A stretch of 64,000 nucleotides of DNA. Source: Nymphaea colorata (lineage: Eukaryota; Streptophyta; Magnoliopsida; Nymphaeales; Nymphaeaceae). The translations under genes were made by a program, and so were the position numbers. Location: positions 26,859,876-26,923,875 of the forward strand of contig NC_045142.1 in NCBI RefSeq assembly GCF_008831285.2, read 5' to 3'. Below are positions 1 through 64,000 of the stretch, in pieces (the first letter of the stretch is position 1; the number at the start of each line of letters is the position of its first letter). Under the pieces are notes generated by a model, which searched no databases, had not been told where the DNA came from, and worked only from the letters and a program-made list of their open reading frames with translations.

Positions 1-1750
1 ATGTAAATAAAAGAAATAACCGTAAGATATTAATATAAAATATAAAAATAAGCATCTTTTTTTGTTGGTTGGTATGTGCCCACACCTGACACCTGCCTCG
101 GCCTCCGCTAAACAATGCCTTAGAAAGTTGATGTCATCGGACTTCATATCAACGCTTGGTACAGCTACCCACGCTAAACATTTTTATTTTAAAGTACCAT
201 ATTCTTATTCCAATGTAAATAAACTTTTAATTTTGCATCCGCATAATTCTTGAAATTAGGTATGGAATGAACTTATGGTATGATGATATAGTCGATTCCA
301 TGATTACAAGTTCATGGTAGCCCAAAATATAGTCAATTTTGGCTTTTTTTTTTTTTTTTTTTTGCTTCTCGGGTGCATGAAATTTCAGGCAAATATGAGG
401 TGAGTTTTAATATATATTGCTACAATATATTCTTGAATATATTCTAAAACCCATCTATCCAGCTGGATTTGCAGAGAGGACAAAAAATCTTCATTAAGCC
501 GCTACCAATCCCAGTTTCAGACTTCAGGTCACATTTAATTAGCATGTCCTATGTATTAACTCTTTATAAGTTAGAAAAATTGATTTGAGAGAAAGATGGT
601 TCACTTCAGGCCGCTCTACATGGATTTCATTGTGCATTTAAAACGATTAACTTAGCAACGACGTAGAAAAGGATCACGTACAATAGCTGCCTTAATTTAT
701 AGGGCAACTGACTGGTGAGATCCAAAATCTGGTAAATGATTAAAGCAGATCACTCGTGCAACCTTACTGTAGCTGAGAAGTGCGATTGGGGATGTTTTTT
801 CAAAACAGCAGCGGAAACGATCTCTCCTACAATATGGAATACGACATACTAACTAAAAATAGACCCAATGATTGAATGAAAGTACCCAAGTACATCATAA
901 TATATATTTGATATGGTTATTGATAGCGTGGTTGTTCAACAATTGATTCTTTTAACAGGCTTGCCGTAACTGGCACCTCCCAATCATGAACCATCTACTA
1001 CTATATCCCTCTGGGGGAAGGGGGAGAGAGAGAATTCTTTGGGGTGCTTCGTCTTCCAAAACCACTACTTATTCAAGAAAAAACTTGATCAAGAAATTCT
1101 AATGAAAAGTGGATCTACTATTTGGAAAGAGCCTATAGTAACGACATCTACGGGGCATGTGACTAGTCAACTATCTTAAGTAGACATAGCAGTTGGGCCA
1201 AACTCAAATAAGCTCAGCTAGCTTGAACTTGACTAGGACCTAAGCTCAAGGGGAGGGGGTGGAGTTCCATATGTCGAGAATGGGTGATGATGGAAGAAGG
1301 CGGCTCGTTCGACAACGGTAACAAGTTGTTGCAGTTCTTCTAAAAAATTTGAAGCAGATTCAAAATGAAAATTTTTGAAATAGAATTATAGAATAGTAAC
1401 AACCTGTTATCTGAGATTGCAAACGCTAACTAGCCAAGGTATGAGGAAAGGACTCTGGAACACAGTTTTTGGGCCCTACACTCAATACATTGTGGTTAAC
1501 CGGAACCTTCTTGTCTGCCCACATTGCTTCATCTACACAGCAGAGCTTGATTGACATGGACGTCGAGATTGTTACCATCCGCACGCCATTCTTTTTCCCC
1601 TTAATCTGCACTGGCATTGGCCGCACGCCTCTTGCACCCTGAGACCTCTAAATGGCAAGACTTACCTATTAAATGTTGCCTTCTAATCCTTGTGTAATCT
1701 GCAAGAAATGTTGAAGTTTGATCCAACTCATCCTGGACTCTCTTCCTCTT
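1..1750. other. Intergenic, no gene recognised
   Basis: AT-rich sequence upstream of the laccase gene. It contains a T-run near 342-363 and short open frames of no more than about 66 codons, none resembling a known protein. No RNA gene or clear transposon end was seen. Confidence 0.6.
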
Positions 1751-1757
1751 CGTCCTT

Positions 1758-1770
1758 ACCTACCACCTAA
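1758..1770 (+). promoter_or_regulatory. AC (lignin MYB) element before laccase
   Basis: ACCTACC at 1758-1764 is followed directly by ACCTAA. It lies about 140 bp before the laccase ATG and about 70 bp before the TATA-like box. ACCTACC is the AC-I element bound by R2R3-MYB regulators of secondary-wall and lignin genes. The match is exact and the position typical, but such a 7-mer can occur by chance. Confidence 0.45.
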
Positions 1771-1832
1771 AACGACTCAGTACCATCAACAAAAACGAGA
1801 GCCGTGTGGTTGGCTTGGTGGTTCTTAGCTTC

Positions 1833-1840
1833 CTATATAT
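1833..1840 (+). promoter_or_regulatory. TATA-like box of the laccase gene
   Basis: CTATATAT lies 62 bp before the laccase ATG at 1902, a spacing that leaves a short 5' leader. This is the best TATA-type match in the proximal promoter. Confidence 0.5.
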
Positions 1841-1901
1841 CTATGTGGAATTAAGCCTGTGTTAAACCAGTTCATCACAAACTGAAGCAATCTGCTGCGA
1901 A

Positions 1902-4900
1902 ATGGGTTGCTTCTCCCTCCGACCGCTGCTCTTGCTTGCGTTCTTCCTTCCTCTTCTTCTTCTCGTTGAGTGCAGGGTTCGCCATTACAAGTTCAACGTG
2001 AGTGAGTACAAATTTTCATAAATATTTCCGGTGGCCTGACTCCTGCTCCGTTCAACATTTGCTTTCTTGTTTTCCACCCTCTTTTCTTGCCGGGAAAATC
2101 TAGTTGGTGGTTTTACGAGATCGTTGTGTTGGAACCCAGACCAAGTGGGTGTTCACTCGGAGGTCATTGTGTCTGCTAAAGAGCATTGGGCAACTGACTG
2201 ATGCTTCCATATTTTGAACTTGTCAGAATAATTGAGTTTATATTCATTAATACAGCTGAAGTACACAGAATGCACCCTTTACTAACCTTGGTTTTTGAAT
2301 CTTGCTTTCTAAAATTGTCATTTCTAAAACTTGTTAAGCACTTGTGTACTAGCGATTATGATAATTTCGATATTTTAGTTTTTCTTTTTTTCTCTCTTTT
2401 CCTATTAAGCATGATTTAGTGAAGAGAAAAAAAATCAAACAAGAATATGGTCAGTCATATATAGCTGCTAGTTGTCAATATTACGCTTCATTTTTCTTTC
2501 GCACGTGACAAATATATCGGAGAGCGACAACAAAATCGGACCAATTTAATCTTCTGCTAGAAGAATATTCTAAACAAAACTTCGACATGTTTAAATTGCT
2601 AAATTATTGCAAAAGATGTCCTAATTTAAGTTGTTTTTTTACTTTAATGAAAATTGCTGATTTTCCCACTTCCATAAACTTGGGTGTTATAAGAATCGTG
2701 ATGTTTTGGCTTTTTGTCTATGACGTAAGTGGTTCAGATTGGTTCTTTTCTTCCTCTTTCTTTAGTTTGCTACCCATGGTTATATATGACTCAGAAAGAG
2801 TTGGGTTGAGCGGTGCAGGTTGTGAGGAGAAACTACACGAGGCTGTGCCACAGCAAGCCCATCGTCACGGTCAATGGACTTTTTCCCGGGCCGATTTTGT
2901 ACGCAAGGGAGGATGACAACGTCCTGGTGAAGGTGACGAACCACGTTAACTACAACGTCACCATCCACTGGTAAATCAGTCCATAAGCGCCGGTCGTTTT
3001 CTCGATATTTGTTGTTGAACTTTAGTCGATCGGTTGGTGCATGCCGGCCGGCGGTGATAAGTGGTGGCCGGTTTTGGTGCAAGTGCAGGCACGGGGTGAG
3101 GCAGCTGCGCACAGGCTGGTCGGACGGCCCGGCGTACATCACGCAGTGCCCCATCCGGCCGGGGCAGAGCTACACCTACAACTTCACGGTGACGGGGCAG
3201 AGGGGGACGCTCTTCTGGCACGCTCACATCCTCTGGCTCAGGGTCACCCTCCACGGCGCCATCGTCATCCTCCCCAAACTCGGCGTCCCCTACCCATTCC
3301 CCAAGCCCCACGACGAGGTCGTCGTCCTCCTCGGTCTGCTCTCTCCCTCCTTCTCTCTTTACACACACATTCGTCTTTGATTTGTACGCAGAGTCCATTT
3401 TAACGTTTCCTGAAAAGTGGGTTTTGTTATTTCTTCTTTCTAATGTAGGTGAATGGTGGAATTCCGACGTGGAAGCCGTGATCAACGAGGCATTGGCTTC
3501 CGGCCGGGCGCCCAACGTCTCAGATGCTCACACGATCAATGGCTACCCCGGCCCCATGCCTGGCTGCCCTTCCAAAGGTAACCAGGCGATCGATGTATCG
3601 CCATTACACTTAGTAGCATCTACATAAGAGAGTAAAATGATTACTTTGGTGCGTATGGCGGTGGTTGTTAAAGTGGAACTCCCATCAAAGTAATGGCTGT
3701 TGATCTGGATCAATTAAAATTATGAAACCACCAGACTGATCATGAATCATGAAGAAGCCTATATCCTTTAGCCAGTAGATCTTGTTAGATGAATTTGCTT
3801 CTCGTTATACAATACCAACAATAAATTTGTACCCGAAGCTTGCTAGAAAAAGGCACACAAAAGATCCGTATCTCTTAAAGGCCCCTATACTAGAATGAGC
3901 TCATGTTATTAAAAGTACTTACGGTTACAGATATTTTTACAATACATCTGCTGCATATTTGACTGAATTAACAACAGTAGCCATGACTGACGATGCAATT
4001 CAGGAGAGTTCAAATTGGAGGTAGATCCAGGGAAGACTTACCTTCTCCGAATAATCAACGCTGCTCTCAATGAGGAGCTCTTCTTTGGGGTCTCCCAGCA
4101 CAATCTGACAGTAGTGGAGGTGGACGCCGCCTATGTCAAGCCCTTCTCAACCAACACCATCGTCATCAGCCCTGGCCAGACCACCAACGTCCTCCTCCAC
4201 ACCAATCAAGGGGGCGGAGGCCGCTTCATGGTCGCCGCCAGCACTTTCTTGGACACCATGATCGTCGCCGTCGACAATGCTACCGCGACGGGAGTCGTCC
4301 ATTACAAGGGCACGACGGACTCCGTCGCCACCACCTTCCAGGTATCCCTCCCGTCCAGGAACTCCACCAATGAAGCCAACAAGTTCATCGAATCCCTCCA
4401 CAGCCTCAACTCCAAAGAGTACCCGGCCGCCGTGCCGCAGAGGATCGACCACTCGCTTCTCTTCACGGTGGGCCTTGGCATCCAGCCTTGCCCGACGTGC
4501 ATGAACGGCAGCAGGGCGGCGGCTTCCATCAACAACATCTCCTTCGTACTGCCCACGACCGCTTTGTTGCAGGCTCATTACTTCAACGTCTCCGGCGTCT
4601 TCACCGACGATTTCCCGGCGAAGCCACCGGTGGCCTTCAACTACACAGGAACTCCGCCGACCAACATCGTGGCCGCCAATGGGACCAGACTTTACAGGCT
4701 TCCATTCAACTCCACTGTGGAGCTCGTACTTCAGGACACCAGCTTCATAGCCCCGGAAAGCCACCCTGTTCACCTCCATGGATTCAATTTCTTCGCCGTT
4801 GGCCACGGAATCGGGAACTTCGATCCCAAGAACGATCCGAAGAAGTACAATCTTGTGGATGCTGTTGAGCGGAACACGATTGGTGTGCCCTCCGGGGGAT

Positions 4901-5198
4901 GGACCGCTATCAGATTTCGAGCTGATAATCCTGGTAAGCTCCACTTCTCATTGAATTAATTCATGAACTTGTTCGTCTTTTTAGATGAAGAGCAAAAACA
5001 CAGCTCAAAGGCATGAATGGAATTCCTGTAACTAAGTTGGATATTGACTGCGTTTGCTTGGATGCAGGGGTTTGGTTTATGCATTGCCATTTGGAGGTAC
5101 ACACAACATGGGGATTGAAGATGGCTTTCATTGTGGATGATGGCAAAGGGCCGAACCAGTCCCTGCTACCACCACCAAGTGATTTGCCTACTTGCTGA
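1902..5198 (+). CDS. LAC: Laccase (multicopper oxidase), six exons
   Basis: Apoplastic blue copper oxidase that oxidises monolignols to radicals for lignin polymerisation. Exons by GT-AG fit: 1902-1997, 2819-2970, 3089-3333, 3449-3577, 4004-4933, 5068-5198. The internal lengths 152, 245 and 129 bp are the conserved plant laccase exon sizes. The product is 560 aa, normal for the family. Residues 1-24 form a hydrophobic signal peptide. All copper ligands are visible: HWH (82-84), WHAH (126-129), HPVHLH (461-466) and HCHLEVH (523-529), with Cys524 and an axial Leu534. The tail (WGLKMAF, then [10 protein letters not shown]) resembles the LAC4/LAC11 side of the family. Many NxS/T sites fit secretion. 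It converges with the proline-rich gene at 6.3-8.4 kb. No break was seen, and the start follows a short TATA-bearing leader. The exact laccase subgroup is inference. Confidence 0.95.
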
Positions 5199-6287
5199 GG
5201 ACTCAGATCCAACCAATCCATACCTGGAAGAAGAAAGCATGTTAGATAAATGGGCGCCAACTTATGCCTGATCCACAATCGTGGCATTTATAGTTTAATC
5301 ACGATGTCGTTCTTATGCTTTTTTTGTTTGTAATAATGTCGACCTTAGACATTTTTTTTTTGTTAGCGGCCGAATTAAAATAGATTTGAGTATGAAAGAA
5401 AGCAATTGCAGTTAACCCTTGAAATTCACATATTTTCAAGGCTTTGTGCTGCCATTGATCATAAGAGCGGTCATTCAAGTTTTCGGTTAATTTCATCAAT
5501 TAAACCAACCGAAAGTCTTGTACTGGCAACCCTCTTGCATGTACCACATGCGGTTGTAAGAGACTATATCTACCAATAGTGAATAAAATCAAAATTTTTT
5601 GTGGTTTTGCACATTTCATGAAGTTACTATTTCTTAATGTATAATCAAACCTGAAAGAGGGCATTGTTGCTCCTGTATGATTTATGTTTCGTCTTTGTTT
5701 TCATTAATTGTTTCAAAAACTGATCTATAGATTATAGATGTATAAATCCATGAATTTGTATACCACCAATGCATCAAGAGTTTATTTTTGAAGGTCGGGT
5801 GGAAGAAATATTTTGCTTTATTTGTGCATAGGGTAAAAGTGCTCATTTTCATGTTGTTTTAACCATATCTTCACTTTTGTAGCTTAATCATTCAGTTTGT
5901 TTGAGCCCGTTTTTCCCAACAAAGAGACCGGATACATCTAATTTCAGAAATAAAAATTGTAAAGAATCAAAAGAAATTGAGGAAGCTTAATAAGAATCAC
6001 ATGATCGACAAAGCAAATGCAATGTGTTGTATGGCCTCTTCGGTGGAGTTAGTCTTAAAATTGTACTTCATGCACATGAAAAGAACGTATTTTATTGTCT
6101 TATTGGTCATTAATCGAACCCCAAACAACTGACTGCATGGTCCGAAACATGCACTGGTCACATGCTTATTTTATTCTTGGAGATCAGCGAGAAAGGAGGA
6201 CAGACTTTATGTATGTTGGGCCCGATTCCTGGCCAACACAATCCGAAGCAACAGCAAAGATGGTTCGGACCCTGACGCACCCAACTC
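5199..6287. other. Intergenic between convergent genes
   Basis: Laccase 3' untranslated region and AT-rich spacer, followed by the 3' flank of the minus-strand proline-rich gene. No further gene or repeat was recognised. Confidence 0.6.
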
Positions 6288-8402
6288 CTATTGGCCGGCG
6301 TGAGGAGTCTTTGGGCCGTCGGACTCAGGGGGGTGCTCATCGTGCTTGTGGCCATGGTGTGGCTTGAAGCTAGTGCGCTTGCCGGTCAGACCAAGGTGGA
6401 CCCCCGGGTTGTTGTGAGCGCAGTTGCACCCCACCATGATGGAGTTGTTCACCGTCTGGACGTTGCTGTTGACTATGGCCGAAACAGGCTGAAGATGACG
6501 ACGATGACGGCGAAGATGGTGATGGTCCTGTTCGTTATGCGTCAGCCCCTCGTCTTTTCCTCCAGACTGGCCTTTCTCTTCTTCCTTCTTCTCACTCTCG
6601 TCCTCGTCCGTGACCCTTCGCCCTTCCCGGCCACCGGAGACTAGGTCCATGGTGGCTCCCTTGTTGTCACCTGAGATGGTGACCGCTCCAATTCCGTGGT
6701 CATGCAAGTCAAGTATGGGAACTATTCGGCCACCTTTCACCTTCGGATCTGGGATGGTTTCCTTGAACCTGACATGTGGTGGCGGGGAATGGTCGCTCCT
6801 TCCTGTTCCGGCGACGGCGCCTGAATAGGAAGGCGGTGCATCATTTTTTGGGAGGACCATCTTGACGTCCTTGGTTTCGTTTTCGCCGACCTGGGGCTTC
6901 GACTCCTTGCCGAGTGTTCCTGTTTCTTTTTTCACAATTTTTTCAGTCTCAGGCTGGAGCTTCACAATAGCAGAAACAACAGAGTCAGTATATATAGGAG
7001 GATGTGGCTGTTCTCGGGTAGGTGGTGGCGGTGGGGAGCGAGTGCCCGAGTCCGGTGATGGTGGCTGCGGGATTGACACTGGAGGAGGTTTGAAGACTGA
7101 TTTTGGCTGAGTGGAAGAAGGACGAGACGCTTCGGTTCCCTCCTGGAGTTGCGGCCAGGAGGGAGCGTGCATTGGGTCGGCTGCAGGCGGAGGTGACCGA
7201 CTGTGAAGCGGAGAAGTTGGGGTTGGTGGAGATGGCTTTGGTGTTGGAGATGGAGGCTGTTGGGAAACTTGGGGTTGCGGCAGCGTTAGTTGCATTATCT
7301 GCTGGGCTGGTGTAGATTGGGTCGTCGGTCGAGTTTCCGGAGGCACCGGTGCTGGTGGAGGTAGAGGTTGAGGCGGGGTCCTTGTGGAGTCTAATGGTTG
7401 GGAAGCTTGGGGTTGGGGCGGCGAAGGTGATGATGATCGTAGTTGTGTAGGTGATGGGGGTGTTGGTGGTGCTGGTTTGGTGGCCGGAGGCTGGGGTACT
7501 GATTGAGGCGGTTGTGTGGCTGGTGCTTTAGGCTGAGGTGCTGATGCTAGTAGTACTGGTTCTGGCGATTGTGTGGCTGGTTCTTTAGGCGGAGGTACTG
7601 ACGCTGGTGGTGCAGTTTCAGGCGGCTGCTTGGCGGGTGATTTAGGCGGAGGTGATGATACTGGTGGTGCTGGTTCAGGCGGTTGTGTGACTGATGCTTT
7701 AGGCGGAGGTGGTGATGATACTGGTGGTGCTGGTTCAGGCGGTTGTGTGACCGATGCGTTAGGCGGAGGTGGTGTCGCTAATGATGCTGAAGCCGCTGTG
7801 GGTTGAGGTAGCATTGGATCTGGTAGTGCCCGTGGAGGAAATGGCGCTTGTGGTCCGGGTGCTGGCCTTGATGGAATTGGAGGCGGTGGTGCTGGCGGAG
7901 CCGAACGTGAAAGTTGTGCTGGTATGGGAGATGGCACTAATGGCTCTCGTTCTGGCGCTGGTGGAGGTGCGGGTGGAGTTGATGGCCCCAGTGGTGCTGG
8001 TGCTGGTGCTGGTGCAGGTGGAGTTGGTGGCGCTTGTGTTGCTGGAGCTGGCCGCTCTGGTGGAGCCAATGGTGCCTGTTGTGCTGCTGACGGCTCTGTT
8101 GGAGGCGAGCGTGCAGCTGGGGAAGGTTGTGTTGCTATTGGCACTGGCCTTGGCGCAGGTGCTGGCTGTTGTGGGACTTGGGGTGACGGTGCCGTTGCAG
8201 TTGTTGCCGGAGGCGGTGCAACTAGTGGTTTTGGTTCTGGAGCTGGGGGTGGTGGCGCTGAGACTGGGGTAGGAGGTGGTGGCGCTGGAGTTTCTGGTGG
8301 CAGCACTGGCATAGATTGGGGCGGCAACGTTGGCGCAGTTCGTGGTGGTCGATCAATCAATTGAGTGGCGAGCCTGAGCCACGGTGGTCGATTCTGCGCC
8401 AT
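6288..8402 (-). CDS. Long proline-rich protein, single exon
   Basis: Single open frame of 704 aa. I start at the ATG ending at 8400 (MAQNRPPW), which has a G-rich context (GGGATGG); no ATG lies closer upstream in frame. About residues 20-480 are dominated by Pro, Ala, Ser, Thr and Gln. They include five to six copies of a 20-residue repeat of the type ASVTQPPEPAPPVSSPPPP (DNA period 60-63 bp, about 7.5-7.8 kb). After this comes a non-repetitive part: a Lys/Glu-rich stretch, then VGCNCAHNNPGVHLGL and a His-rich tail ending near HAGQ. No signal peptide is visible, so this is not a classical secreted extensin. The C-terminal pattern (VNNSI..C.C.H..PGVHL) recalls plant proteins annotated as proline-rich or hydroxyproline-rich family, but the function is unknown. 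Codon use and the length without stops support a real gene. The opposite-strand frames over it are shadows. Confidence 0.75.
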   Translation of the reverse strand: MAQNRPPWLRLATQLIDRPPRTAPTLPPQSMPVLPPETPAPPPPTPVSAPPPPAPEPKPLVAPPPATTATAPSPQVPQQPAPAPRPVPIATQPSPAARSPPTEPSAAQQAPLAPPERPAPATQAPPTPPAPAPAPAPLGPSTPPAPPPAPEREPLVPSPIPAQLSRSAPPAPPPPIPSRPAPGPQAPFPPRALPDPMLPQPTAASASLATPPPPNASVTQPPEPAPPVSSPPPPKASVTQPPEPAPPVSSPPPKSPAKQPPETAPPASVPPPKEPATQSPEPVLLASAPQPKAPATQPPQSVPQPPATKPAPPTPPSPTQLRSSSPSPPQPQASQPLDSTRTPPQPLPPPAPVPPETRPTTQSTPAQQIMQLTLPQPQVSQQPPSPTPKPSPPTPTSPLHSRSPPPAADPMHAPSWPQLQEGTEASRPSSTQPKSVFKPPPVSIPQPPSPDSGTRSPPPPPTREQPHPPIYTDSVVSAIVKLQPETEKIVKKETGTLGKESKPQVGENETKDVKMVLPKNDAPPSYSGAVAGTGRSDHSPPPHVRFKETIPDPKVKGGRIVPILDLHDHGIGAVTISGDNKGATMDLVSGGREGRRVTDEDESEKKEEEKGQSGGKDEGLTHNEQDHHHLRRHRRHLQPVSAIVNSNVQTVNNSIMVGCNCAHNNPGVHLGLTGKRTSFKPHHGHKHDEHPPESDGPKTPHAGQ

Positions 8403-9300
8403 CCCCTTCAACCTAGACCAAAGATCCAGAGATGCAAGAGAGGGAAAGAGGGAGAGGAAGAGAGCGAGAGTCTGTTTAGATAAATTGCTGCCGGACCAGA
8501 CGATCCAATCTGTATAAAAGGAGAGATAGAGGCATCAGATTCTGCAGAGAAAGAAGACAAGCAAGGAATTGCTGCAGCTTCCCTCCTCTTCAAAGCATTG
8601 AATCAGACAGAGGAATCGATGATTTGGCGAATAAGCTTCTGGCCGTACGGCGGATGCTTGTCCCAAATCTTCCAATGACTCCATGATTCCATGGCCGATT
8701 CTTCGCCATTACGACCATGAAGGGGGAACGCTGAAATGGTGGAGACGCCTGCATCACTTTTCTTTCTTATTCCTTCTGCATGTAGAAGACCCTCCTAACA
8801 ACCATCGCCATCTATGTCTTCTCTTGCAAGCACAAGCAAGGTTATTCCATCCTTCTAATTCTTCCCGAATCTCTCTCTGCTCCATCAGCGCGCGTAGGAG
8901 AATATGGAATTCTTTCTATGTTCAGCTGAGACCTAACGATCAGATTTCTTGACACATAGGGAAGACTCTGAACGCACAAGTGACAGAACTATGATTACAA
9001 ACTTTTAGCTACGTAAAAAGGAAAGCTAATATTGCGACCTTCATATCCCAAATGAAATTACTGCACTTCCACTGGATCTGTAGGTGGGTTCGCGGCCTCC
9101 CTCAATTATCTTTTTCGCTATTTGAGTGGAAATTTTTATTAGTGGAGGCTCCGGCTTTCCCGGTGCATGAGTCTATTGAAGAATGATAAAGTTAAATATG
9201 AAGACAAGGAAAGGCTGAAATGAAGAAAGATCAAAACTAAGTTTGAAACGCTACATTCTTGGAGCTACGCATAAAGGCAGTCCCCATTGTCTAACTAATA
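8403..9300. other. 5' flank of the proline-rich gene; no other gene
   Basis: Pyrimidine-rich (on the minus strand) probable 5' leader and promoter of the proline-rich gene up to about 8.65 kb, then sequence with no recognised feature. Confidence 0.5.
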
Positions 9301-10320
9301 GTAAACGGTAGTGTTATCACCCTAATTTTTTTCAAAAAAGGGTGTATTTCATTTTTACAATTATTTCATTTGGATTTAATCCTGGGCCTTAAGCTCAATC
9401 CTAAACCAATGTGTTTTTGAGCTTAAATCACTTACTGAAATGCGTCGGCGACCAATTGAACTGAAGCTGGGTTTAAAATGGGTTTGGAGTCACTCAAAAC
9501 TAAGTCGGCCAGCCATTTGTAATGAAAACCTTTTTTATACATTTTAAATTAAAAAAAGTTGTTTTATGCTTCTTATATAAACAACCTTTTTTTTTATTTT
9601 TTTTTATTTTGTTATTTAAAAAAAATCGCACGTCGCGTGCAATCGTGCAACGCGCGGTCGTGCATGACCATGCGGCCCATAGCCACAAGCAAACGCGCAT
9701 CTCGCTGACGTGCGTTGTGCCGAAACTCTCCATTTTAGTGAAAAACCGCCTCTTGGAGGCCGGTTTTTGCCTCGTTGAGTGGGCATTGCCCAGCCCACAC
9801 CCCAAAGGGCTGTTTGCAAGGCTAGTGGCCAATCTCACTTTATCTAAGTCCATTTAAAAAAATTTAAAATTGTTCAAAAATATTTAAAATTTGCATGAAA
9901 ATCTTGTTAAATTTAAAAAATTCAAATTTTGAGTTTTGACTCCAAAACTTCCTATAAATACCCCCACAATCCTGCGTCTTAGACATGGGTTAACTCTTGG
10001 GGGAATTTCTAACGATTCTTTACTTGATGATTTGATTCTTCTTCTCTATTTATCTTCTTCTTCTTCTTTAAGGGAGAGAACATAAGATGATATTAGAGGT
10101 ATGTAATCCTTATTTCATTTTCATTTTTCGTTTACCCTTGCTACCTTTCCATGGCCATATAAGAAGGCTCTAAAGACCTTCTATCCCTATCAAGAGCTAC
10201 TCTTGAGTGCATCGAAAATATGAGCAAGGCGAAATCGATTTCATTTCTTCATTTATTTTCAAAAATATGCTTGTTATATTGCTTTACTAATCATATATGC
10301 TTGAGATGATGTTCATACGT

Positions 10321-10504
10321 GATATACTAATTTCTTTTATTAATGGGCAAATACACAGCGAGAATAAGTGTTTGAGTTGAGATTTCTTCATCTTATGTTG
10401 ATTTTTGAGGTTGATATACTAATTTCTTTGATTAATGGGCAAATACACAGCGAGAGTAAGTGTTTGAGTTGAGATTTCTTCATCTTATGTTGATTTTTGA
10501 GGTT
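10321..10504. repeat. Tandem duplication, 2 x 92 bp
   Basis: 10321-10412 and 10413-10504 match at all but two positions. Both begin GATATACTAATTTCTTT and end with TTTTTGAGGTT. The near-identity implies a recent duplication. Confidence 0.9.
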
Positions 10505-11094
10505 GAGACTTGTCCAACTCAGAAAAGCTTTTCACGAATATGAATATGTTAAAATGCATTTTCATGTCATTCTTACACTTAATTTTTTCTTTAATCACCC
10601 GATTAAAGACCCCAATGAGTGCTTTCTTACGTTGTTCTTCATTTCATGAATGTTTAATTTTCTTCTATACCCAATAGTGGAGAAAATATATTCCTTTGTA
10701 ACAAACAATCATGATTTATGTTCACATACAAAAATATTTAAAATCATATTTTTCAAAAGATTTTCAACAAGAGCACCCTTTAATGAGACTTTGAAGACTT
10801 AACTTAAGATTTTGTATGAATCCAAGTTCCTCTCCGGTGTATATAAAAATTGAAGTCAGATATTCTCAAGTCATTTCTTAACTTTAATTCTCATGAAGAC
10901 ATTATGTGTATATACATGTTATATATGTATACATGCACATGACTATCTGTCTTTGTTTTTTGATTTGACATATTCTTTTACAGACTCTCGTAACACTTGT
11001 ATTTCATTCTAAAATCTCTCTCTTTCTAAATCTTCTTCACCCTCTCTATTTGATTTAAACTTCCTCTTTGCAAGCTTTCATATACGTATTTGTA

Positions 11095-11186
<92 letters not shown>
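11095..11186. repeat. (TG)n(TA)n microsatellite
   Basis: About 10 TG units followed by more than 30 TA units. The Tyr/Ile-alternating open frames across it on both strands are artefacts of the repeat. Confidence 0.95.
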
Positions 11187-11188
<2 letters not shown>

Positions 11189-14100
11189 TATGTACATGTA
11201 TATGTATATCTCTCTCTCTCTTTTAAATCCTTTGTTTTATGATTTTTCAAAATCTCTTTCTCTCTCTTTTTCTCCATATTCCTCTTGTATTCAAGGTTTT
11301 CCTCTTTTTTATTTTTTTAAAATATTTTCTCCTAAGATCTTTTTATTTGCTGACTTCATCAAGATCAAAACTCAAGTAATAACCCAATATTGTAATCATG
11401 TTTGATGGTCTACTGCCTCATTTCATTTTCAAGAACTTTTTGTTTTTCATGAAAATATTATGATAACTATGAAATGAGAAACTTAGATGTATGTGGTGGT
11501 AGGAATGCTCTTAGATAAATGTCATGGTATGAATGAATGATTTTCTTCTTACCATGTAAGATCAATCCATTCATGCATTTATATTCACTTAACACCATGA
11601 ATGATGACAAGCAAATCCCTAAAAGAACTTAAGTAAGATGAGATAGAACTCTAGCTATGCAGTAACCGACTTAGAGCAAAACCTCAAACCTACTTAAAGT
11701 CTTAAGAGAACACCAACGTGAATTTCAAAAGTGATCTTCAAATGTTTTCCAACAATATTTGTAAAGATTTTTCAATTCAAGATTTTCTCAAGTCAAAATG
11801 TTTTACATTCTCAAATGATTTTTCAAAGCTTTCTCAAAATCTTGAAACATCGAATCTTTTAACATTTTCTCTCACATTACACTGCATTTAGACTAAAAGT
11901 TGTTTAAACTAAAACAAAATGTATCTAAAATAAACATAGCACTTGGTTTGGTTACCCCCAGTAAAGGCACCGGGAACAGTCAATCCTCGCACCGGCAGGT
12001 GAGTCCATTTCTCTCTCATTTCAGAATAAAAACTTCATTTTCCCTGAAGCACTCCAAAAACCATGAATTTTTGGAGATGCGAACAGGTAGAAAACAATTG
12101 ACCTAAAGCATGTGTCTACAATTGTAGCCTCCTACGACAACAATGAAAATGTAACTAATATTTTCGAACGGAAACCCCATCCCAAAAGTGCTTGATGAAA
12201 GAAAAGAAGTGAATTGGGGATTATGGTGGAGTTTATTGCAAAATCAAGTGTGTAATGTTGTGGGGTTTTTAATTATCATCTACCCTTTTGTTTCCTCCTC
12301 ATCTTCCCCATGTCTGTAAATCGTGGCACATTGGAAGCATGATTTCTTTTAATGTTTCAGTTTTTTTACCTTTTTTTGATGTTTAAATAAAAAAATTGTA
12401 ACTCAGGTGCTTTGTGCGTAAAAAAACAGAAATGAGTGCTCTGTTTTCATTTCTTTCCATTCTCACTAAGAGTGGTTCTAACTTTTCTGTTGGAGCATTG
12501 CGTGCAAAACAGAACATCATGAACAGCTTGTTTGCATCCCTATTTGTCCCACCTCTGTTGTGTTCTTTTTGTTGGGTTGGCTATTTGCTGGAATGAAGAA
12601 GAAGCAGATGTGACATAAAGACTGTTTTCTTCCTCATTAACAGACATGCAAGGCAACGCCTTTCAATAGGTTGAGAATCAAGCGAGCCATGTTAGAATTG
12701 CTCGTATGTGTGCTGATCATTAATAATTTTTCCACTCTTACTTTGATTTGGTGTTTTTATGTAATAGCACATTATCATAACCTTTTAGGAGAACAGCCGA
12801 GTTTAACTGTTACATCAGTCGATCAGATTTTCTCAGTTTTATGATTTCTCTAACAGTTCTTCTTTGAGATGTAACCAATACCTTTTGGATCATCATTCCT
12901 TTTTTAATTGCATCTTTTGATGTAAATGCTGATAATGCAGTCTTCTTTTGAAATTGAATTTTAATGTCTTTTCCTCCAGGTCAGCCAATTACTTGACGGA
13001 CATTGTGCATGATCTAAAAAGCAGTGGGCAACTGACATATGGTTTCAAAACAAATTGTTCTAATAGTTGATTTAAGATTCATTCGTACTACCAATGCAAC
13101 CAATATGTGCAATCCTTGTATCATGTAAATATAAATATAAATATAAATATACACATAACTTCTCAATTGATCCACAGTTTTATCTATCTATAGTGAAAGT
13201 TGATTGTTTTTCAAGATTAGACTTCTCTTTTCCTTCGCCGAGGAAAGGGACAACGAAACCAGGTCATCTAGTTTCAAATTTATTTTAAAGAAAATATAAA
13301 AATGTTTATAATTGTTAAATCACTATAAAACATAGTTTAATTAATCAAGTAGTTTTAGGGAACTAAATTGTTTTTCTTAGTACCTTAACTTATGCATCCT
13401 AGGAATAGTTATTTTTTGCTAATTAACAATTTTCCGGGGGTTTACCCTTTCTCTATGATCTAAGCAATCTAGCATGATTTTAAGTCGAAACTTAGTGAAG
13501 AATTGTGTTCTCTCTATGTCGAAATTGGGTCCAGCTTGTTGCATAAGCAGCCAATGACTTGTTTGAAATGAAAATTTGAGGAAGATGCAAATGCAGCTTT
13601 CCCATGTCTGAAGGAAAATGTGATATACCTTTCTAGGAACTTGATAAAAGAAGAATCAAACTAAGCGACTCTGGAGTAAATTTCAAAGGCATGTGTGGTT
13701 TTGAAATGATGTTCTTTTGGCATTAAGATCTTCAAATTTTTTTCCCATGGGGGCTAAGGATGTTCAAGTGGTCAATGATATCATCTAATGCAAGGTGATT
13801 CTAGGGTTGATCTTCCATTGTTGTTTGCCAAGGACTTCTCAAAACACAATCCTGATCAGTTGTTTGATGCTCCTCCTAGCATTACTCGATCATCTAGTCT
13901 TATGTCTCATTGTCGGCCAAATTCAAACCAAATCTTAGAAGTGCTTTGTGGTTTCATGTGAAGATCATTAAGAAGTTGTTTATTGTTACTGACCCCAAAA
14001 AAAGGGGTAAATTCATGAGACATTTTTTAAAATGTCTAATAAATCTAACCAATTTGTCTGTCAAACACTTTGTAAATGTTTCGTGAATATACCCCAAACT

Positions 14101-14539
14101 TTATGATAGTTTCGTAAAACACTAGAGCTAAGTGCCTATGAATCTAGCACAATCTTAGGAGCAGATTCATCAAACAGTCCAAAAGTGTTCCATTTGCCAA
14201 ATGATCCATAAGGGGGATTTGTTAATCTCAAACATGAGATCCAAGGTCATGTAAGAACATTGAGGATCTTAGATCCAAAGGTTGAGGTCAAACCTCCCTC
14301 CCATCAAACCTCAAATCAGAAGTTTTGGAGGATCTCAAATATATAGTTTTGCAGAGATATGAAATTTAGTACTTGTTTGTACTATGGGCCTATTTGAGAT
14401 CAATCTCGAATTTGAGATTAAAGACTATCAAATGCACTAAGGATTTGGGCCTTTTTTGGTACTATCAATTGGGGAATTTCGTACATGGTCATTTTCAACT
14501 AAGCAGTATTTGTAGTCACCCCAATGGCAGAGCTATCAA

Positions 14540-15480
14540 TTTTTGGATGAGAGGGGCTCATTCAACAAATATTGTACATCGCATATTAAAGTGATTGTGG
14601 GGCACCAATATGCAAACAAACTGTACCTATCCTTATGGATTGAAGCTGAGCATAAAGTCGTTGTATCCGAGAATGGGAGTGGGTTGTATACATGCATCTC
14701 AAAGCACTCCATACTTCATAAGACGTCTTCAATCCCACTATTTGACTATGTACCACATCTGTTAGAGAAGAAATAAGCCACCCAAGTAGTAGCTAATTCA
14801 TCTTTGCCCAATCTATATACGCATGATTCAATTCTGCTTCCTTGTTTTTGTCATCCAGGAGAAATTTTTTAGGGCACTTACCTGTGCCATCAGCATATCC
14901 CATCAACCTGTCACTTTTGAGATGGTGAATAAACTACGATTCCCATAGTGCATAATTGTTTGTAGATAGCTTAACAGCAAGGAAGTGTTGCAGGCTCATT
15001 GGTGCTGGAAGAACATAGAAAGAGTTGAACATTGATTGCATTAAAGACAAACCAGCAATGTTTTGGTTTGCCACGACAAAGGTACAGAAGAGCAGAGCAA
15101 TGTTTTTAGTAAGATCGAGTTGTACACTCTGATACCATGTAAAATTTTCAAGGTAGAGAAAGTACTCATACGCTAGAAGATTTAACGTGGTTGAACTCTT
15201 GAGTGAGTCTACATCCACGACAAAAAGAATACTCTCTCAATCTCTCATATGTTTTCATAAGATAGAGAGGTGCCATTTAAAAAGATTTTCTTGTTTACAT
15301 TTGAAACAAACTCCTTATCAGTCAAGGTTATAGTTGCTGATTTTGTAGGGATTGAGTTTCCCTTGTGATGATCCTCATGAAATTTATTTCATTTGATAGT
15401 GGCCTAATTCTTAGAATTGCATCCTTGATTTGTACGCATACCCACAGTTTCATGTGTGATAGCTATATCCTTGACAATAA
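14540..15480 (-). mobile_element. Ty1/copia retrotransposon remnant (5' part)
   Basis: Fossil element on the minus strand. A primer-binding site complementary to initiator tRNA-Met (TGGTATCAGAG) lies at 15127-15137. An LTR edge beginning with TG on the plus strand follows at 15138; its outer end is not clear. Below the primer site comes a gag region (about 14550-15050) with similarity to copia gag (PMSLQHFLAVKLSTNNYALW, then LMGYADGTGK). It is broken, with multiple breaks. No pol was recognised. Likely old. Confidence 0.7.
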
Positions 15481-16376
15481 CCAACTAGGGCTAAGCATCG
15501 GGTCGGGCCTCATAAAAATGTCAAATTTTTAGCCTGGTAACTCTATTGGGTCAATCCAAGGCCTGCCTGTTAATAATCGGGTCGGCCCTGGTCGATAATA
15601 TATTTTGTCCTCAGGCTTGATTTTATGCCCGAGACCCGGCCCAACCAGTTTATTAACGGGCCGAGCTGGACTTTTTTGTGTTGGGATTTTAACCTAAGTG
15701 CTCCTTATTGTTAATTTGGCAATGCTTCTCTATTTCTTTCTCATTTGCAATGACCATACATTACTCAGTTCAGTGTTTGTGCACTTTTCTTTGTAGTCTT
15801 TTGTCCATAAAGAAGTTTTTACTAACTAGAATGCCCTTACTCCCAGGCAGCATGCATATTTTCATGAGTGCTAAACACCAAGTTGTTTTACTACTTTCAG
15901 TAGTTGGCGATGTTCCTGTTCTAATACTATTGAGTAGCTAAATCACTCAAAACAAGGTTGCAGGTCGAGTCACCTAGAGCTGAAGTTAAACCATGGAAGC
16001 TGGCACTTAATTTAGATTAGAAGGATAAACTATATTTCAATTTTCAGCTAAGCAGCAACTAAATTCATTTTCTTGACACTAGGCTAGTTGGTTGGCAAAC
16101 AATATAGGATAACCATTATCTGATCAACAAACAGAGAGCTATTGAAACCTATAAGACAAAAAAGAAATTTTCAAGTTGAGCAGACAAATAAACTTCTAAT
16201 ACAAGAAGGTGCCCCCCAAAAAAAAAACATAACAAGCATAGGCTACAATTTCAGGAGCTACAAAACCATATCCAATCATATTAATGCCAATAAGGAACTT
16301 TTATACATCAAAGAATCATAAACGCATGTCAAATTTAGGCTCAAAATACCAAAGGGAGAGTAAAGAAAGTCTCAAG

Positions 16377-17619
16377 TAGGGTTGCACACGAGCCGAGTCG
16401 AGCCGAAGCTTGGCCAGCTCGACCTCGACTCGGCTCAAAGAGCTCGAACTTGGGTCGAGTTCCCTAACACGAGCTCGAGCTCGACTCGACTATACATAGT
16501 CAAGCTCGAGCTTGACTCATTTAGTTTAGGCATTACCCGCGTTTGTCTTCCTCGCCACGCTCTCCCTGCTTAAGGTTTAGGGTTTCCCGAGCTCGTTCAC
16601 CTCGTTCAACATGGCCGCCCGAATCTCCACCCTCTCTGCATCGGCACCCACGGCGTCAGCATAGACATCTGCTCATCTATCCCGTGAAGGACCCTGTGCA
16701 TGGCAGCGAGGTCCTCCCATCTTGGCAGCTAGGTGGAGTTCGGTGTCGTTGTGCTTGTCGGTGACCTGCTTCACGTACTTCTTCGGCGTCCCGGCCTGGT
16801 CCATCTGCTTGCCGGAATTGGAGAGCACGAGGGCAGGACCCATGGGGCTCGATTTCTCCCCTCAGTGCTCGATGTCCCGCTTGACGACGACCTCGAGCTA
16901 CATCTCGCGATCCAATACCTTGGATCGCTGGTAAATGTAATAAAAATGAAAAGAGCGAGGAGAAAGCTTCTAATATAGAAGGAAAGGAGGCGATTCTAGG
17001 GCTTCATCGAGGAGAAGTATGCCCTAGGATGTGCCCCTGTTTCTTTTGTGAAGGGCGCCATAAGCACTTGTTCTTTGATTTACGCTATGTCTTCTCTCTT
17101 TAAATCTGTTTCAATCTTCTCAGCCTCAGATATCAAAGAAACAAAGAAAGGAACAAAAATAACTAGATGACAGAAAGGATGGGTGCCTTCAAGTGAAACC
17201 CTCAGTGAAACCCTTGCTCGAGCAGCAATAATTGGGTTCTTGAGATCCTCTCTCGTTTGAGGGAGAGGGTTTCAGTTCTCTGATTTAGAGAGGGAGAAAG
17301 AGAAAAGGAGAGAAGAGTACCATTGTTGCAGGGTTGCCAGTTCCAACGATCGTCAGAAAAAGGAGGAAAATGAAGAGAGAGAAAAAAAGACGAGAAATGA
17401 AGATGAACGAATGAGGAAAACAATAAATATCCTTACCTAACGAGCCGAGTTGGGTTAAACGAGCTTCGTTAAACGAACTCGTACTCGGCTTGATAAAATA
17501 AACGAGTTGAACGAACAACTCGAGCTCGGCTCATTGAGTATGAAAGCTGGCACAAATTCAAATTCGAGCCGAGCTTTAACAAGCCGAGTTCGAGTTACTC
17601 GGCTCGTTATTCAGCCCTA
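16377..17619. mobile_element. Non-autonomous hAT element with perfect 8-bp TSD
   Basis: The 1243-bp element is bounded by GTCTCAAG at 16369-16376 and again at 17620-17627, an exact 8-bp target-site duplication. Termini are TAGGGTTGCACACGAGCCGA on the left and, read on the minus strand from the right, TAGGGCTGAATAACGAGCCG, imperfect inverted repeats. Both ends carry repeated GAGCCGAG or GAGCTCG subterminal motifs, as in many plant hAT elements. It encodes no transposase. The GC-rich core holds a captured ankyrin-gene fragment. The intact duplication suggests a fairly recent insertion. Confidence 0.88.
16580..16853 (-). pseudogene. Captured ankyrin-repeat (ITN1-type) gene fragment
   Basis: Inside the hAT element, the minus strand encodes pieces typical of plant ankyrin-repeat membrane proteins of the ITN1/At5g02620 type. 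VKQVTDKHNDTELHLAAK (about 16735-16785) is followed, in a second frame, by DLAAMHRVLHGIDEQM (about 16670-16715) and, in a third, by ERVEIRAAMLNEVNELGKP (about 16580-16635). These are in the collinear order of the ankyrin family N-terminus. At least two small indels put them in different frames, so the fragment is not functional. GC content is much higher than the element ends, consistent with capture of host exon sequence. Confidence 0.7.
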
Positions 17620-17627
17620 GTCTCAAG

Positions 17628-18440
17628 TACAAAGCAAAAAACTGTAGCAAGTCAACAAGGCCCCGTTGTTATTTCTGAGTAATGCAATGATGAGCTGTGA
17701 CAAACATTTCTTAGCATCGATTTTCTCAACCAGCAACAAGCAGCTGTTCTGAACCCGTTCTAAAAACTGACAAAGTCCGTTGTCTATATTTCATGATTCG
17801 ATCGCTTGGAAGGGACAAAAGAAAAAATGGCTCAATGGCGAAATTAGGGTTGAACAAATAAGTGCAACATCTGAGTTTTATTCCCGTTGAGCAAAATTTG
17901 TTCAAGCTTTGTTATGTGATGCCCTTATCCTTCAGTTGTGATTCCACTATAACAACCACACCCATTGCATTTGCATGAGAAAGCAATGAGAAAAAGAGAG
18001 AGAGAGAGAGAGATTTTATATGGTGCAACACTATGTTCATAGCATAAGAAACCATTATCATTTTCAGAATAAACCAGCCTGTGTGCATGTGTGTCAAGGA
18101 AATTTTATAAAATGTCAAGGAAATTTTATAATGTTTTACTACAATGAAATATGAATCATGCTAATTCGTCACCAGAAGATTCCTCCTTATCTTCAAAACT
18201 ACAAAAAACACATCACCACAACCAAACTACAATGTTAGTATATCATGAAAAACAAAAGGAATGATTAAAATTTAACATTAAACAATGAACATCTTATGTT
18301 TTGCATGAGATATCTTCATCACAAATCCAACTCTGTGCAAACTAATACTTCAACAGTTTCAGGAGTGGTTGAACATCGATAATCATTAATGTATCTTCCA
18401 GCATGCAACCGTGGATATAGGAATTGTCAATATATCTCGA
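17628..18440. other. No gene recognised
   Basis: AT-rich sequence between the small hAT element and the hAT transposase remnant. It contains a (GA)n run near 17.99-18.01 kb and an imperfect direct repeat (GTCAAGGAAATTTTATAA) near 18.10-18.13 kb. Confidence 0.5.
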
Positions 18441-20120
18441 GCTATTTTAAATAAAAATCTGTATTTACTTTCATTTGCCTTCCACCAAGATAATATATTG
18501 AAGTCTTTAATAGGCCGAAGTTGTTCTATTGGATCAGTTAAATATGGTTCCAGATCTGTGCGAGGTACTTGAGGAGATGCAAAATGTAATATGTGAAAAA
18601 GGCATCTCTCGAAAAATCTCTATCTTCTTCAAATTCTACAATGGTGTTAACTGTATTTTTATTTTCTTCATCATTTATACCATACACATTTTTGTACTCA
18701 ACATACATTTCATGAATACTATACTCTACTTTTTCATAATGTACCATTGCATCAACTTTATTTAAACTCCCAAGCACATTCTTCAAATATCCCAATTTGG
18801 ACCTAGGATCTAAGACAAATGCAATTGCAAAGATGACATTGTAGTGATTTTTCTAATATTTGTCAAAATTTTCTTACATTTTATATGCTAATGATCTTAT
18901 GTAATCATTGTCTGCCAAATAATGTGTATGCAAATGTTTGTGTACCCTTTGTATTTCTTGAAAAACCACATTAGCTTTACATTTCTAGTGGCAGGGAAGA
19001 TTTGTAATACTATAGAATAACTTCAAAAACTAGCACAAGAAAGTTGCATGTGAACATTCATCATCAAAAGGTAAATTTATATAATTGAGATCTCCAGAAG
19101 ACAAATGTTGAAGGACATCTTGGTAGATCAATGCATCTTTCAACAAGACATATGTAGTGTTCCATTGAGTTGGAACAACCATTCAAGCCCATTGTTCTTA
19201 TACAATCCTTAAAAATATGTAATCGCTTTGGTGATCCCTTCACATATTTAACACATTCACAAATTTTTAAAATTGTATCATGCATATCCTGCATACCAAT
19301 TTGAATCATAAGATTTAGAATATGTGTACCACAGTGAATATGCAAATATTGCTCTTTCACTAAAATATAATTTTTTTTCTCTAAGTTCCTTTTCAGTGTA
19401 GTTATTGAACTATCATTCGTCAAACAATTGTCGGCAGTAATAGAAAATAACTTTGACTGAATGTTCTATTTAGAGATGCATTCTGATAAAACCTCACACA
19501 AACTATTTTCATAGTGGAGGTGCATGTACAAAATTGAACATATGAGCATGCAACTTTCAATATTTATCAATATATTGTCCTGTCACGTATAAATAACTCA
19601 ATGTTTGCTGTAAAGTCCACATGTCAAATGTCAATGAAACTCACTACGTAGAATCATTTATACATCCTTCAAGTCGGGCTATCTCAATCTTGTACATTGA
19701 CATAATTCTCTTTTCAATGTTCTAAAAAATGGAACAAATCTTGTATTGCAAGATTGAAGAATTTTGTTATGATATTTATATTCTGTCAAATTGAACAAAA
19801 GCTTATGTGTTATTGCACACTTTGACATCGACTTTCTTATAGACTCCACGTTAAATTTTTGTATACATAGGGAAGTTGCACAAGTCACTAACTACAAGTG
19901 ATAAAGTTCTTTGTTTTCCTTCACTGATTTGCCTATTTAAACAAGATTTTATATGTCAACTTAAATGACTAGTTACATAGCAATGCATCATTTCAATAGT
20001 TCTCCATAATGTTTGCATTTGGCAAACTCTTTTTCCTTATATTTAACCAATGTAAAATCAATCCATACTTTTGAAGTCTTTTTTCTCTTGGAAACAGCTT
20101 CTCTATCGGCATATTAGTAT
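18440..20120 (-). pseudogene. hAT transposase remnant (ZBED/RICESLEEPER type)
   Basis: Decayed transposase on the minus strand. In order: a BED-finger-like stretch (about 20040-20110: SKVWIDFTLVKYKEKEFAKC..), a middle region (19064-19423) with HIHCGTHILNLMIQIGMQD and ILKICECVKYVKGSPKR, matching the conserved H..CC.AHILNL...VKYVKGS region of plant hAT transposases, and a C-terminal region (about 18538-18830) with KLGYLKNVLG and EYSIHEMYVEY. The reading frame is interrupted many times and no complete domain remains. It probably belongs to the larger element whose ends may lie near 15.49 and 22.69 kb. Confidence 0.75.
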
Positions 20121-22500
20121 GATTCGACTAATTTTATAATAGAAGTTGGACAATATTCTTTATCAGAAGAATATAACTGCCATATGTTGAAATGATACAT
20201 GTAAATAACCATGACAATAAAAAAACAATAAAATACATGATAAAGTTTGTGAGAATGGACTTATTGAAACTATTGATGAACAATAATCAAGACCGAATAT
20301 GTTGCAACTTATTGAAAGAAACAAACATACCAAAATATATCACATAGAAGATTGAGAGAAGTTACATGATAAACAAACATACCAAAACATGACCTTTGTG
20401 TGCAGACATAAAGGAAGAGCATTTCAAGAATAAAAAATAGTAACCACTAAAGAAATGGATAAAAGTAGCAAAGATGACTTCGCAGCCAGTAAGTCTTTTC
20501 TTTCAAATCCCACCGTGACCAAGATGATTATATGTAAATTTTGGACATGGGCATCGAGATCAACTATACTAAAGCAATAAATCTATGAGTCAACTGCTAC
20601 TCGATACCTGTTGCTTAGGCACTCATGCTGCAACCTTCATTTTTAGTCCAAAATGTTAAAATATTTTAATTGCACCAATGAACACATAAATGGAAAAAGA
20701 CTATCAGATGCAAAACAGTGAATTAAGAATTGTTTCATGGTTAAGCAAAAAGAAATGAAACAGTCAAATCAAGTATTGGAGCTAGTACTGCTTTAGTGAG
20801 TGAAAGAACACAAGGAGTAAATATCGTATCCAAGGCTAGCCACAGTTCATTAGTAGTTGTTTATTTAACATGGTGTTTGACAAGCCCAATCCATTTCTGT
20901 AATTATCTTCAACAGCATCTTGTTGTAGTTATTTCTATGCAAATGTACTTGATAATAAAAAATGTGTATGTGTCCATGCAAAAACTAACCATACATTTAC
21001 CATGATGTTCATGAAAAAAGCAAATATTTTTAACTGTAATTATGCCTTAGTTGTTATAGTGAAAAAGAAACTAACATTATTATGTTACCAAGAATGTGCA
21101 CCAAAACATTGGGGCATCCTGAAGCCCAAACATTTAAAATGACAGTTCTCTTTTTTTTGGTAGATGAAATATTCATGAATTAATAAAATACTTTTGCTTA
21201 TAATTTTCAATTTGAATTTTTTCTTTCTGCACAAGAGAATGCAGACTCCATAGGAAATTTTTTTAGTAAATACCAGCTTTTCACATCTGCTTTGGGTGCT
21301 TAGATGTTAGTATGAAGAAAATGAAAAAATGAAAGCAGCAATGACACTATGTTAGTACAAATAAATAGCTGAGACGATGAATGAACCAATTAATAAATGA
21401 ACAAAAAGAAAAACGAAGATTGTTGCGTAGAAGAAAAGGGAAGAATGTCCACGTTTATCTAAGGACATTGTTGGTATCTTACAGTATATTCTTGTTGAGC
21501 TCTTCATTTGGAGGTATGGTTCATCTTTTCTGTTCAAAGTTCTAGCATTTAAGGCTAATAGATTTGGCATTTAGGATTCCTGTTAAATGTTGTTTATTAA
21601 CGTGGAGACAGTTCCCAAGATCTGACATAAAATTTACAGCATGATTGAACTTGGTCCTCCACTTTCAACTTTTGTTGTGGATAGGAATTGTGCGTGCAGA
21701 AACAGAGCATTTTGTTTCGATCAATGGTTTTTCATTCAGGTACCCTTCGGTTTCTCCTAGTCAATAGCAACTAATTTGGGGAAATCTCCAGCCATAGTCA
21801 GATTTGCCTCTTACCATCACCTCTTGTAAGTTGTCGATGTCAAAGTTCGGAAAAACCTCTGTTTTAGTAGACAAATTAAGTTTTGTTTTAGTAACTACTA
21901 GAAAAACATGATAGATATATACTATTTGCTGGAAGAGTTATTTATGTATCTACTTGTCTTAAACACACTCCCTGTCTTTGTCAAGGAGCGGAATTATAAA
22001 GTTAAACAAAACACACTTTGCAGAAACAACATACAGATACTTGTTAATATTCACAATTGTCGCATGAAGGCTTAAGTTGATATCTGAATCAAATGTCCCC
22101 TGCCACAGCTCTATAAACCAAATGGGCTGTCTTCTTCCCACTTTTCCTTCGATCGCTACTAGACGGATAGAGATCAGAGATGTAGATAGAAGGGCCGGCA
22201 GCCCTCAATCCAGAGAGAGATGTCTGCAACTGATATACACTCCTTGAGTGAGAGAAAGAAAGAGATAGAACAGGGAACGTGCGGTTGAAAAACCAACCTT
22301 CAAAGATGATGGCACGGTAGTGATGGCGCGGTGGTGACGGCAAGGCAGCAGTTGGTAATCGCAGACTCACAAACTAGCAGTCTTGTAGAGTCGCAGAGGA
22401 CTAGAAGAGAACGACGGTCGACAGGGTCACAGGGAGAATGAAACGAAGTTAAGAAAACCTAACCTAAATTACTTTTTTTTGAAAAAAAAATAATTTTGTT
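20121..22500. other. No gene recognised; possible inside of the hAT element
   Basis: AT-rich sequence with only short, unrecognised open frames. A somewhat GC-richer patch at 22.1-22.45 kb may be the 5' flank of the decayed minus-strand transposase gene. No RNA gene was seen. Confidence 0.4.
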
Positions 22501-22689
22501 TAGTTACCGTCAGGCTTCTTGGGCTCTCGACGGTTATAGTCTCAAACTCGAGCCTGACCCGTTAAAGTACCAGGTTGGGCCAGACCTGATAAGACAAGCC
22601 CGTTAACCATTTTTCTAAATAAGACGAGCCCGTTAACCATTTTTCTAGGGCCTAGACCCAGGCACGGGGCAGCGGCCCGGCCCTGTGCC

Positions 22690-22985
22690 GAAACTTATAA
22701 CCAAGCCATTACGTGTCCTCCATGAAAACTTTTTTGTGTGCAACTACTTGAAAACTTTTTACCACATGATGCAAAATATGTTATGTCAACATAAAATTTT
22801 CCTCTTTTCTTCGATTCAACCAAAAGCAAAGTACAGCTTCTCTTACATTTTCTCGCCTTTGCTTATTCGTGCCACTACGTCCAGTACTACAATTTTTTAT
22901 TGTTTTTTATTCTTTTAGCGCCATCGATCTTAACTTTTTCAAGTCATGTCGACGTAAAAGTCAGACATTGTGTTGTGACTCACGG
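22690..22985 (+). repeat. Third copy of the ndhN-downstream segment
   Basis: About 290 bp from AACCAAGCCATTACGTGTCC to GTTGTGACTCACG align closely with 34845-35136 and 40430-40720, the two copies downstream of ndhN and its pseudogene. This copy starts right beside the right-hand hAT-like edge. It may be a dispersed repeat or a stray fragment of the ndhN region. Confidence 0.8.
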
Positions 22986-23930
22986 CCAACTCGCCGGAAA
23001 AAAGTCACATCTTTCCCCCTCTCTCACCGGGGTTCAGCTGATTAGAGGTTCTGTGGATAAGGTTTCACCTTCTCCATTCTTCGATCATCCAAAACTGGAT
23101 GCCCTCTCGAGGAATAATTACATAAACACCACCTGCCACCTCCCCCTGCTACTTTTTATTGTGAACAAATAAGGTCCAAAGATGATGAATGCAGATTAAG
23201 TTTGGTTTGGACAGGATCTTACCTTGTACCCGACATGTTCTCATAAAATTGGAACTCAAAATTCAACAACCAACATTTATGTAGTTTTGATCTGCACTCG
23301 AGTCTCTATGCATTCCAGGTCTTTTTTTAATATACTTCAACTTAGGGGTTGCACGGCCCAATTCAAGCCGAGCTCAGCTCACACTAACCTGACTAAAACC
23401 CAGCACCTTGTTGGCCTGACCCGGGCTCCGGTTCATTAACTCAAGTGGAGCCTAACAATAGTGACTGAGTTCGGTTCCTTAATTTGAGCTCATGCGGAGT
23501 TGAGCTTGAGCCCAACCCTGGCACAACCTTACTTGATCAGTCCGAATAAAATAAATCTCACTTGATGTTTCTTTTAAATCTTAAAGCGTATGTGACGAAC
23601 TATTTTAAGACGGATCCGGTGCTAACACATTCAGATGTTGGGCAGTAAATGAAAAAGAGACCAAATTTTGGTTCTTGTTTTAAAATTGAGACCTGAATCA
23701 AGCTGATGAAGAAGGCCCCCCGGCCTGAAGTTGTAGGGATGGCAATTGCGTGGTTTCCTGCACAATAGATGGCAACGAGTTAGAGTTCAGGTTGCCTGGG
23801 AAACGATAAGCTGCTGAGGTGCCTTTTAGAAAAAATAAATCTGCTTCTCCCATCTCATCTCCTCGGAACGTCTGAGAGCAGATAACGAGGGAAGGAGCAC
23901 GTTGGCGAAGGTGCTTCCCGACTGATGACA
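22986..23930. other. No gene recognised
   Basis: Spacer between the repeat copy and the putative first exon at 23.93 kb. A short patch at about 23.34-23.52 kb has hAT-like GAGCTC/AAGCC motifs at both ends, but no target-site duplication was found. Confidence 0.4.
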
Positions 23931-24161
23931 ATGGCGACGCCGTTCCATCTTGGTTCCTGCTCGGCCATGGCCATGGCTCAAACGCGGGGCCAGGCCGCCG
24001 AATCCTTCAGACCTGACCACCTGACTGGTCCGCCCTCTGCCCGTCGCTTCTCATCCGCCGGCATGGCTCGCCCGCAGCATCGCTCTGCCTCCCTGGCGAC
24101 GCAGGCCCTGTCTCGAGTACTTTTATCCAAAACCAGGGCCGTTTCCGTGGAATCCAAGCAG
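23931..24161 (+). CDS. Putative orphan first exon, chloroplast transit-like
   Basis: ATG in a strong context (GACAATGGCG) opens 77 in-frame codons ending at a possible GT donor (AAGCAG|GTGGAG), phase 0. The encoded peptide begins MATPFHLGSCSAMAMAQTRG. It is rich in Ser, Ala and Arg with almost no acidic residues in its first 20 positions, and ends near KTRAVSVESKQ, all typical of a chloroplast transit peptide. No following exon is recognisable: about 160 bp downstream lies the chromovirus, and ndhN beyond it has its own start and transit peptide. It may be the stranded first exon of a gene disrupted by insertion, or a chance frame. Confidence 0.35.
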
Positions 24162-24319
24162 GTGGAGTCCTCTCAACCTCTCTCTCTCTCTCTTTGTCTC
24201 TCATTATTTAAGCTTGTGAAGTACCCGTTTGTATAGTAAAAGTAGGACAAGGTAGGAAAACGTTTCTCTTACCATCAGTTGTTGCCCCTCGTTTTCCGTT
24301 TCTTTGAACAATTGCATAT

Positions 24320-27300
24320 ACTCACGACCCAATTTTTGACACCAAAAATTTTCTTTCATTTTTATAATAGCTGAAGCAATATTGAGTCATGACCAGAACA
24401 TAAAGAAATCAGACATAGTTTTATTTCAATAATAAAATACTTTGACCCAAACAAAAATAACCACAAATCCCCAAAACCGACGCAGTACCCAGAATACCAA
24501 TGTCCGTCCATCACAAGACCAAGGTCGTCACTCCAAAGCCAAAATCTATCAAGAACTACCTGTAGAGATAGAAAGAAGGGTCAGAATTCCTTTGAGTATG
24601 AGAAAATCCAACCATGAATGGAACATGGCCCAAAAATAATATTTAGTTTCATAATACAATTCCAAAAAGGCCTTATGAACTACAACCATAAGTTTTCCAA
24701 AACTTAATACACACAAAAGTTACGACCCATTATCAGAACAAAACGAGGTGTGCAAAACCTCCCAAAATTTGGTAGGCTTCCAACCGTGGTTCTCTGACAA
24801 TGTCATGGTCATCGTGTCGAGCAACAGAAATCCCCGTGGGTATTCACGGGCAGAACAGAGCATCTCTTCACCAGGCGATCCAACGGATCAAGGGTACCTG
24901 CAGTGAAGCCTCCTAAGATATCCCAGATCGCCGCTGCAGCAACATGGTCTCTCTAAGAACCCGGGTGGAGAGACCAGGAGTCTCGCTCCCAAACAAAAAC
25001 AGAACAGAATCCCTGGCCCTTGTGTCGCCCAATACCCTATGGGCCCTCCAGTACAGCCAGAGGAGTGTGCGTCAACAGTGAGCCACGCGCACCACTACCT
25101 CCCGGGACGAAACCAAACATTGGGCAGAACAGAAAGCTCGCACTCGCATAAACCATCGCACAAAGTCCACGTTTCGCCTTCGAATTTCAAAAGTGAGGGT
25201 TTGCCAATGCTAGACATCGTCTAGTACCTCTTACAGAAACCGCCCTTAGGCTCGGTTTCCCAGACAACAGAAATAAGCCATTTCATAACTTGATTTCATG
25301 GCAACAGAACAAAGTCAAATAGACTTGCAACGGTACAAAGCATATCACATCCAAAATTAACACAATAATAACTATTTAGAAGCAAGAGAGTTCAGCACCT
25401 CTTTTTCTAAAATTTAATTAAAACAAAAGGCATCAAAGAGCAATAACACATAACAATTCATTTTTCTACTGAAATTGCGAACCAATATACGAAAACCCTC
25501 TTTTTGTGATTTCTAAGAACACGGAGGGTGCTATTTCGCTATTTCGTATGAGATATTAGACTCATGTTGAAAATAACTTTCATGAGCCTCTTTTTGCAAA
25601 AGATTTTCACAAAAGTGTTGCGGCATGAGTGCTTAAATATTATAGCAGCTTTTTCGTAAATCTTGCTAATATGGTGGACCCGTTTTGTAATTTTATAAAA
25701 ATGGATCACACTCATTTTTCTTCATTTCTTGCCCTCGTTTTCTCTCTCTTCGCACGAGAAAAATTTTCCCCTCCTCTCGTTCGACCGACGGTGACTTCCA
25801 CCGCTTCTTCAACAACACAAAACCAGCAACAGGGAGAAACTTCTTCCCGTGAGCACCAACGCAAGGGTTCCACGTCGCCGCCCACCATCCGACCGACAAT
25901 GGAGTTTCCACCGGCGCGCCACCATTTCCCGTCGTCTTCAAAGGGGGAACGAACCAGAGAAGAGGAGATCGTCTTCCTCCCACGCTCGGACGCTAGGGTT
26001 CTTCCGGCGCTGCTCCAATCTACCGTCCGACCCTCTTAGCCGCCGCCGCCTCCTCTGCTGCTCCCGTTTTTCAGTCTCGCCTCGCTGCGACTTGGATGAA
26101 CTGATGGGGAAGGATGAACGACGGGAGGAGGGCGCTGCATTCCAACTTTACCCAAAACGCCTCTCTATCATCAGTGTGAGGGAAACGACTGGTTTTGGCC
26201 AGACCCTCCCCCTGCTTCAATGGCGTCCTCTCAGTCTCCCTTTTTGTTACGACGAGGATGAACCGGCCCACAAGGAAGAACGACAGGAGGAAGCCTGCGT
26301 CTTCCATGCCATGTGATTCGTTTTTCCCAAATCGCCTCTGCTGCAACCACTCAAGGGACGACTGGTCCCCATTCAATCGGCAACTGGTTCTGCTCGTAGA
26401 TAGGGCTGGAGGTGCTTCCTCCCATCCCTCTTCTTTGTTTGCTGATTTTGGGTTTACCCTAAGTAAAGCAAAACTGGTCTTGCCTTTTGTTGTCGACATT
26501 CTAAACTGCTCTTCTCTTTGGTTTGGTATTAACTTTAAGTTCGGGATGACAACAGAGTCTTCCCTCAATCAGCTTTGTATCGCAAATTCTGTGGCTAGAC
26601 CCTTTGCGAGGGTGGTGGTATAAAAATTTCCTTCATGTACCTTGTTCAAATCCTTCAACAAAGCCCCCATCATTTAGCTATACATGCTCTGTTTCAGAGT
26701 CGAAAGAAATCTTGGTTTCTCACAGATGGGCTAACGCATACAACTTACATCAACACCGAGAGTTTCAACACCCATCATGGCTAACACACGTCATACTTAA
26801 CAGCTAGCATGCTTACATCTAGAAAATTAGAGATACTAGAACGAAGAGCAAGAAGTATCGTCACCCGTCGATTCTTCTCTAGGCATAGATCCACTATTGC
26901 ATATAAATATATCTATTCATAAGAAATCAAACAAAAATACAAGGCTACATGATCTATTAACAACTGAATGTTTCCCATACCTTTCAAATCCAAGCTTAAC
27001 TTTCAGCCGTAGTCTTCTTGTGCTTCTGGTTCCCTTACAACAGCCACCAATCTCTACCTCAACTAGAAGGAGGGCAAACATGAGGACGTTCCTCACTCTC
27101 TCTTTCTTGAATCCTCTTGTTGCAGGACTCTCTCGTCGATGGCTGTAGCAATAACGGATGTTTATCTTTCATCCTCTCTCAAGTAAAGGAATCACGTCAG
27201 TTTCTCTTTCCCCTTCCTTTCTTTCCATACGAGTGTTGCGGTTACCCTTGGCAGTTACAACCTCATCCCTATCTTTTCCATAATTATCTCCTTTATGATA

Positions 27301-27414
27301 AACTTGACAGTTTTTTGAAAAAACATTAAGAATCATTTGATCTTTCATTTGATTCCTCCCCAAATTAACATTTCAAATATTAAATGAAACTTAATAAAAA
27401 TCGTGGGTCTTACA
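24320..27414 (-). repeat. LTR of the chromovirus (3' LTR)
   Basis: Aligns over its whole length with 29926-32979. It ends, on the plus strand, with ATCGTGGGTCTTACA at 27414, next to the polypurine tract. Open frames inside it (up to about 165 codons, both strands) recur in the other LTR and show no domain. Confidence 0.9.
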
Positions 27415-27429
27415 TCCTTCCCCCCTAAA

Positions 27430-29780
27430 AAGAAATTTCGTCCTCGAAATTTGAGCGTACCTTATTGAAACAACTGGGGATATCTCTTTCTCATGTCTTG
27501 TTCCGACTCCCATGTACATTCATTGATTCCATGATGTTGTCATTCCACTTGAACTAGTGGGATAGTCTTCTTTCGCAATACATGCTCCTTTCGGTCTATA
27601 ATCTGAAGCGGCTTTTCTTATGTTGTCATGTCCTCTTGCACATCAACTTCTTCTTAGTCTATCACATGTGAAGGATCAGGTGCATACTTCCTTAACATCG
27701 ACACGTGAAATACTGGATGAACATGACTATACTGCGGTGGAAGTTCAATTCGATATGCAACCTCTCCAACTTTTTCCAAAATCTCGAATGGACCAATGTA
27801 TCTTGGGCTCAATTTTCCCTTCTTTTCGAACCAAAAAAGACTCTTGGTGGGTGATACCTTGACAAATACATGATCTCCTGCTTCAAAAGCTAGCTCTCTT
27901 CTTCATTGGTCTGCATAACTCTTTTGTCGACTCTGGGCAGCCAAAAGTTTCTTTCTAATCATATTGACCTGATCAGTGCAGTGTTGGATCACCAAAGGAT
28001 CCTCAATCTTGTTGTCTCCTATCTCTGCCCAACATGATGGTGATCTACAGGGTCGGCCATAAAGAGCTTCAAACGGAGTCATTCCAATGCTAGAGTGATA
28101 GCTGTTGTTGTACGCAAATTCAGCCAACTTCACATGTTTATCCCATTCACCCTTCCATTGCAAAACACAAGCTATTAACATATCTTTAAGAGTCTGGATG
28201 GTTTACTCAGTTTCAATTTTGTTCCCAACGCTTCCTGTAGCCTTCCCCAAAACTTGGATGTAAATCTCGGATCTCTGTCAGAGATTATTGATTTAGGGAT
28301 TCCATGAAGTCTCACAATTTCATCAACATACAAATCTACTAGACTTTCTAGTGATTGTGAAATCTTGATCAGACGAAAATGTGCAGATTTAGTTAGGCGG
28401 TCTACCACTACCCAAATAGCATCGTGTTGTCGTCGAGTACGTGGTAACCCCACTACGAAGTCCATGGTGATGTCTTCCCATTTCTATCTGTTGCATCAAA
28501 CCACCTGGTTTCTGATGTTCCACTTTAACCTGTTGACACACTAAGCATCGTGAGACGAACTCAGCAATCTCTTTCTTCATTCCTGGCCACCAGAAGTTTA
28601 TCCTTAAATTTTGATATATCTTTGTGCTTCCTAGATGTATGGTGTATCTTGTCTTGTGTGCCTCTTCCAGCAACTTGTTCTTCACTTCTGGATCATTCGG
28701 AACCCACAATCTACCATTGAACCACACATATTCATCGTCGTCCTCAGAATAAGGAGTTTCTTCTTTCTTGTGACACTCAAGTTTCAACTTCCCATATTCA
28801 GGGCTCTGTTTTTGTTTCTCAATAATTTCATCAAGGAAACTATCTCGAATTATTCCAGCACACTTCACCTTTTCATTATCATCTTGCAATGGATGCAATT
28901 TTTCAAAATCTTCCACCAAATTCCATGTCTGCATTAATAGTCCACTAGATTTATCAGTCGTCTTTCTGCTGAGTACATTGGCTACCACATTAGCCTTTCT
29001 TGGATGATATTTTATTTCAAAGTCGTAATCTTTGAGATATTACAGCCATCTTCTCTGTCTTAGATTTAATTCCTTCTGCGAGAACAAATATTTGAGAGAT
29101 TTGTGGTCAGAAAATACTTCAAATGCCACACCATAGAGATAACGTTTCCATATTTTTAGTGCAATTACCACAGCTCCTAATTCTAGAGGCATAAGCTATA
29201 ACATTGTCCTTTTGCATAAGCACCGCTCCATAACCTATTCCGGACGCATCAGTATATACCACAAATCATTTCCTCTCATTTGGTAGTGCCATAATTAGGG
29301 CGTTTGTCAAATTGTCCTTCGACGCTTGAAAACTCTTTTGACAGTTTTCCGTCCACGTAAATTTCACGCCCTTTCGTAGCAATGTAGTCATTGGGGTTGT
29401 AATTTTTGAGAAATCCTTGATGAATTTCCTGTAGTAACCTGTCCAGCCAAGAAAACTTCTGATTTCTGCTACATTAGTTGGTGCATTCCACTGTTATATA
29501 GCTTCCACTTTGGCCGGATCAACTGCCACTCCCTCCTTAGAGATTACATGTCCCAAGAAATTCACTTTGTCTAGCCAAAACTCACACTTGGAATATTTGG
29601 CATACAGTTGATTTTGTCTCAACATCTTCATCACTATCTCAAGATGTACCGCATGCATCGCTTCACACTCTTAGTACACTAGCACATTGTCAATGAACAC
29701 TATAACGAATCGGTCTAAGTACTCGTGAAATATCCGATTCATGAGATCCATAAAAGCTACAGTAAAAACACAGCCATTTT
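27430..29780 (-). pseudogene. Chromovirus pol remnant
   Basis: Fossil pol region, read right to left. It contains RNase H/RT-like sequence, then the integrase zinc-binding region (about 28.45-28.75 kb; HLGSTKIYQNLRINFWWPGM, CLVCQQVK), the integrase core (about 28.18-28.46 kb; MDFVVGLPRTRRQHDAIWVV, SDRDPRFTSKFW), the integrase C-terminal part (about 27.9-28.18 kb; YNNSYHSSIGMTPFEALYGR) and a chromodomain-like end (HVHPVFHVS, then WEWQ-like residues). It is broken in several places. Confidence 0.85.
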
Positions 29781-29925
29781 TGGACTAATATAAAACGTCA
29801 AAAACTCAATATTTACAACAAATAAAAAACACCCTTCTTTAACTTGCTCGGATGACACTTCCTCTACTTGTGATCGACATTGGCATTGGACATTGACTCT
29901 AGACACCGTGCTCTGATACCAAAGT

Positions 29926-32900
29926 TGTCACAACCCAATTTTTGACACCAAAAATTTTCTTTCATTTCTATAATAGCGGAAGCAATATTGAGTCATGACC
30001 AGAACATAAAGAAATCAGACATTGTTTTATTTCAATAATAAAATACTTGGACCCAAACAAAAATAACCACAAATCTCCAAAACCGACGTAGTGCCCAGAA
30101 TGCCAATGCCCTTCCATCACAAGACCAAAGTCGTCACTCCAAAGCCAAAATCTATCAAGGACTACCTGTAGAGATAGAAAGAAGGATCAGAATTCCTCTG
30201 AGTATGAGAAAATCCAGCCATGAATGGAACATGGCCCAAAAATAATATTTAGTTTCGTAATACAATTCCAAAAAGGCCTTATGAACTACAACCGTAAGTT
30301 TTCCAAAACTTTATACACACAAAAGTTACGACCCATTATCAGAACAAAACGAGGTGTGCACAACCTCCCAAAATTTCGTAGGCTTCCAACCGTGGTTCTC
30401 TAACAATGTCATGGTCATCGTGCCGAGCAACAGATATCCCCGTGGGCACTCACGGGCAGAACAGAACATCTCTTCACCAGGCGATCCAACGGATCGAGGG
30501 TACCTGCAGTGAAGCCTCCTGAGATATCCCAGATCGCTGCTGCAGCAGCATGGTCTCTCTAGGAACTCGGGTGGAGAGACCAGGAGTCTCGCTCCCAAAC
30601 AGAAACAGAACATAATCTCGGGCCCTTGTGCCGCCCAATACCCTGTGGGCCCTCCAGTACAGCCAGAGGAGTGTGCGTCAACAGTGAGCCATGCGCACCA
30701 CTACCTCCCGGGACGAAACCAAACACTGGGCAGAACAGAAAGCTCGCACTCGTATAAACCATCGCACAAAGTCCACGTTTCGCCTTCGAATTTCAAAAGT
30801 GAGGGTTTGCCAATGCTAGACATCGTCTAGTACCTCTCACAGAAACCGCCTTTAGGCTCGGTTTCCTAGACAACAGAAATAAGCCATTTCATAACTTGAT
30901 TTCATGGCAACAGAACAAAGTCAAATAGACTTGCAACGGTACAAAGCATATCACATCCAAAATTAACACAATAATAACTATTTAGAAGCAAGAGAGTTCA
31001 GCACCTCTTTTTCTGAAATTTAATTAAAACAAAAGGCATCAAAGAGCAATAACACATAACAATTCATTTTTCTACTGAAATTGCGAACCAATATACGAAA
31101 ACCCTCTTTTGGTGATTTCTAAGAACACGGAGGGTGCTATTTCGCTATTTCGTATGAGATATTAGACTCATGTTGAAAATAACTTTCACGAGCCTCTTTT
31201 TGCAAAAGATTTTCACAAAAGTGTTGCGGCATGAGTGCTTAAATATTATAGCAGCTTTTTCATAAATCTTGCTAATATGGTGGACCCGTTTTGTAATTTT
31301 ATAAAAATGGAGCACACTCATTTTTCTTCATTTCTTGCCCTCGTTTTCTCTCTCTTCGCACGAGAACTCCTCCCCTCCTCTCGTTCGACCGACGGTGACT
31401 TCCACCGCTTTTTCAACAACACAAAACCAGCAACGGGGAGAAACTTCTTCCCGTGAATACCAACGCGAGGGTTCCACGTCGCCGCCCACCATCCGACCGA
31501 CAGTGGAGCTTCCACCGGCGCGCCACCATTTCCCGTCGTCTTCAAAGGGGGAACGAACCAAAGAGGAAGAGATCGTCTTCCTCCCACGCTCGGACGCTAG
31601 GGTTCTTCCGGCGCTGCTCCAATCTACCGTCCGACCCTCTTAGCCGCCGCCGCCTCCTCTGCTGCTCCCGTTTTTCAGCCTCGCCTCGCTGCAACTGGGA
31701 TGAACTGATGGGGAAGGATGAACGACAGGAGGAGGGCGCTGCATTCCAACTTTACCCAAAACGCCTCTCTACCATCAGTGTGAGGGAAACAACTAGTTTT
31801 GGCCAGACCCTCCCCCAGCTTCAACGGCATCCTCTCAGTCTCCCTTTTTGTTACGACGAGGATGAACCGGCCCACAAGGAAGAATGACAGGAGGAAGCCT
31901 GCGTCTTCCATGCCATGTGATTCGTTTTTCCCAAATCGCCTCTGCTGCAACCACTCAAGGGACAACGGGTCCCCAGTCAATCGGCGACTGGTTCTGCTCG
32001 TAGATAGGGCTGGAGGTGCTTCCTCCCATCCCTCTTCTTTGTTTGCTGATTTTGGGTTTACCCTAAGTAAAGCAAAACTGGTCTTGCCTTCTATCGACGA
32101 CATTCTAAACTGCTCTTCTCTTTGGTTTGGTATTAACTTTAAGTTCGGGATGACAACAGAGTCTTCCCTCAATCAGCTTTGTATCGCAAATTCTGTGGCC
32201 AGACCCTTTGCGAGGGTGGTGGTATAAAAATTTCCTTATGTACCTTGTTCAAATCCTTTAACAAAGCCCCCATCATTTAGCTATACATGTTTTGTTTCAT
32301 AGTCGAAAGAAATCTTGGTTTCTCACAGATGGGCTAACGCATACAACTTACATCAACACCGAGAGTTTCAACACCCATCATGGCTAACACACGTCATACT
32401 TAACTGCTAGCATGCTTACATCTAGAAAATAAGTATCGTCACCCGTCGATTCTTCTCTAGGCATAGATCCACTATTGCATATAAATATATCTATTCATAA
32501 GAAATCAAACAAAAATACAAGGCTACATGATCTATTAACAACTGAATGTTTCCCATACCTTTCAAATCCAAGCTTAACTTTCAGCCGTAGTCTTCTTGCG
32601 CTTCCGGTTCCCTCACAACAGCCACCAATCTCTACCTCAACTAGAAGGACGGCAAACATGAGGACGTTCCTCACTCTCTCTTTCTTGAATCCTCTTGTTG
32701 CAGGACTCTCTAGTCGATGGCTGTAGCAATAACAGATGTTTATCTTTCATCCTCTCTCAAGTAAAGGAATCACGTCAGTTTCTCTTTCCCCTTCCTTTCT
32801 TTCCATACGAGCGGTTACCCTTGGCAGTTACAACCTCATCCCTATCTTTTCCATAATTATCTCTTTTATAATAAACTTGACAGTTTTTTGAAAAATCATT

Positions 32901-32979
32901 AAGAATCATTTGATCTATTCCTCCCCAAATTAACGTTTCAAATATTAAAAGAAACTTAATAAATATCGTGGGTCTTACA
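29926..32979 (-). repeat. LTR of the chromovirus (5' LTR)
   Basis: Aligned partner of 24320-27414, adjacent to the primer-binding site at 29911-29923. Its outer edge lies 215 bp before the ndhN ATG, so any LTR promoter fires away from ndhN. Confidence 0.9.
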
Positions 32980-33193
32980 ACTAATAGATGCCCACTTATG
33001 GATGGTCTCAGGAGTATGCAACTACAATGATAGCCAAATGCACCAATTCCATTGTGGTTCCTGCCTCTGGGTTGTGGACCCAGTTTGTCTCTTATCTTTG
33101 CTCTCCACCACACCTTTCACCGCTGCCCATCCACCACAGCCACCACCAAAGAATTGGCGCCTTCCTCCAAACAAGCATTTCACTGAAGGATTA

Positions 33194-34495
33194 ATGGCGA
33201 CCACCGTCTTTCAAATCCGGCAGGCGCCAACGTCCTTTTATGGCGATCAACTGCTTCTGTTGCGGAGTTCTTTGCGAGCTCCGGGCTGCGTGCAGATAAC
33301 CGGCCGCCGGAGCAGTGAAGGTCCATTGAGGAGGAAGGGCGGCGTCGGGATCAGGTGTGCACTTCAGGATCTGATCGGAGGAGACCTGTTGAAGTTCGAT
33401 TTGGGGCAGTGGCTTGATGACGTTGAGAAGCACAAGGCTCTGGCCATCTACTCTCCACATGAAGGTGGCTATGAGGGCCGGTACTTGACGCGGCTGAGAT
33501 ACCAAGGCTACTACTTTCTGGATCTGTCAGCTAGAGGTCTCGGGGATCCGGAGACCACCCTCACAAAAATCCACCCCGTCTGCCCGGTATCTCTCTGTCA
33601 CTCTCTACTCTCTGTTCTCCATACACTGCCACACATTATCCCTTTTAATTTGAATGATGTTTTCCAAGTAGACGACTTTCAATTTTCACTGTTTTGCTGA
33701 TAGTATTCAATGGTTCTTGTTGATATTTAGCCTACTTTGCTCACGCCATATTTGACCTTGACGCAGGCTCATTTGGGGAGGCAGCCCATCGCGAGATGGT
33801 ACTACCCACCGGAGATTGATTATAGACTTTCTCTGCTGCCGCCGAACAGCAAAGGATTGATTCTTTGGGTAATCGAAGCCAAGGTATCCTGAACTCTTCT
33901 CCTCATAAAACCGCGTCTTCTTCATGTCTCTCATGGTGCTTTCTTGGAAGAATGATGGAAACATGACAATGTTGGTTCTGCACAGGTTCTGTCCAAGGCA
34001 GAGTTACAGTTTCTAGCATTGCTGCCAAGCATACGGCCAAAAGTGAAGGTGATTGCAGAGTGTGGGAATTGGTAAGCCCAACACAGCATTCTTCTCCTTG
34101 GTAATGGAAAAGTTGCTCACATTGACCCCACCATCCTCCCCAGTATTTCATGGGGCTGTAAGGAATTTTCAGTAAAGCTCTGGGCAAGGGCATCCCAATG
34201 AGTGAGCTTCACATTGGCTTGCTTGGAGGTTACTTTGATTTCTCAGATTCTTTCTAAACGGTTCCATACTTGATATGTTCAATAAGATAGACAGGGGAGT
34301 TGGCACAGCTCAGGCTAACAACTGCCTCCCTGATATTGTAACAAGCTCACGTCTTTGCCAGTTAGTTACTTCTGTTTTCTAATCATGCATGCTTCAGAAA
34401 ATTGGCTAATGCGATTGAGTCCCTTTGGCAGGAGGAAATTCGTCTGGAAACCATTGAAGGAAATTGCAGGACTTCCTCTTGACGATGAAGCCTGA
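33194..34495 (+). CDS. ndhN: NAD(P)H-quinone oxidoreductase subunit N, chloroplastic
   Basis: Nuclear-encoded subunit of the chloroplast NDH complex, which drives cyclic electron flow around photosystem I. Exons: 33194-33586, 33767-33883, 33986-34071, 34432-34495, all with GT-AG borders, giving 219 aa. Residues 1 to about 54 look like a transit peptide (Ser/Arg-rich, ending near GIRCALQ). The mature part has the NdhN signature: SPHEGGYEGRYLTRLRYQGY, ARGLGDPETTL, HPVCPAHLGRQPIARWYYPP, SKGLILWVIEAKVLSKAELQ, and VIAECGNWRKFVWKPLKEIA at the end. I chose MATTVF rather than an in-frame site further upstream because it gives a proper transit peptide and lies just after the expected leader. The chromovirus edge lies 215 bp upstream. 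The 3' three exons are repeated as a pseudogene at 39.4 kb. Confidence 0.93.
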
Positions 34496-34839
34496 TCTGT
34501 CCTGCTACTGCTACTGAAAGTCTGTAAAGCCTCTGTTGTTGTCTATGGCCAATAGCCAAGAAAAGGCGCTGTCAAGGAGCTATGTGGCGCTTTTTTTATT
34601 TTCTTTTGTCTTGATGAGCATCCACCCCTAAGCCCATCATGCAAATTTGAGCGTTGCATGATACGCATGACTCAAAAACTTATGGTCGCATGACATATAT
34701 AAGGCGCAGATTGTGTACAGTTCTGCACCAAGTCTAAATCATGCCAAGCTCGTGTTTCCTTGGTGAAATCTATATGAATTCTTCTAGTGGATCCATGGCA
34801 GAGTATCAAAAAAGCTAAAACCAACAAGGCAAACTTTTG

Positions 34840-35136
34840 TAACCAACCCATTACGTGTCCTCCATGAAAACTTTTTTATATGCGGCTACATGGAAACTCA
34901 TTATCACATGAAGATGCAAAGTATATTATGCCAACACAAAATTTTCCTTCTTTCCTTCAATTCAACCAAAAGCAAAGTCCATGCTTCTGTTACATTTTCT
35001 CTAGCTTTTGCTTATCCGTGCCATCGCGTCCAGTACTACAATATTTAACTGTTTCTTATTATTTTTAGCGCCATCGATCGTAACTTTTTCAAGTCATGTC
35101 GATGTAAAATGTCAGACACTGTGCTGTGACGCACGC
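34840..35136 (+). repeat. ndhN-downstream segment, copy in unit A
   Basis: Aligns with 22690-22985 and 40425-40720. It shares the core CCATTACGTGTCCTCCATGA and AGCGCCATCGATCGTAACTT. Confidence 0.85.
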
Positions 35137-35960
35137 AGTGATGCCTTTAAGCAGAAAGTTAAGCAGTTTCGAAGATAACAATGAACTTGACGATGCTTTT
35201 CAAACCATGGGCAGTCTTGGTTGATTTATTTACATACGCTTGTGCAAACATGGACTGCTCATTGATCTTGGATCAAGTTAAAACCTTGTCATTGGGTAGC
35301 CTGAATCTTGATCTTGGATCCAGTCTTAAAACATTTTGGTGGCCATTGGTCTCACGCTCATTGTTACGAGCAAAAAAATAATGGCAAGAAACGTATTTTC
35401 TCATGTGTTCTAAAATGAGATGATTGAGCTTAAGGTTCTCGTTTGGTTATTGTGAGCAAAAATCATGTCTATCAAAACTATCCGGATAGTTTTTAAACAC
35501 TAGACCTTACCATCCATCCGTATGTATCATCATAATAAACTTTGAGCTTTAATTTAATCTCGCACACAACTTGTTTAACAAAACAAGTCAGAGCTCGAAT
35601 CATGCTTAAGCCAGCAAATTTTATTTGGGCCCGAATTGGTCTTTCTTTTACAACCCTCTAAAATAAATCTAAGGCAACCAACGGCAAGAGATATTTCTTG
35701 CACTCTCTTCATTATCGCATATTTGCTTTTTTTTTTTCGAAATTAATTATGTTCTTATTGGCAACCTTTATGTTTCAATCTATTTAAACTTTTTATTGAA
35801 TTGGAGGGGATGCAATATTATGGAAATTGGAATCTATCAGTATCCGGCGCATTAAAATGGTATTTTATTTTCTTTTGCTTTAAAACGATTGAAACAATGG
35901 GCTGCGATATTGGATGTATCTGCAGCCCCGCACATGGGTGTGTTGAATCGGAAAGACTTG
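35137..35960. other. UGT upstream spacer, unit A
   Basis: AT-rich spacer between the ndhN-downstream segment and the UGT leader. It matches parts of 40.72-42.15 kb, which is longer because of an insertion of about 600 bp. No gene was recognised. Confidence 0.6.
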
Positions 35961-35989
35961 GCTTGGCTTGCTAGGAAGAGAGAGAGAGA

Positions 35990-36002
35990 GAGGGGATAAA
36001 AC
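35990..36002 (+). promoter_or_regulatory. Single GATAAAAC box before UGT copy 1
   Basis: A (GA)n run leads into GGGGATAAAACCCCTGC about 75-85 bp before the UGT ATG. It is the single-copy counterpart of the box repeated eleven times before UGT copy 2. Whether it acts as a TATA-type element is inference. Confidence 0.4.
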
Positions 36003-36075
36003 CCCTGCAGACAGTGCTCACTGGAAGGAAGCTGAAACGCGCCTGAGAAGAAAAGGCGGTGAGATTGGTCCAGAT

Positions 36076-37748
36076 ATGGTGGTGCGTTCCATTAACACCG
36101 ACGGTGGAATTTCCGGCGTCCATGTGGTGGCCATGCCATACCCAGGTCAGGGCCACATCAACCCCATGATGAACCTCTGCAAGCGGCTAGCGTCCTTTGG
36201 CGACCTCCTCATCACCTTCGTCGTCACCGAGGAGTGGCTCAGCTTCATCCTCTCCTCCGCCGGCTCCGCCACTCCACCATCAAACCTCCGCCTCCGCTCC
36301 CTTCCCAACGTCATACCCTCCGAGAGGGCACGAGCCGATGATTTCCCCGCCTTCGTTGAGGCCGTCTACACCAAGATGGAGGAGCCCTTCGAGCGGCTGC
36401 TGGACCAGCTCGAGCCGGCGGTCTCAGCGATTGTGGCCGATTCCTACCTCCCTTGGGCCGTCGCCGTGGGCAACCGGAGGGACATCCCGGTGGCTTCTCT
36501 GTGGCCGATGGCAGCGTCCGTCTTCTCCATGTTGTACCACTCGGACGTGGTGGCGGAGCACCACCCTTTCCCCATACCCATCTCAGGTACTGACTCAATC
36601 CCCCCACCTCCTAAAAATCGGCGGCCTTGATAATGCAGCTATATGATCTTTTCAATGGATGTATTCCTTTTTACGAGTGGCTCTGAGAAGCGATCTGAAG
36701 ACCATGGTTAGATCAGTAGTTTGAGCTGTGTTTTGGAGTTCTTGTTATGAGCTGAAACTCTGTAGTATGCATCTTTTACAGAAAATAACACTGAATCTCT
36801 GTTTTCACTCACCCAGAGGTTGGAAAAGAGTATGTTGATTACATTCCAGGGGTCCCCAGAATCCGCCTGGCCGACCTTCCCACAATGTTCCATTCGAGCA
36901 CGGCAGTCGACCTCATGCGCTGGATCAAGGAGAGTTTCAAGATGGTGCCGAAAGCAACATGGCTGCTGCTGAATTCGTGCGAGGAACTGGAGGCCTCCGC
37001 CGTCGACGCCATACGGTCGCTCTTGCCCTCCAGAGTCCACCCCATCCGTCCCTTCACACTCCCACCAAGTCCGTCTCAAGAGAAGGCGGGCTTCGTCGCC
37101 AGTTACAGGGCCGAGGTCGACTGCTCCGCCTGGCTCGACGGTCGCCCTCCCAACTCCGTCCTCTACGTCTCGCTGGGCAGCTTCATGTCGGTCTCCGCCC
37201 CTCAGGTGGTGGAGATAGCGTTCGGCCTCCGGGCAAGCGGGTGCCCTTTTCTGTGGATCGCGCGCGAGCAGGACTGGCTGGCGAAGGAGGATTTCGACGG
37301 CAAGGGCCTGGTGGTGCCCTGGTGCCGGCAGATGAATGTACTCTCTCATCCCTCCGTCGGCGGCTTCTTCACCCACTGCGGCTGGAACTCCACCACCGAG
37401 GGCATATCTGCCGGCGTGCCCTTCCTCACTTTTCCCATTGCGGCAGACCAAACGTGCAACAGCAAGATGATAGTAGAGGATTGGAAGATCGGGCTGAGGG
37501 TGAGAGGGAGCAACATGGGCAGCTGCGACGACGAGTTGGTTGGGAGGGAGAAAATAGCGGAGATGGTGAGGGAGGTGATGGATTTGGATAGGAAGAGCAG
37601 CAAGGAAATGAGGAGGAGAGGCAGGGAGCTCAGGGAAGCATTGAACAGGGCAGGCCAGAGAGGTGGCTCTTCGGATGTCTCCTTTGATTGGTTCCTCAAC
37701 CAAGTCAAGGCCAAGAGACGCGCAGCCGATCTTCGTCTTCCTGTCTGA
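36076..37748 (+). CDS. UGT87A: UDP-glycosyltransferase, UGT87A type (copy 1)
   Basis: Family 1 glycosyltransferase moving a sugar from a UDP-sugar to a small molecule, normally in the cytosol. Exons 36076-36586 and 36817-37748 (GT-AG), 480 aa, normal length. The N-terminal AMPYPGQGHINPMMNLCKRL carries the catalytic His27, and Asp122 in VADSYLPWA fits the partner acid. The PSPG donor-binding box spans residues 339-382 (WCRQMNVLSHPS..HCGWNS..E....GVP...FP...DQ), with the final Gln that goes with glucose use. HVVAMPYPG.GHINPMMNLCK and TFVVTEEWL are characteristic of UGT87A. I start at MVVRSIN rather than an in-frame ATG in the GA-rich leader, because copy 2 shares only this part cleanly. The acceptor substrate is unknown. 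Copy 2 at 43.9 kb is its tandem duplicate. Confidence 0.92.
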
Positions 37749-38447
37749 TGTATTGTAAAAAAGATCAATGCAGGTTGTCCAGAAACAGGTCTATAAACCA
37801 GAGCAGGATTGGAGAACCTGAACATTTTTATTTTTCAACACTCGTTACAATAACGCTTATTTATAGTTACAAAAAAGGAATTAAGGAAATAATTTCACAT
37901 TCTTGAACGGCCTAGAATGTTTTCTGCAATAGAATTGTCCTTCACCTCTTTCATTTTTAAATGAAACTCGCATTTAAGATCGAATCAGTATCGTCCTCTT
38001 CCATTGAATGCGGATTCCGTGAAAAAGGATCTACCAATGATGGTAGGTAGGTAAGCGTGGGTGAAAGTATATTATTTGTCGGGTTCGTTTGAGAAGCAGA
38101 ATAAGCAATCGCAGATTTGCTTTATATTACAAGTTTTTTTGTGGAAAAATCCTTTCGACGCGCGCAATGTAAACCAATTTGATGTGGGCATGTTGTATAG
38201 GGTTCATTTGACAGTCGTCAGCTTTGGAAAATCGAATCAGAATTGGTCAGATACAGATTTACATATGAAATATGTAGCAATCAATATGTATCCATTTGAA
38301 TTCGATTCAGAACAGTACGGAGGAGGCAGAGCTGATCGTCTGCTTGATGCCTTGACCGATTTTTCTCCAAAGTTGGACTAACTCTGTCTTTGAGGAGGAA
38401 AACCCGGGGAGTGGGGGAAAAAAATGAAAATGATAAAGTGAAGAAAT
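37749..38447. other. UGT 3' region
   Basis: 3' untranslated and downstream sequence of UGT copy 1, matching 45.62-46.17 kb in unit B with indels. No gene was recognised. Confidence 0.6.
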
Positions 38448-38530
38448 GTCAGAAGTGGGATTTGAACCCACGCCCTCTCACGAGGACCAGAACTTGAGTC
38501 TGGCGCCTTAGACCACTCGGCCATCCTGAC
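38448..38530 (-). tRNA. tRNA-Leu (CAA)
   Basis: 83-nt nuclear-type tRNA on the minus strand. The acceptor stem GTCAGGA pairs with TTCTGAC (one G-U pair). The D-arm contains TGGCCGAGTGGTC (A box), the anticodon stem-loop is CCAGA-CTCAAGT-TCTGG with anticodon CAA (38494-38496 on the plus strand), followed by the long variable arm typical of tRNA-Leu and the B box GGGTTCAAATCCC. No intron. T-runs, as Pol III terminators, follow at 38427-38430 and 38418-38424. It is present only in duplication unit A. Confidence 0.95.
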
Positions 38531-38539
38531 GCGGTTGTT

Positions 38540-39396
38540 TGTCTTTCCCCCGCAACTATATAAACTTGAGCCACTTTCTTCATAGTCGACAAATACGGGA
38601 TCAGCACGGAGAAGATGAAAGGTAAATCACGAAAAAAATCTCTCAAGTAAATTATTCTCACATAAATAACAGTTGAAAGTAAAACTTGTATCGGCCATTG
38701 ATTGATACACATGAAAAGAAGTTGGTGCTGCTGGGTATCGTCAGTTGCTTTGTACGAGGCTGTTGGCATATCAGATCGGATACGGATCCACGAAACGTTC
38801 GGGTTAAAATCCATGTTTACAGCCCCTGTAGGATGGGATTGGCCGGTGCAGCTTAGTCCAACGCATCACAAAATGAAAAAAAAAAAAAAGAAAACGGGAC
38901 TTTTTATTTTCTCGTTTTACCCTTGTAAGAAGGAGGCTCTATCTTGCCCTTTATAGGTGGGGGGGGGGGGCACTAGAGTAATTTCAGATACCAGAACATG
39001 TTCGGATCCTGGGCATATGACCAGGGTTGGCTAGTATAATAGATATGTTTGTTTTGAGAAAAGAAAACCTCATTGACACGGCTGTCCTGTCCAGGCCGGC
39101 CTTCATTCTGCAAGGGACAAAGCCATGGCTGCTTTTTCTTCTTGTAAGATTTTACCATTCGAAAGTTCGTCATTTTTCTCAATCAAACAAAAGTGGCGTA
39201 ATTATAAGTGGAACGCTATTGGAGGCGTTCCGATCATCGGGCCGGCACCGGCGCACTTTTGTCCACGACTAAAACGTCCAGGTCGGTGATAGCTTTCTCC
39301 GTGGTCCTCCAAAGAAAAAGCGTTAGTGATCGGTCGGTAACGTTGATGGGGAGGGAGCTTTAATGGTCGAGGGCCAAGGCGTATACACATGACCGT
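38540..39396. other. End of duplication unit A
   Basis: Spacer with a G-run at 38958-38970. From about 38.97 kb it aligns with 46.19-46.61 kb, including ATTTCAGATACCAGAACATG and the stretch ending in CGTATACACA. No gene was recognised. Confidence 0.7.
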
Positions 39397-39419
39397 TACC
39401 ATATTTGAACTTGACGCAG

Positions 39420-40130
39420 GCTCATTTGGGGAGGCAGCCTATCGCGAGATGGTACTACCCACCGGAGATTGATTATAGACTTTCTCTGCTGCCGCCCAAC
39501 AGCAAAGGATTGATTCTTTGGGTAATCGAAGCCAAGGTATCCTGAACTCTTCTCCTCATAAAACCGCGTCTTCTTCATTTCTCTCATGGTGCTTTCTTGG
39601 AAGAATGATAGAAAAATGACAATGTTGGTTCTGCACAGGTTCTGTCCAAGGCAGAGTTACAGTTTCTAGCATTGCTACCAAGCATACGGCCAAAAAGTGA
39701 AGGTGATTGCAGAATGTGGGAATTGGTAAGCCCAACACAGCATTCTTCTCCTTGGTAATGGAAAAGTTGCTGAAATTGACCCCTCCGTCCTCCCCAGTAT
39801 TTCATGGCGTTGTAAGGATGTTTCAGTAAAGCTCTGGGCAAGGGCATCCCAGTTGATTAGGTTACTTTGATTTCTCAATTCTTTCTTTCTGAAGGGTCCC
39901 ATACTTTATATGTTCAATAAGATAGACAGGGGAGTTGGCACAGCTCAGGCTAACAACTGCCTCGCCAATATTGTAACGAGCTCACGTCTTTGCCAGTTAG
40001 TTAGTTCTTTTTTCTAATCATGCATGCTTCAGAAAATTGGCTAATGCGATTGAGTGCCTTTGGCAGGAGGAAATTCGTCTGGAAACCATTGAAGGAAATT
40101 GCAGGACTTCCTCTTGACGATGAAGCCTGA
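39420..40130 (+). pseudogene. ndhN pseudogene, exons 2-4 only
   Basis: Exons 2 (39420-39536), 3 (39639-39725) and 4 (40067-40130) of ndhN are retained with intact splice sites, but exon 1, with the start and transit peptide, is missing because the duplication break lies in intron 1. Exon 3 has one extra A (CCAAAAAGTGAAGG against CCAAAAGTGAAGG), shifting the frame. It cannot encode NdhN. It is produced by the tandem duplication, not by retrotransposition, since introns are kept. Confidence 0.93.
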
Positions 40131-40424
40131 TCTGTCCTGCTATTGAAAGTTTGTAAAGCCTCTGTTGTTGTCTGTGGCCAATAGCCAAGAAAGGAGCCAT
40201 GTATCCTTTTTTTTTTTTTTTTTCTTTCTTTTGTCTACATGAGCATGCACCCCTAAGCCCATCATGCGAATTTGAGCGTCGCATGATACGCATGACTCAA
40301 AAACTTACAGTCGCATGACATATATAAGCAGATTGTGTACAGTTCTTTGGTGAAATCTGTATGAATACTTCTAGTGGATTCATGGCAGACTATCAAAAAG
40401 CGAGAACGAGCAAGGCAAACTTTT

Positions 40425-40720
40425 GTAACCAACCCACTACGCGTCCTCCATGAAAACTGTTTTGTATGCAACTACGTGGAAACTCTTTATCACATGAAGA
40501 TGCAAAATATATTATGTCAACACAAAATTTTCCTTCTTTCCTTCAATTCAACCAAAAGCAAAGTGCATGCTTCTCTTACATTTTTTCTAGCTTTTGCTTA
40601 TCCGTGCCATCGCGTCCATGTACTACAATTTTTAACTGTTTCTTATTATTTTTAGCGCCATCGATCGTAACTTTTTCCAAGTCATGACGATGTAAATGTC
40701 AACACTCTGCTGTGACGCAC
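40425..40720 (+). repeat. ndhN-downstream segment, copy in unit B
   Basis: Aligns with 34840-35136 and 22690-22985. Confidence 0.85.
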
Positions 40721-41111
40721 GCAGTGATGCCTTCAAGCAAAAAGTCAAGCAGTTTCGAAGATAACAAAGAACTTGACGATGCTTTCCAAGCCATAGGCAG
40801 TCTTGATTGATTTATTTACATATGCTTGTGTAAACGTGGCCTGCTCATTGTGTTCAAGATCTTGGATCGAGTCCAAACCTTGTCATTGGGCCGCCTGAAT
40901 CTTGATCTTGGATATTCTTAAAAACATTTTGGTGGCAATTGGTGTCACCGTCATTATTAAAAGGAAAAAAGACTTAAAAAAGCAATGGCAAGAAACGTGC
41001 GTTTTTTCATGTGTTCTAAAATGAGATGGTTTAGCTTAAGGTTCTCGTTTGGTTATTGTGAGTAAAAATCATGTCTATCAAAATTATCCAGATAAATGTA
41101 AACACTATACC

Positions 41112-41725
41112 CATGTAGGCTTACATCGATCATGATCAAATGCTTTGTGGATTGTCTCCATTGATGCACAATATTGTTTTTTAGAGTCTTCTTACATACA
41201 AAGGATTTACTTGTTACTAATAAAGTCTAGCCTCGTTTCTTCCTTAGACCCTGTGTAGTATCATAGATCAGGGTCAATGTAGGGGAAATGAATGCATTTC
41301 CTACTATAAGTTAAATAAATGGAAGTGGAATAGATAGGACATAATTTGGATCATGCCACATCCCTTACTTTACCAGAGTTTACGAAGCCTATTCATGCAT
41401 GACATGATTCGGGTCTGATTCCTTCATTACCAAAATAATCTCGTCATTCATACAATGTGATTTGTTGATATTGCATCACGGGAGCTCATAAAACCGTATG
41501 CGCTCCATGGATGGAGGGTCAGAATGAGGAAATGAGGTGATCCAGATTCACGGAGTCTATTGAAGAATGTTCAATGTTTGAATCGAGGGTTCTTGTCTTA
41601 ATGCACTACTTATCTCATCTTTCTCGATAAAATTGGTAAAATATTTTTTTTTTTTGAATAAGTGGTGAATCTTTCTAGAACAGTATCAAGGATCTCCCTT
41701 ATGTATCATCATAATCACCATCCAT
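41112..41725. repeat. Insertion of about 600 bp specific to unit B
   Basis: Unit A runs directly from AAACACTAGACC to CCATCCATCCGTATGTATCA. Unit B has about 600 extra bases between the matching points. CTTATGTATCATCATAA occurs twice at its right end (about 41.69-41.75 kb). No protein similarity or clear inverted ends were seen, so it may be a small transposon or a deletion in unit A. Confidence 0.5.
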
Positions 41726-42159
41726 CCTTATGTATCATCATAAACGTAAGCTTTTTAATTTAACCTCGAACTCAACTTGTTTAAAAAACAAGTCAAGCTC
41801 GAGTAAGCCTAAAGCAAGGTAATTTAAGTTGAGCGCCAATTGGTTCCACTCGTTAAACACCCCTACACCCCTGGTTTTATGGGACTCACTAGAAGTCTTC
41901 AGTCTTTCTTATGAAACTCTATGAAATCTAAGGCAACCAATGGCAAGCGATATTTCTTGCACTCTTCATTATCGCATATTTGCTTTTTCTTGTTCGAAAT
42001 TAATTATGCACTTATTTGCAACATTTATGTTTCAATCTATTTAAACTTTTTATTGAATTGGAGGGGATGCAATATTATGAAAATTGAAATATTATCAACA
42101 TCAGGCGCATTAAAATAGTATGCTATTTTCTTTTGCTTTAAAACGATTGAAAAAATGGG

Positions 42160-43860
42160 CTGCGATGTATATGCAGCCCGCACATGGGTGTGTTGGGGAA
42201 AAGCAAAAAGAACCAAGCCCTCGGGTCGGAAAGACTTGGCTTGGCTTGCGAGGAAGAAAGAGAGAGAGAGGATAAAACTCTGCAGATGGTAGGCTCACTG
42301 GAAGGAAGCTCTGCCGACAATAGGCTCACTGAAAGGAAGCTCTGCAATTTCTGCTGTTTTTCCAGCTGCGAGATTGGATGTATATGCAGCCCGCACATGG
42401 GTGTGTTGGGGGAAGGCGAAAAGAACCAAGCCCTCGGGTCAGAAAGACTTGGTTTGGCTTGCGAGGAAGAAAGAGAGAGAGAGAGGATAAAACTCTGCCG
42501 ACAGTAGGCTTCGCTGGAAGGAAGCTCTGCAGACAGCAGGCTCACTGGAAGGAAGCTCTGCAAAAAGAGAGAGAGAGAGAGAGGATAAAACTCTGCACAG
42601 TAGGGTCACTGGAAGGAAGCTCTGCAATTTCTCCTGTTTTTCCAGGTAAGTGGGCTGCGAGATTGGATGTATATGCAGCCCGCACATGGGTGTGTTGGGG
42701 GGCAGGCGAAAAGAACCAAGCCCTCGGGTCAGAAAGACTTGGTTTGGCTTGCGAGGAAGAAAGAGAGAGAGAGAGAGGATAAAACTCTGCCGACAGTAGG
42801 CTTCGCTGGAAGGAAGCTCTGCAGACAGCAGGCTCACTGGAAGGAAGCTCTGCAAAAAAAGAGAGAGAGAGGATAAAACTCTGCAGACAGTAGGGTCACT
42901 GGAAGGAAGCTCTGCAATTTCTCCTGTTTTTCCAAGCAAGTGGGCTGCGAGATTGGATGTATATGCAGCCATGTATATGCAGCCCGCACACGGGTGTGTT
43001 GGGGGGAAGGCGAAAAGAACCAAGCCCTCGGGTCAGAAAGACTTGGTTTGGCTTGCGAGGAAGAAAGAGAGAGAGAGAGGATAAAACTCTGCCGACAATA
43101 GGCTTCGCTGGAAGGAAGCTCTGCAGACAGCAGGCTCACTGGAAGGAAGCTCTGCAAAAAGAGAGAGAGAGAGGATAAAACTCTGCAGACAGTAGGGTCA
43201 CTGGAAGGAAGCTCTGCAATTTCTCCTGTTTTTCCAAGCAAGTGGGCTGCGAGATTGGATGTATATGCAGCCATGTATATGCAGCCCGCACGTGGGTGTG
43301 TTGGGGGGAAGGCGAAAAGAACCAAGCCCTCGGGTCAGAAAGACTTGGTTTGGCTTGCGAGGAAGAAAGAGAGAGAGAGAGGATAAAACTCTGCCGACAG
43401 TAGGCTTCGCTGGAAGGAAGCTCTGCAGACAGCAGGCTCACTGGAAGGAAGCTCTGCAAAAAGAGAGAGAGAGAGGATAAAACTCTGCAGACAGTAGGGT
43501 CACTGGAAGGAAGCTCTGCAATTTCTCCTGTTTTTCCAGGCAAGTGGGCTGCGAGATTGGATGTATATGCAGCCATGTATATGCAGCCCGCACATAGGTG
43601 TGTTGGGGGAAGGCGAAAAGAACCAAGCCTTCGGGTCAGAAAGACTTGGCTTGGCTTGCGAGGAAGAGAAAGAGAGAGGATAAAACTCTGTCGACAGTAG
43701 GTTTCGCTGGAAGGAAGCTCTGCAGACAGTAGGCCCACTGGAAGGAAGCTCTGCAATTTTTCCTGAGGCAAGTGGGCTGCGAGATTGAGATTGGATGTAT
43801 ATGCAGCCCGCACCTTGGCTTGCGAGGAAGAGAGAGAGAGGATAAAACAGGATCACTGGA
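42160..43860 (+). repeat. About 300-bp promoter-proximal repeat array
   Basis: Units begin near GCGAGATTGGATGTATATGC at 42372, 42661, 42951, 43253, 43555 and 43789 (spacings 289, 290, 302, 302, 234), with a partial unit before. Each full unit holds ATGCAGCCCGCACATGGGTG, AACCAAGCCCTCGGGTCAG, GA-runs and two copies of GAGGATAAAACTCTGC plus nested CACTGGAAGGAAGCTCTGCA repeats. GATAAAAC occurs about eleven times. The matching region before UGT copy 1 is a single, shorter unit (35905-36030). The 12-14 bp that separate 302- from 290-bp units come from a duplicated ATGTATATGCAGCC. Confidence 0.95.
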
Positions 43861-43940
43861 AGGAAGCTCTGCCCCCAGTAGGCTGGCTGAAGGAAGCTAA
43901 AACGCGCCTGAGAACAAAAGGCGGTGAGATTGGTCCAGAT

Positions 43941-45618
43941 ATGGTGGTGCGTTCCATTAACACCGACGGTGGAATTTCCGGTGTCCATGTTGTGGCCATG
44001 CCATACCCAGGTCAGGGCCACATCAACCCCATGATGAACCTCTGCAAGCGGCTAGCGTCCTTTGGCGACCTCCTCATCACCTTCGTCGTCACCGAGGAGT
44101 GGCTCAGCTTTATCCTCTCCTCCGCCGGCTCCGCCACCCCACCACCAAACCTCCGCCTCCGCTCCCTTCCCAACGTCACACCCTCGGAGAGGGCACGGGC
44201 AGACGATTTCCCCGCCTTCATTGAGGCCGTCTACACCAAGATGGAGGAGCCCTTCGAGCGGCTGCTGGACCAGCTCGAGCCGGCGGTCTCAGCGATTGTG
44301 GCCGATTCATACCTCCCTTGGGCAGTCGCTGTGGGCAACCGGAGGGACATCCCGGTGGCTTCTCTGTGGCCAATGGCAGCGTCCGTCTTCTCCATGTTGT
44401 ACAACTCGGACGTGGTGGCGGAGCACCACCCTTTCCCCATACCCATCTCAGGTACTGACTCAATCCCCCCACCTCCTAAAAATCGGCGGCCTTGATAATG
44501 CAGCTATATGATCTTTTCAATGGATGTATTACTTTTTACGAGTGGCTCTGAGAAGCGATCTGAAGACCATGGTTTGATCAGTAGTTTCAGCTGTGTTTTG
44601 GAGTTCTTGTTATGAGCTTGAAAACTCTGTAGTATGCATGCTTTACAGAAAATAATACTGAATCTCTGTTTTCACTCACCCAGAGGTTGGAGAAGAGTAT
44701 GTTGATTACATTCCAGGGGTCCCCAGAATTCGCCTGGCCGACCTTCCCACATTGTTCCATTCGAGCACGGGAGTCGACCGCATGCGCTGGTTCAAAGAGA
44801 GTTTCAAGATGGTGCCGAAAGCAACATGGCTGCTGCTGAATTCGTGCGACGAACTGGAGGCCTCCGCCGTCGACGCCATACGGTCGCTCTTGCCCTCCGG
44901 AGTCCACCCCATCCGCCCCTTCACACTCCCACCAAGTCCGTCCCAAGGGAAGGCAGGCTTCGTCGCCAGTTACAGGGCCGAGGTCGACTGCTCCGCCTGG
45001 CTCGACGGTCACCCTCCCAACTCCGTCCTCTACGTCTCGCTGGGCAGCTTCATGTCGGTCTCCGCCCCTCAGATGGTGGAGATAGCGTTCGGCCTCCGAG
45101 CAAGCGGGAGCCCCTTTCTGTGGATCGTGCGCGAGCAGGAGTGGCTGGCGAAGGAGGATTTTGACGGCAAGGGCCTGGTGGTGTCCTGGTGCAGCCAAAT
45201 GAAAGTCCTCTCTCATCCCTCCATCGGCGGCTTCTTCTCCCACTGCGGTTGGAACTCCACCACGGAGGGCATATCTGCCGGCGTGCCCTTCCTCGCTTTC
45301 CCGATTGCGGTAGACCAAACTTGCAACAGCAAGATGATAGTGGAGGATTGGAAGATCGGGCTGAGGGTTAGAGGGAGCAACATGGACGGCAGCGGCGACA
45401 ATGAGTTGGTAGGGAGGGAGAAAATAGCGGAGATAGTAAAGAAGGTGATGGATTTGAATAGGAAGAGCAGCAAGGAAATGAGAAGGAGATGCAAGGAGCT
45501 CGGGGAAGCATTGAACAGGGCAGGCCAGAGAGGTGGCTCTTCGGATGCCTCCTTTAATTCGTTCCTCAACCAAGTCAAGGCCAAGGGACGCGCGGCCGAT
45601 CTTTGTCTTCCTGTCTGA
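43941..45618 (+). CDS. UGT87A: UDP-glycosyltransferase, UGT87A type (copy 2)
   Basis: Exons 43941-44451 and 44684-45618, 481 aa, intact. It has the same layout as copy 1: GQGHINP with catalytic His27, VADSYLPWA, and the PSPG box (WCSQMKVLSHPS..HCGWNS..E....GVP..AFP..VDQ). The N-terminal exon differs from copy 1 at only four of 170 residues, while the second exon differs at roughly 13 percent, including several positions in the PSPG box (R/S, N/K, V/I, T/S, T/A, A/V). An in-frame ATG at 43785 lies in the repeat-derived leader and is an unlikely start. The promoter has been rebuilt by the 300-bp repeat array, so expression may differ from copy 1. The acceptor is unknown. Confidence 0.92.
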
Positions 45619-46610
45619 TGTATTTAAAAAAGATCAATGCAGGTTGTCCAGAAACAGGTCTAAACCAGAGCAGGATTTGAGGAATTTCTTGAAAAGGTGA
45701 ACAGCCAATGTTTTCTACTTTTCTGTAATAGAATTGTCCTTCACCTCCTTCATTTTTAATTGAAACTTTTGCATCAACCTTTCACACGGGGTGTGGTTGA
45801 TGTTCGGTTTAGCGCATTTAAGATCGAATCAGCATCGTCCTCTTTCATTGAATGTGGATTCCGTGATACGAATTTGTAAATGAAGGGCGTGGATCTACCA
45901 TTGTAGGTAGGTAAGCGTGGGTGAAAGTATATTTATCGGGATACGGCTTTATATTACAAGTTTTTGGAAAAATCCTTCCCAACTCGTGCGCCAATTTGAT
46001 GTGGGCATGTTGCCAAGAAGAGTAAAGAGCTCATTCGACAGTGGTCGGCTTTGGAAAATCGAATCAGATATAGATTTTACATGTGAAATATAGCAATCAA
46101 TATGTATCCATTTGGATTTGATTCTGAACAGTACCGAGGAGGCAGAGCTGATCGTCTGCTTCATGCCATGTTTGCCTTGATAAGGGGGCACTAGAGTAAT
46201 TTCAGATACCAGAACATGTTCGGATATGACCAGTACAATAGATCTGTTTGCTTTGAGAAAAGAAGACCTCATTGATACGGCTGTCCTGTCCAGCCCGGCC
46301 TTCATTCTGCAAGAGACAAATAAAATGACCGGCCATGTTTGCCTTTTCTTCTTGTAAGATTTTACCAATTGAAAAGTTCGTCATTTTTCTCAATCAAACA
46401 AAAGTGGCGTAATTATAAGTGGAACGCTATTGGAGGTGTTCCGATCATCGCGCCGGCCGGCCGGCCGACCGACCGACCGGCGCACTTTTGTCCACGAGTA
46501 AAACGTCCAGGTCGGTGATAGCTTTCTCTGTGGTCCTCCAAAGAAAAAGCGTACTGATCGGTCGGTAACTTTAATCGTCGAAGGCCAAGGCGTATACACA
46601 GGACCGTTCC
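45619..46610. other. UGT copy 2 downstream region
   Basis: 3' untranslated region and the tail of duplication unit B. It contains a low-complexity CCGGCCGGCCGACCGACC stretch at about 46452-46484. No gene was recognised. Confidence 0.6.
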
Positions 46611-47309
46611 CATGGCTTTCAGGTTGTCAAGCAGACGACAGACACATCCTAATCAGGTCGATTCGAGAGAACGACTAATCTATTAATCAGATTGTTGAAA
46701 TCCCTCCACCATATGGATGTACGGCCTCGTTTGAAACGGAGGTTTCAGTTCATCACTGTACAATGTGACGCAAGAATGTTTAATCTCTCGGATACAAATA
46801 TATATGTTTTTGTCTTGTATTTTTGGGACATGCCTTTCATATTCATGTCATGCTTCCTAATTGTTTTTTATAGTGATGAAGTTCAATGTCTGTTCCAAAA
46901 TTTTATCAAGGGAGGGTGTTTTCCACCTTCGAAGTCATATCATCTTCAAACAATCTCCTACCATTTGGTGTCTGTCTTTCATAAGATCGATTCTTATTCT
47001 TACCAGAGTGGGATCGTTCTCTACATGGCGGAAGGATCACCTGCAACCCATCTTTTGTTCTTTCAAAAAAGCTACGGAGAGACCGGTTTACAAGGGACCG
47101 GTCGATTATAAGAAAGAGACGGGGAGTCGAAAGTTTCACGGGGACCAATCCATGGGTAGCAATCTAACATTTTCTCAGTTTCACAAAAGTAACGTGCACT
47201 GATTGACATTGCGAGCAGGATGTTATTAGATTTTGCTATACAACAGATCACGGGTTTCCTGAGATCTTCTCCATCTGAAAGTTTCTGGTCTGTGCCGCCT
47301 GAAAGTTTA
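46611..47309. other. Unique spacer beyond the duplication
   Basis: Sequence after the end of unit B, up to the 3' end of the minus-strand kinase-regulator gene. Only short, unsupported open frames were seen. Confidence 0.5.
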
Positions 47310-49270
47310 CTACTTCACGACGGCGTCGCTGATGTTGGAGTTTTTACAGTGGGCAATGGCAGCTTGAACAGAGCAGTCCCGATCCCGGAGGCTGAGTTCT
47401 CTCGCATAGGCGAAGCTGTTCACTCTCCAGTGGATGGGCGACGACCCCAACGACGTCGGGCAGCTCCGCACCCCGCTGACCTCCCTACAGCTCTCGCCCC
47501 CTCTGCCGGCGAACAATATCCTGCTCCTCCCACTTTCGCTGGACGCCGCCGTTCCCTCCTCCTCTTCCCGCCTGCCCCTGTGCGCCTGGAAGGGGTTCAC
47601 AATCCTCCAGCACTTGTCGATGATCTCCTTTGCTTTTCTGATTCTCGTGTCCCTTCTAGACGGCCGGTGGCCGTAGAAGGAGTGCGACGTTTGTCCCCTC
47701 ACATCCCTCGATACCCTCGTCCTCAGCATCATCAGCAGCTTCTCCAGGCCCGTCGCCGTACTCTCCGGCAGCTTTCCGACGGTCAGGGCGCCCTTGTAGT
47801 ACTGGTCCCTGGTGGAGAGAACGTGGCCGAAACGCATCGGTCAGGGTGTTTTGACTCTGTCCTTTGCATATGATAAAAAAAAAGGTGCAACATCGTATAT
47901 TATGGTGCATGGAAAAGCCGGCCAGTTTTTTGCCTGAGCTGACGGAAATGACAACTCTCTGGCACACGCGACGAGCTCCCCGTCACTCCTTGAGAGACGG
48001 GCCGGTCGATTCCTTTCGCGTGCAATCCAGGTGACCTGACTCACCTGACCTGCCAACGAGGAAAACTCGGCCGTAGATTATTTGCATCTAGCTAGTGAAA
48101 ACATCGATCGCCTCTTTTTCTCGGTGTCGTATTTCGTGATTCGACACCGATGCACAGTGTGATTCTCATGGTGGTTTGGTGAATTATGGCGGCCGAAGTT
48201 CAATAAAATAAAATAGAAGGCCCATTGGGTAGATCTTACACTCTTTCGATTTCGTGAGGATGACCAAGTTGGTGACATTTAATGTGGTTGAAGTTCATCT
48301 GGTAGGTGCCTCGCGAATTCAATGTCATGATCCGTTTCAAATTTCAAACGTGTATATTTTATTTATGAAGTAGCTGCCCTGACTCCCGGCCCCTTTCGAG
48401 CCTCCTTCCTCACCTACCTAGAGGGGCTGCAACAGTTTATGAACATCCAGTTTTTGCATCTCGAATTGAGAACCCGTGGCCTTAGATTTCTGAAGATGGT
48501 AATGAAAGAAGGAGCGGAATTCCTATAAACAATGCATGCAAACACCTCCCACCAACCGACAAAGAAGAAGAAAAATTGTTTCCTATCATCTGTTTGATTT
48601 AATGGAATGGAAAAAAACAGAGCATAGAAAGGTTGATCGGTTGATCGAGATGGGTGCATGGTGGTGGGAACGATTGGGATGAGATGCAGATGTCCTGATC
48701 AATGAAGGAGGAGGAGGATTGGACTTACCGCACCGTGGTGAGCTCGAGATCCTCGGGGTTGTCCATGGGCTTGCGAATCTCGTGTTCCTCCTCGGCGCCC
48801 ACCTTGGAGGACTTCCTGAAGCTCAGCGCCCTCCGTCCACTCTCGGGCCTCCTCCTCATCTCCAAAGTCTGTCCCGCACCCAAACTCTCTTCGCCAAGGC
48901 AACAATATTCCTTCTTGTTCTCCGTCTGCGTCCCGTCTTCGGGACACGGAGATCCTCCGTCCCCGTCCGGTGAGACGATGCAGTGGAGGGGGAGGAGCCT
49001 GCCGTTGCAGAAGAGCATGTCCGCCGGAAGGTGGTGGGGGTTTGCGCGCATCGGCGAGGACACCGAGAGACGGAACTCGAATTCCGTGTCGGCGCCCCTG
49101 TTTTCGGCAGTGGACGCGGAGCGCTGGAGGTCGATCTCAATGTAGGAGTCGCCGTCGAGGGAGTCGCCTTGGCCGAAGCTGATCTCTTCGGCGGTTTCAG
49201 ACTCCGCATCAGATTCCCGGACGCCCATTCTCGAGCAAGCGTCGAAACGTCCGCTTCCCTTCCCGGTCAT
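47310..49270 (-). CDS. Membrane-associated kinase regulator (MAKR/BKI1-like)
   Basis: Two exons on the minus strand, 49270-48729 and 47808-47310, with a 920-bp intron (donor GTAAGT, acceptor CTCTCCACCAG) and an in-phase Arg codon across the junction, giving 346 aa. Features: DSYIEIDL (41-48), FEFRLSVSS (64-72), LPADMLFCNGRLLPLH (81-96), a basic C-terminal half with KEIIDKCWRIVNPF and SCPTSLGSSP, and a C-terminal CSVQAAIAHCKNS. This set is the pattern of plant membrane-associated kinase regulators. BKI1 of this group holds the brassinosteroid receptor BRI1 inactive at the plasma membrane through a conserved C-terminal receptor-binding motif, so a similar job is inferred. The start ATG is supported by a (GA)n-rich leader (49.41-49.43 kb). 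Paralogue assignment is uncertain. The plus-strand frames over both exons are shadows. Confidence 0.8.
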
Positions 49271-49610
49271 TATTTCTAGTCGATGATGAAGCTTACTGGA
49301 ACACGCTAGGAAAATGGAGTTATCTTACACAGGGAGGGAGACTTGTTTGGTTGGAGTGTAATAGGCGAACGAAACTGGCGGTGGCGGTAGTCTGCCAACC
49401 CCACCGCATCTCTCTCTCTCTCTCTCTCTCTTGCCTGCGTGTGAACTCTGTCCCTCCCTCTCTTCGACTGCTTAAAAAGGCGATAAAGTTTGACCATCTG
49501 TGTGGGACCCACTTTCTTACACGTGGTTCCCTTGATTCATTTAGTGCTACCAGCTGCGTGTAGGCACCTTTAAAAGTCAAGTTAAGAGAAAGAGAGAGAA
49601 TTATATATAT

Positions 49611-50030
49611 CTTGGTAGAATTGAAACTCAACATCAAATTTTTCGTCTATATGTTGCTAGAATCTAAAGCCAGTATGAAATTTTCACTCCAAGAGAGAGA
49701 GATAGATAGATCTTGGTAGAATTGAAATTCAGTATCAAATTTTTCGTCTATATGTTGCTAGAATCTAAAGCCAGTATGAAATTTTCACTCCAAGAGAGAG
49801 AGATCGATCTTGGTAGAATTGAAATTCAGCATCAAATTTTTCGTCTATATGTTGCTAGAATCTAAATCCGGTTTGTAATTTTCATTCCAATAGAGAGAGA
49901 AATAAAGTGATTTTGGTAGAATGGATACTCTGTATGAAATTTTCACTCTGAGAGACAGAGGGAGAGAGAGATATTATATGTCTGGGTAGAATTGAAACTC
50001 TTTATGAAATTTTCATTGAGAGAGAGAGAG
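49611..50030. repeat. Tandem repeat of about 100 bp upstream of the MAKR-like gene
   Basis: Units starting at 49611, 49712, 49809, 49912 and 49982 share CTTGGTAGAATTGAAA, ATCAAATTTTTCGTCTATAT and a GA-run. The first three are nearly identical, the last two are diverged and shortened. It lies about 340 bp before the gene's ATG. Confidence 0.9.
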
Positions 50031-50039
50031 AGGCGCGGA

Positions 50040-51168
50040 TTCGTTTGTAGAGGACCACCGAGTGATGCGATGGCTACTGCGTAGCCCGTGGTTGAAACGC
50101 TCAACACTGCGTCGCCATGCGCCGTTTGCCCTCTTCCCTCAGATATTTTCTTCTTTTCAGCTCTCTCCCTCTAAACCAATATCGTTTGCAGCAGCAGAGT
50201 CTGCAGATGATTTACTATTAGGCCAAACGCTTCTGATGTAGCAGAGGCAAAGCCAATGAGCTATTCGTGAATTCTCAAATCTTTCTTTGTTTCCTTTTTC
50301 CCTCTAACGTCGTCTCGGAATTCAACATGCAGACTTTTGTACTCCAGTACTGTGGTCCAGTTGCTGAAAACTGTGTTGATCCTATTGACTCAGAAAGCGC
50401 ATTTCGAGGCGCCATAGAATTAATTATGGCAGAAAAGTTCTTGTTGTTGTAAATGAGTTTCATGATTCCAACGAAATGAAAATGGGGAAGGGCCGACGTC
50501 ACATCCCATTTAAATTTTAAAGTCTGAAGCTACGGGCAGGGCAGTCTTTTATCTTATTAAAAGGTAAGCAGATACAAACATATTCTGCGGATCGGCCGAC
50601 CAAAGCTTACATATGTAATGTACCGTTAGTCTTCTTCATTTTTTTAAGAGCAGTAAGGTGGTTAGTGCTTCAAATCCTGTGGTACCCTTCATTTTTTTTT
50701 CCTTTTGGTGCATTATTTTTAATGGTGGTAAACACCAGATTTCTCCTCAATAAACATTAAAAAAGGTACATAGAAGCTTATGCTTTTGTAAATTTAACTT
50801 TAATTAGTTTATTTATTTAAAAAAAAAACAGAAAAAAGATGAAACATGTTAGTATAAGCTCATGACCGATACACCGTGACGGTGAGCAAATACAGATAGT
50901 ATTAAGAAACATCGATATGGTAGTGAACTTTAACTTTCGACCCTTGATATGGTCATACTTAATTGAACGATGAAGAAGAAGCAGTCAACTGTATATTATG
51001 AAGCAAGCATTCAAATGAAAGAGGCGGTGGAACATATCGGAGGTTTTCCAAAAATAAAACAATTCGTTTCTGGTCGCTCTCATGATCATCTCATCTTTTA
51101 TTCCATTTATAAATTTTTCTCATCTCATCCCCTCATGTCAAACCTCACGAGTCACCCATTTGCAGACG

Positions 51169-51212
<44 letters not shown>

Positions 51213-54150
51213 TCGAAACAAATTAGCGTTGGACCTACTAAATGAATTTTGTTAATGAATTCAATAACCTGAATTGGAAATCCGATCAGTAATGGGATAT
51301 ATGTCACACATTTACATCTAGATAAGGCCATGGAACATTGTTCACATTTCACAGTACGAAACAGAATCGCTTGCGTTCTTTGGAACACTACGTTTTAAAG
51401 AATGAATGCAGTGTTCCAGTTACCAAACACCCTCGATGGATTCGAATTCGGCCCATGCCTGCACGAATCATGTTGGATTTGCCTCTTAATTGTAATCAGA
51501 TAGCGTAGTACATTTTGCTTGTCCAAGCCAAATGCTACCTACTTGGCCACTTAATTACGATAGATTATGCGTTATTCAACTTAGCTGAACCCATCGTTAT
51601 CCTATTGTAATTAAAACTATAACTGACCTTTCAATTTCATAATCTTGCTCAATTTAAAAAGGATTGAGACTACTTATTCATTCGTGTTGCTTGCGTATTC
51701 AAACTTATTACCTAATCGTTTCAAAAAAGGACTGAAGAAAAAAAAAATATTTAGAGGTGTCCTTTTCATAATTCAACTGCATATATTCGTACAAGATCCA
51801 GTGAATTCAAAATAATTCGAACACAGCCGGATCAAAATAACAACAATGGCATCTTCTTTTTCTGTTTGTTTTTACTTATCTTTTCTTTTTCTCCAATGTT
51901 AAATCAATTTTCGGACATACGTTATTAAATTTACGCATCGATTCTTGTAGTGCTGAACAGAAACGATATGTAGAAAAGACCACCCAAGTTCTGAATTCCA
52001 GCATCCAGCCTAACCCCACTTGAGCTCTTGGACTCTGGCGAGGCAGTCGCTTTGAACTCTGAATTTACAAGGCCAGGCAAAGAACTTCAATCTTAACCGT
52101 AATTAGACCACCTGTGTTCACATAAGATCTCGGAAATAATTTTCATTGGAATTTTGATGGAAAGGGCACATAGAACAACATGAAACGCCAACCTGCTATT
52201 TTTCAAAAAGAAATTTGTCGTGTGTGATTATGGCTCGAAGGCTATCATCTTTGCAGTTGATCTGCAACAATCCTGATGTGGGGATATCGTTGGCAGCTCT
52301 AATACTTGTCTCTTCCATTGACGGGGTGAAAGGAGTGGCCCACGATCAAGGTGCAACGTTTAATGAAGATGGTCTGTTTGATAAGTTGGTGGCCACTTTG
52401 TCACTTTGTCTGAAAAAAGAAGGCCCCGGTGATGCTTATCAGAGCGAATCGCGAATTCAAAAGGGAAGGAACAAATTCTCAAGGAATTTTAATGGAGTTC
52501 ACACCTGAATGCGTGCCCACAAGGGAGTTTTGGATGGAGACTCAAGAGCTCTGATTGAGTAATGTGACACTTCGATTGACCACCTTCTTACTTAGCAGGT
52601 TCCATTGACGGCCGTGAGGGATTCCCCTGAAATTAAACTTTCTTTTCTTCTTCCAAATCCAGTCCACCTGGCATCATCTGGCTCCTAGTTGATCATCCCG
52701 ACCAAACCAAGTTGACTTTCTACCAGAAGCCAAAATACATAAAATGATTTGGTTCTGGAAGTAGATCGAAGCATTGCTGTAATGTTCACTGCCATTGATT
52801 CGATGGCAGGCTTCCAATGCGCTGGAGAATTCTGTGGAGAGGTTGCGTCTAGTTAGGGATGGAAAAGAACAACCGAAACATTCGGAAAAAATCGTTTCTG
52901 CATGTGTTTCAACAGCGTCAAGCGCAAGCTCAACATGTCCGAACGGAGAAAGTTCACTTGGCTGCCATGACATTATACTGCTGCAACCTTTCGGTTCTGC
53001 TATCTTTCTTCATCGAGATCTACCATTACATTGTCGATCTGTCATCCTCTCTTCAACAGGTCTCAGGAGGATTTTCCTCACTCGAGCCACACTTGCCTAA
53101 AACAGCCAAATTAATTAAGAACCGGATACAGAGAAGATTTCATTAAATTGTTAATTGTGGTTCTTGTAGAATGAAACAATTACACACATAATGAGTGTGC
53201 ACTTTCACCAACACTATCAGGTTCTCTCCCAATCCACCGGAAAGAAAAAAAAAAATCCCTTCTCAGCAAGAAATTTAATGTTTGAAAAAGATGGCTGTGA
53301 GCCTTCCTTTCTAATGAAAGTGCTTCTCAACCCTTTTTGTTTTTTTTTTTTCTGGACGACAGACCTTGCAATAAGGAAAATGATTCACCGAATTTCAGGA
53401 GAAACACACTTTTAAAAAGTAGGAAAATACTTTCATGTTGAATGTTGCCGATTGTCTGCATGCAAAGTAGGGCAGCAAGGGATGCATTTGTCTGTCTCGA
53501 ATCCCAAGGCCGTGCAAATGCAAGAAGTGAGGAAGACGAAGGTATGCCAAGTACGGTTAAATATTTCAAAATTTCATGGCAAACTCATCTTATCTTGCCA
53601 CAGAAGAGTCCGGACAACTTACCCTGCCATTTGGCAGTTCCATGATTGAATATTTGGTAACTGGCTATGACAGATGAGGGACGCCATTGGTTGAGCCAGA
53701 CTGACATAAGAAGAGTCAATGGCCTTCAATGAATGGAAATATTTTTTATCAAATTTAGTATCCTTTTGTTGGACTTACGGGTTCAATTAGTACAATGAAT
53801 TGACCATAGTCCATCAATGATTTGCCTTTGAGTCTTAGCTAAGATATGTTTAGTGCGTAGCATGCCAAGCTATTGTACACAACGCACCGATCAACATATC
53901 TACAGCAAATGGCTGCTCATTGACTATACTTAGTTGATGCCACCAATTCCTCTTTTATTCTGAATCTGCTGACTTGGCTGATTTCTTGTTGCTGATTGTT
54001 TTTGCAGTTCATACCTTTGAACACCGCTTAAAGGAGGCGAGAAGTTTTTCCAAGCCAGCGCCCACGCACGCTTTGCTTCACAGAACATTGCCAAATTTTA
54101 TCTGAAAAAAAAAAAAAAACAACTCATTTTACGATTCAATATCTGAGATT
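50040..54150. other. No gene recognised
   Basis: AT-rich intergenic sequence with a (TA)n run at about 51.17-51.21 kb. Several open frames of 60-100 codons (for example 52215-52508 and 52859-53146) lack recognisable domains, splice support or codon bias. No clear transposon ends were found. Confidence 0.5.
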
Positions 54151-54845
54151 TTCAGGAAAAAAGAAGCTGAGTCTCAGACCTGCAACTTTTTCTTCTGAAA
54201 TGTTTTGTGACTGTCAATCGTCAAATCGATGGTAACATAAAGGAAGAAAACAAGTTACGAAGAAAGAATTTCGAAATGGTGGTGGAGAGGTTGAAGAAAT
54301 TGGTGAAAATTCAGGGAGTTTCGCAGTATGAGAAGTTCTGCATTTACGTCATTCAAACGCTCTTCTTTTTCTCTAGAAAGACTGCGATTTTTCAGGAAAA
54401 AAGAAGCTGAGTCTCACACCTGCAACTTTTTCTTCTGAAATGTTTTGTAACTGTCAACCGTCAAATCGATGGTAACATAAAGGAAGAAAACAAGTTACGA
54501 AGAAAGTGTTTCGAAATGGTGGAAGAAATTGGTGAAAATTCAGCGAGTTTCGAAGGTCTGCATTTACGTCATTCAAACGGTCTTCTTTTTCTCTAGAAAG
54601 ACTGCGATTTTTCATGAAAAAAAGAAGCTGAGTCTCACACCTGCAACTTTTTCTTCGGAAATGTTTTGTAACTGTCAATTGTCAAATCGATGTTATCATA
54701 AAGGAAGAAAACAAGTTACGAAGAAAGTGTTTCCAAATGGTGGTGGAGAGGTTGAAGAAATTGGTGAAAATTCAGTGAGTTTCTCAGTACGAGAAGTTCT
54801 GCATTTACGTCATTCAAACGCTCTTCTTTTTCTCTAGAAAGGCTG
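54151..54845. repeat. Tandem repeat, about 220-240 bp x 3
   Basis: Copies start with TTCAGGAAAAAAGAAGCTGA at 54151, 54391 and 54611 (spacing 240 and 220) and share CAAATCGATGGTAACATAAA and CATTTACGTCATTCAAACG. Copies are roughly 93-95 percent alike by eye. Short open frames through it simply follow the repeat. Confidence 0.92.
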
Positions 54846-57800
54846 CGTTTATTATATCGATAGGATCACCCAAAAAGAATGAAACAAAATAAAAAAAAAA
54901 TTACAAACTCAAGAAGTATGAAGAGATGAGCGATAAGGGTACTAAGCGAGTAAGACCACATGAAATCATAATAATTAAGATGAAGGAAACGTAAAACAGA
55001 TGTTTCAGCATCCTAAAGCAGCATTACTGCCCTTCTAAATTAAGGATATTCTGAAAGATGATGTTGCAGACAAGTCTCCTGTTCCACTGATCTATGAATA
55101 CTAGTGCTCAAAATGTTGCCACTGCTTAACTATCGTGGATGTGTTGGTGTCTTCCGTACCACAAAGTTTCGAGACTCTTCTGACTTGTCTCTAGGAGCTT
55201 CTTGTTAAACGTCGTTGGTTGGCACCATGACCAAAGCAAACTTATTGAAGAGATACATGGAACGTGTTAAGCAGGAATTCGCTGCATCTAAGAAATTTAA
55301 GTGCATGTCCTCGTACACTGTGCTTGGCTCATCTAGGAATTTTGTTCAAACAAATCTGTGTACATATGGCTGGCTTCATTACATGTCAGTTGCAGCCTCC
55401 ATAGAATTGAGCTCAGGTGACTCTCTGTTCAAGTCACCAGAAGACCACATGCATCTCACGTCAATCTTGTGTGAATCATGAGTATATTGGTGACAACACA
55501 CTTGGCACTAGATGAAGAACTCTCACAGCTGAGCAACTCAGTAGAGTGAAAAATAGTGGCAACACAGGACCAGGGCCACATCACATGTAGGTGGAGAGAG
55601 GCAGAGGGCCCCCTTCCTTGCGAGAAACTAGTACAACTACATATAAAATTATCTTTTCAGCAGCCTCTCAAATGAAAAATTACAGCCTGGTGCTCCTTCT
55701 GACTTAGATTGTTGAACCAATGCAAATTGGATGCACTCTTTACCGTATCTAATTTATCAGATGTTTACATGTTTGGATTTGAATACCAATAAAAGGAAAG
55801 TCTATACCATATTTGAATATGATTTTTAATTTCGGAATATGAATGTGAACCTGATCAAACTTTTTTTTTTCTTATGCATTCAATTTTGGAATCTAACAAA
55901 AAAAAAACACGGAATCTGAACGGCATTATGATATGTTAAGGATAGGCCTCTAAAAAGTATAGATATAGGATAGGATATTTATTTGAAATCGAATCCGAAT
56001 GCATATTTATTTAAAAAGACATCTGAATCTGACTAGACGTCATTTCATCTAATTTCAAGTTCCTGTCTGTGCTGTTCTTTTTAAGCGATTAGGTGGAACG
56101 TCCGATTCGAATACGATGCATTGACAGTATTTCAATACGTGCCCACGAATGCTTCACTATCCGAAACATATAAAAGGGTGGTGAACAAATTAAGGTGCTC
56201 AGATGCATTTGCTGTCTGAGTTTTCGGTGAGTTGGAAGCATAATTGAGCGGTAATTCAGGTCAACGGAATGCTTCTACCAGTTAACCGATTCTCTCTCGT
56301 CCCCGAAACTTTCTCTTCAAAGAAAGGTTGCCGGAGATCGCCGATTGACCGCCGGAAGGGTTCAGGCTGGACGTCCCTTAATTGTGGCGATTCTTTTGTC
56401 CTGTGGTTCCTTTCCTTCTACCCAGGCCACCAGATTAATGGCGATACAGGGTGAGCCAGTCAGACTTCTCGTCAATATTGTCACGCACGTCTGCGGCTGC
56501 CTCTTTGGTCTTGCCCCGCTCAAATTCCATCAACTCGTAGCCCGTCAACCAGAGTGCTCTTCTCCTCTCCTGCTTACGAATACGATGGTAGCTGCTTTTT
56601 CATTAACTAAAACACTGAAGAAAACACTGTTCTTCTAATATAGAAGATCATCTTCTTAATTTTTCCTCTCTCTCTCTCTTTCTCCCCAACTGGTTTTTGC
56701 TTATAAACAAGGTAGTTGTGGCCATGAGAAATGAAAATGCTACAGCGATACCATTAGATAAGCGATTCAATCGCTCCTTCTTGTGCTTCACGTTGTATAC
56801 GGTGCCTGACAGCCCAAAAGTTTAGGATTTATTGCCACTGAATATACAGCTAAAACTGCCTGAACAAGAATACAGATCCCTTGTTTTGGGAGTTCATAAA
56901 GAGCCTATTACTATGAAAACTAAACCGATCAATTTAATCAGAAGAACAAAAATCTTAGGAGTTTTCCACTTTTTCTATTGTAGTTAGGAAGGTAAAATTG
57001 AAACCTACCATCGTTTCATTAATTACATAGGGTGGTCGTTTAAGGAGAAGTTCAGTTTGGTTGAATATCCAATTAGGTGTATGATCAATTCCACCGTTAA
57101 TGTTAAGAAATCAATTGGCAGTAAATAAATGTTGATATTTGATGGCGATGTGAAAGAAGAAGGGAAGAAAGAACAATTTAATTAGTGAAGAAAGAGGTTA
57201 CAAGGAGGAGGTGCTTACAATGAGGAGAAGAGGACTCCACTGCCCAAATGTGAAAGCTCTAAAACTATTTATATCGTGATTAGGATCGTTCCATATATGA
57301 TTAATTACTAGTAGGTGAGGGGTTTATTAATGTAGATTGGTGAATTACATCAATCATGATGGTTGGGAGTAGTGATTCTTCTCTATATTAATCTTTAGCT
57401 GGACGCCTCTTTAACAGAGAGGACCAAGTGAAAATCTCCAGCGATCTAATGTTTACAATATGGATCCAGATGGACTCACTGCCTGGCCAAATCTAAGTTA
57501 TAATCTGGAGTTCATCAATGCCGATATAATTCCAAGGGCACAAGATAGATTTTAAGAAAGCAAGTTCAAATGAATTAATCACGTAGAGAATCGAGTCCTC
57601 TTAAGTACTTGTGATGTTTAAGTCCTTTGAGGAAAAACTTGGTTTGGTGGAGGTTGGTCCTCCCTTCAAGGGTTGAACAAAGGCTAGAAGAGAAAAGTCT
57701 GGTCAAAGTCAAAAAATCAAACATTCTAGAAAGCCACTTTTTAATTCCAGACCTTCTTCCGCAGAACTATCTTGGCTTGTAGTAGGCAATCAAAGCCAAA

Positions 57801-58880
57801 TGGGTTCATGATACTCACAAAAAATACTAACTTTATGTGGTTATTCTACTACCAAGTCTTTTTTTTTTTCCTTTCTTTCTCTAAGATACGTATGCGATGC
57901 ATGTAAGTGAAAGATAAAAGCAGTTTTAGTTAACATCGAAGACTAACTCATGTTGTTGTATATTGGATGTTGTGTGTTTGCTAAAATAATCAAAATTTAT
58001 CTTTGAAAAACAACCATTAAATGAGTATGTTTACGGTGTAGAGATGGTTTAAGGGGGTTTTAGTGACAACAAATTTTTACATTTAGTCATCCAACGCACG
58101 GCAACATTGACTTTTCCTAAAAAATGGTACTGTCATTATATAGCAATTAAGGATGAAGAAGATGGGACGTAGTATAATTGGAATATGAGTGTGTATAAAA
58201 AATTGGTGCAGATGACCAAAATATTCTAACTTTTGAAAAAAAAAATCAAAAGCAAAATGAAAATATATATGCCCACTTCTTTTTATTAAAGAATTGGAAA
58301 AACAACTCAACCCCCATTTATTAATGCCTAATTGTTTCCTGCAGATGTGGCATCCTGCGGACTCCAGTTCATGAAGAGAGGGCCGCGTTTCCTAAGACCC
58401 CTCCTAAATTTCCGTGCCTGTTGAAACTGAACGGTGACGCGTTGTCCCAACCGCTAGCAGTTAGGTACTCAAAAGCGGAACACAGAATAAGAAAACTTTT
58501 TGAAAAAGATAAAAAAAAAAATTATAAAAAAGCATGCTAAAATGTCTCCTACTCGTTTTTTTGTTTTTTTTTTTTTTGACACTGACCGGGTATTCAACAA
58601 AGTTGGTAAAAAGACTAAAAAAATTAATCATAAGAACCTTTATCAAATTAAATTGGCATCTGATTGCTTACCGCATCTGGATTTTGTTGCTTAAGTTCGG
58701 CTAATGGGATTGGAACAGGAATTGAATATCGAATTACATCAAGTACACGGCACCCACCGGGTGGACCTAACCTTATAAATAGTCTTAAAAATTTGTGTCG
58801 CATTTGTGAAAAAGAAAGGGGATGGACGGTTCGAGGTAAAAGTCTTCAAACGGGAAACGGGGAAGAGACCGCGTACGAGT
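54846..58880. other. No gene recognised
   Basis: Long AT-rich stretch. A TATA-like TATAAAAG near 56169 precedes a somewhat GC-richer patch at 56.26-56.64 kb with open frames of 61-97 codons that I cannot assign; it could be a short transcript. Elsewhere only T/A-runs and short frames were seen. Confidence 0.45.
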
Positions 58881-58886
58881 GGAGAA

Positions 58887-58893
58887 TATAAAG
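58887..58893 (+). promoter_or_regulatory. TATA box of the CML42-like gene
   Basis: TATAAAG, 133 bp before the ATG at 59020, followed by a CT-rich then GA-rich leader. The spacing fits a leader of about 100 nt. Confidence 0.65.
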
Positions 58894-59019
58894 GCAGGTA
58901 TCTTCGTCTTCCTGTCTTGGTCTTCGCACTCCTCCAACCGGAAAGAGAGAGAGATACAGCGTCGTCATCTCTGACAGAGAGAGAGAGAGAGAGCGTTGCG
59001 CTTTGTGGGTGGTGCATCG

Positions 59020-59601
59020 ATGTCGACGGGGACTGCGGTACAACGGACGCCCAGTCTGGCGAAGCGTCCTCCTCCCTCCTTCCGCCTCCGCAATCCCAGC
59101 CTCAACACCCTCCGGCTTCGCCGGATCTTCGACTCCTTCGACGAGAACGGCGACGGGGAGATTTCTGTGGACGAGCTCCGCCGGGCCTTCGGCCGGCTCG
59201 GGCTGGAGACCGACCGTTCGGAGCTCAAGGAGGTGGTCTGCTCAATCATGGGGATGGAGGCCAACGGGTCGCCGCTGTGCAGCCTCGATTTCGACGGGTT
59301 CGTGGCATTACACCGCTCGATAGGCGACGGGTTCTTCGGAAGCGGGGGAGACGGCGAGGGGGAGTGCGAGACGGACGAGTCGGACCTGTCGGAAGCGTTC
59401 AAGGTGTTCGACGAGGATGGGGACGGGGTGATATCGGCGCCGGAGCTGCAGTCGGTGCTGGGGAAGCTGGGTCTGGGCGACGGCTACGAGATCGAGGGGG
59501 TGCGCCAGATGATAAAGAGCGTGGACCGTAACCACGACGGACACGTCGATTTCCAGGAGTTCAAGATCATGATGCGCAACGTCGTCGCTAAGAGCAACTG
59601 A
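59020..59601 (+). CDS. CML42: Calmodulin-like protein (CML42/43 type)
   Basis: Intronless 193-aa EF-hand calcium sensor. EF1 loop D41-E52 (DENGDGEISVDE), EF3 loop D131-E142 (DEDGDGVISAPE) and EF4 loop D169-E180 (DRNHDGHVDFQE) are canonical. The second site (about residues 77-95, MGMEANGSPLCSLDFDGF) is degenerate. The N-terminal SFRLRNPSLNTLRLRRIFDSFD and the linker IGDGFFGSGGDGEGECETDESDL match the CML42/CML43 group, linked in Arabidopsis to herbivory and trichome responses. The ATG at 59020 is used because the in-frame codons before it contain no ATG. GC-rich coding sequence contrasts with the AT-rich flanks. Confidence 0.92.
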   Translation: MSTGTAVQRTPSLAKRPPPSFRLRNPSLNTLRLRRIFDSFDENGDGEISVDELRRAFGRLGLETDRSELKEVVCSIMGMEANGSPLCSLDFDGFVALHRSIGDGFFGSGGDGEGECETDESDLSEAFKVFDEDGDGVISAPELQSVLGKLGLGDGYEIEGVRQMIKSVDRNHDGHVDFQEFKIMMRNVVAKSN

Positions 59602-61890
59602 TCACTCCGGAAATCTCCCAACCGGAACGAGTTCCTTCCTTCGCCCGTTTCCTTTAACTCTTGGATTAATAATCCCTTTTCATCTTGCCTTCTTCCTTTC
59701 TTCCCCTGTTTTTGCCAAGAAACTGCGATCTGATCTTGTTCTGGATCGGCTTAACCGTCGGCTGTTGAAATTGAACCATTCCAGTTTATGATTTCGTGTA
59801 ACTTTGACTCTCTTCCTCCCCAATTGAATTCGTTTCTTCTGCCTCTCTTTCCATGTTTTGTCAACTTATGTAGCTTATAGCTGCTCAAATGTTACATCAT
59901 TACAGGCGAAATTAGTGTATGACATAATGTTGACGAGGTATGCAAACTGCTTAGACCCTTTTCTTGTTCCACCTGCGTGTTGTTAATTATACTCGTTCCG
60001 AATGTATGTGTTGCTCATGTGCCCTTCTTCTTCCTCATAAGCTGCTTGCTTTCGCCGTCATGGTGATGATGGTGTAGGTTATGCCTGCCTTTTCGATACC
60101 ACCAACTCCCCAGTTCTTTTATTACATGGTTACAAAGTTTCCGAGAACTCAGAATGGGGAGGTTGTTGCCCTACCATCGTGAATTCAAGGTAAGAAAAAA
60201 TCGGAAAAATGAAATCCCAATGATGGGAGCTTTTCACGTGAGAAACTTAGAATGTTTTTCTTTTTTTTGGTAGAAAGGGACATCTGTTTCTTTTTCCATT
60301 TTCCGAATTTTTCCGTTCTTTTCGTTCCAAAACAAGGCCCATGTGCCAGTTTTTTAAACATCAACCACTCATCCAAATGAATCTGAAATAATCGATTCGC
60401 CTCCGAGGAAGGGCTTTTAGGCGTTAGGCATGAAAAAATCTCCATCCTGTGGAAAAATGAAAGAAAAGAGCGACGAAGAAAACCGGCTATGGCACTGACA
60501 GATTTATGATGCCAACAGCACAAGCTCGGACATCGACACATGGTTTATTCCTTCACAATGTCCCACCCGTGCATCTCTTTTTGCTTAACTCTTCGATACA
60601 TGCGAACTTTCATTTTGATACAGGATCAACAATGAGGCAAGGTATGGAAATATGGAATTGGAGAAAATTCATTCCGGAAATCGGTGGAATGGGAAATTTG
60701 CTCCACATTCCATTTTTCCATCGTGTGTGATGGAATGGGACATTAACTCCAGAAAATTTTTTCCCTTGTTTGATTGAACGGGAAGCGTCATCTCCACTTT
60801 CCCCTCTCTTAAAAACACCCCAAAACTTTTTGACTCTTTCCCATCGGCTTCCTCTCTTCCCCAAAACCTGTCTCCTTCTGCAGACCCTGCCCACAATTGA
60901 GGAGACCCATTCCACTACTACCACCATCTTCTTGTTCTTCCTTTTCCTCACCGTGAAGCTTGAAGTTGCGGAGGACAAATGCCTGCAACCTCTTCCATGA
61001 GTTTGAGGGCAACGTACTTGGACATCAGGTATAATGAGGGATGGATTGCACGGTGATGATGAGTTCAATGTGTCGGCGAACCCTTTGAGGACTCATTTTC
61101 GACGAAGGCAGTGAGAATTTTCCGGCGATTTCCTTGGTCATACTCAAAGCACTCATTCGATCCATCAGTCTTTTTAAATGGGGAGACATCGTTGAGTTAG
61201 CTTAATGTGTTGGACTTGCTAAATTAGACTACGTCCTTGCGTTCTTCCACAATGCGAAAAAAAAAGTCATATGCCTTTTCATTTCTCACACCAAAAAAAA
61301 AAAAAAAGAAAAAAAAAATCCTCGAAGTCCTAATTGTGATCAAGAATGAATGCCTTCTCTTGACATTGCGAGACCTGATAGGCCCTTGTGATCAAGCCGA
61401 AGGTTTCAAGGTTTGAGACATGTATTGTCTTAAAAGATCACAACTGAGCAAACAAACAAGAAAACTGACCTTGTTGATGTCACTATGAGCCGGTTAAGTT
61501 TCCTAAACAAGCTCATAGTCTTGTTGCGTGACCGTAGCGTTTGACCTTAAAATAGAGGCACAGACCGACGATTGCTCAGATTCCACCGCTGCCGCTGGTA
61601 CTGGCGCGTCGAGAAAAGCTCGGAGCCCGCGAGTCGACTAGCACCAAAAGCCGCGGTTCCTTTGCTCGCGCTCCGTTTTCCGTGCGCTTACGCGGTAAAC
61701 ACCTCCCAGTCGGACGCAGTATCGGCACTCCCCCGCGGGCTCCCAAAGAGAGAGAGCGAGAAGCAGAGAACCTTGCGGGAGGAAGGTGCGGCGTAACTTG
61801 TAGGGCTTCTGAATCCACCACCTTCCCCCTGCACTCTGTTGATCTCCGCGGGGCGTTGTTAAAAGGCGGCATCGGTCGATGCTCGGTTTC
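59602..61890. other. CML 3' region and intergenic spacer
   Basis: CML42-like 3' untranslated sequence, then spacer. A patch at about 60.64-60.76 kb is rich in GGAATGG/CCATTCC-type motifs in both orientations, perhaps the end of a small transposon. A-runs lie at 61.25-61.32 kb. Open frames at 60.6-61.07 kb have no recognisable domain. Confidence 0.45.
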
Positions 61891-61996
61891 TTGTATGGGG
61901 ACGTCCGACCGTCGCGAGGAAGAAGAGACGCGAACAACGCTCTGCGCCCCCAGATCTAGGGTTCCGGTTGCCCCGTTCAGAGACACCTCTTCCGAG

Positions 61997-62671
61997 ATGA
62001 GCCAGCAGCAAGCCTACGGCTTCCGGCCGGTGACTCCAGATGCCGCTGCGGGTGCTCTCAAAGTCAGGGAGACTCCCCCGACGCCATTGTCAGTAGTTCC
62101 TTCCGGCGGAGATGAAGGTCTATCTTCGCCTTCTTCTCCACCGTCCGCGGACCAGCTGCCGGATGGGTGTCGAACTCCCTCCAGCGTGGTCTTTGACTCG
62201 TTTGCGCCCGGGCCGGACGACCTAAACATGGCGCCGAAACGGAATTCCAGATCCGGGAAGGCCTTCCGTGCCTTGAGTACCGCGGACATTTGGGGATCCC
62301 TGGGAAAGTCGAGGGTTTTCAGGGTCTTGCATTTTGATGATGATAATGATGACGACGACGTCGATGATGATGTTGACGGCAACGACAACGACAGCGACAA
62401 TGGCCGTGAGAAGGCGACGGCCGGAAGACGGGAGGAAGTGGAGTTTCTACAGTTTGTTTACGAAGATCTCTTAAGGGCCATACTCTCGAATCAAGCCGAT
62501 GACTGCATCGTGAAGAACGGCGACATTGCTAGCCCCAAAACTCCAAGATGCTTGAACGCCTGGATCAATGGTCTGGAGGATACGTGTCCTAACGCTCCGA
62601 TCAAGCCAAGAAACCAAAGAGCTGTAGCGTCGGCTACATTTGGCTCCCTGTGTCGGAAGCTTGAGTTCTGA
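61997..62671 (+). CDS. Conserved plant protein of unknown function
   Basis: Single-exon frame, 224 aa from MSQQQAYGF. A purine at -3 favours this ATG; an in-frame ATG at 61895 would add 34 residues, and the frame stays open further upstream. Recognisable pieces in order: RETPPTPLSVVPS, a Ser/Pro-rich stretch with CRTPSS, DSFAPGPDDL, VFRVLHFDDD with a long Asp/Asn run (about residues 115-134), EVEFLQFVYEDLLRAILS, TCPNAPIKP and a C-terminal LCRKLEF. The FAPGP-DDL, TCP.AP.KP and LCRKLEF pieces recall a small plant-specific family of uncharacterised proteins. It is probably nuclear or disordered, given the acidic and Ser/Pro composition, but no biochemical role can be given. Confidence 0.7.
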   Translation: MSQQQAYGFRPVTPDAAAGALKVRETPPTPLSVVPSGGDEGLSSPSSPPSADQLPDGCRTPSSVVFDSFAPGPDDLNMAPKRNSRSGKAFRALSTADIWGSLGKSRVFRVLHFDDDNDDDDVDDDVDGNDNDSDNGREKATAGRREEVEFLQFVYEDLLRAILSNQADDCIVKNGDIASPKTPRCLNAWINGLEDTCPNAPIKPRNQRAVASATFGSLCRKLEF

Positions 62672-63704
62672 ACCGGCAGCTTTGCTCTTTTCTACGTAAA
62701 CCAGTCGTCAACGCAAGACTTGGAGGATGCAGCAGTTTGGGTCTTCTCCTTTCGGGCGAAACAGGGGCAAGGGCTTCGTGAAAAGCTGTATTCTAGTTTT
62801 GTGTTTCCATGGTGCTAAATTCTTCTTTTCAGTTTGTATGCCAGCTCTTGTAAATTATCCCTTCCACTGCTAGTTCTGATTGTATCTGAATCTAATTCTT
62901 CGGCCTCTTGGAATTATTTGCTTCCTACCTTTCTTCGACTGGTTGATATGCGTTGGTCTCGTATTCTCCAATCCTTTTCTCTAAAAAGATCGAAGAATAG
63001 GGGCGGGAAATCATAGAAACTCATTTTTTTCCAACGTGTGGGGATTTTTTGAGGGGACAAGTTTAATACCAGTGTACTCCAGGCACTCCTCGAACAGTAC
63101 TTGAAACCATTTTATGGAACAACTAAATTCGTTCAGAAAAATTTTGCACAGTTCATGGTCGTTGTGCTTAATTCACCTCGCAAAGGAAATTCAAGAAGTG
63201 GACCTTTGAAAATCATGCACCCAGCAAGACAATAGCTGAAAGAGGGATTTCCATCCTAAGTCTCCCATTCTTAAGCCATAAACCAGTAGGAAACATAAAT
63301 CAATACCAGAACAAGGCTACCCTTGTGCAAAACATAACAGAAGTAATGAGCTGTATTGCAATAAATTAATAGGAGGATACATAAGAGTTTCAGCATCCAC
63401 ATCTAACGAAAATATATTCACCAAGAAGGATCTAGATCGGCTACAAGTTTGGAACTTGTTTGTTTCTTCGTAACAAAATGACAACAATTTACTATGTGGA
63501 TGAAAACATCGCAATTTTTCCAGGAATCTGACTGATTAACCTGGAATCCCTCCATCAAGCCGCAGACAGTAAAAGAGAGCAGAGTATATCCTACAAAAAA
63601 AGGAATGCAAACGTACCGACGGACTGTGAAGTTAGAATGTTACTGAGATCAGCAGGCCCTTCCGCGGGTTTCAAAAAATAAACTCATCCTCTCCGTAGCT
63701 AAAC
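62672..63704. other. Spacer between convergent genes
   Basis: 3' flank of the unknown-protein gene and 3' flank of the minus-strand transporter gene. No other feature was seen. Confidence 0.6.
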
Positions 63705-64000
63705 CTAAACCTTCTCATCACCGTGTTCTGAACCAGCATGTTTCTGAGACTTGTCCACAGTAAGTGAGTAATTCCGACGCTCTTTGCCTCCAGGTTTGGA
63801 TGAAGCGTTGCCATACCAGATCATTCCGACCACTGCTAAAACCATGCCTAGAACAACTTGTAAGTTCAGACCTTCTCTGCCAAAGAACAAGAAACCCAGG
63901 AACAAAACAAGGATCGTTTTCATGTGGCCGAGGACTTGGAAGGAAACAGCAGTGAATCTTCCAATACAGATGAACTGACTTAGGTTGGTGCCCACTGCTA
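63705..64000 (-). CDS. UXT: Nucleotide-sugar transporter, C-terminal part (UXT-like)
   Basis: Partial: the minus-strand frame ends at the TAG at 63705-63707 and continues past the window edge, with no ATG inside (the first codons read AVGTNLSQ). About 97 C-terminal residues include [40 protein letters not shown] and [20 protein letters not shown], two hydrophobic membrane segments of the triose-phosphate-translocator/NST fold, then a charged cytosolic tail [13 protein letters not shown] ending in DEKV. The LGHMKT motif and SKPGGKER tail match plant UDP-xylose transporters (UXT) most closely. Such proteins carry UDP-sugars into the Golgi for wall polysaccharide synthesis. UDP-rhamnose/galactose or UDP-uronic acid carriers of the same clade are the alternatives. 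Confidence 0.8.

Follow-up and report, generated by a model that had tools for sequence, protein, structure and literature searches.

The window analysed here, 64,000 nucleotides without any N, is part of a contig of 27.3 Mb in a genome of 407.8 Mb and 783 contigs; its gene content points to a flowering plant. Self-BLAST of the window revealed two head-to-tail duplicated segments, A and B (Table 1), each with an ndhN-like 3' part and one UGT gene. The open reading frame at 33002-33700 matches Pfam NdhN. Since the start of segment B (39399) falls inside the duplicated ndhN-like 3' part, the two UGTs are probably separated by a truncated copy of ndhN. UGT copy 2 is a plant UGT with an open frame and a UDPGT domain (Pfam UDPGT, E 1.2e-18); the best match among plant UGT structures is 2pq6_A (E 3.8e-60). 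UGT copy 1 has a 93.75% DNA match to copy 2 by self-BLAST and also has an open frame, indicating that it is a plant UGT as well. With inferred splice sites, the exons are 36076-36586 and 36817-37748 in copy 1 and 43941-44451 and 44684-45618 in copy 2. The two proteins are different or gapped at 39 aligned residues, with dN 0.035, dS 0.110 and dN/dS 0.32 by NG86, and dN 0.033, dS 0.137 and dN/dS 0.24 by YN00. The subfamily is presumably UGT87A. Among those listed of 152 genome matches, the next full-length relative shares 40% identity in exon 2, and no in-genome outgroup for the pair was found among them. Twenty neighbouring 10-kb stretches gave no further UGT or array-unit match at E 1e-5.

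Several other features of the region and genome were observed. At least 12 genome matches to exon 2 of UGT copy 2 are fragmentary and broken up, 50-74% identical, and span approximately residues 130-256. All five fragments examined (L040, L042-L045) contain pieces matching 45091-45339 and 45404-45501, inside a dispersed element of approximately 0.6-0.8 kb whose ends are GC-rich and inverted-looking. This element is apparently a non-autonomous transposon with a captured piece of a UGT; its ends are presumably hAT-like. The window also contains a second tandem duplication of approximately 3.1 kb (24322-27414 and 29928-32979, 95.4% identical), a 300-bp sequence present three times at approximately 85% likeness (22695-22984, 34837-35135 and 40423-40721, two of them within the duplicated segments), further tandem arrays at 49590-49943 (period 101 bp) and 54149-54853 (period 240 bp), and a retroelement integrase zinc-binding domain (Pfam Integrase_H2C2) on the minus strand at 28389-28988.

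Table 1. Positions of the duplicated segments, the UGT genes, the array units and the leader features in the window.
Feature	Position	Strand	Basis
Segment A: ndhN-like 3' part, UGT copy 1, downstream sequence	33746-39402	+	self-BLAST
Segment B: UGT copy 2 and array	39399-46613	+	self-BLAST
UGT copy 1, 480 aa, open frame	36076-37748	+	spliced translation
UGT copy 2, 481 aa, open frame	43941-45618	+	spliced translation
Copy-1 single short unit, right edge approximate	35902-36033	+	alignment, motif positions, BLAST edge
ATG-free stretch before copy 1, 139 nt	35937-36075	+	ATG scan
TATTTAAA, TATA-like, upstream of array	42038-42045	+	word match; also found at 35781, 5' of copy 1
Unit B1, partial, diverged, 206 bp	42160-42365	+	unit alignment
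Array core, full units B2-B5, 2-4 differences per pair	42366-43548	+	unit alignment
Unit B2, full, 289 bp	42366-42654	+	unit alignment
Back-to-back splice acceptor/donor-like site, near end of B2	42628-42651	+	motif scan
Unit B3, full, 290 bp	42655-42944	+	unit alignment
Unit B4, full, 302 bp	42945-43246	+	unit alignment
Unit B5, full, 302 bp	43247-43548	+	unit alignment
Unit B6, partial, 228 bp, without ~62-bp module	43549-43776	+	unit alignment
Unit B7, partial, fused to leader, right edge approximate	43777-43897	+	alignment, motif positions
ATG-free stretch before copy 2, 137 nt	43804-43940	+	ATG scan

Directly 5' of UGT copy 2, and adjoining this intact gene, is a tandem array of approximately 1.7 kb (42160 to approximately 43897). 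TRF called a period of 302 bp at 42378-43756 (4.6 copies, score 2445), and unit alignment resolved seven units, of which four are full (289, 290, 302 and 302 bp) and three partial. With head-to-tail copies and a homogenised centre, the array is a minisatellite, or composite tandem repeat. A module of approximately 62 bp, comprising a second GA-run and box, is present in B2-B5 and missing from B1, B6, B7 and the copy-1 unit; a 14-bp duplication is found only in B4, B5 and B6, and a sub-repeat of approximately 31 bp is nested inside the units. The first-pass annotation had described a 300-bp repeat array before copy 2, and both TRF and the unit alignment confirm that it is genuine. It put the units at approximately five full plus two partial; the alignment gives four full and three partial. 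Alignment and motif positions agree with its description of copy 1 as preceded by one short unit with one box, so that the array precedes one paralogue only. Also borne out is its statement that the array reaches close to the ATG: the last GATAAAAC box, at 43841, is 100 bp 5' of the ATG at 43941, and recognisable repeat ends near 43897. The claimed eleven or so GATAAAAC boxes, GA-runs and nested repeats were likewise recovered, as 11 boxes, 10 GA-runs of at least (GA)4 and 16 GGAAGGAAGCTCTGC copies.

On both strands of the window, GATAAAAC occurs 14 times, against 3.14 expected, and 14 was reached in 0 of 100 shuffles. In addition to the 11 boxes in the array, one is before copy 1 (35995, 81 bp 5' of the ATG at 36076) and two are elsewhere. 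All 16 window copies of GGAAGGAAGCTCTGC are within the array. The 10 GA-runs of the array compare with one before copy 1, and matches to RGARAGRRA on the + strand number 36 in the array and four in the copy-1 unit. It is possible to read these numbers as a platform on which GAGA-binding BBR/BPC factors act by dosage: ten long GA-runs in place of one would bind more factor, leading to Polycomb repression or to raised activity of copy 2. In a binding study, signal strength is correlated with how many GAGA motifs are present, and both Arabidopsis and rice show an enrichment of extended motifs close to transcription starts (PMC6477699). In the R6 promoter of apple MYB10, a 23-bp site present in five additional copies is reported to raise promoter activation (PMC5671642). 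However, RGARAGRRA counts explain binding poorly in the same binding study (PMC6477699), GA-runs are common locally (200 kb of flank has 60 on its two strands), and the motif may have been passively copied with the repeat. A role of the array as such a platform is rather unlikely.

Coding and structural functions of the units were considered and rejected. None of four array open reading frames, three on the minus and one on the plus strand, has a Pfam match, and reading frames shift between units because 302 bp is not divisible by three. As RNA, unit B5 folds with a z score of -1.73, and 5 of 100 shuffles fold equally well; as DNA, the z score is -0.30, and 35 of 100 shuffles fold equally well. 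Neither fold stands out.

The units differ in their divergence. Among themselves, B2-B5 have 2-4 differences in 285-302 sites (0.7-1.4%), whereas the edge units B1, B6 and B7 have 21/197, 16/125 and 11/140 differences (8-13%). Relative to B2-B5, differences are 10/202 to 13/204 for B6, 15/192 to 19/192 for B1 and 13/145 to 14/141 for B7. The copy-1 unit is closest to B7 (8/138 differences), with more differences from every other unit, although some of its pairs align ambiguously (13/158 or 18/160 with B1). Counting substitutions only, segments A and B differ at 128/1686 sites in the largest flank and at 56/387 immediately 5' of the array. The far end has 24/400 and the UGT intron 7/230, while the 43 bp adjoining the ATG have 2/43 and the sequence past the stop 1/63. 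The three adjacent core pairs, pooled, differ at 11/875 sites, fewer than in the largest flank (Fisher p 1.3e-13); the contrast is weaker against the UGT intron or the 3' flank. Because divergence between the segments is uneven (1/63 to 56/387), dates are only rough, and gene conversion is possible. Also just upstream of the array, approximately 605 bp of segment B (41112-41716) are absent from segment A, with an 18-bp direct repeat near the right end.

The edge units are about as diverged as the duplicated segments and the core is nearly identical, indicating that the array was founded early and its centre re-amplified recently. This two-phase history bears on the first-pass annotation, which had the sequence expanding before copy 2, a wording that assumes copy 1 to be the ancestral state. 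Since the edge units are about as diverged as the segments themselves, copy 1 may have lost units; alternatively, the expansion may never have occurred there. The near-identity of the four central units also makes it likely that array length differs between individuals. The same near-identity makes units easy for assemblers to miscount, and the count comes from a single assembly, so a collapsed or over-assembled copy number was considered. Each core unit is distinct by substitutions or indels, and the array is just 1.7 kb within a 27-Mb contig and a window without N; an error in copy number is therefore extremely unlikely.

A genome search with a 303-bp unit, in which very common words are skipped, matched nine places, each of them inside the array or the copy-1 unit. 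As far as one genome search shows, the unit is locus-specific, which speaks against a dispersed repeat or transposon. Exact copies of the 15-mer GGAAGGAAGCTCTGC number 24 genome-wide: 16 belong to the array and eight lie elsewhere. Four of these eight outside sites were examined; three are in one repeated element and one is unrelated, with little in common beyond the word. The 15-mer is also found in pairs with spacings of 7251, 7323 and 7335 bp (C14, C283, C291; L046, L047), resembling two long terminal repeats, and the two stretches on C14 are 98.6% identical. A 21-base word of the unit had no exact match in viral contigs. No paper on a repeat upstream of this kind of UGT was found among the literature matches listed.

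The effect of the array on copy 2 would depend on where transcription starts. ATG-free stretches of 137 and 139 nt precede copies 2 and 1, whereas the array holds 24 ATGs; a start within the last unit, giving a short leader, therefore fits better than an array-long leader. The conserved ATG-free leader and a last box 81-100 bp from the ATG lean against a changed start site, although an ATG-free stretch could have arisen by chance. A start at the upstream TATTTAAA would instead place the array in a leader of approximately 1.9 kb, with upstream ORFs or splicing limiting translation of copy 2. TATTTAAA is kept upstream of both copies, 295 bp before the copy-1 ATG and 1903 bp before the copy-2 ATG. 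It fits 7 of 8 positions of the TATA consensus, a hand-entered 8-position pattern, compared to 6 of 8 for GATAAAAC; as the better TATA-like word, it would favour a start before the array. From TATTTAAA at 42038 to the copy-2 start there are 28 upstream ATGs, 24 of them in the array, and none of the 28 upstream ORFs extends as far as the start codon. Copy 1 would likewise carry six upstream ATGs between its own TATTTAAA and start codon. Acceptor-like sites end at 42365, 42645 and 43539, and there is one CAG|GTAAGT; this CAGGTAAGT, at 42643-42651, occurs nowhere else on the + strand of the window. These splice-like signals are given little weight because they vary between units and 45 acceptor-like sites of equal grade are found on the + strand of the window. 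An array-long leader is distinctly unlikely.

A bolder reading combines both kinds of signal. Each unit could be a complete core promoter, with a GA-run, a TATA-like box and the beginning of a leader, providing up to eleven tandem start regions for copy 2, while back-to-back splice sites near unit ends would remove repeats from long leaders. If this were true, repeat number would tune both start choice and translation. Such an arrangement is highly improbable.

Composition of the units raises the question of methylation. The CpG observed/expected ratio of B5 is 0.43, compared to a median of 0.81 for GC-matched 302-bp pieces of the window, and only 2 of 215 overlapping GC-matched pieces are as low. 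The array may therefore draw RNA-directed DNA methylation that silences copy 2, as at Arabidopsis FWA, whose promoter repeats are described as heavily methylated (PMC2270340). Yet the ratio is similarly reduced in the copy-1 unit (0.55, six CpGs), and between aligned units CpGs have been both gained and lost, so the deficit may be inherited composition. Moreover, the repeat structure itself is reported to be dispensable at FWA (PMC2270340), and the copy-2 frame is open. Silencing of this kind is very unlikely.

The reading favoured here, with somewhat better than even probability, is that the array is a promoter-proximal minisatellite with a modest effect on copy 2 or none. It would have been built by repeated unequal exchange or slippage. 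Short units were presumably duplicated long ago; one of them would then have gained the ~62-bp module with its second GA-run and box, and this longer unit would have been amplified recently to four copies. Copy-2 transcription probably continues to begin within the last unit or shortly downstream of it, so that its leader would be short, as in copy 1, and with such a start the array would act as added proximal promoter DNA. It would multiply GA-run sites and shift distal upstream sequence approximately 1.6 kb farther from the start. An effect on copy-2 expression is plausible, and the likeliest outcome is a modest, copy-number-dependent change or none. Plant promoter repeats can alter activity (PMC5671642, PMC5996158). 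In a survey of fungal promoter repeats (n=143), 4.3% of the tested relationships with expression were significant, indicating that promoter repeats are often without effect (PMC3516485).

Either outcome would be informative, since the proximal promoters of these adjacent open-frame paralogues differ by a tandem array of young age. Should repeat number alter copy-2 expression, the locus would be a natural test of a duplicate gaining regulation through a mutable, reversible element, not through point mutations. If there is no effect, the array would exemplify a promoter minisatellite tolerated 100 bp from a coding start.

The array is ordinary in kind and joins known promoter repeats such as apple MYB10 R6 and Arabidopsis FWA. 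Repeat-number change in a UGT promoter is familiar from the TA repeat of human UGT1A1; that repeat is a dinucleotide in a TATA box, unrelated to the array unit. In apple MdMYB10 R6, as at this locus, a short promoter unit is multiplied before a plant gene, and its multiplication is reported to change promoter activity (PMC5671642). R6 combines a unit of only 23 bp with autoregulation through a proven MYB site, whereas the UGT array has a composite unit of approximately 302 bp with candidate sites only; moreover, the apple comparison is between alleles and the present one between paralogues. At FWA, direct repeats adjoin the transcription start, as the array adjoins the predicted start region; FWA repeats are reported to have arisen independently at least four times, with variable number (PMC2270340). 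FWA repeats are SINE-related and methylated, whereas the UGT unit matched no other locus in one genome search. The dual repeat of Phalaenopsis GDPS is likewise a repeated promoter segment, tied there to activity, and 228-bp promoter repeats of cotton RLC1 are cited in the same report as tied to promoter activity (PMC5996158). As described there, GDPS and RLC1 have two copies with tested function, whereas the UGT array has four full and three partial units and a putative function.
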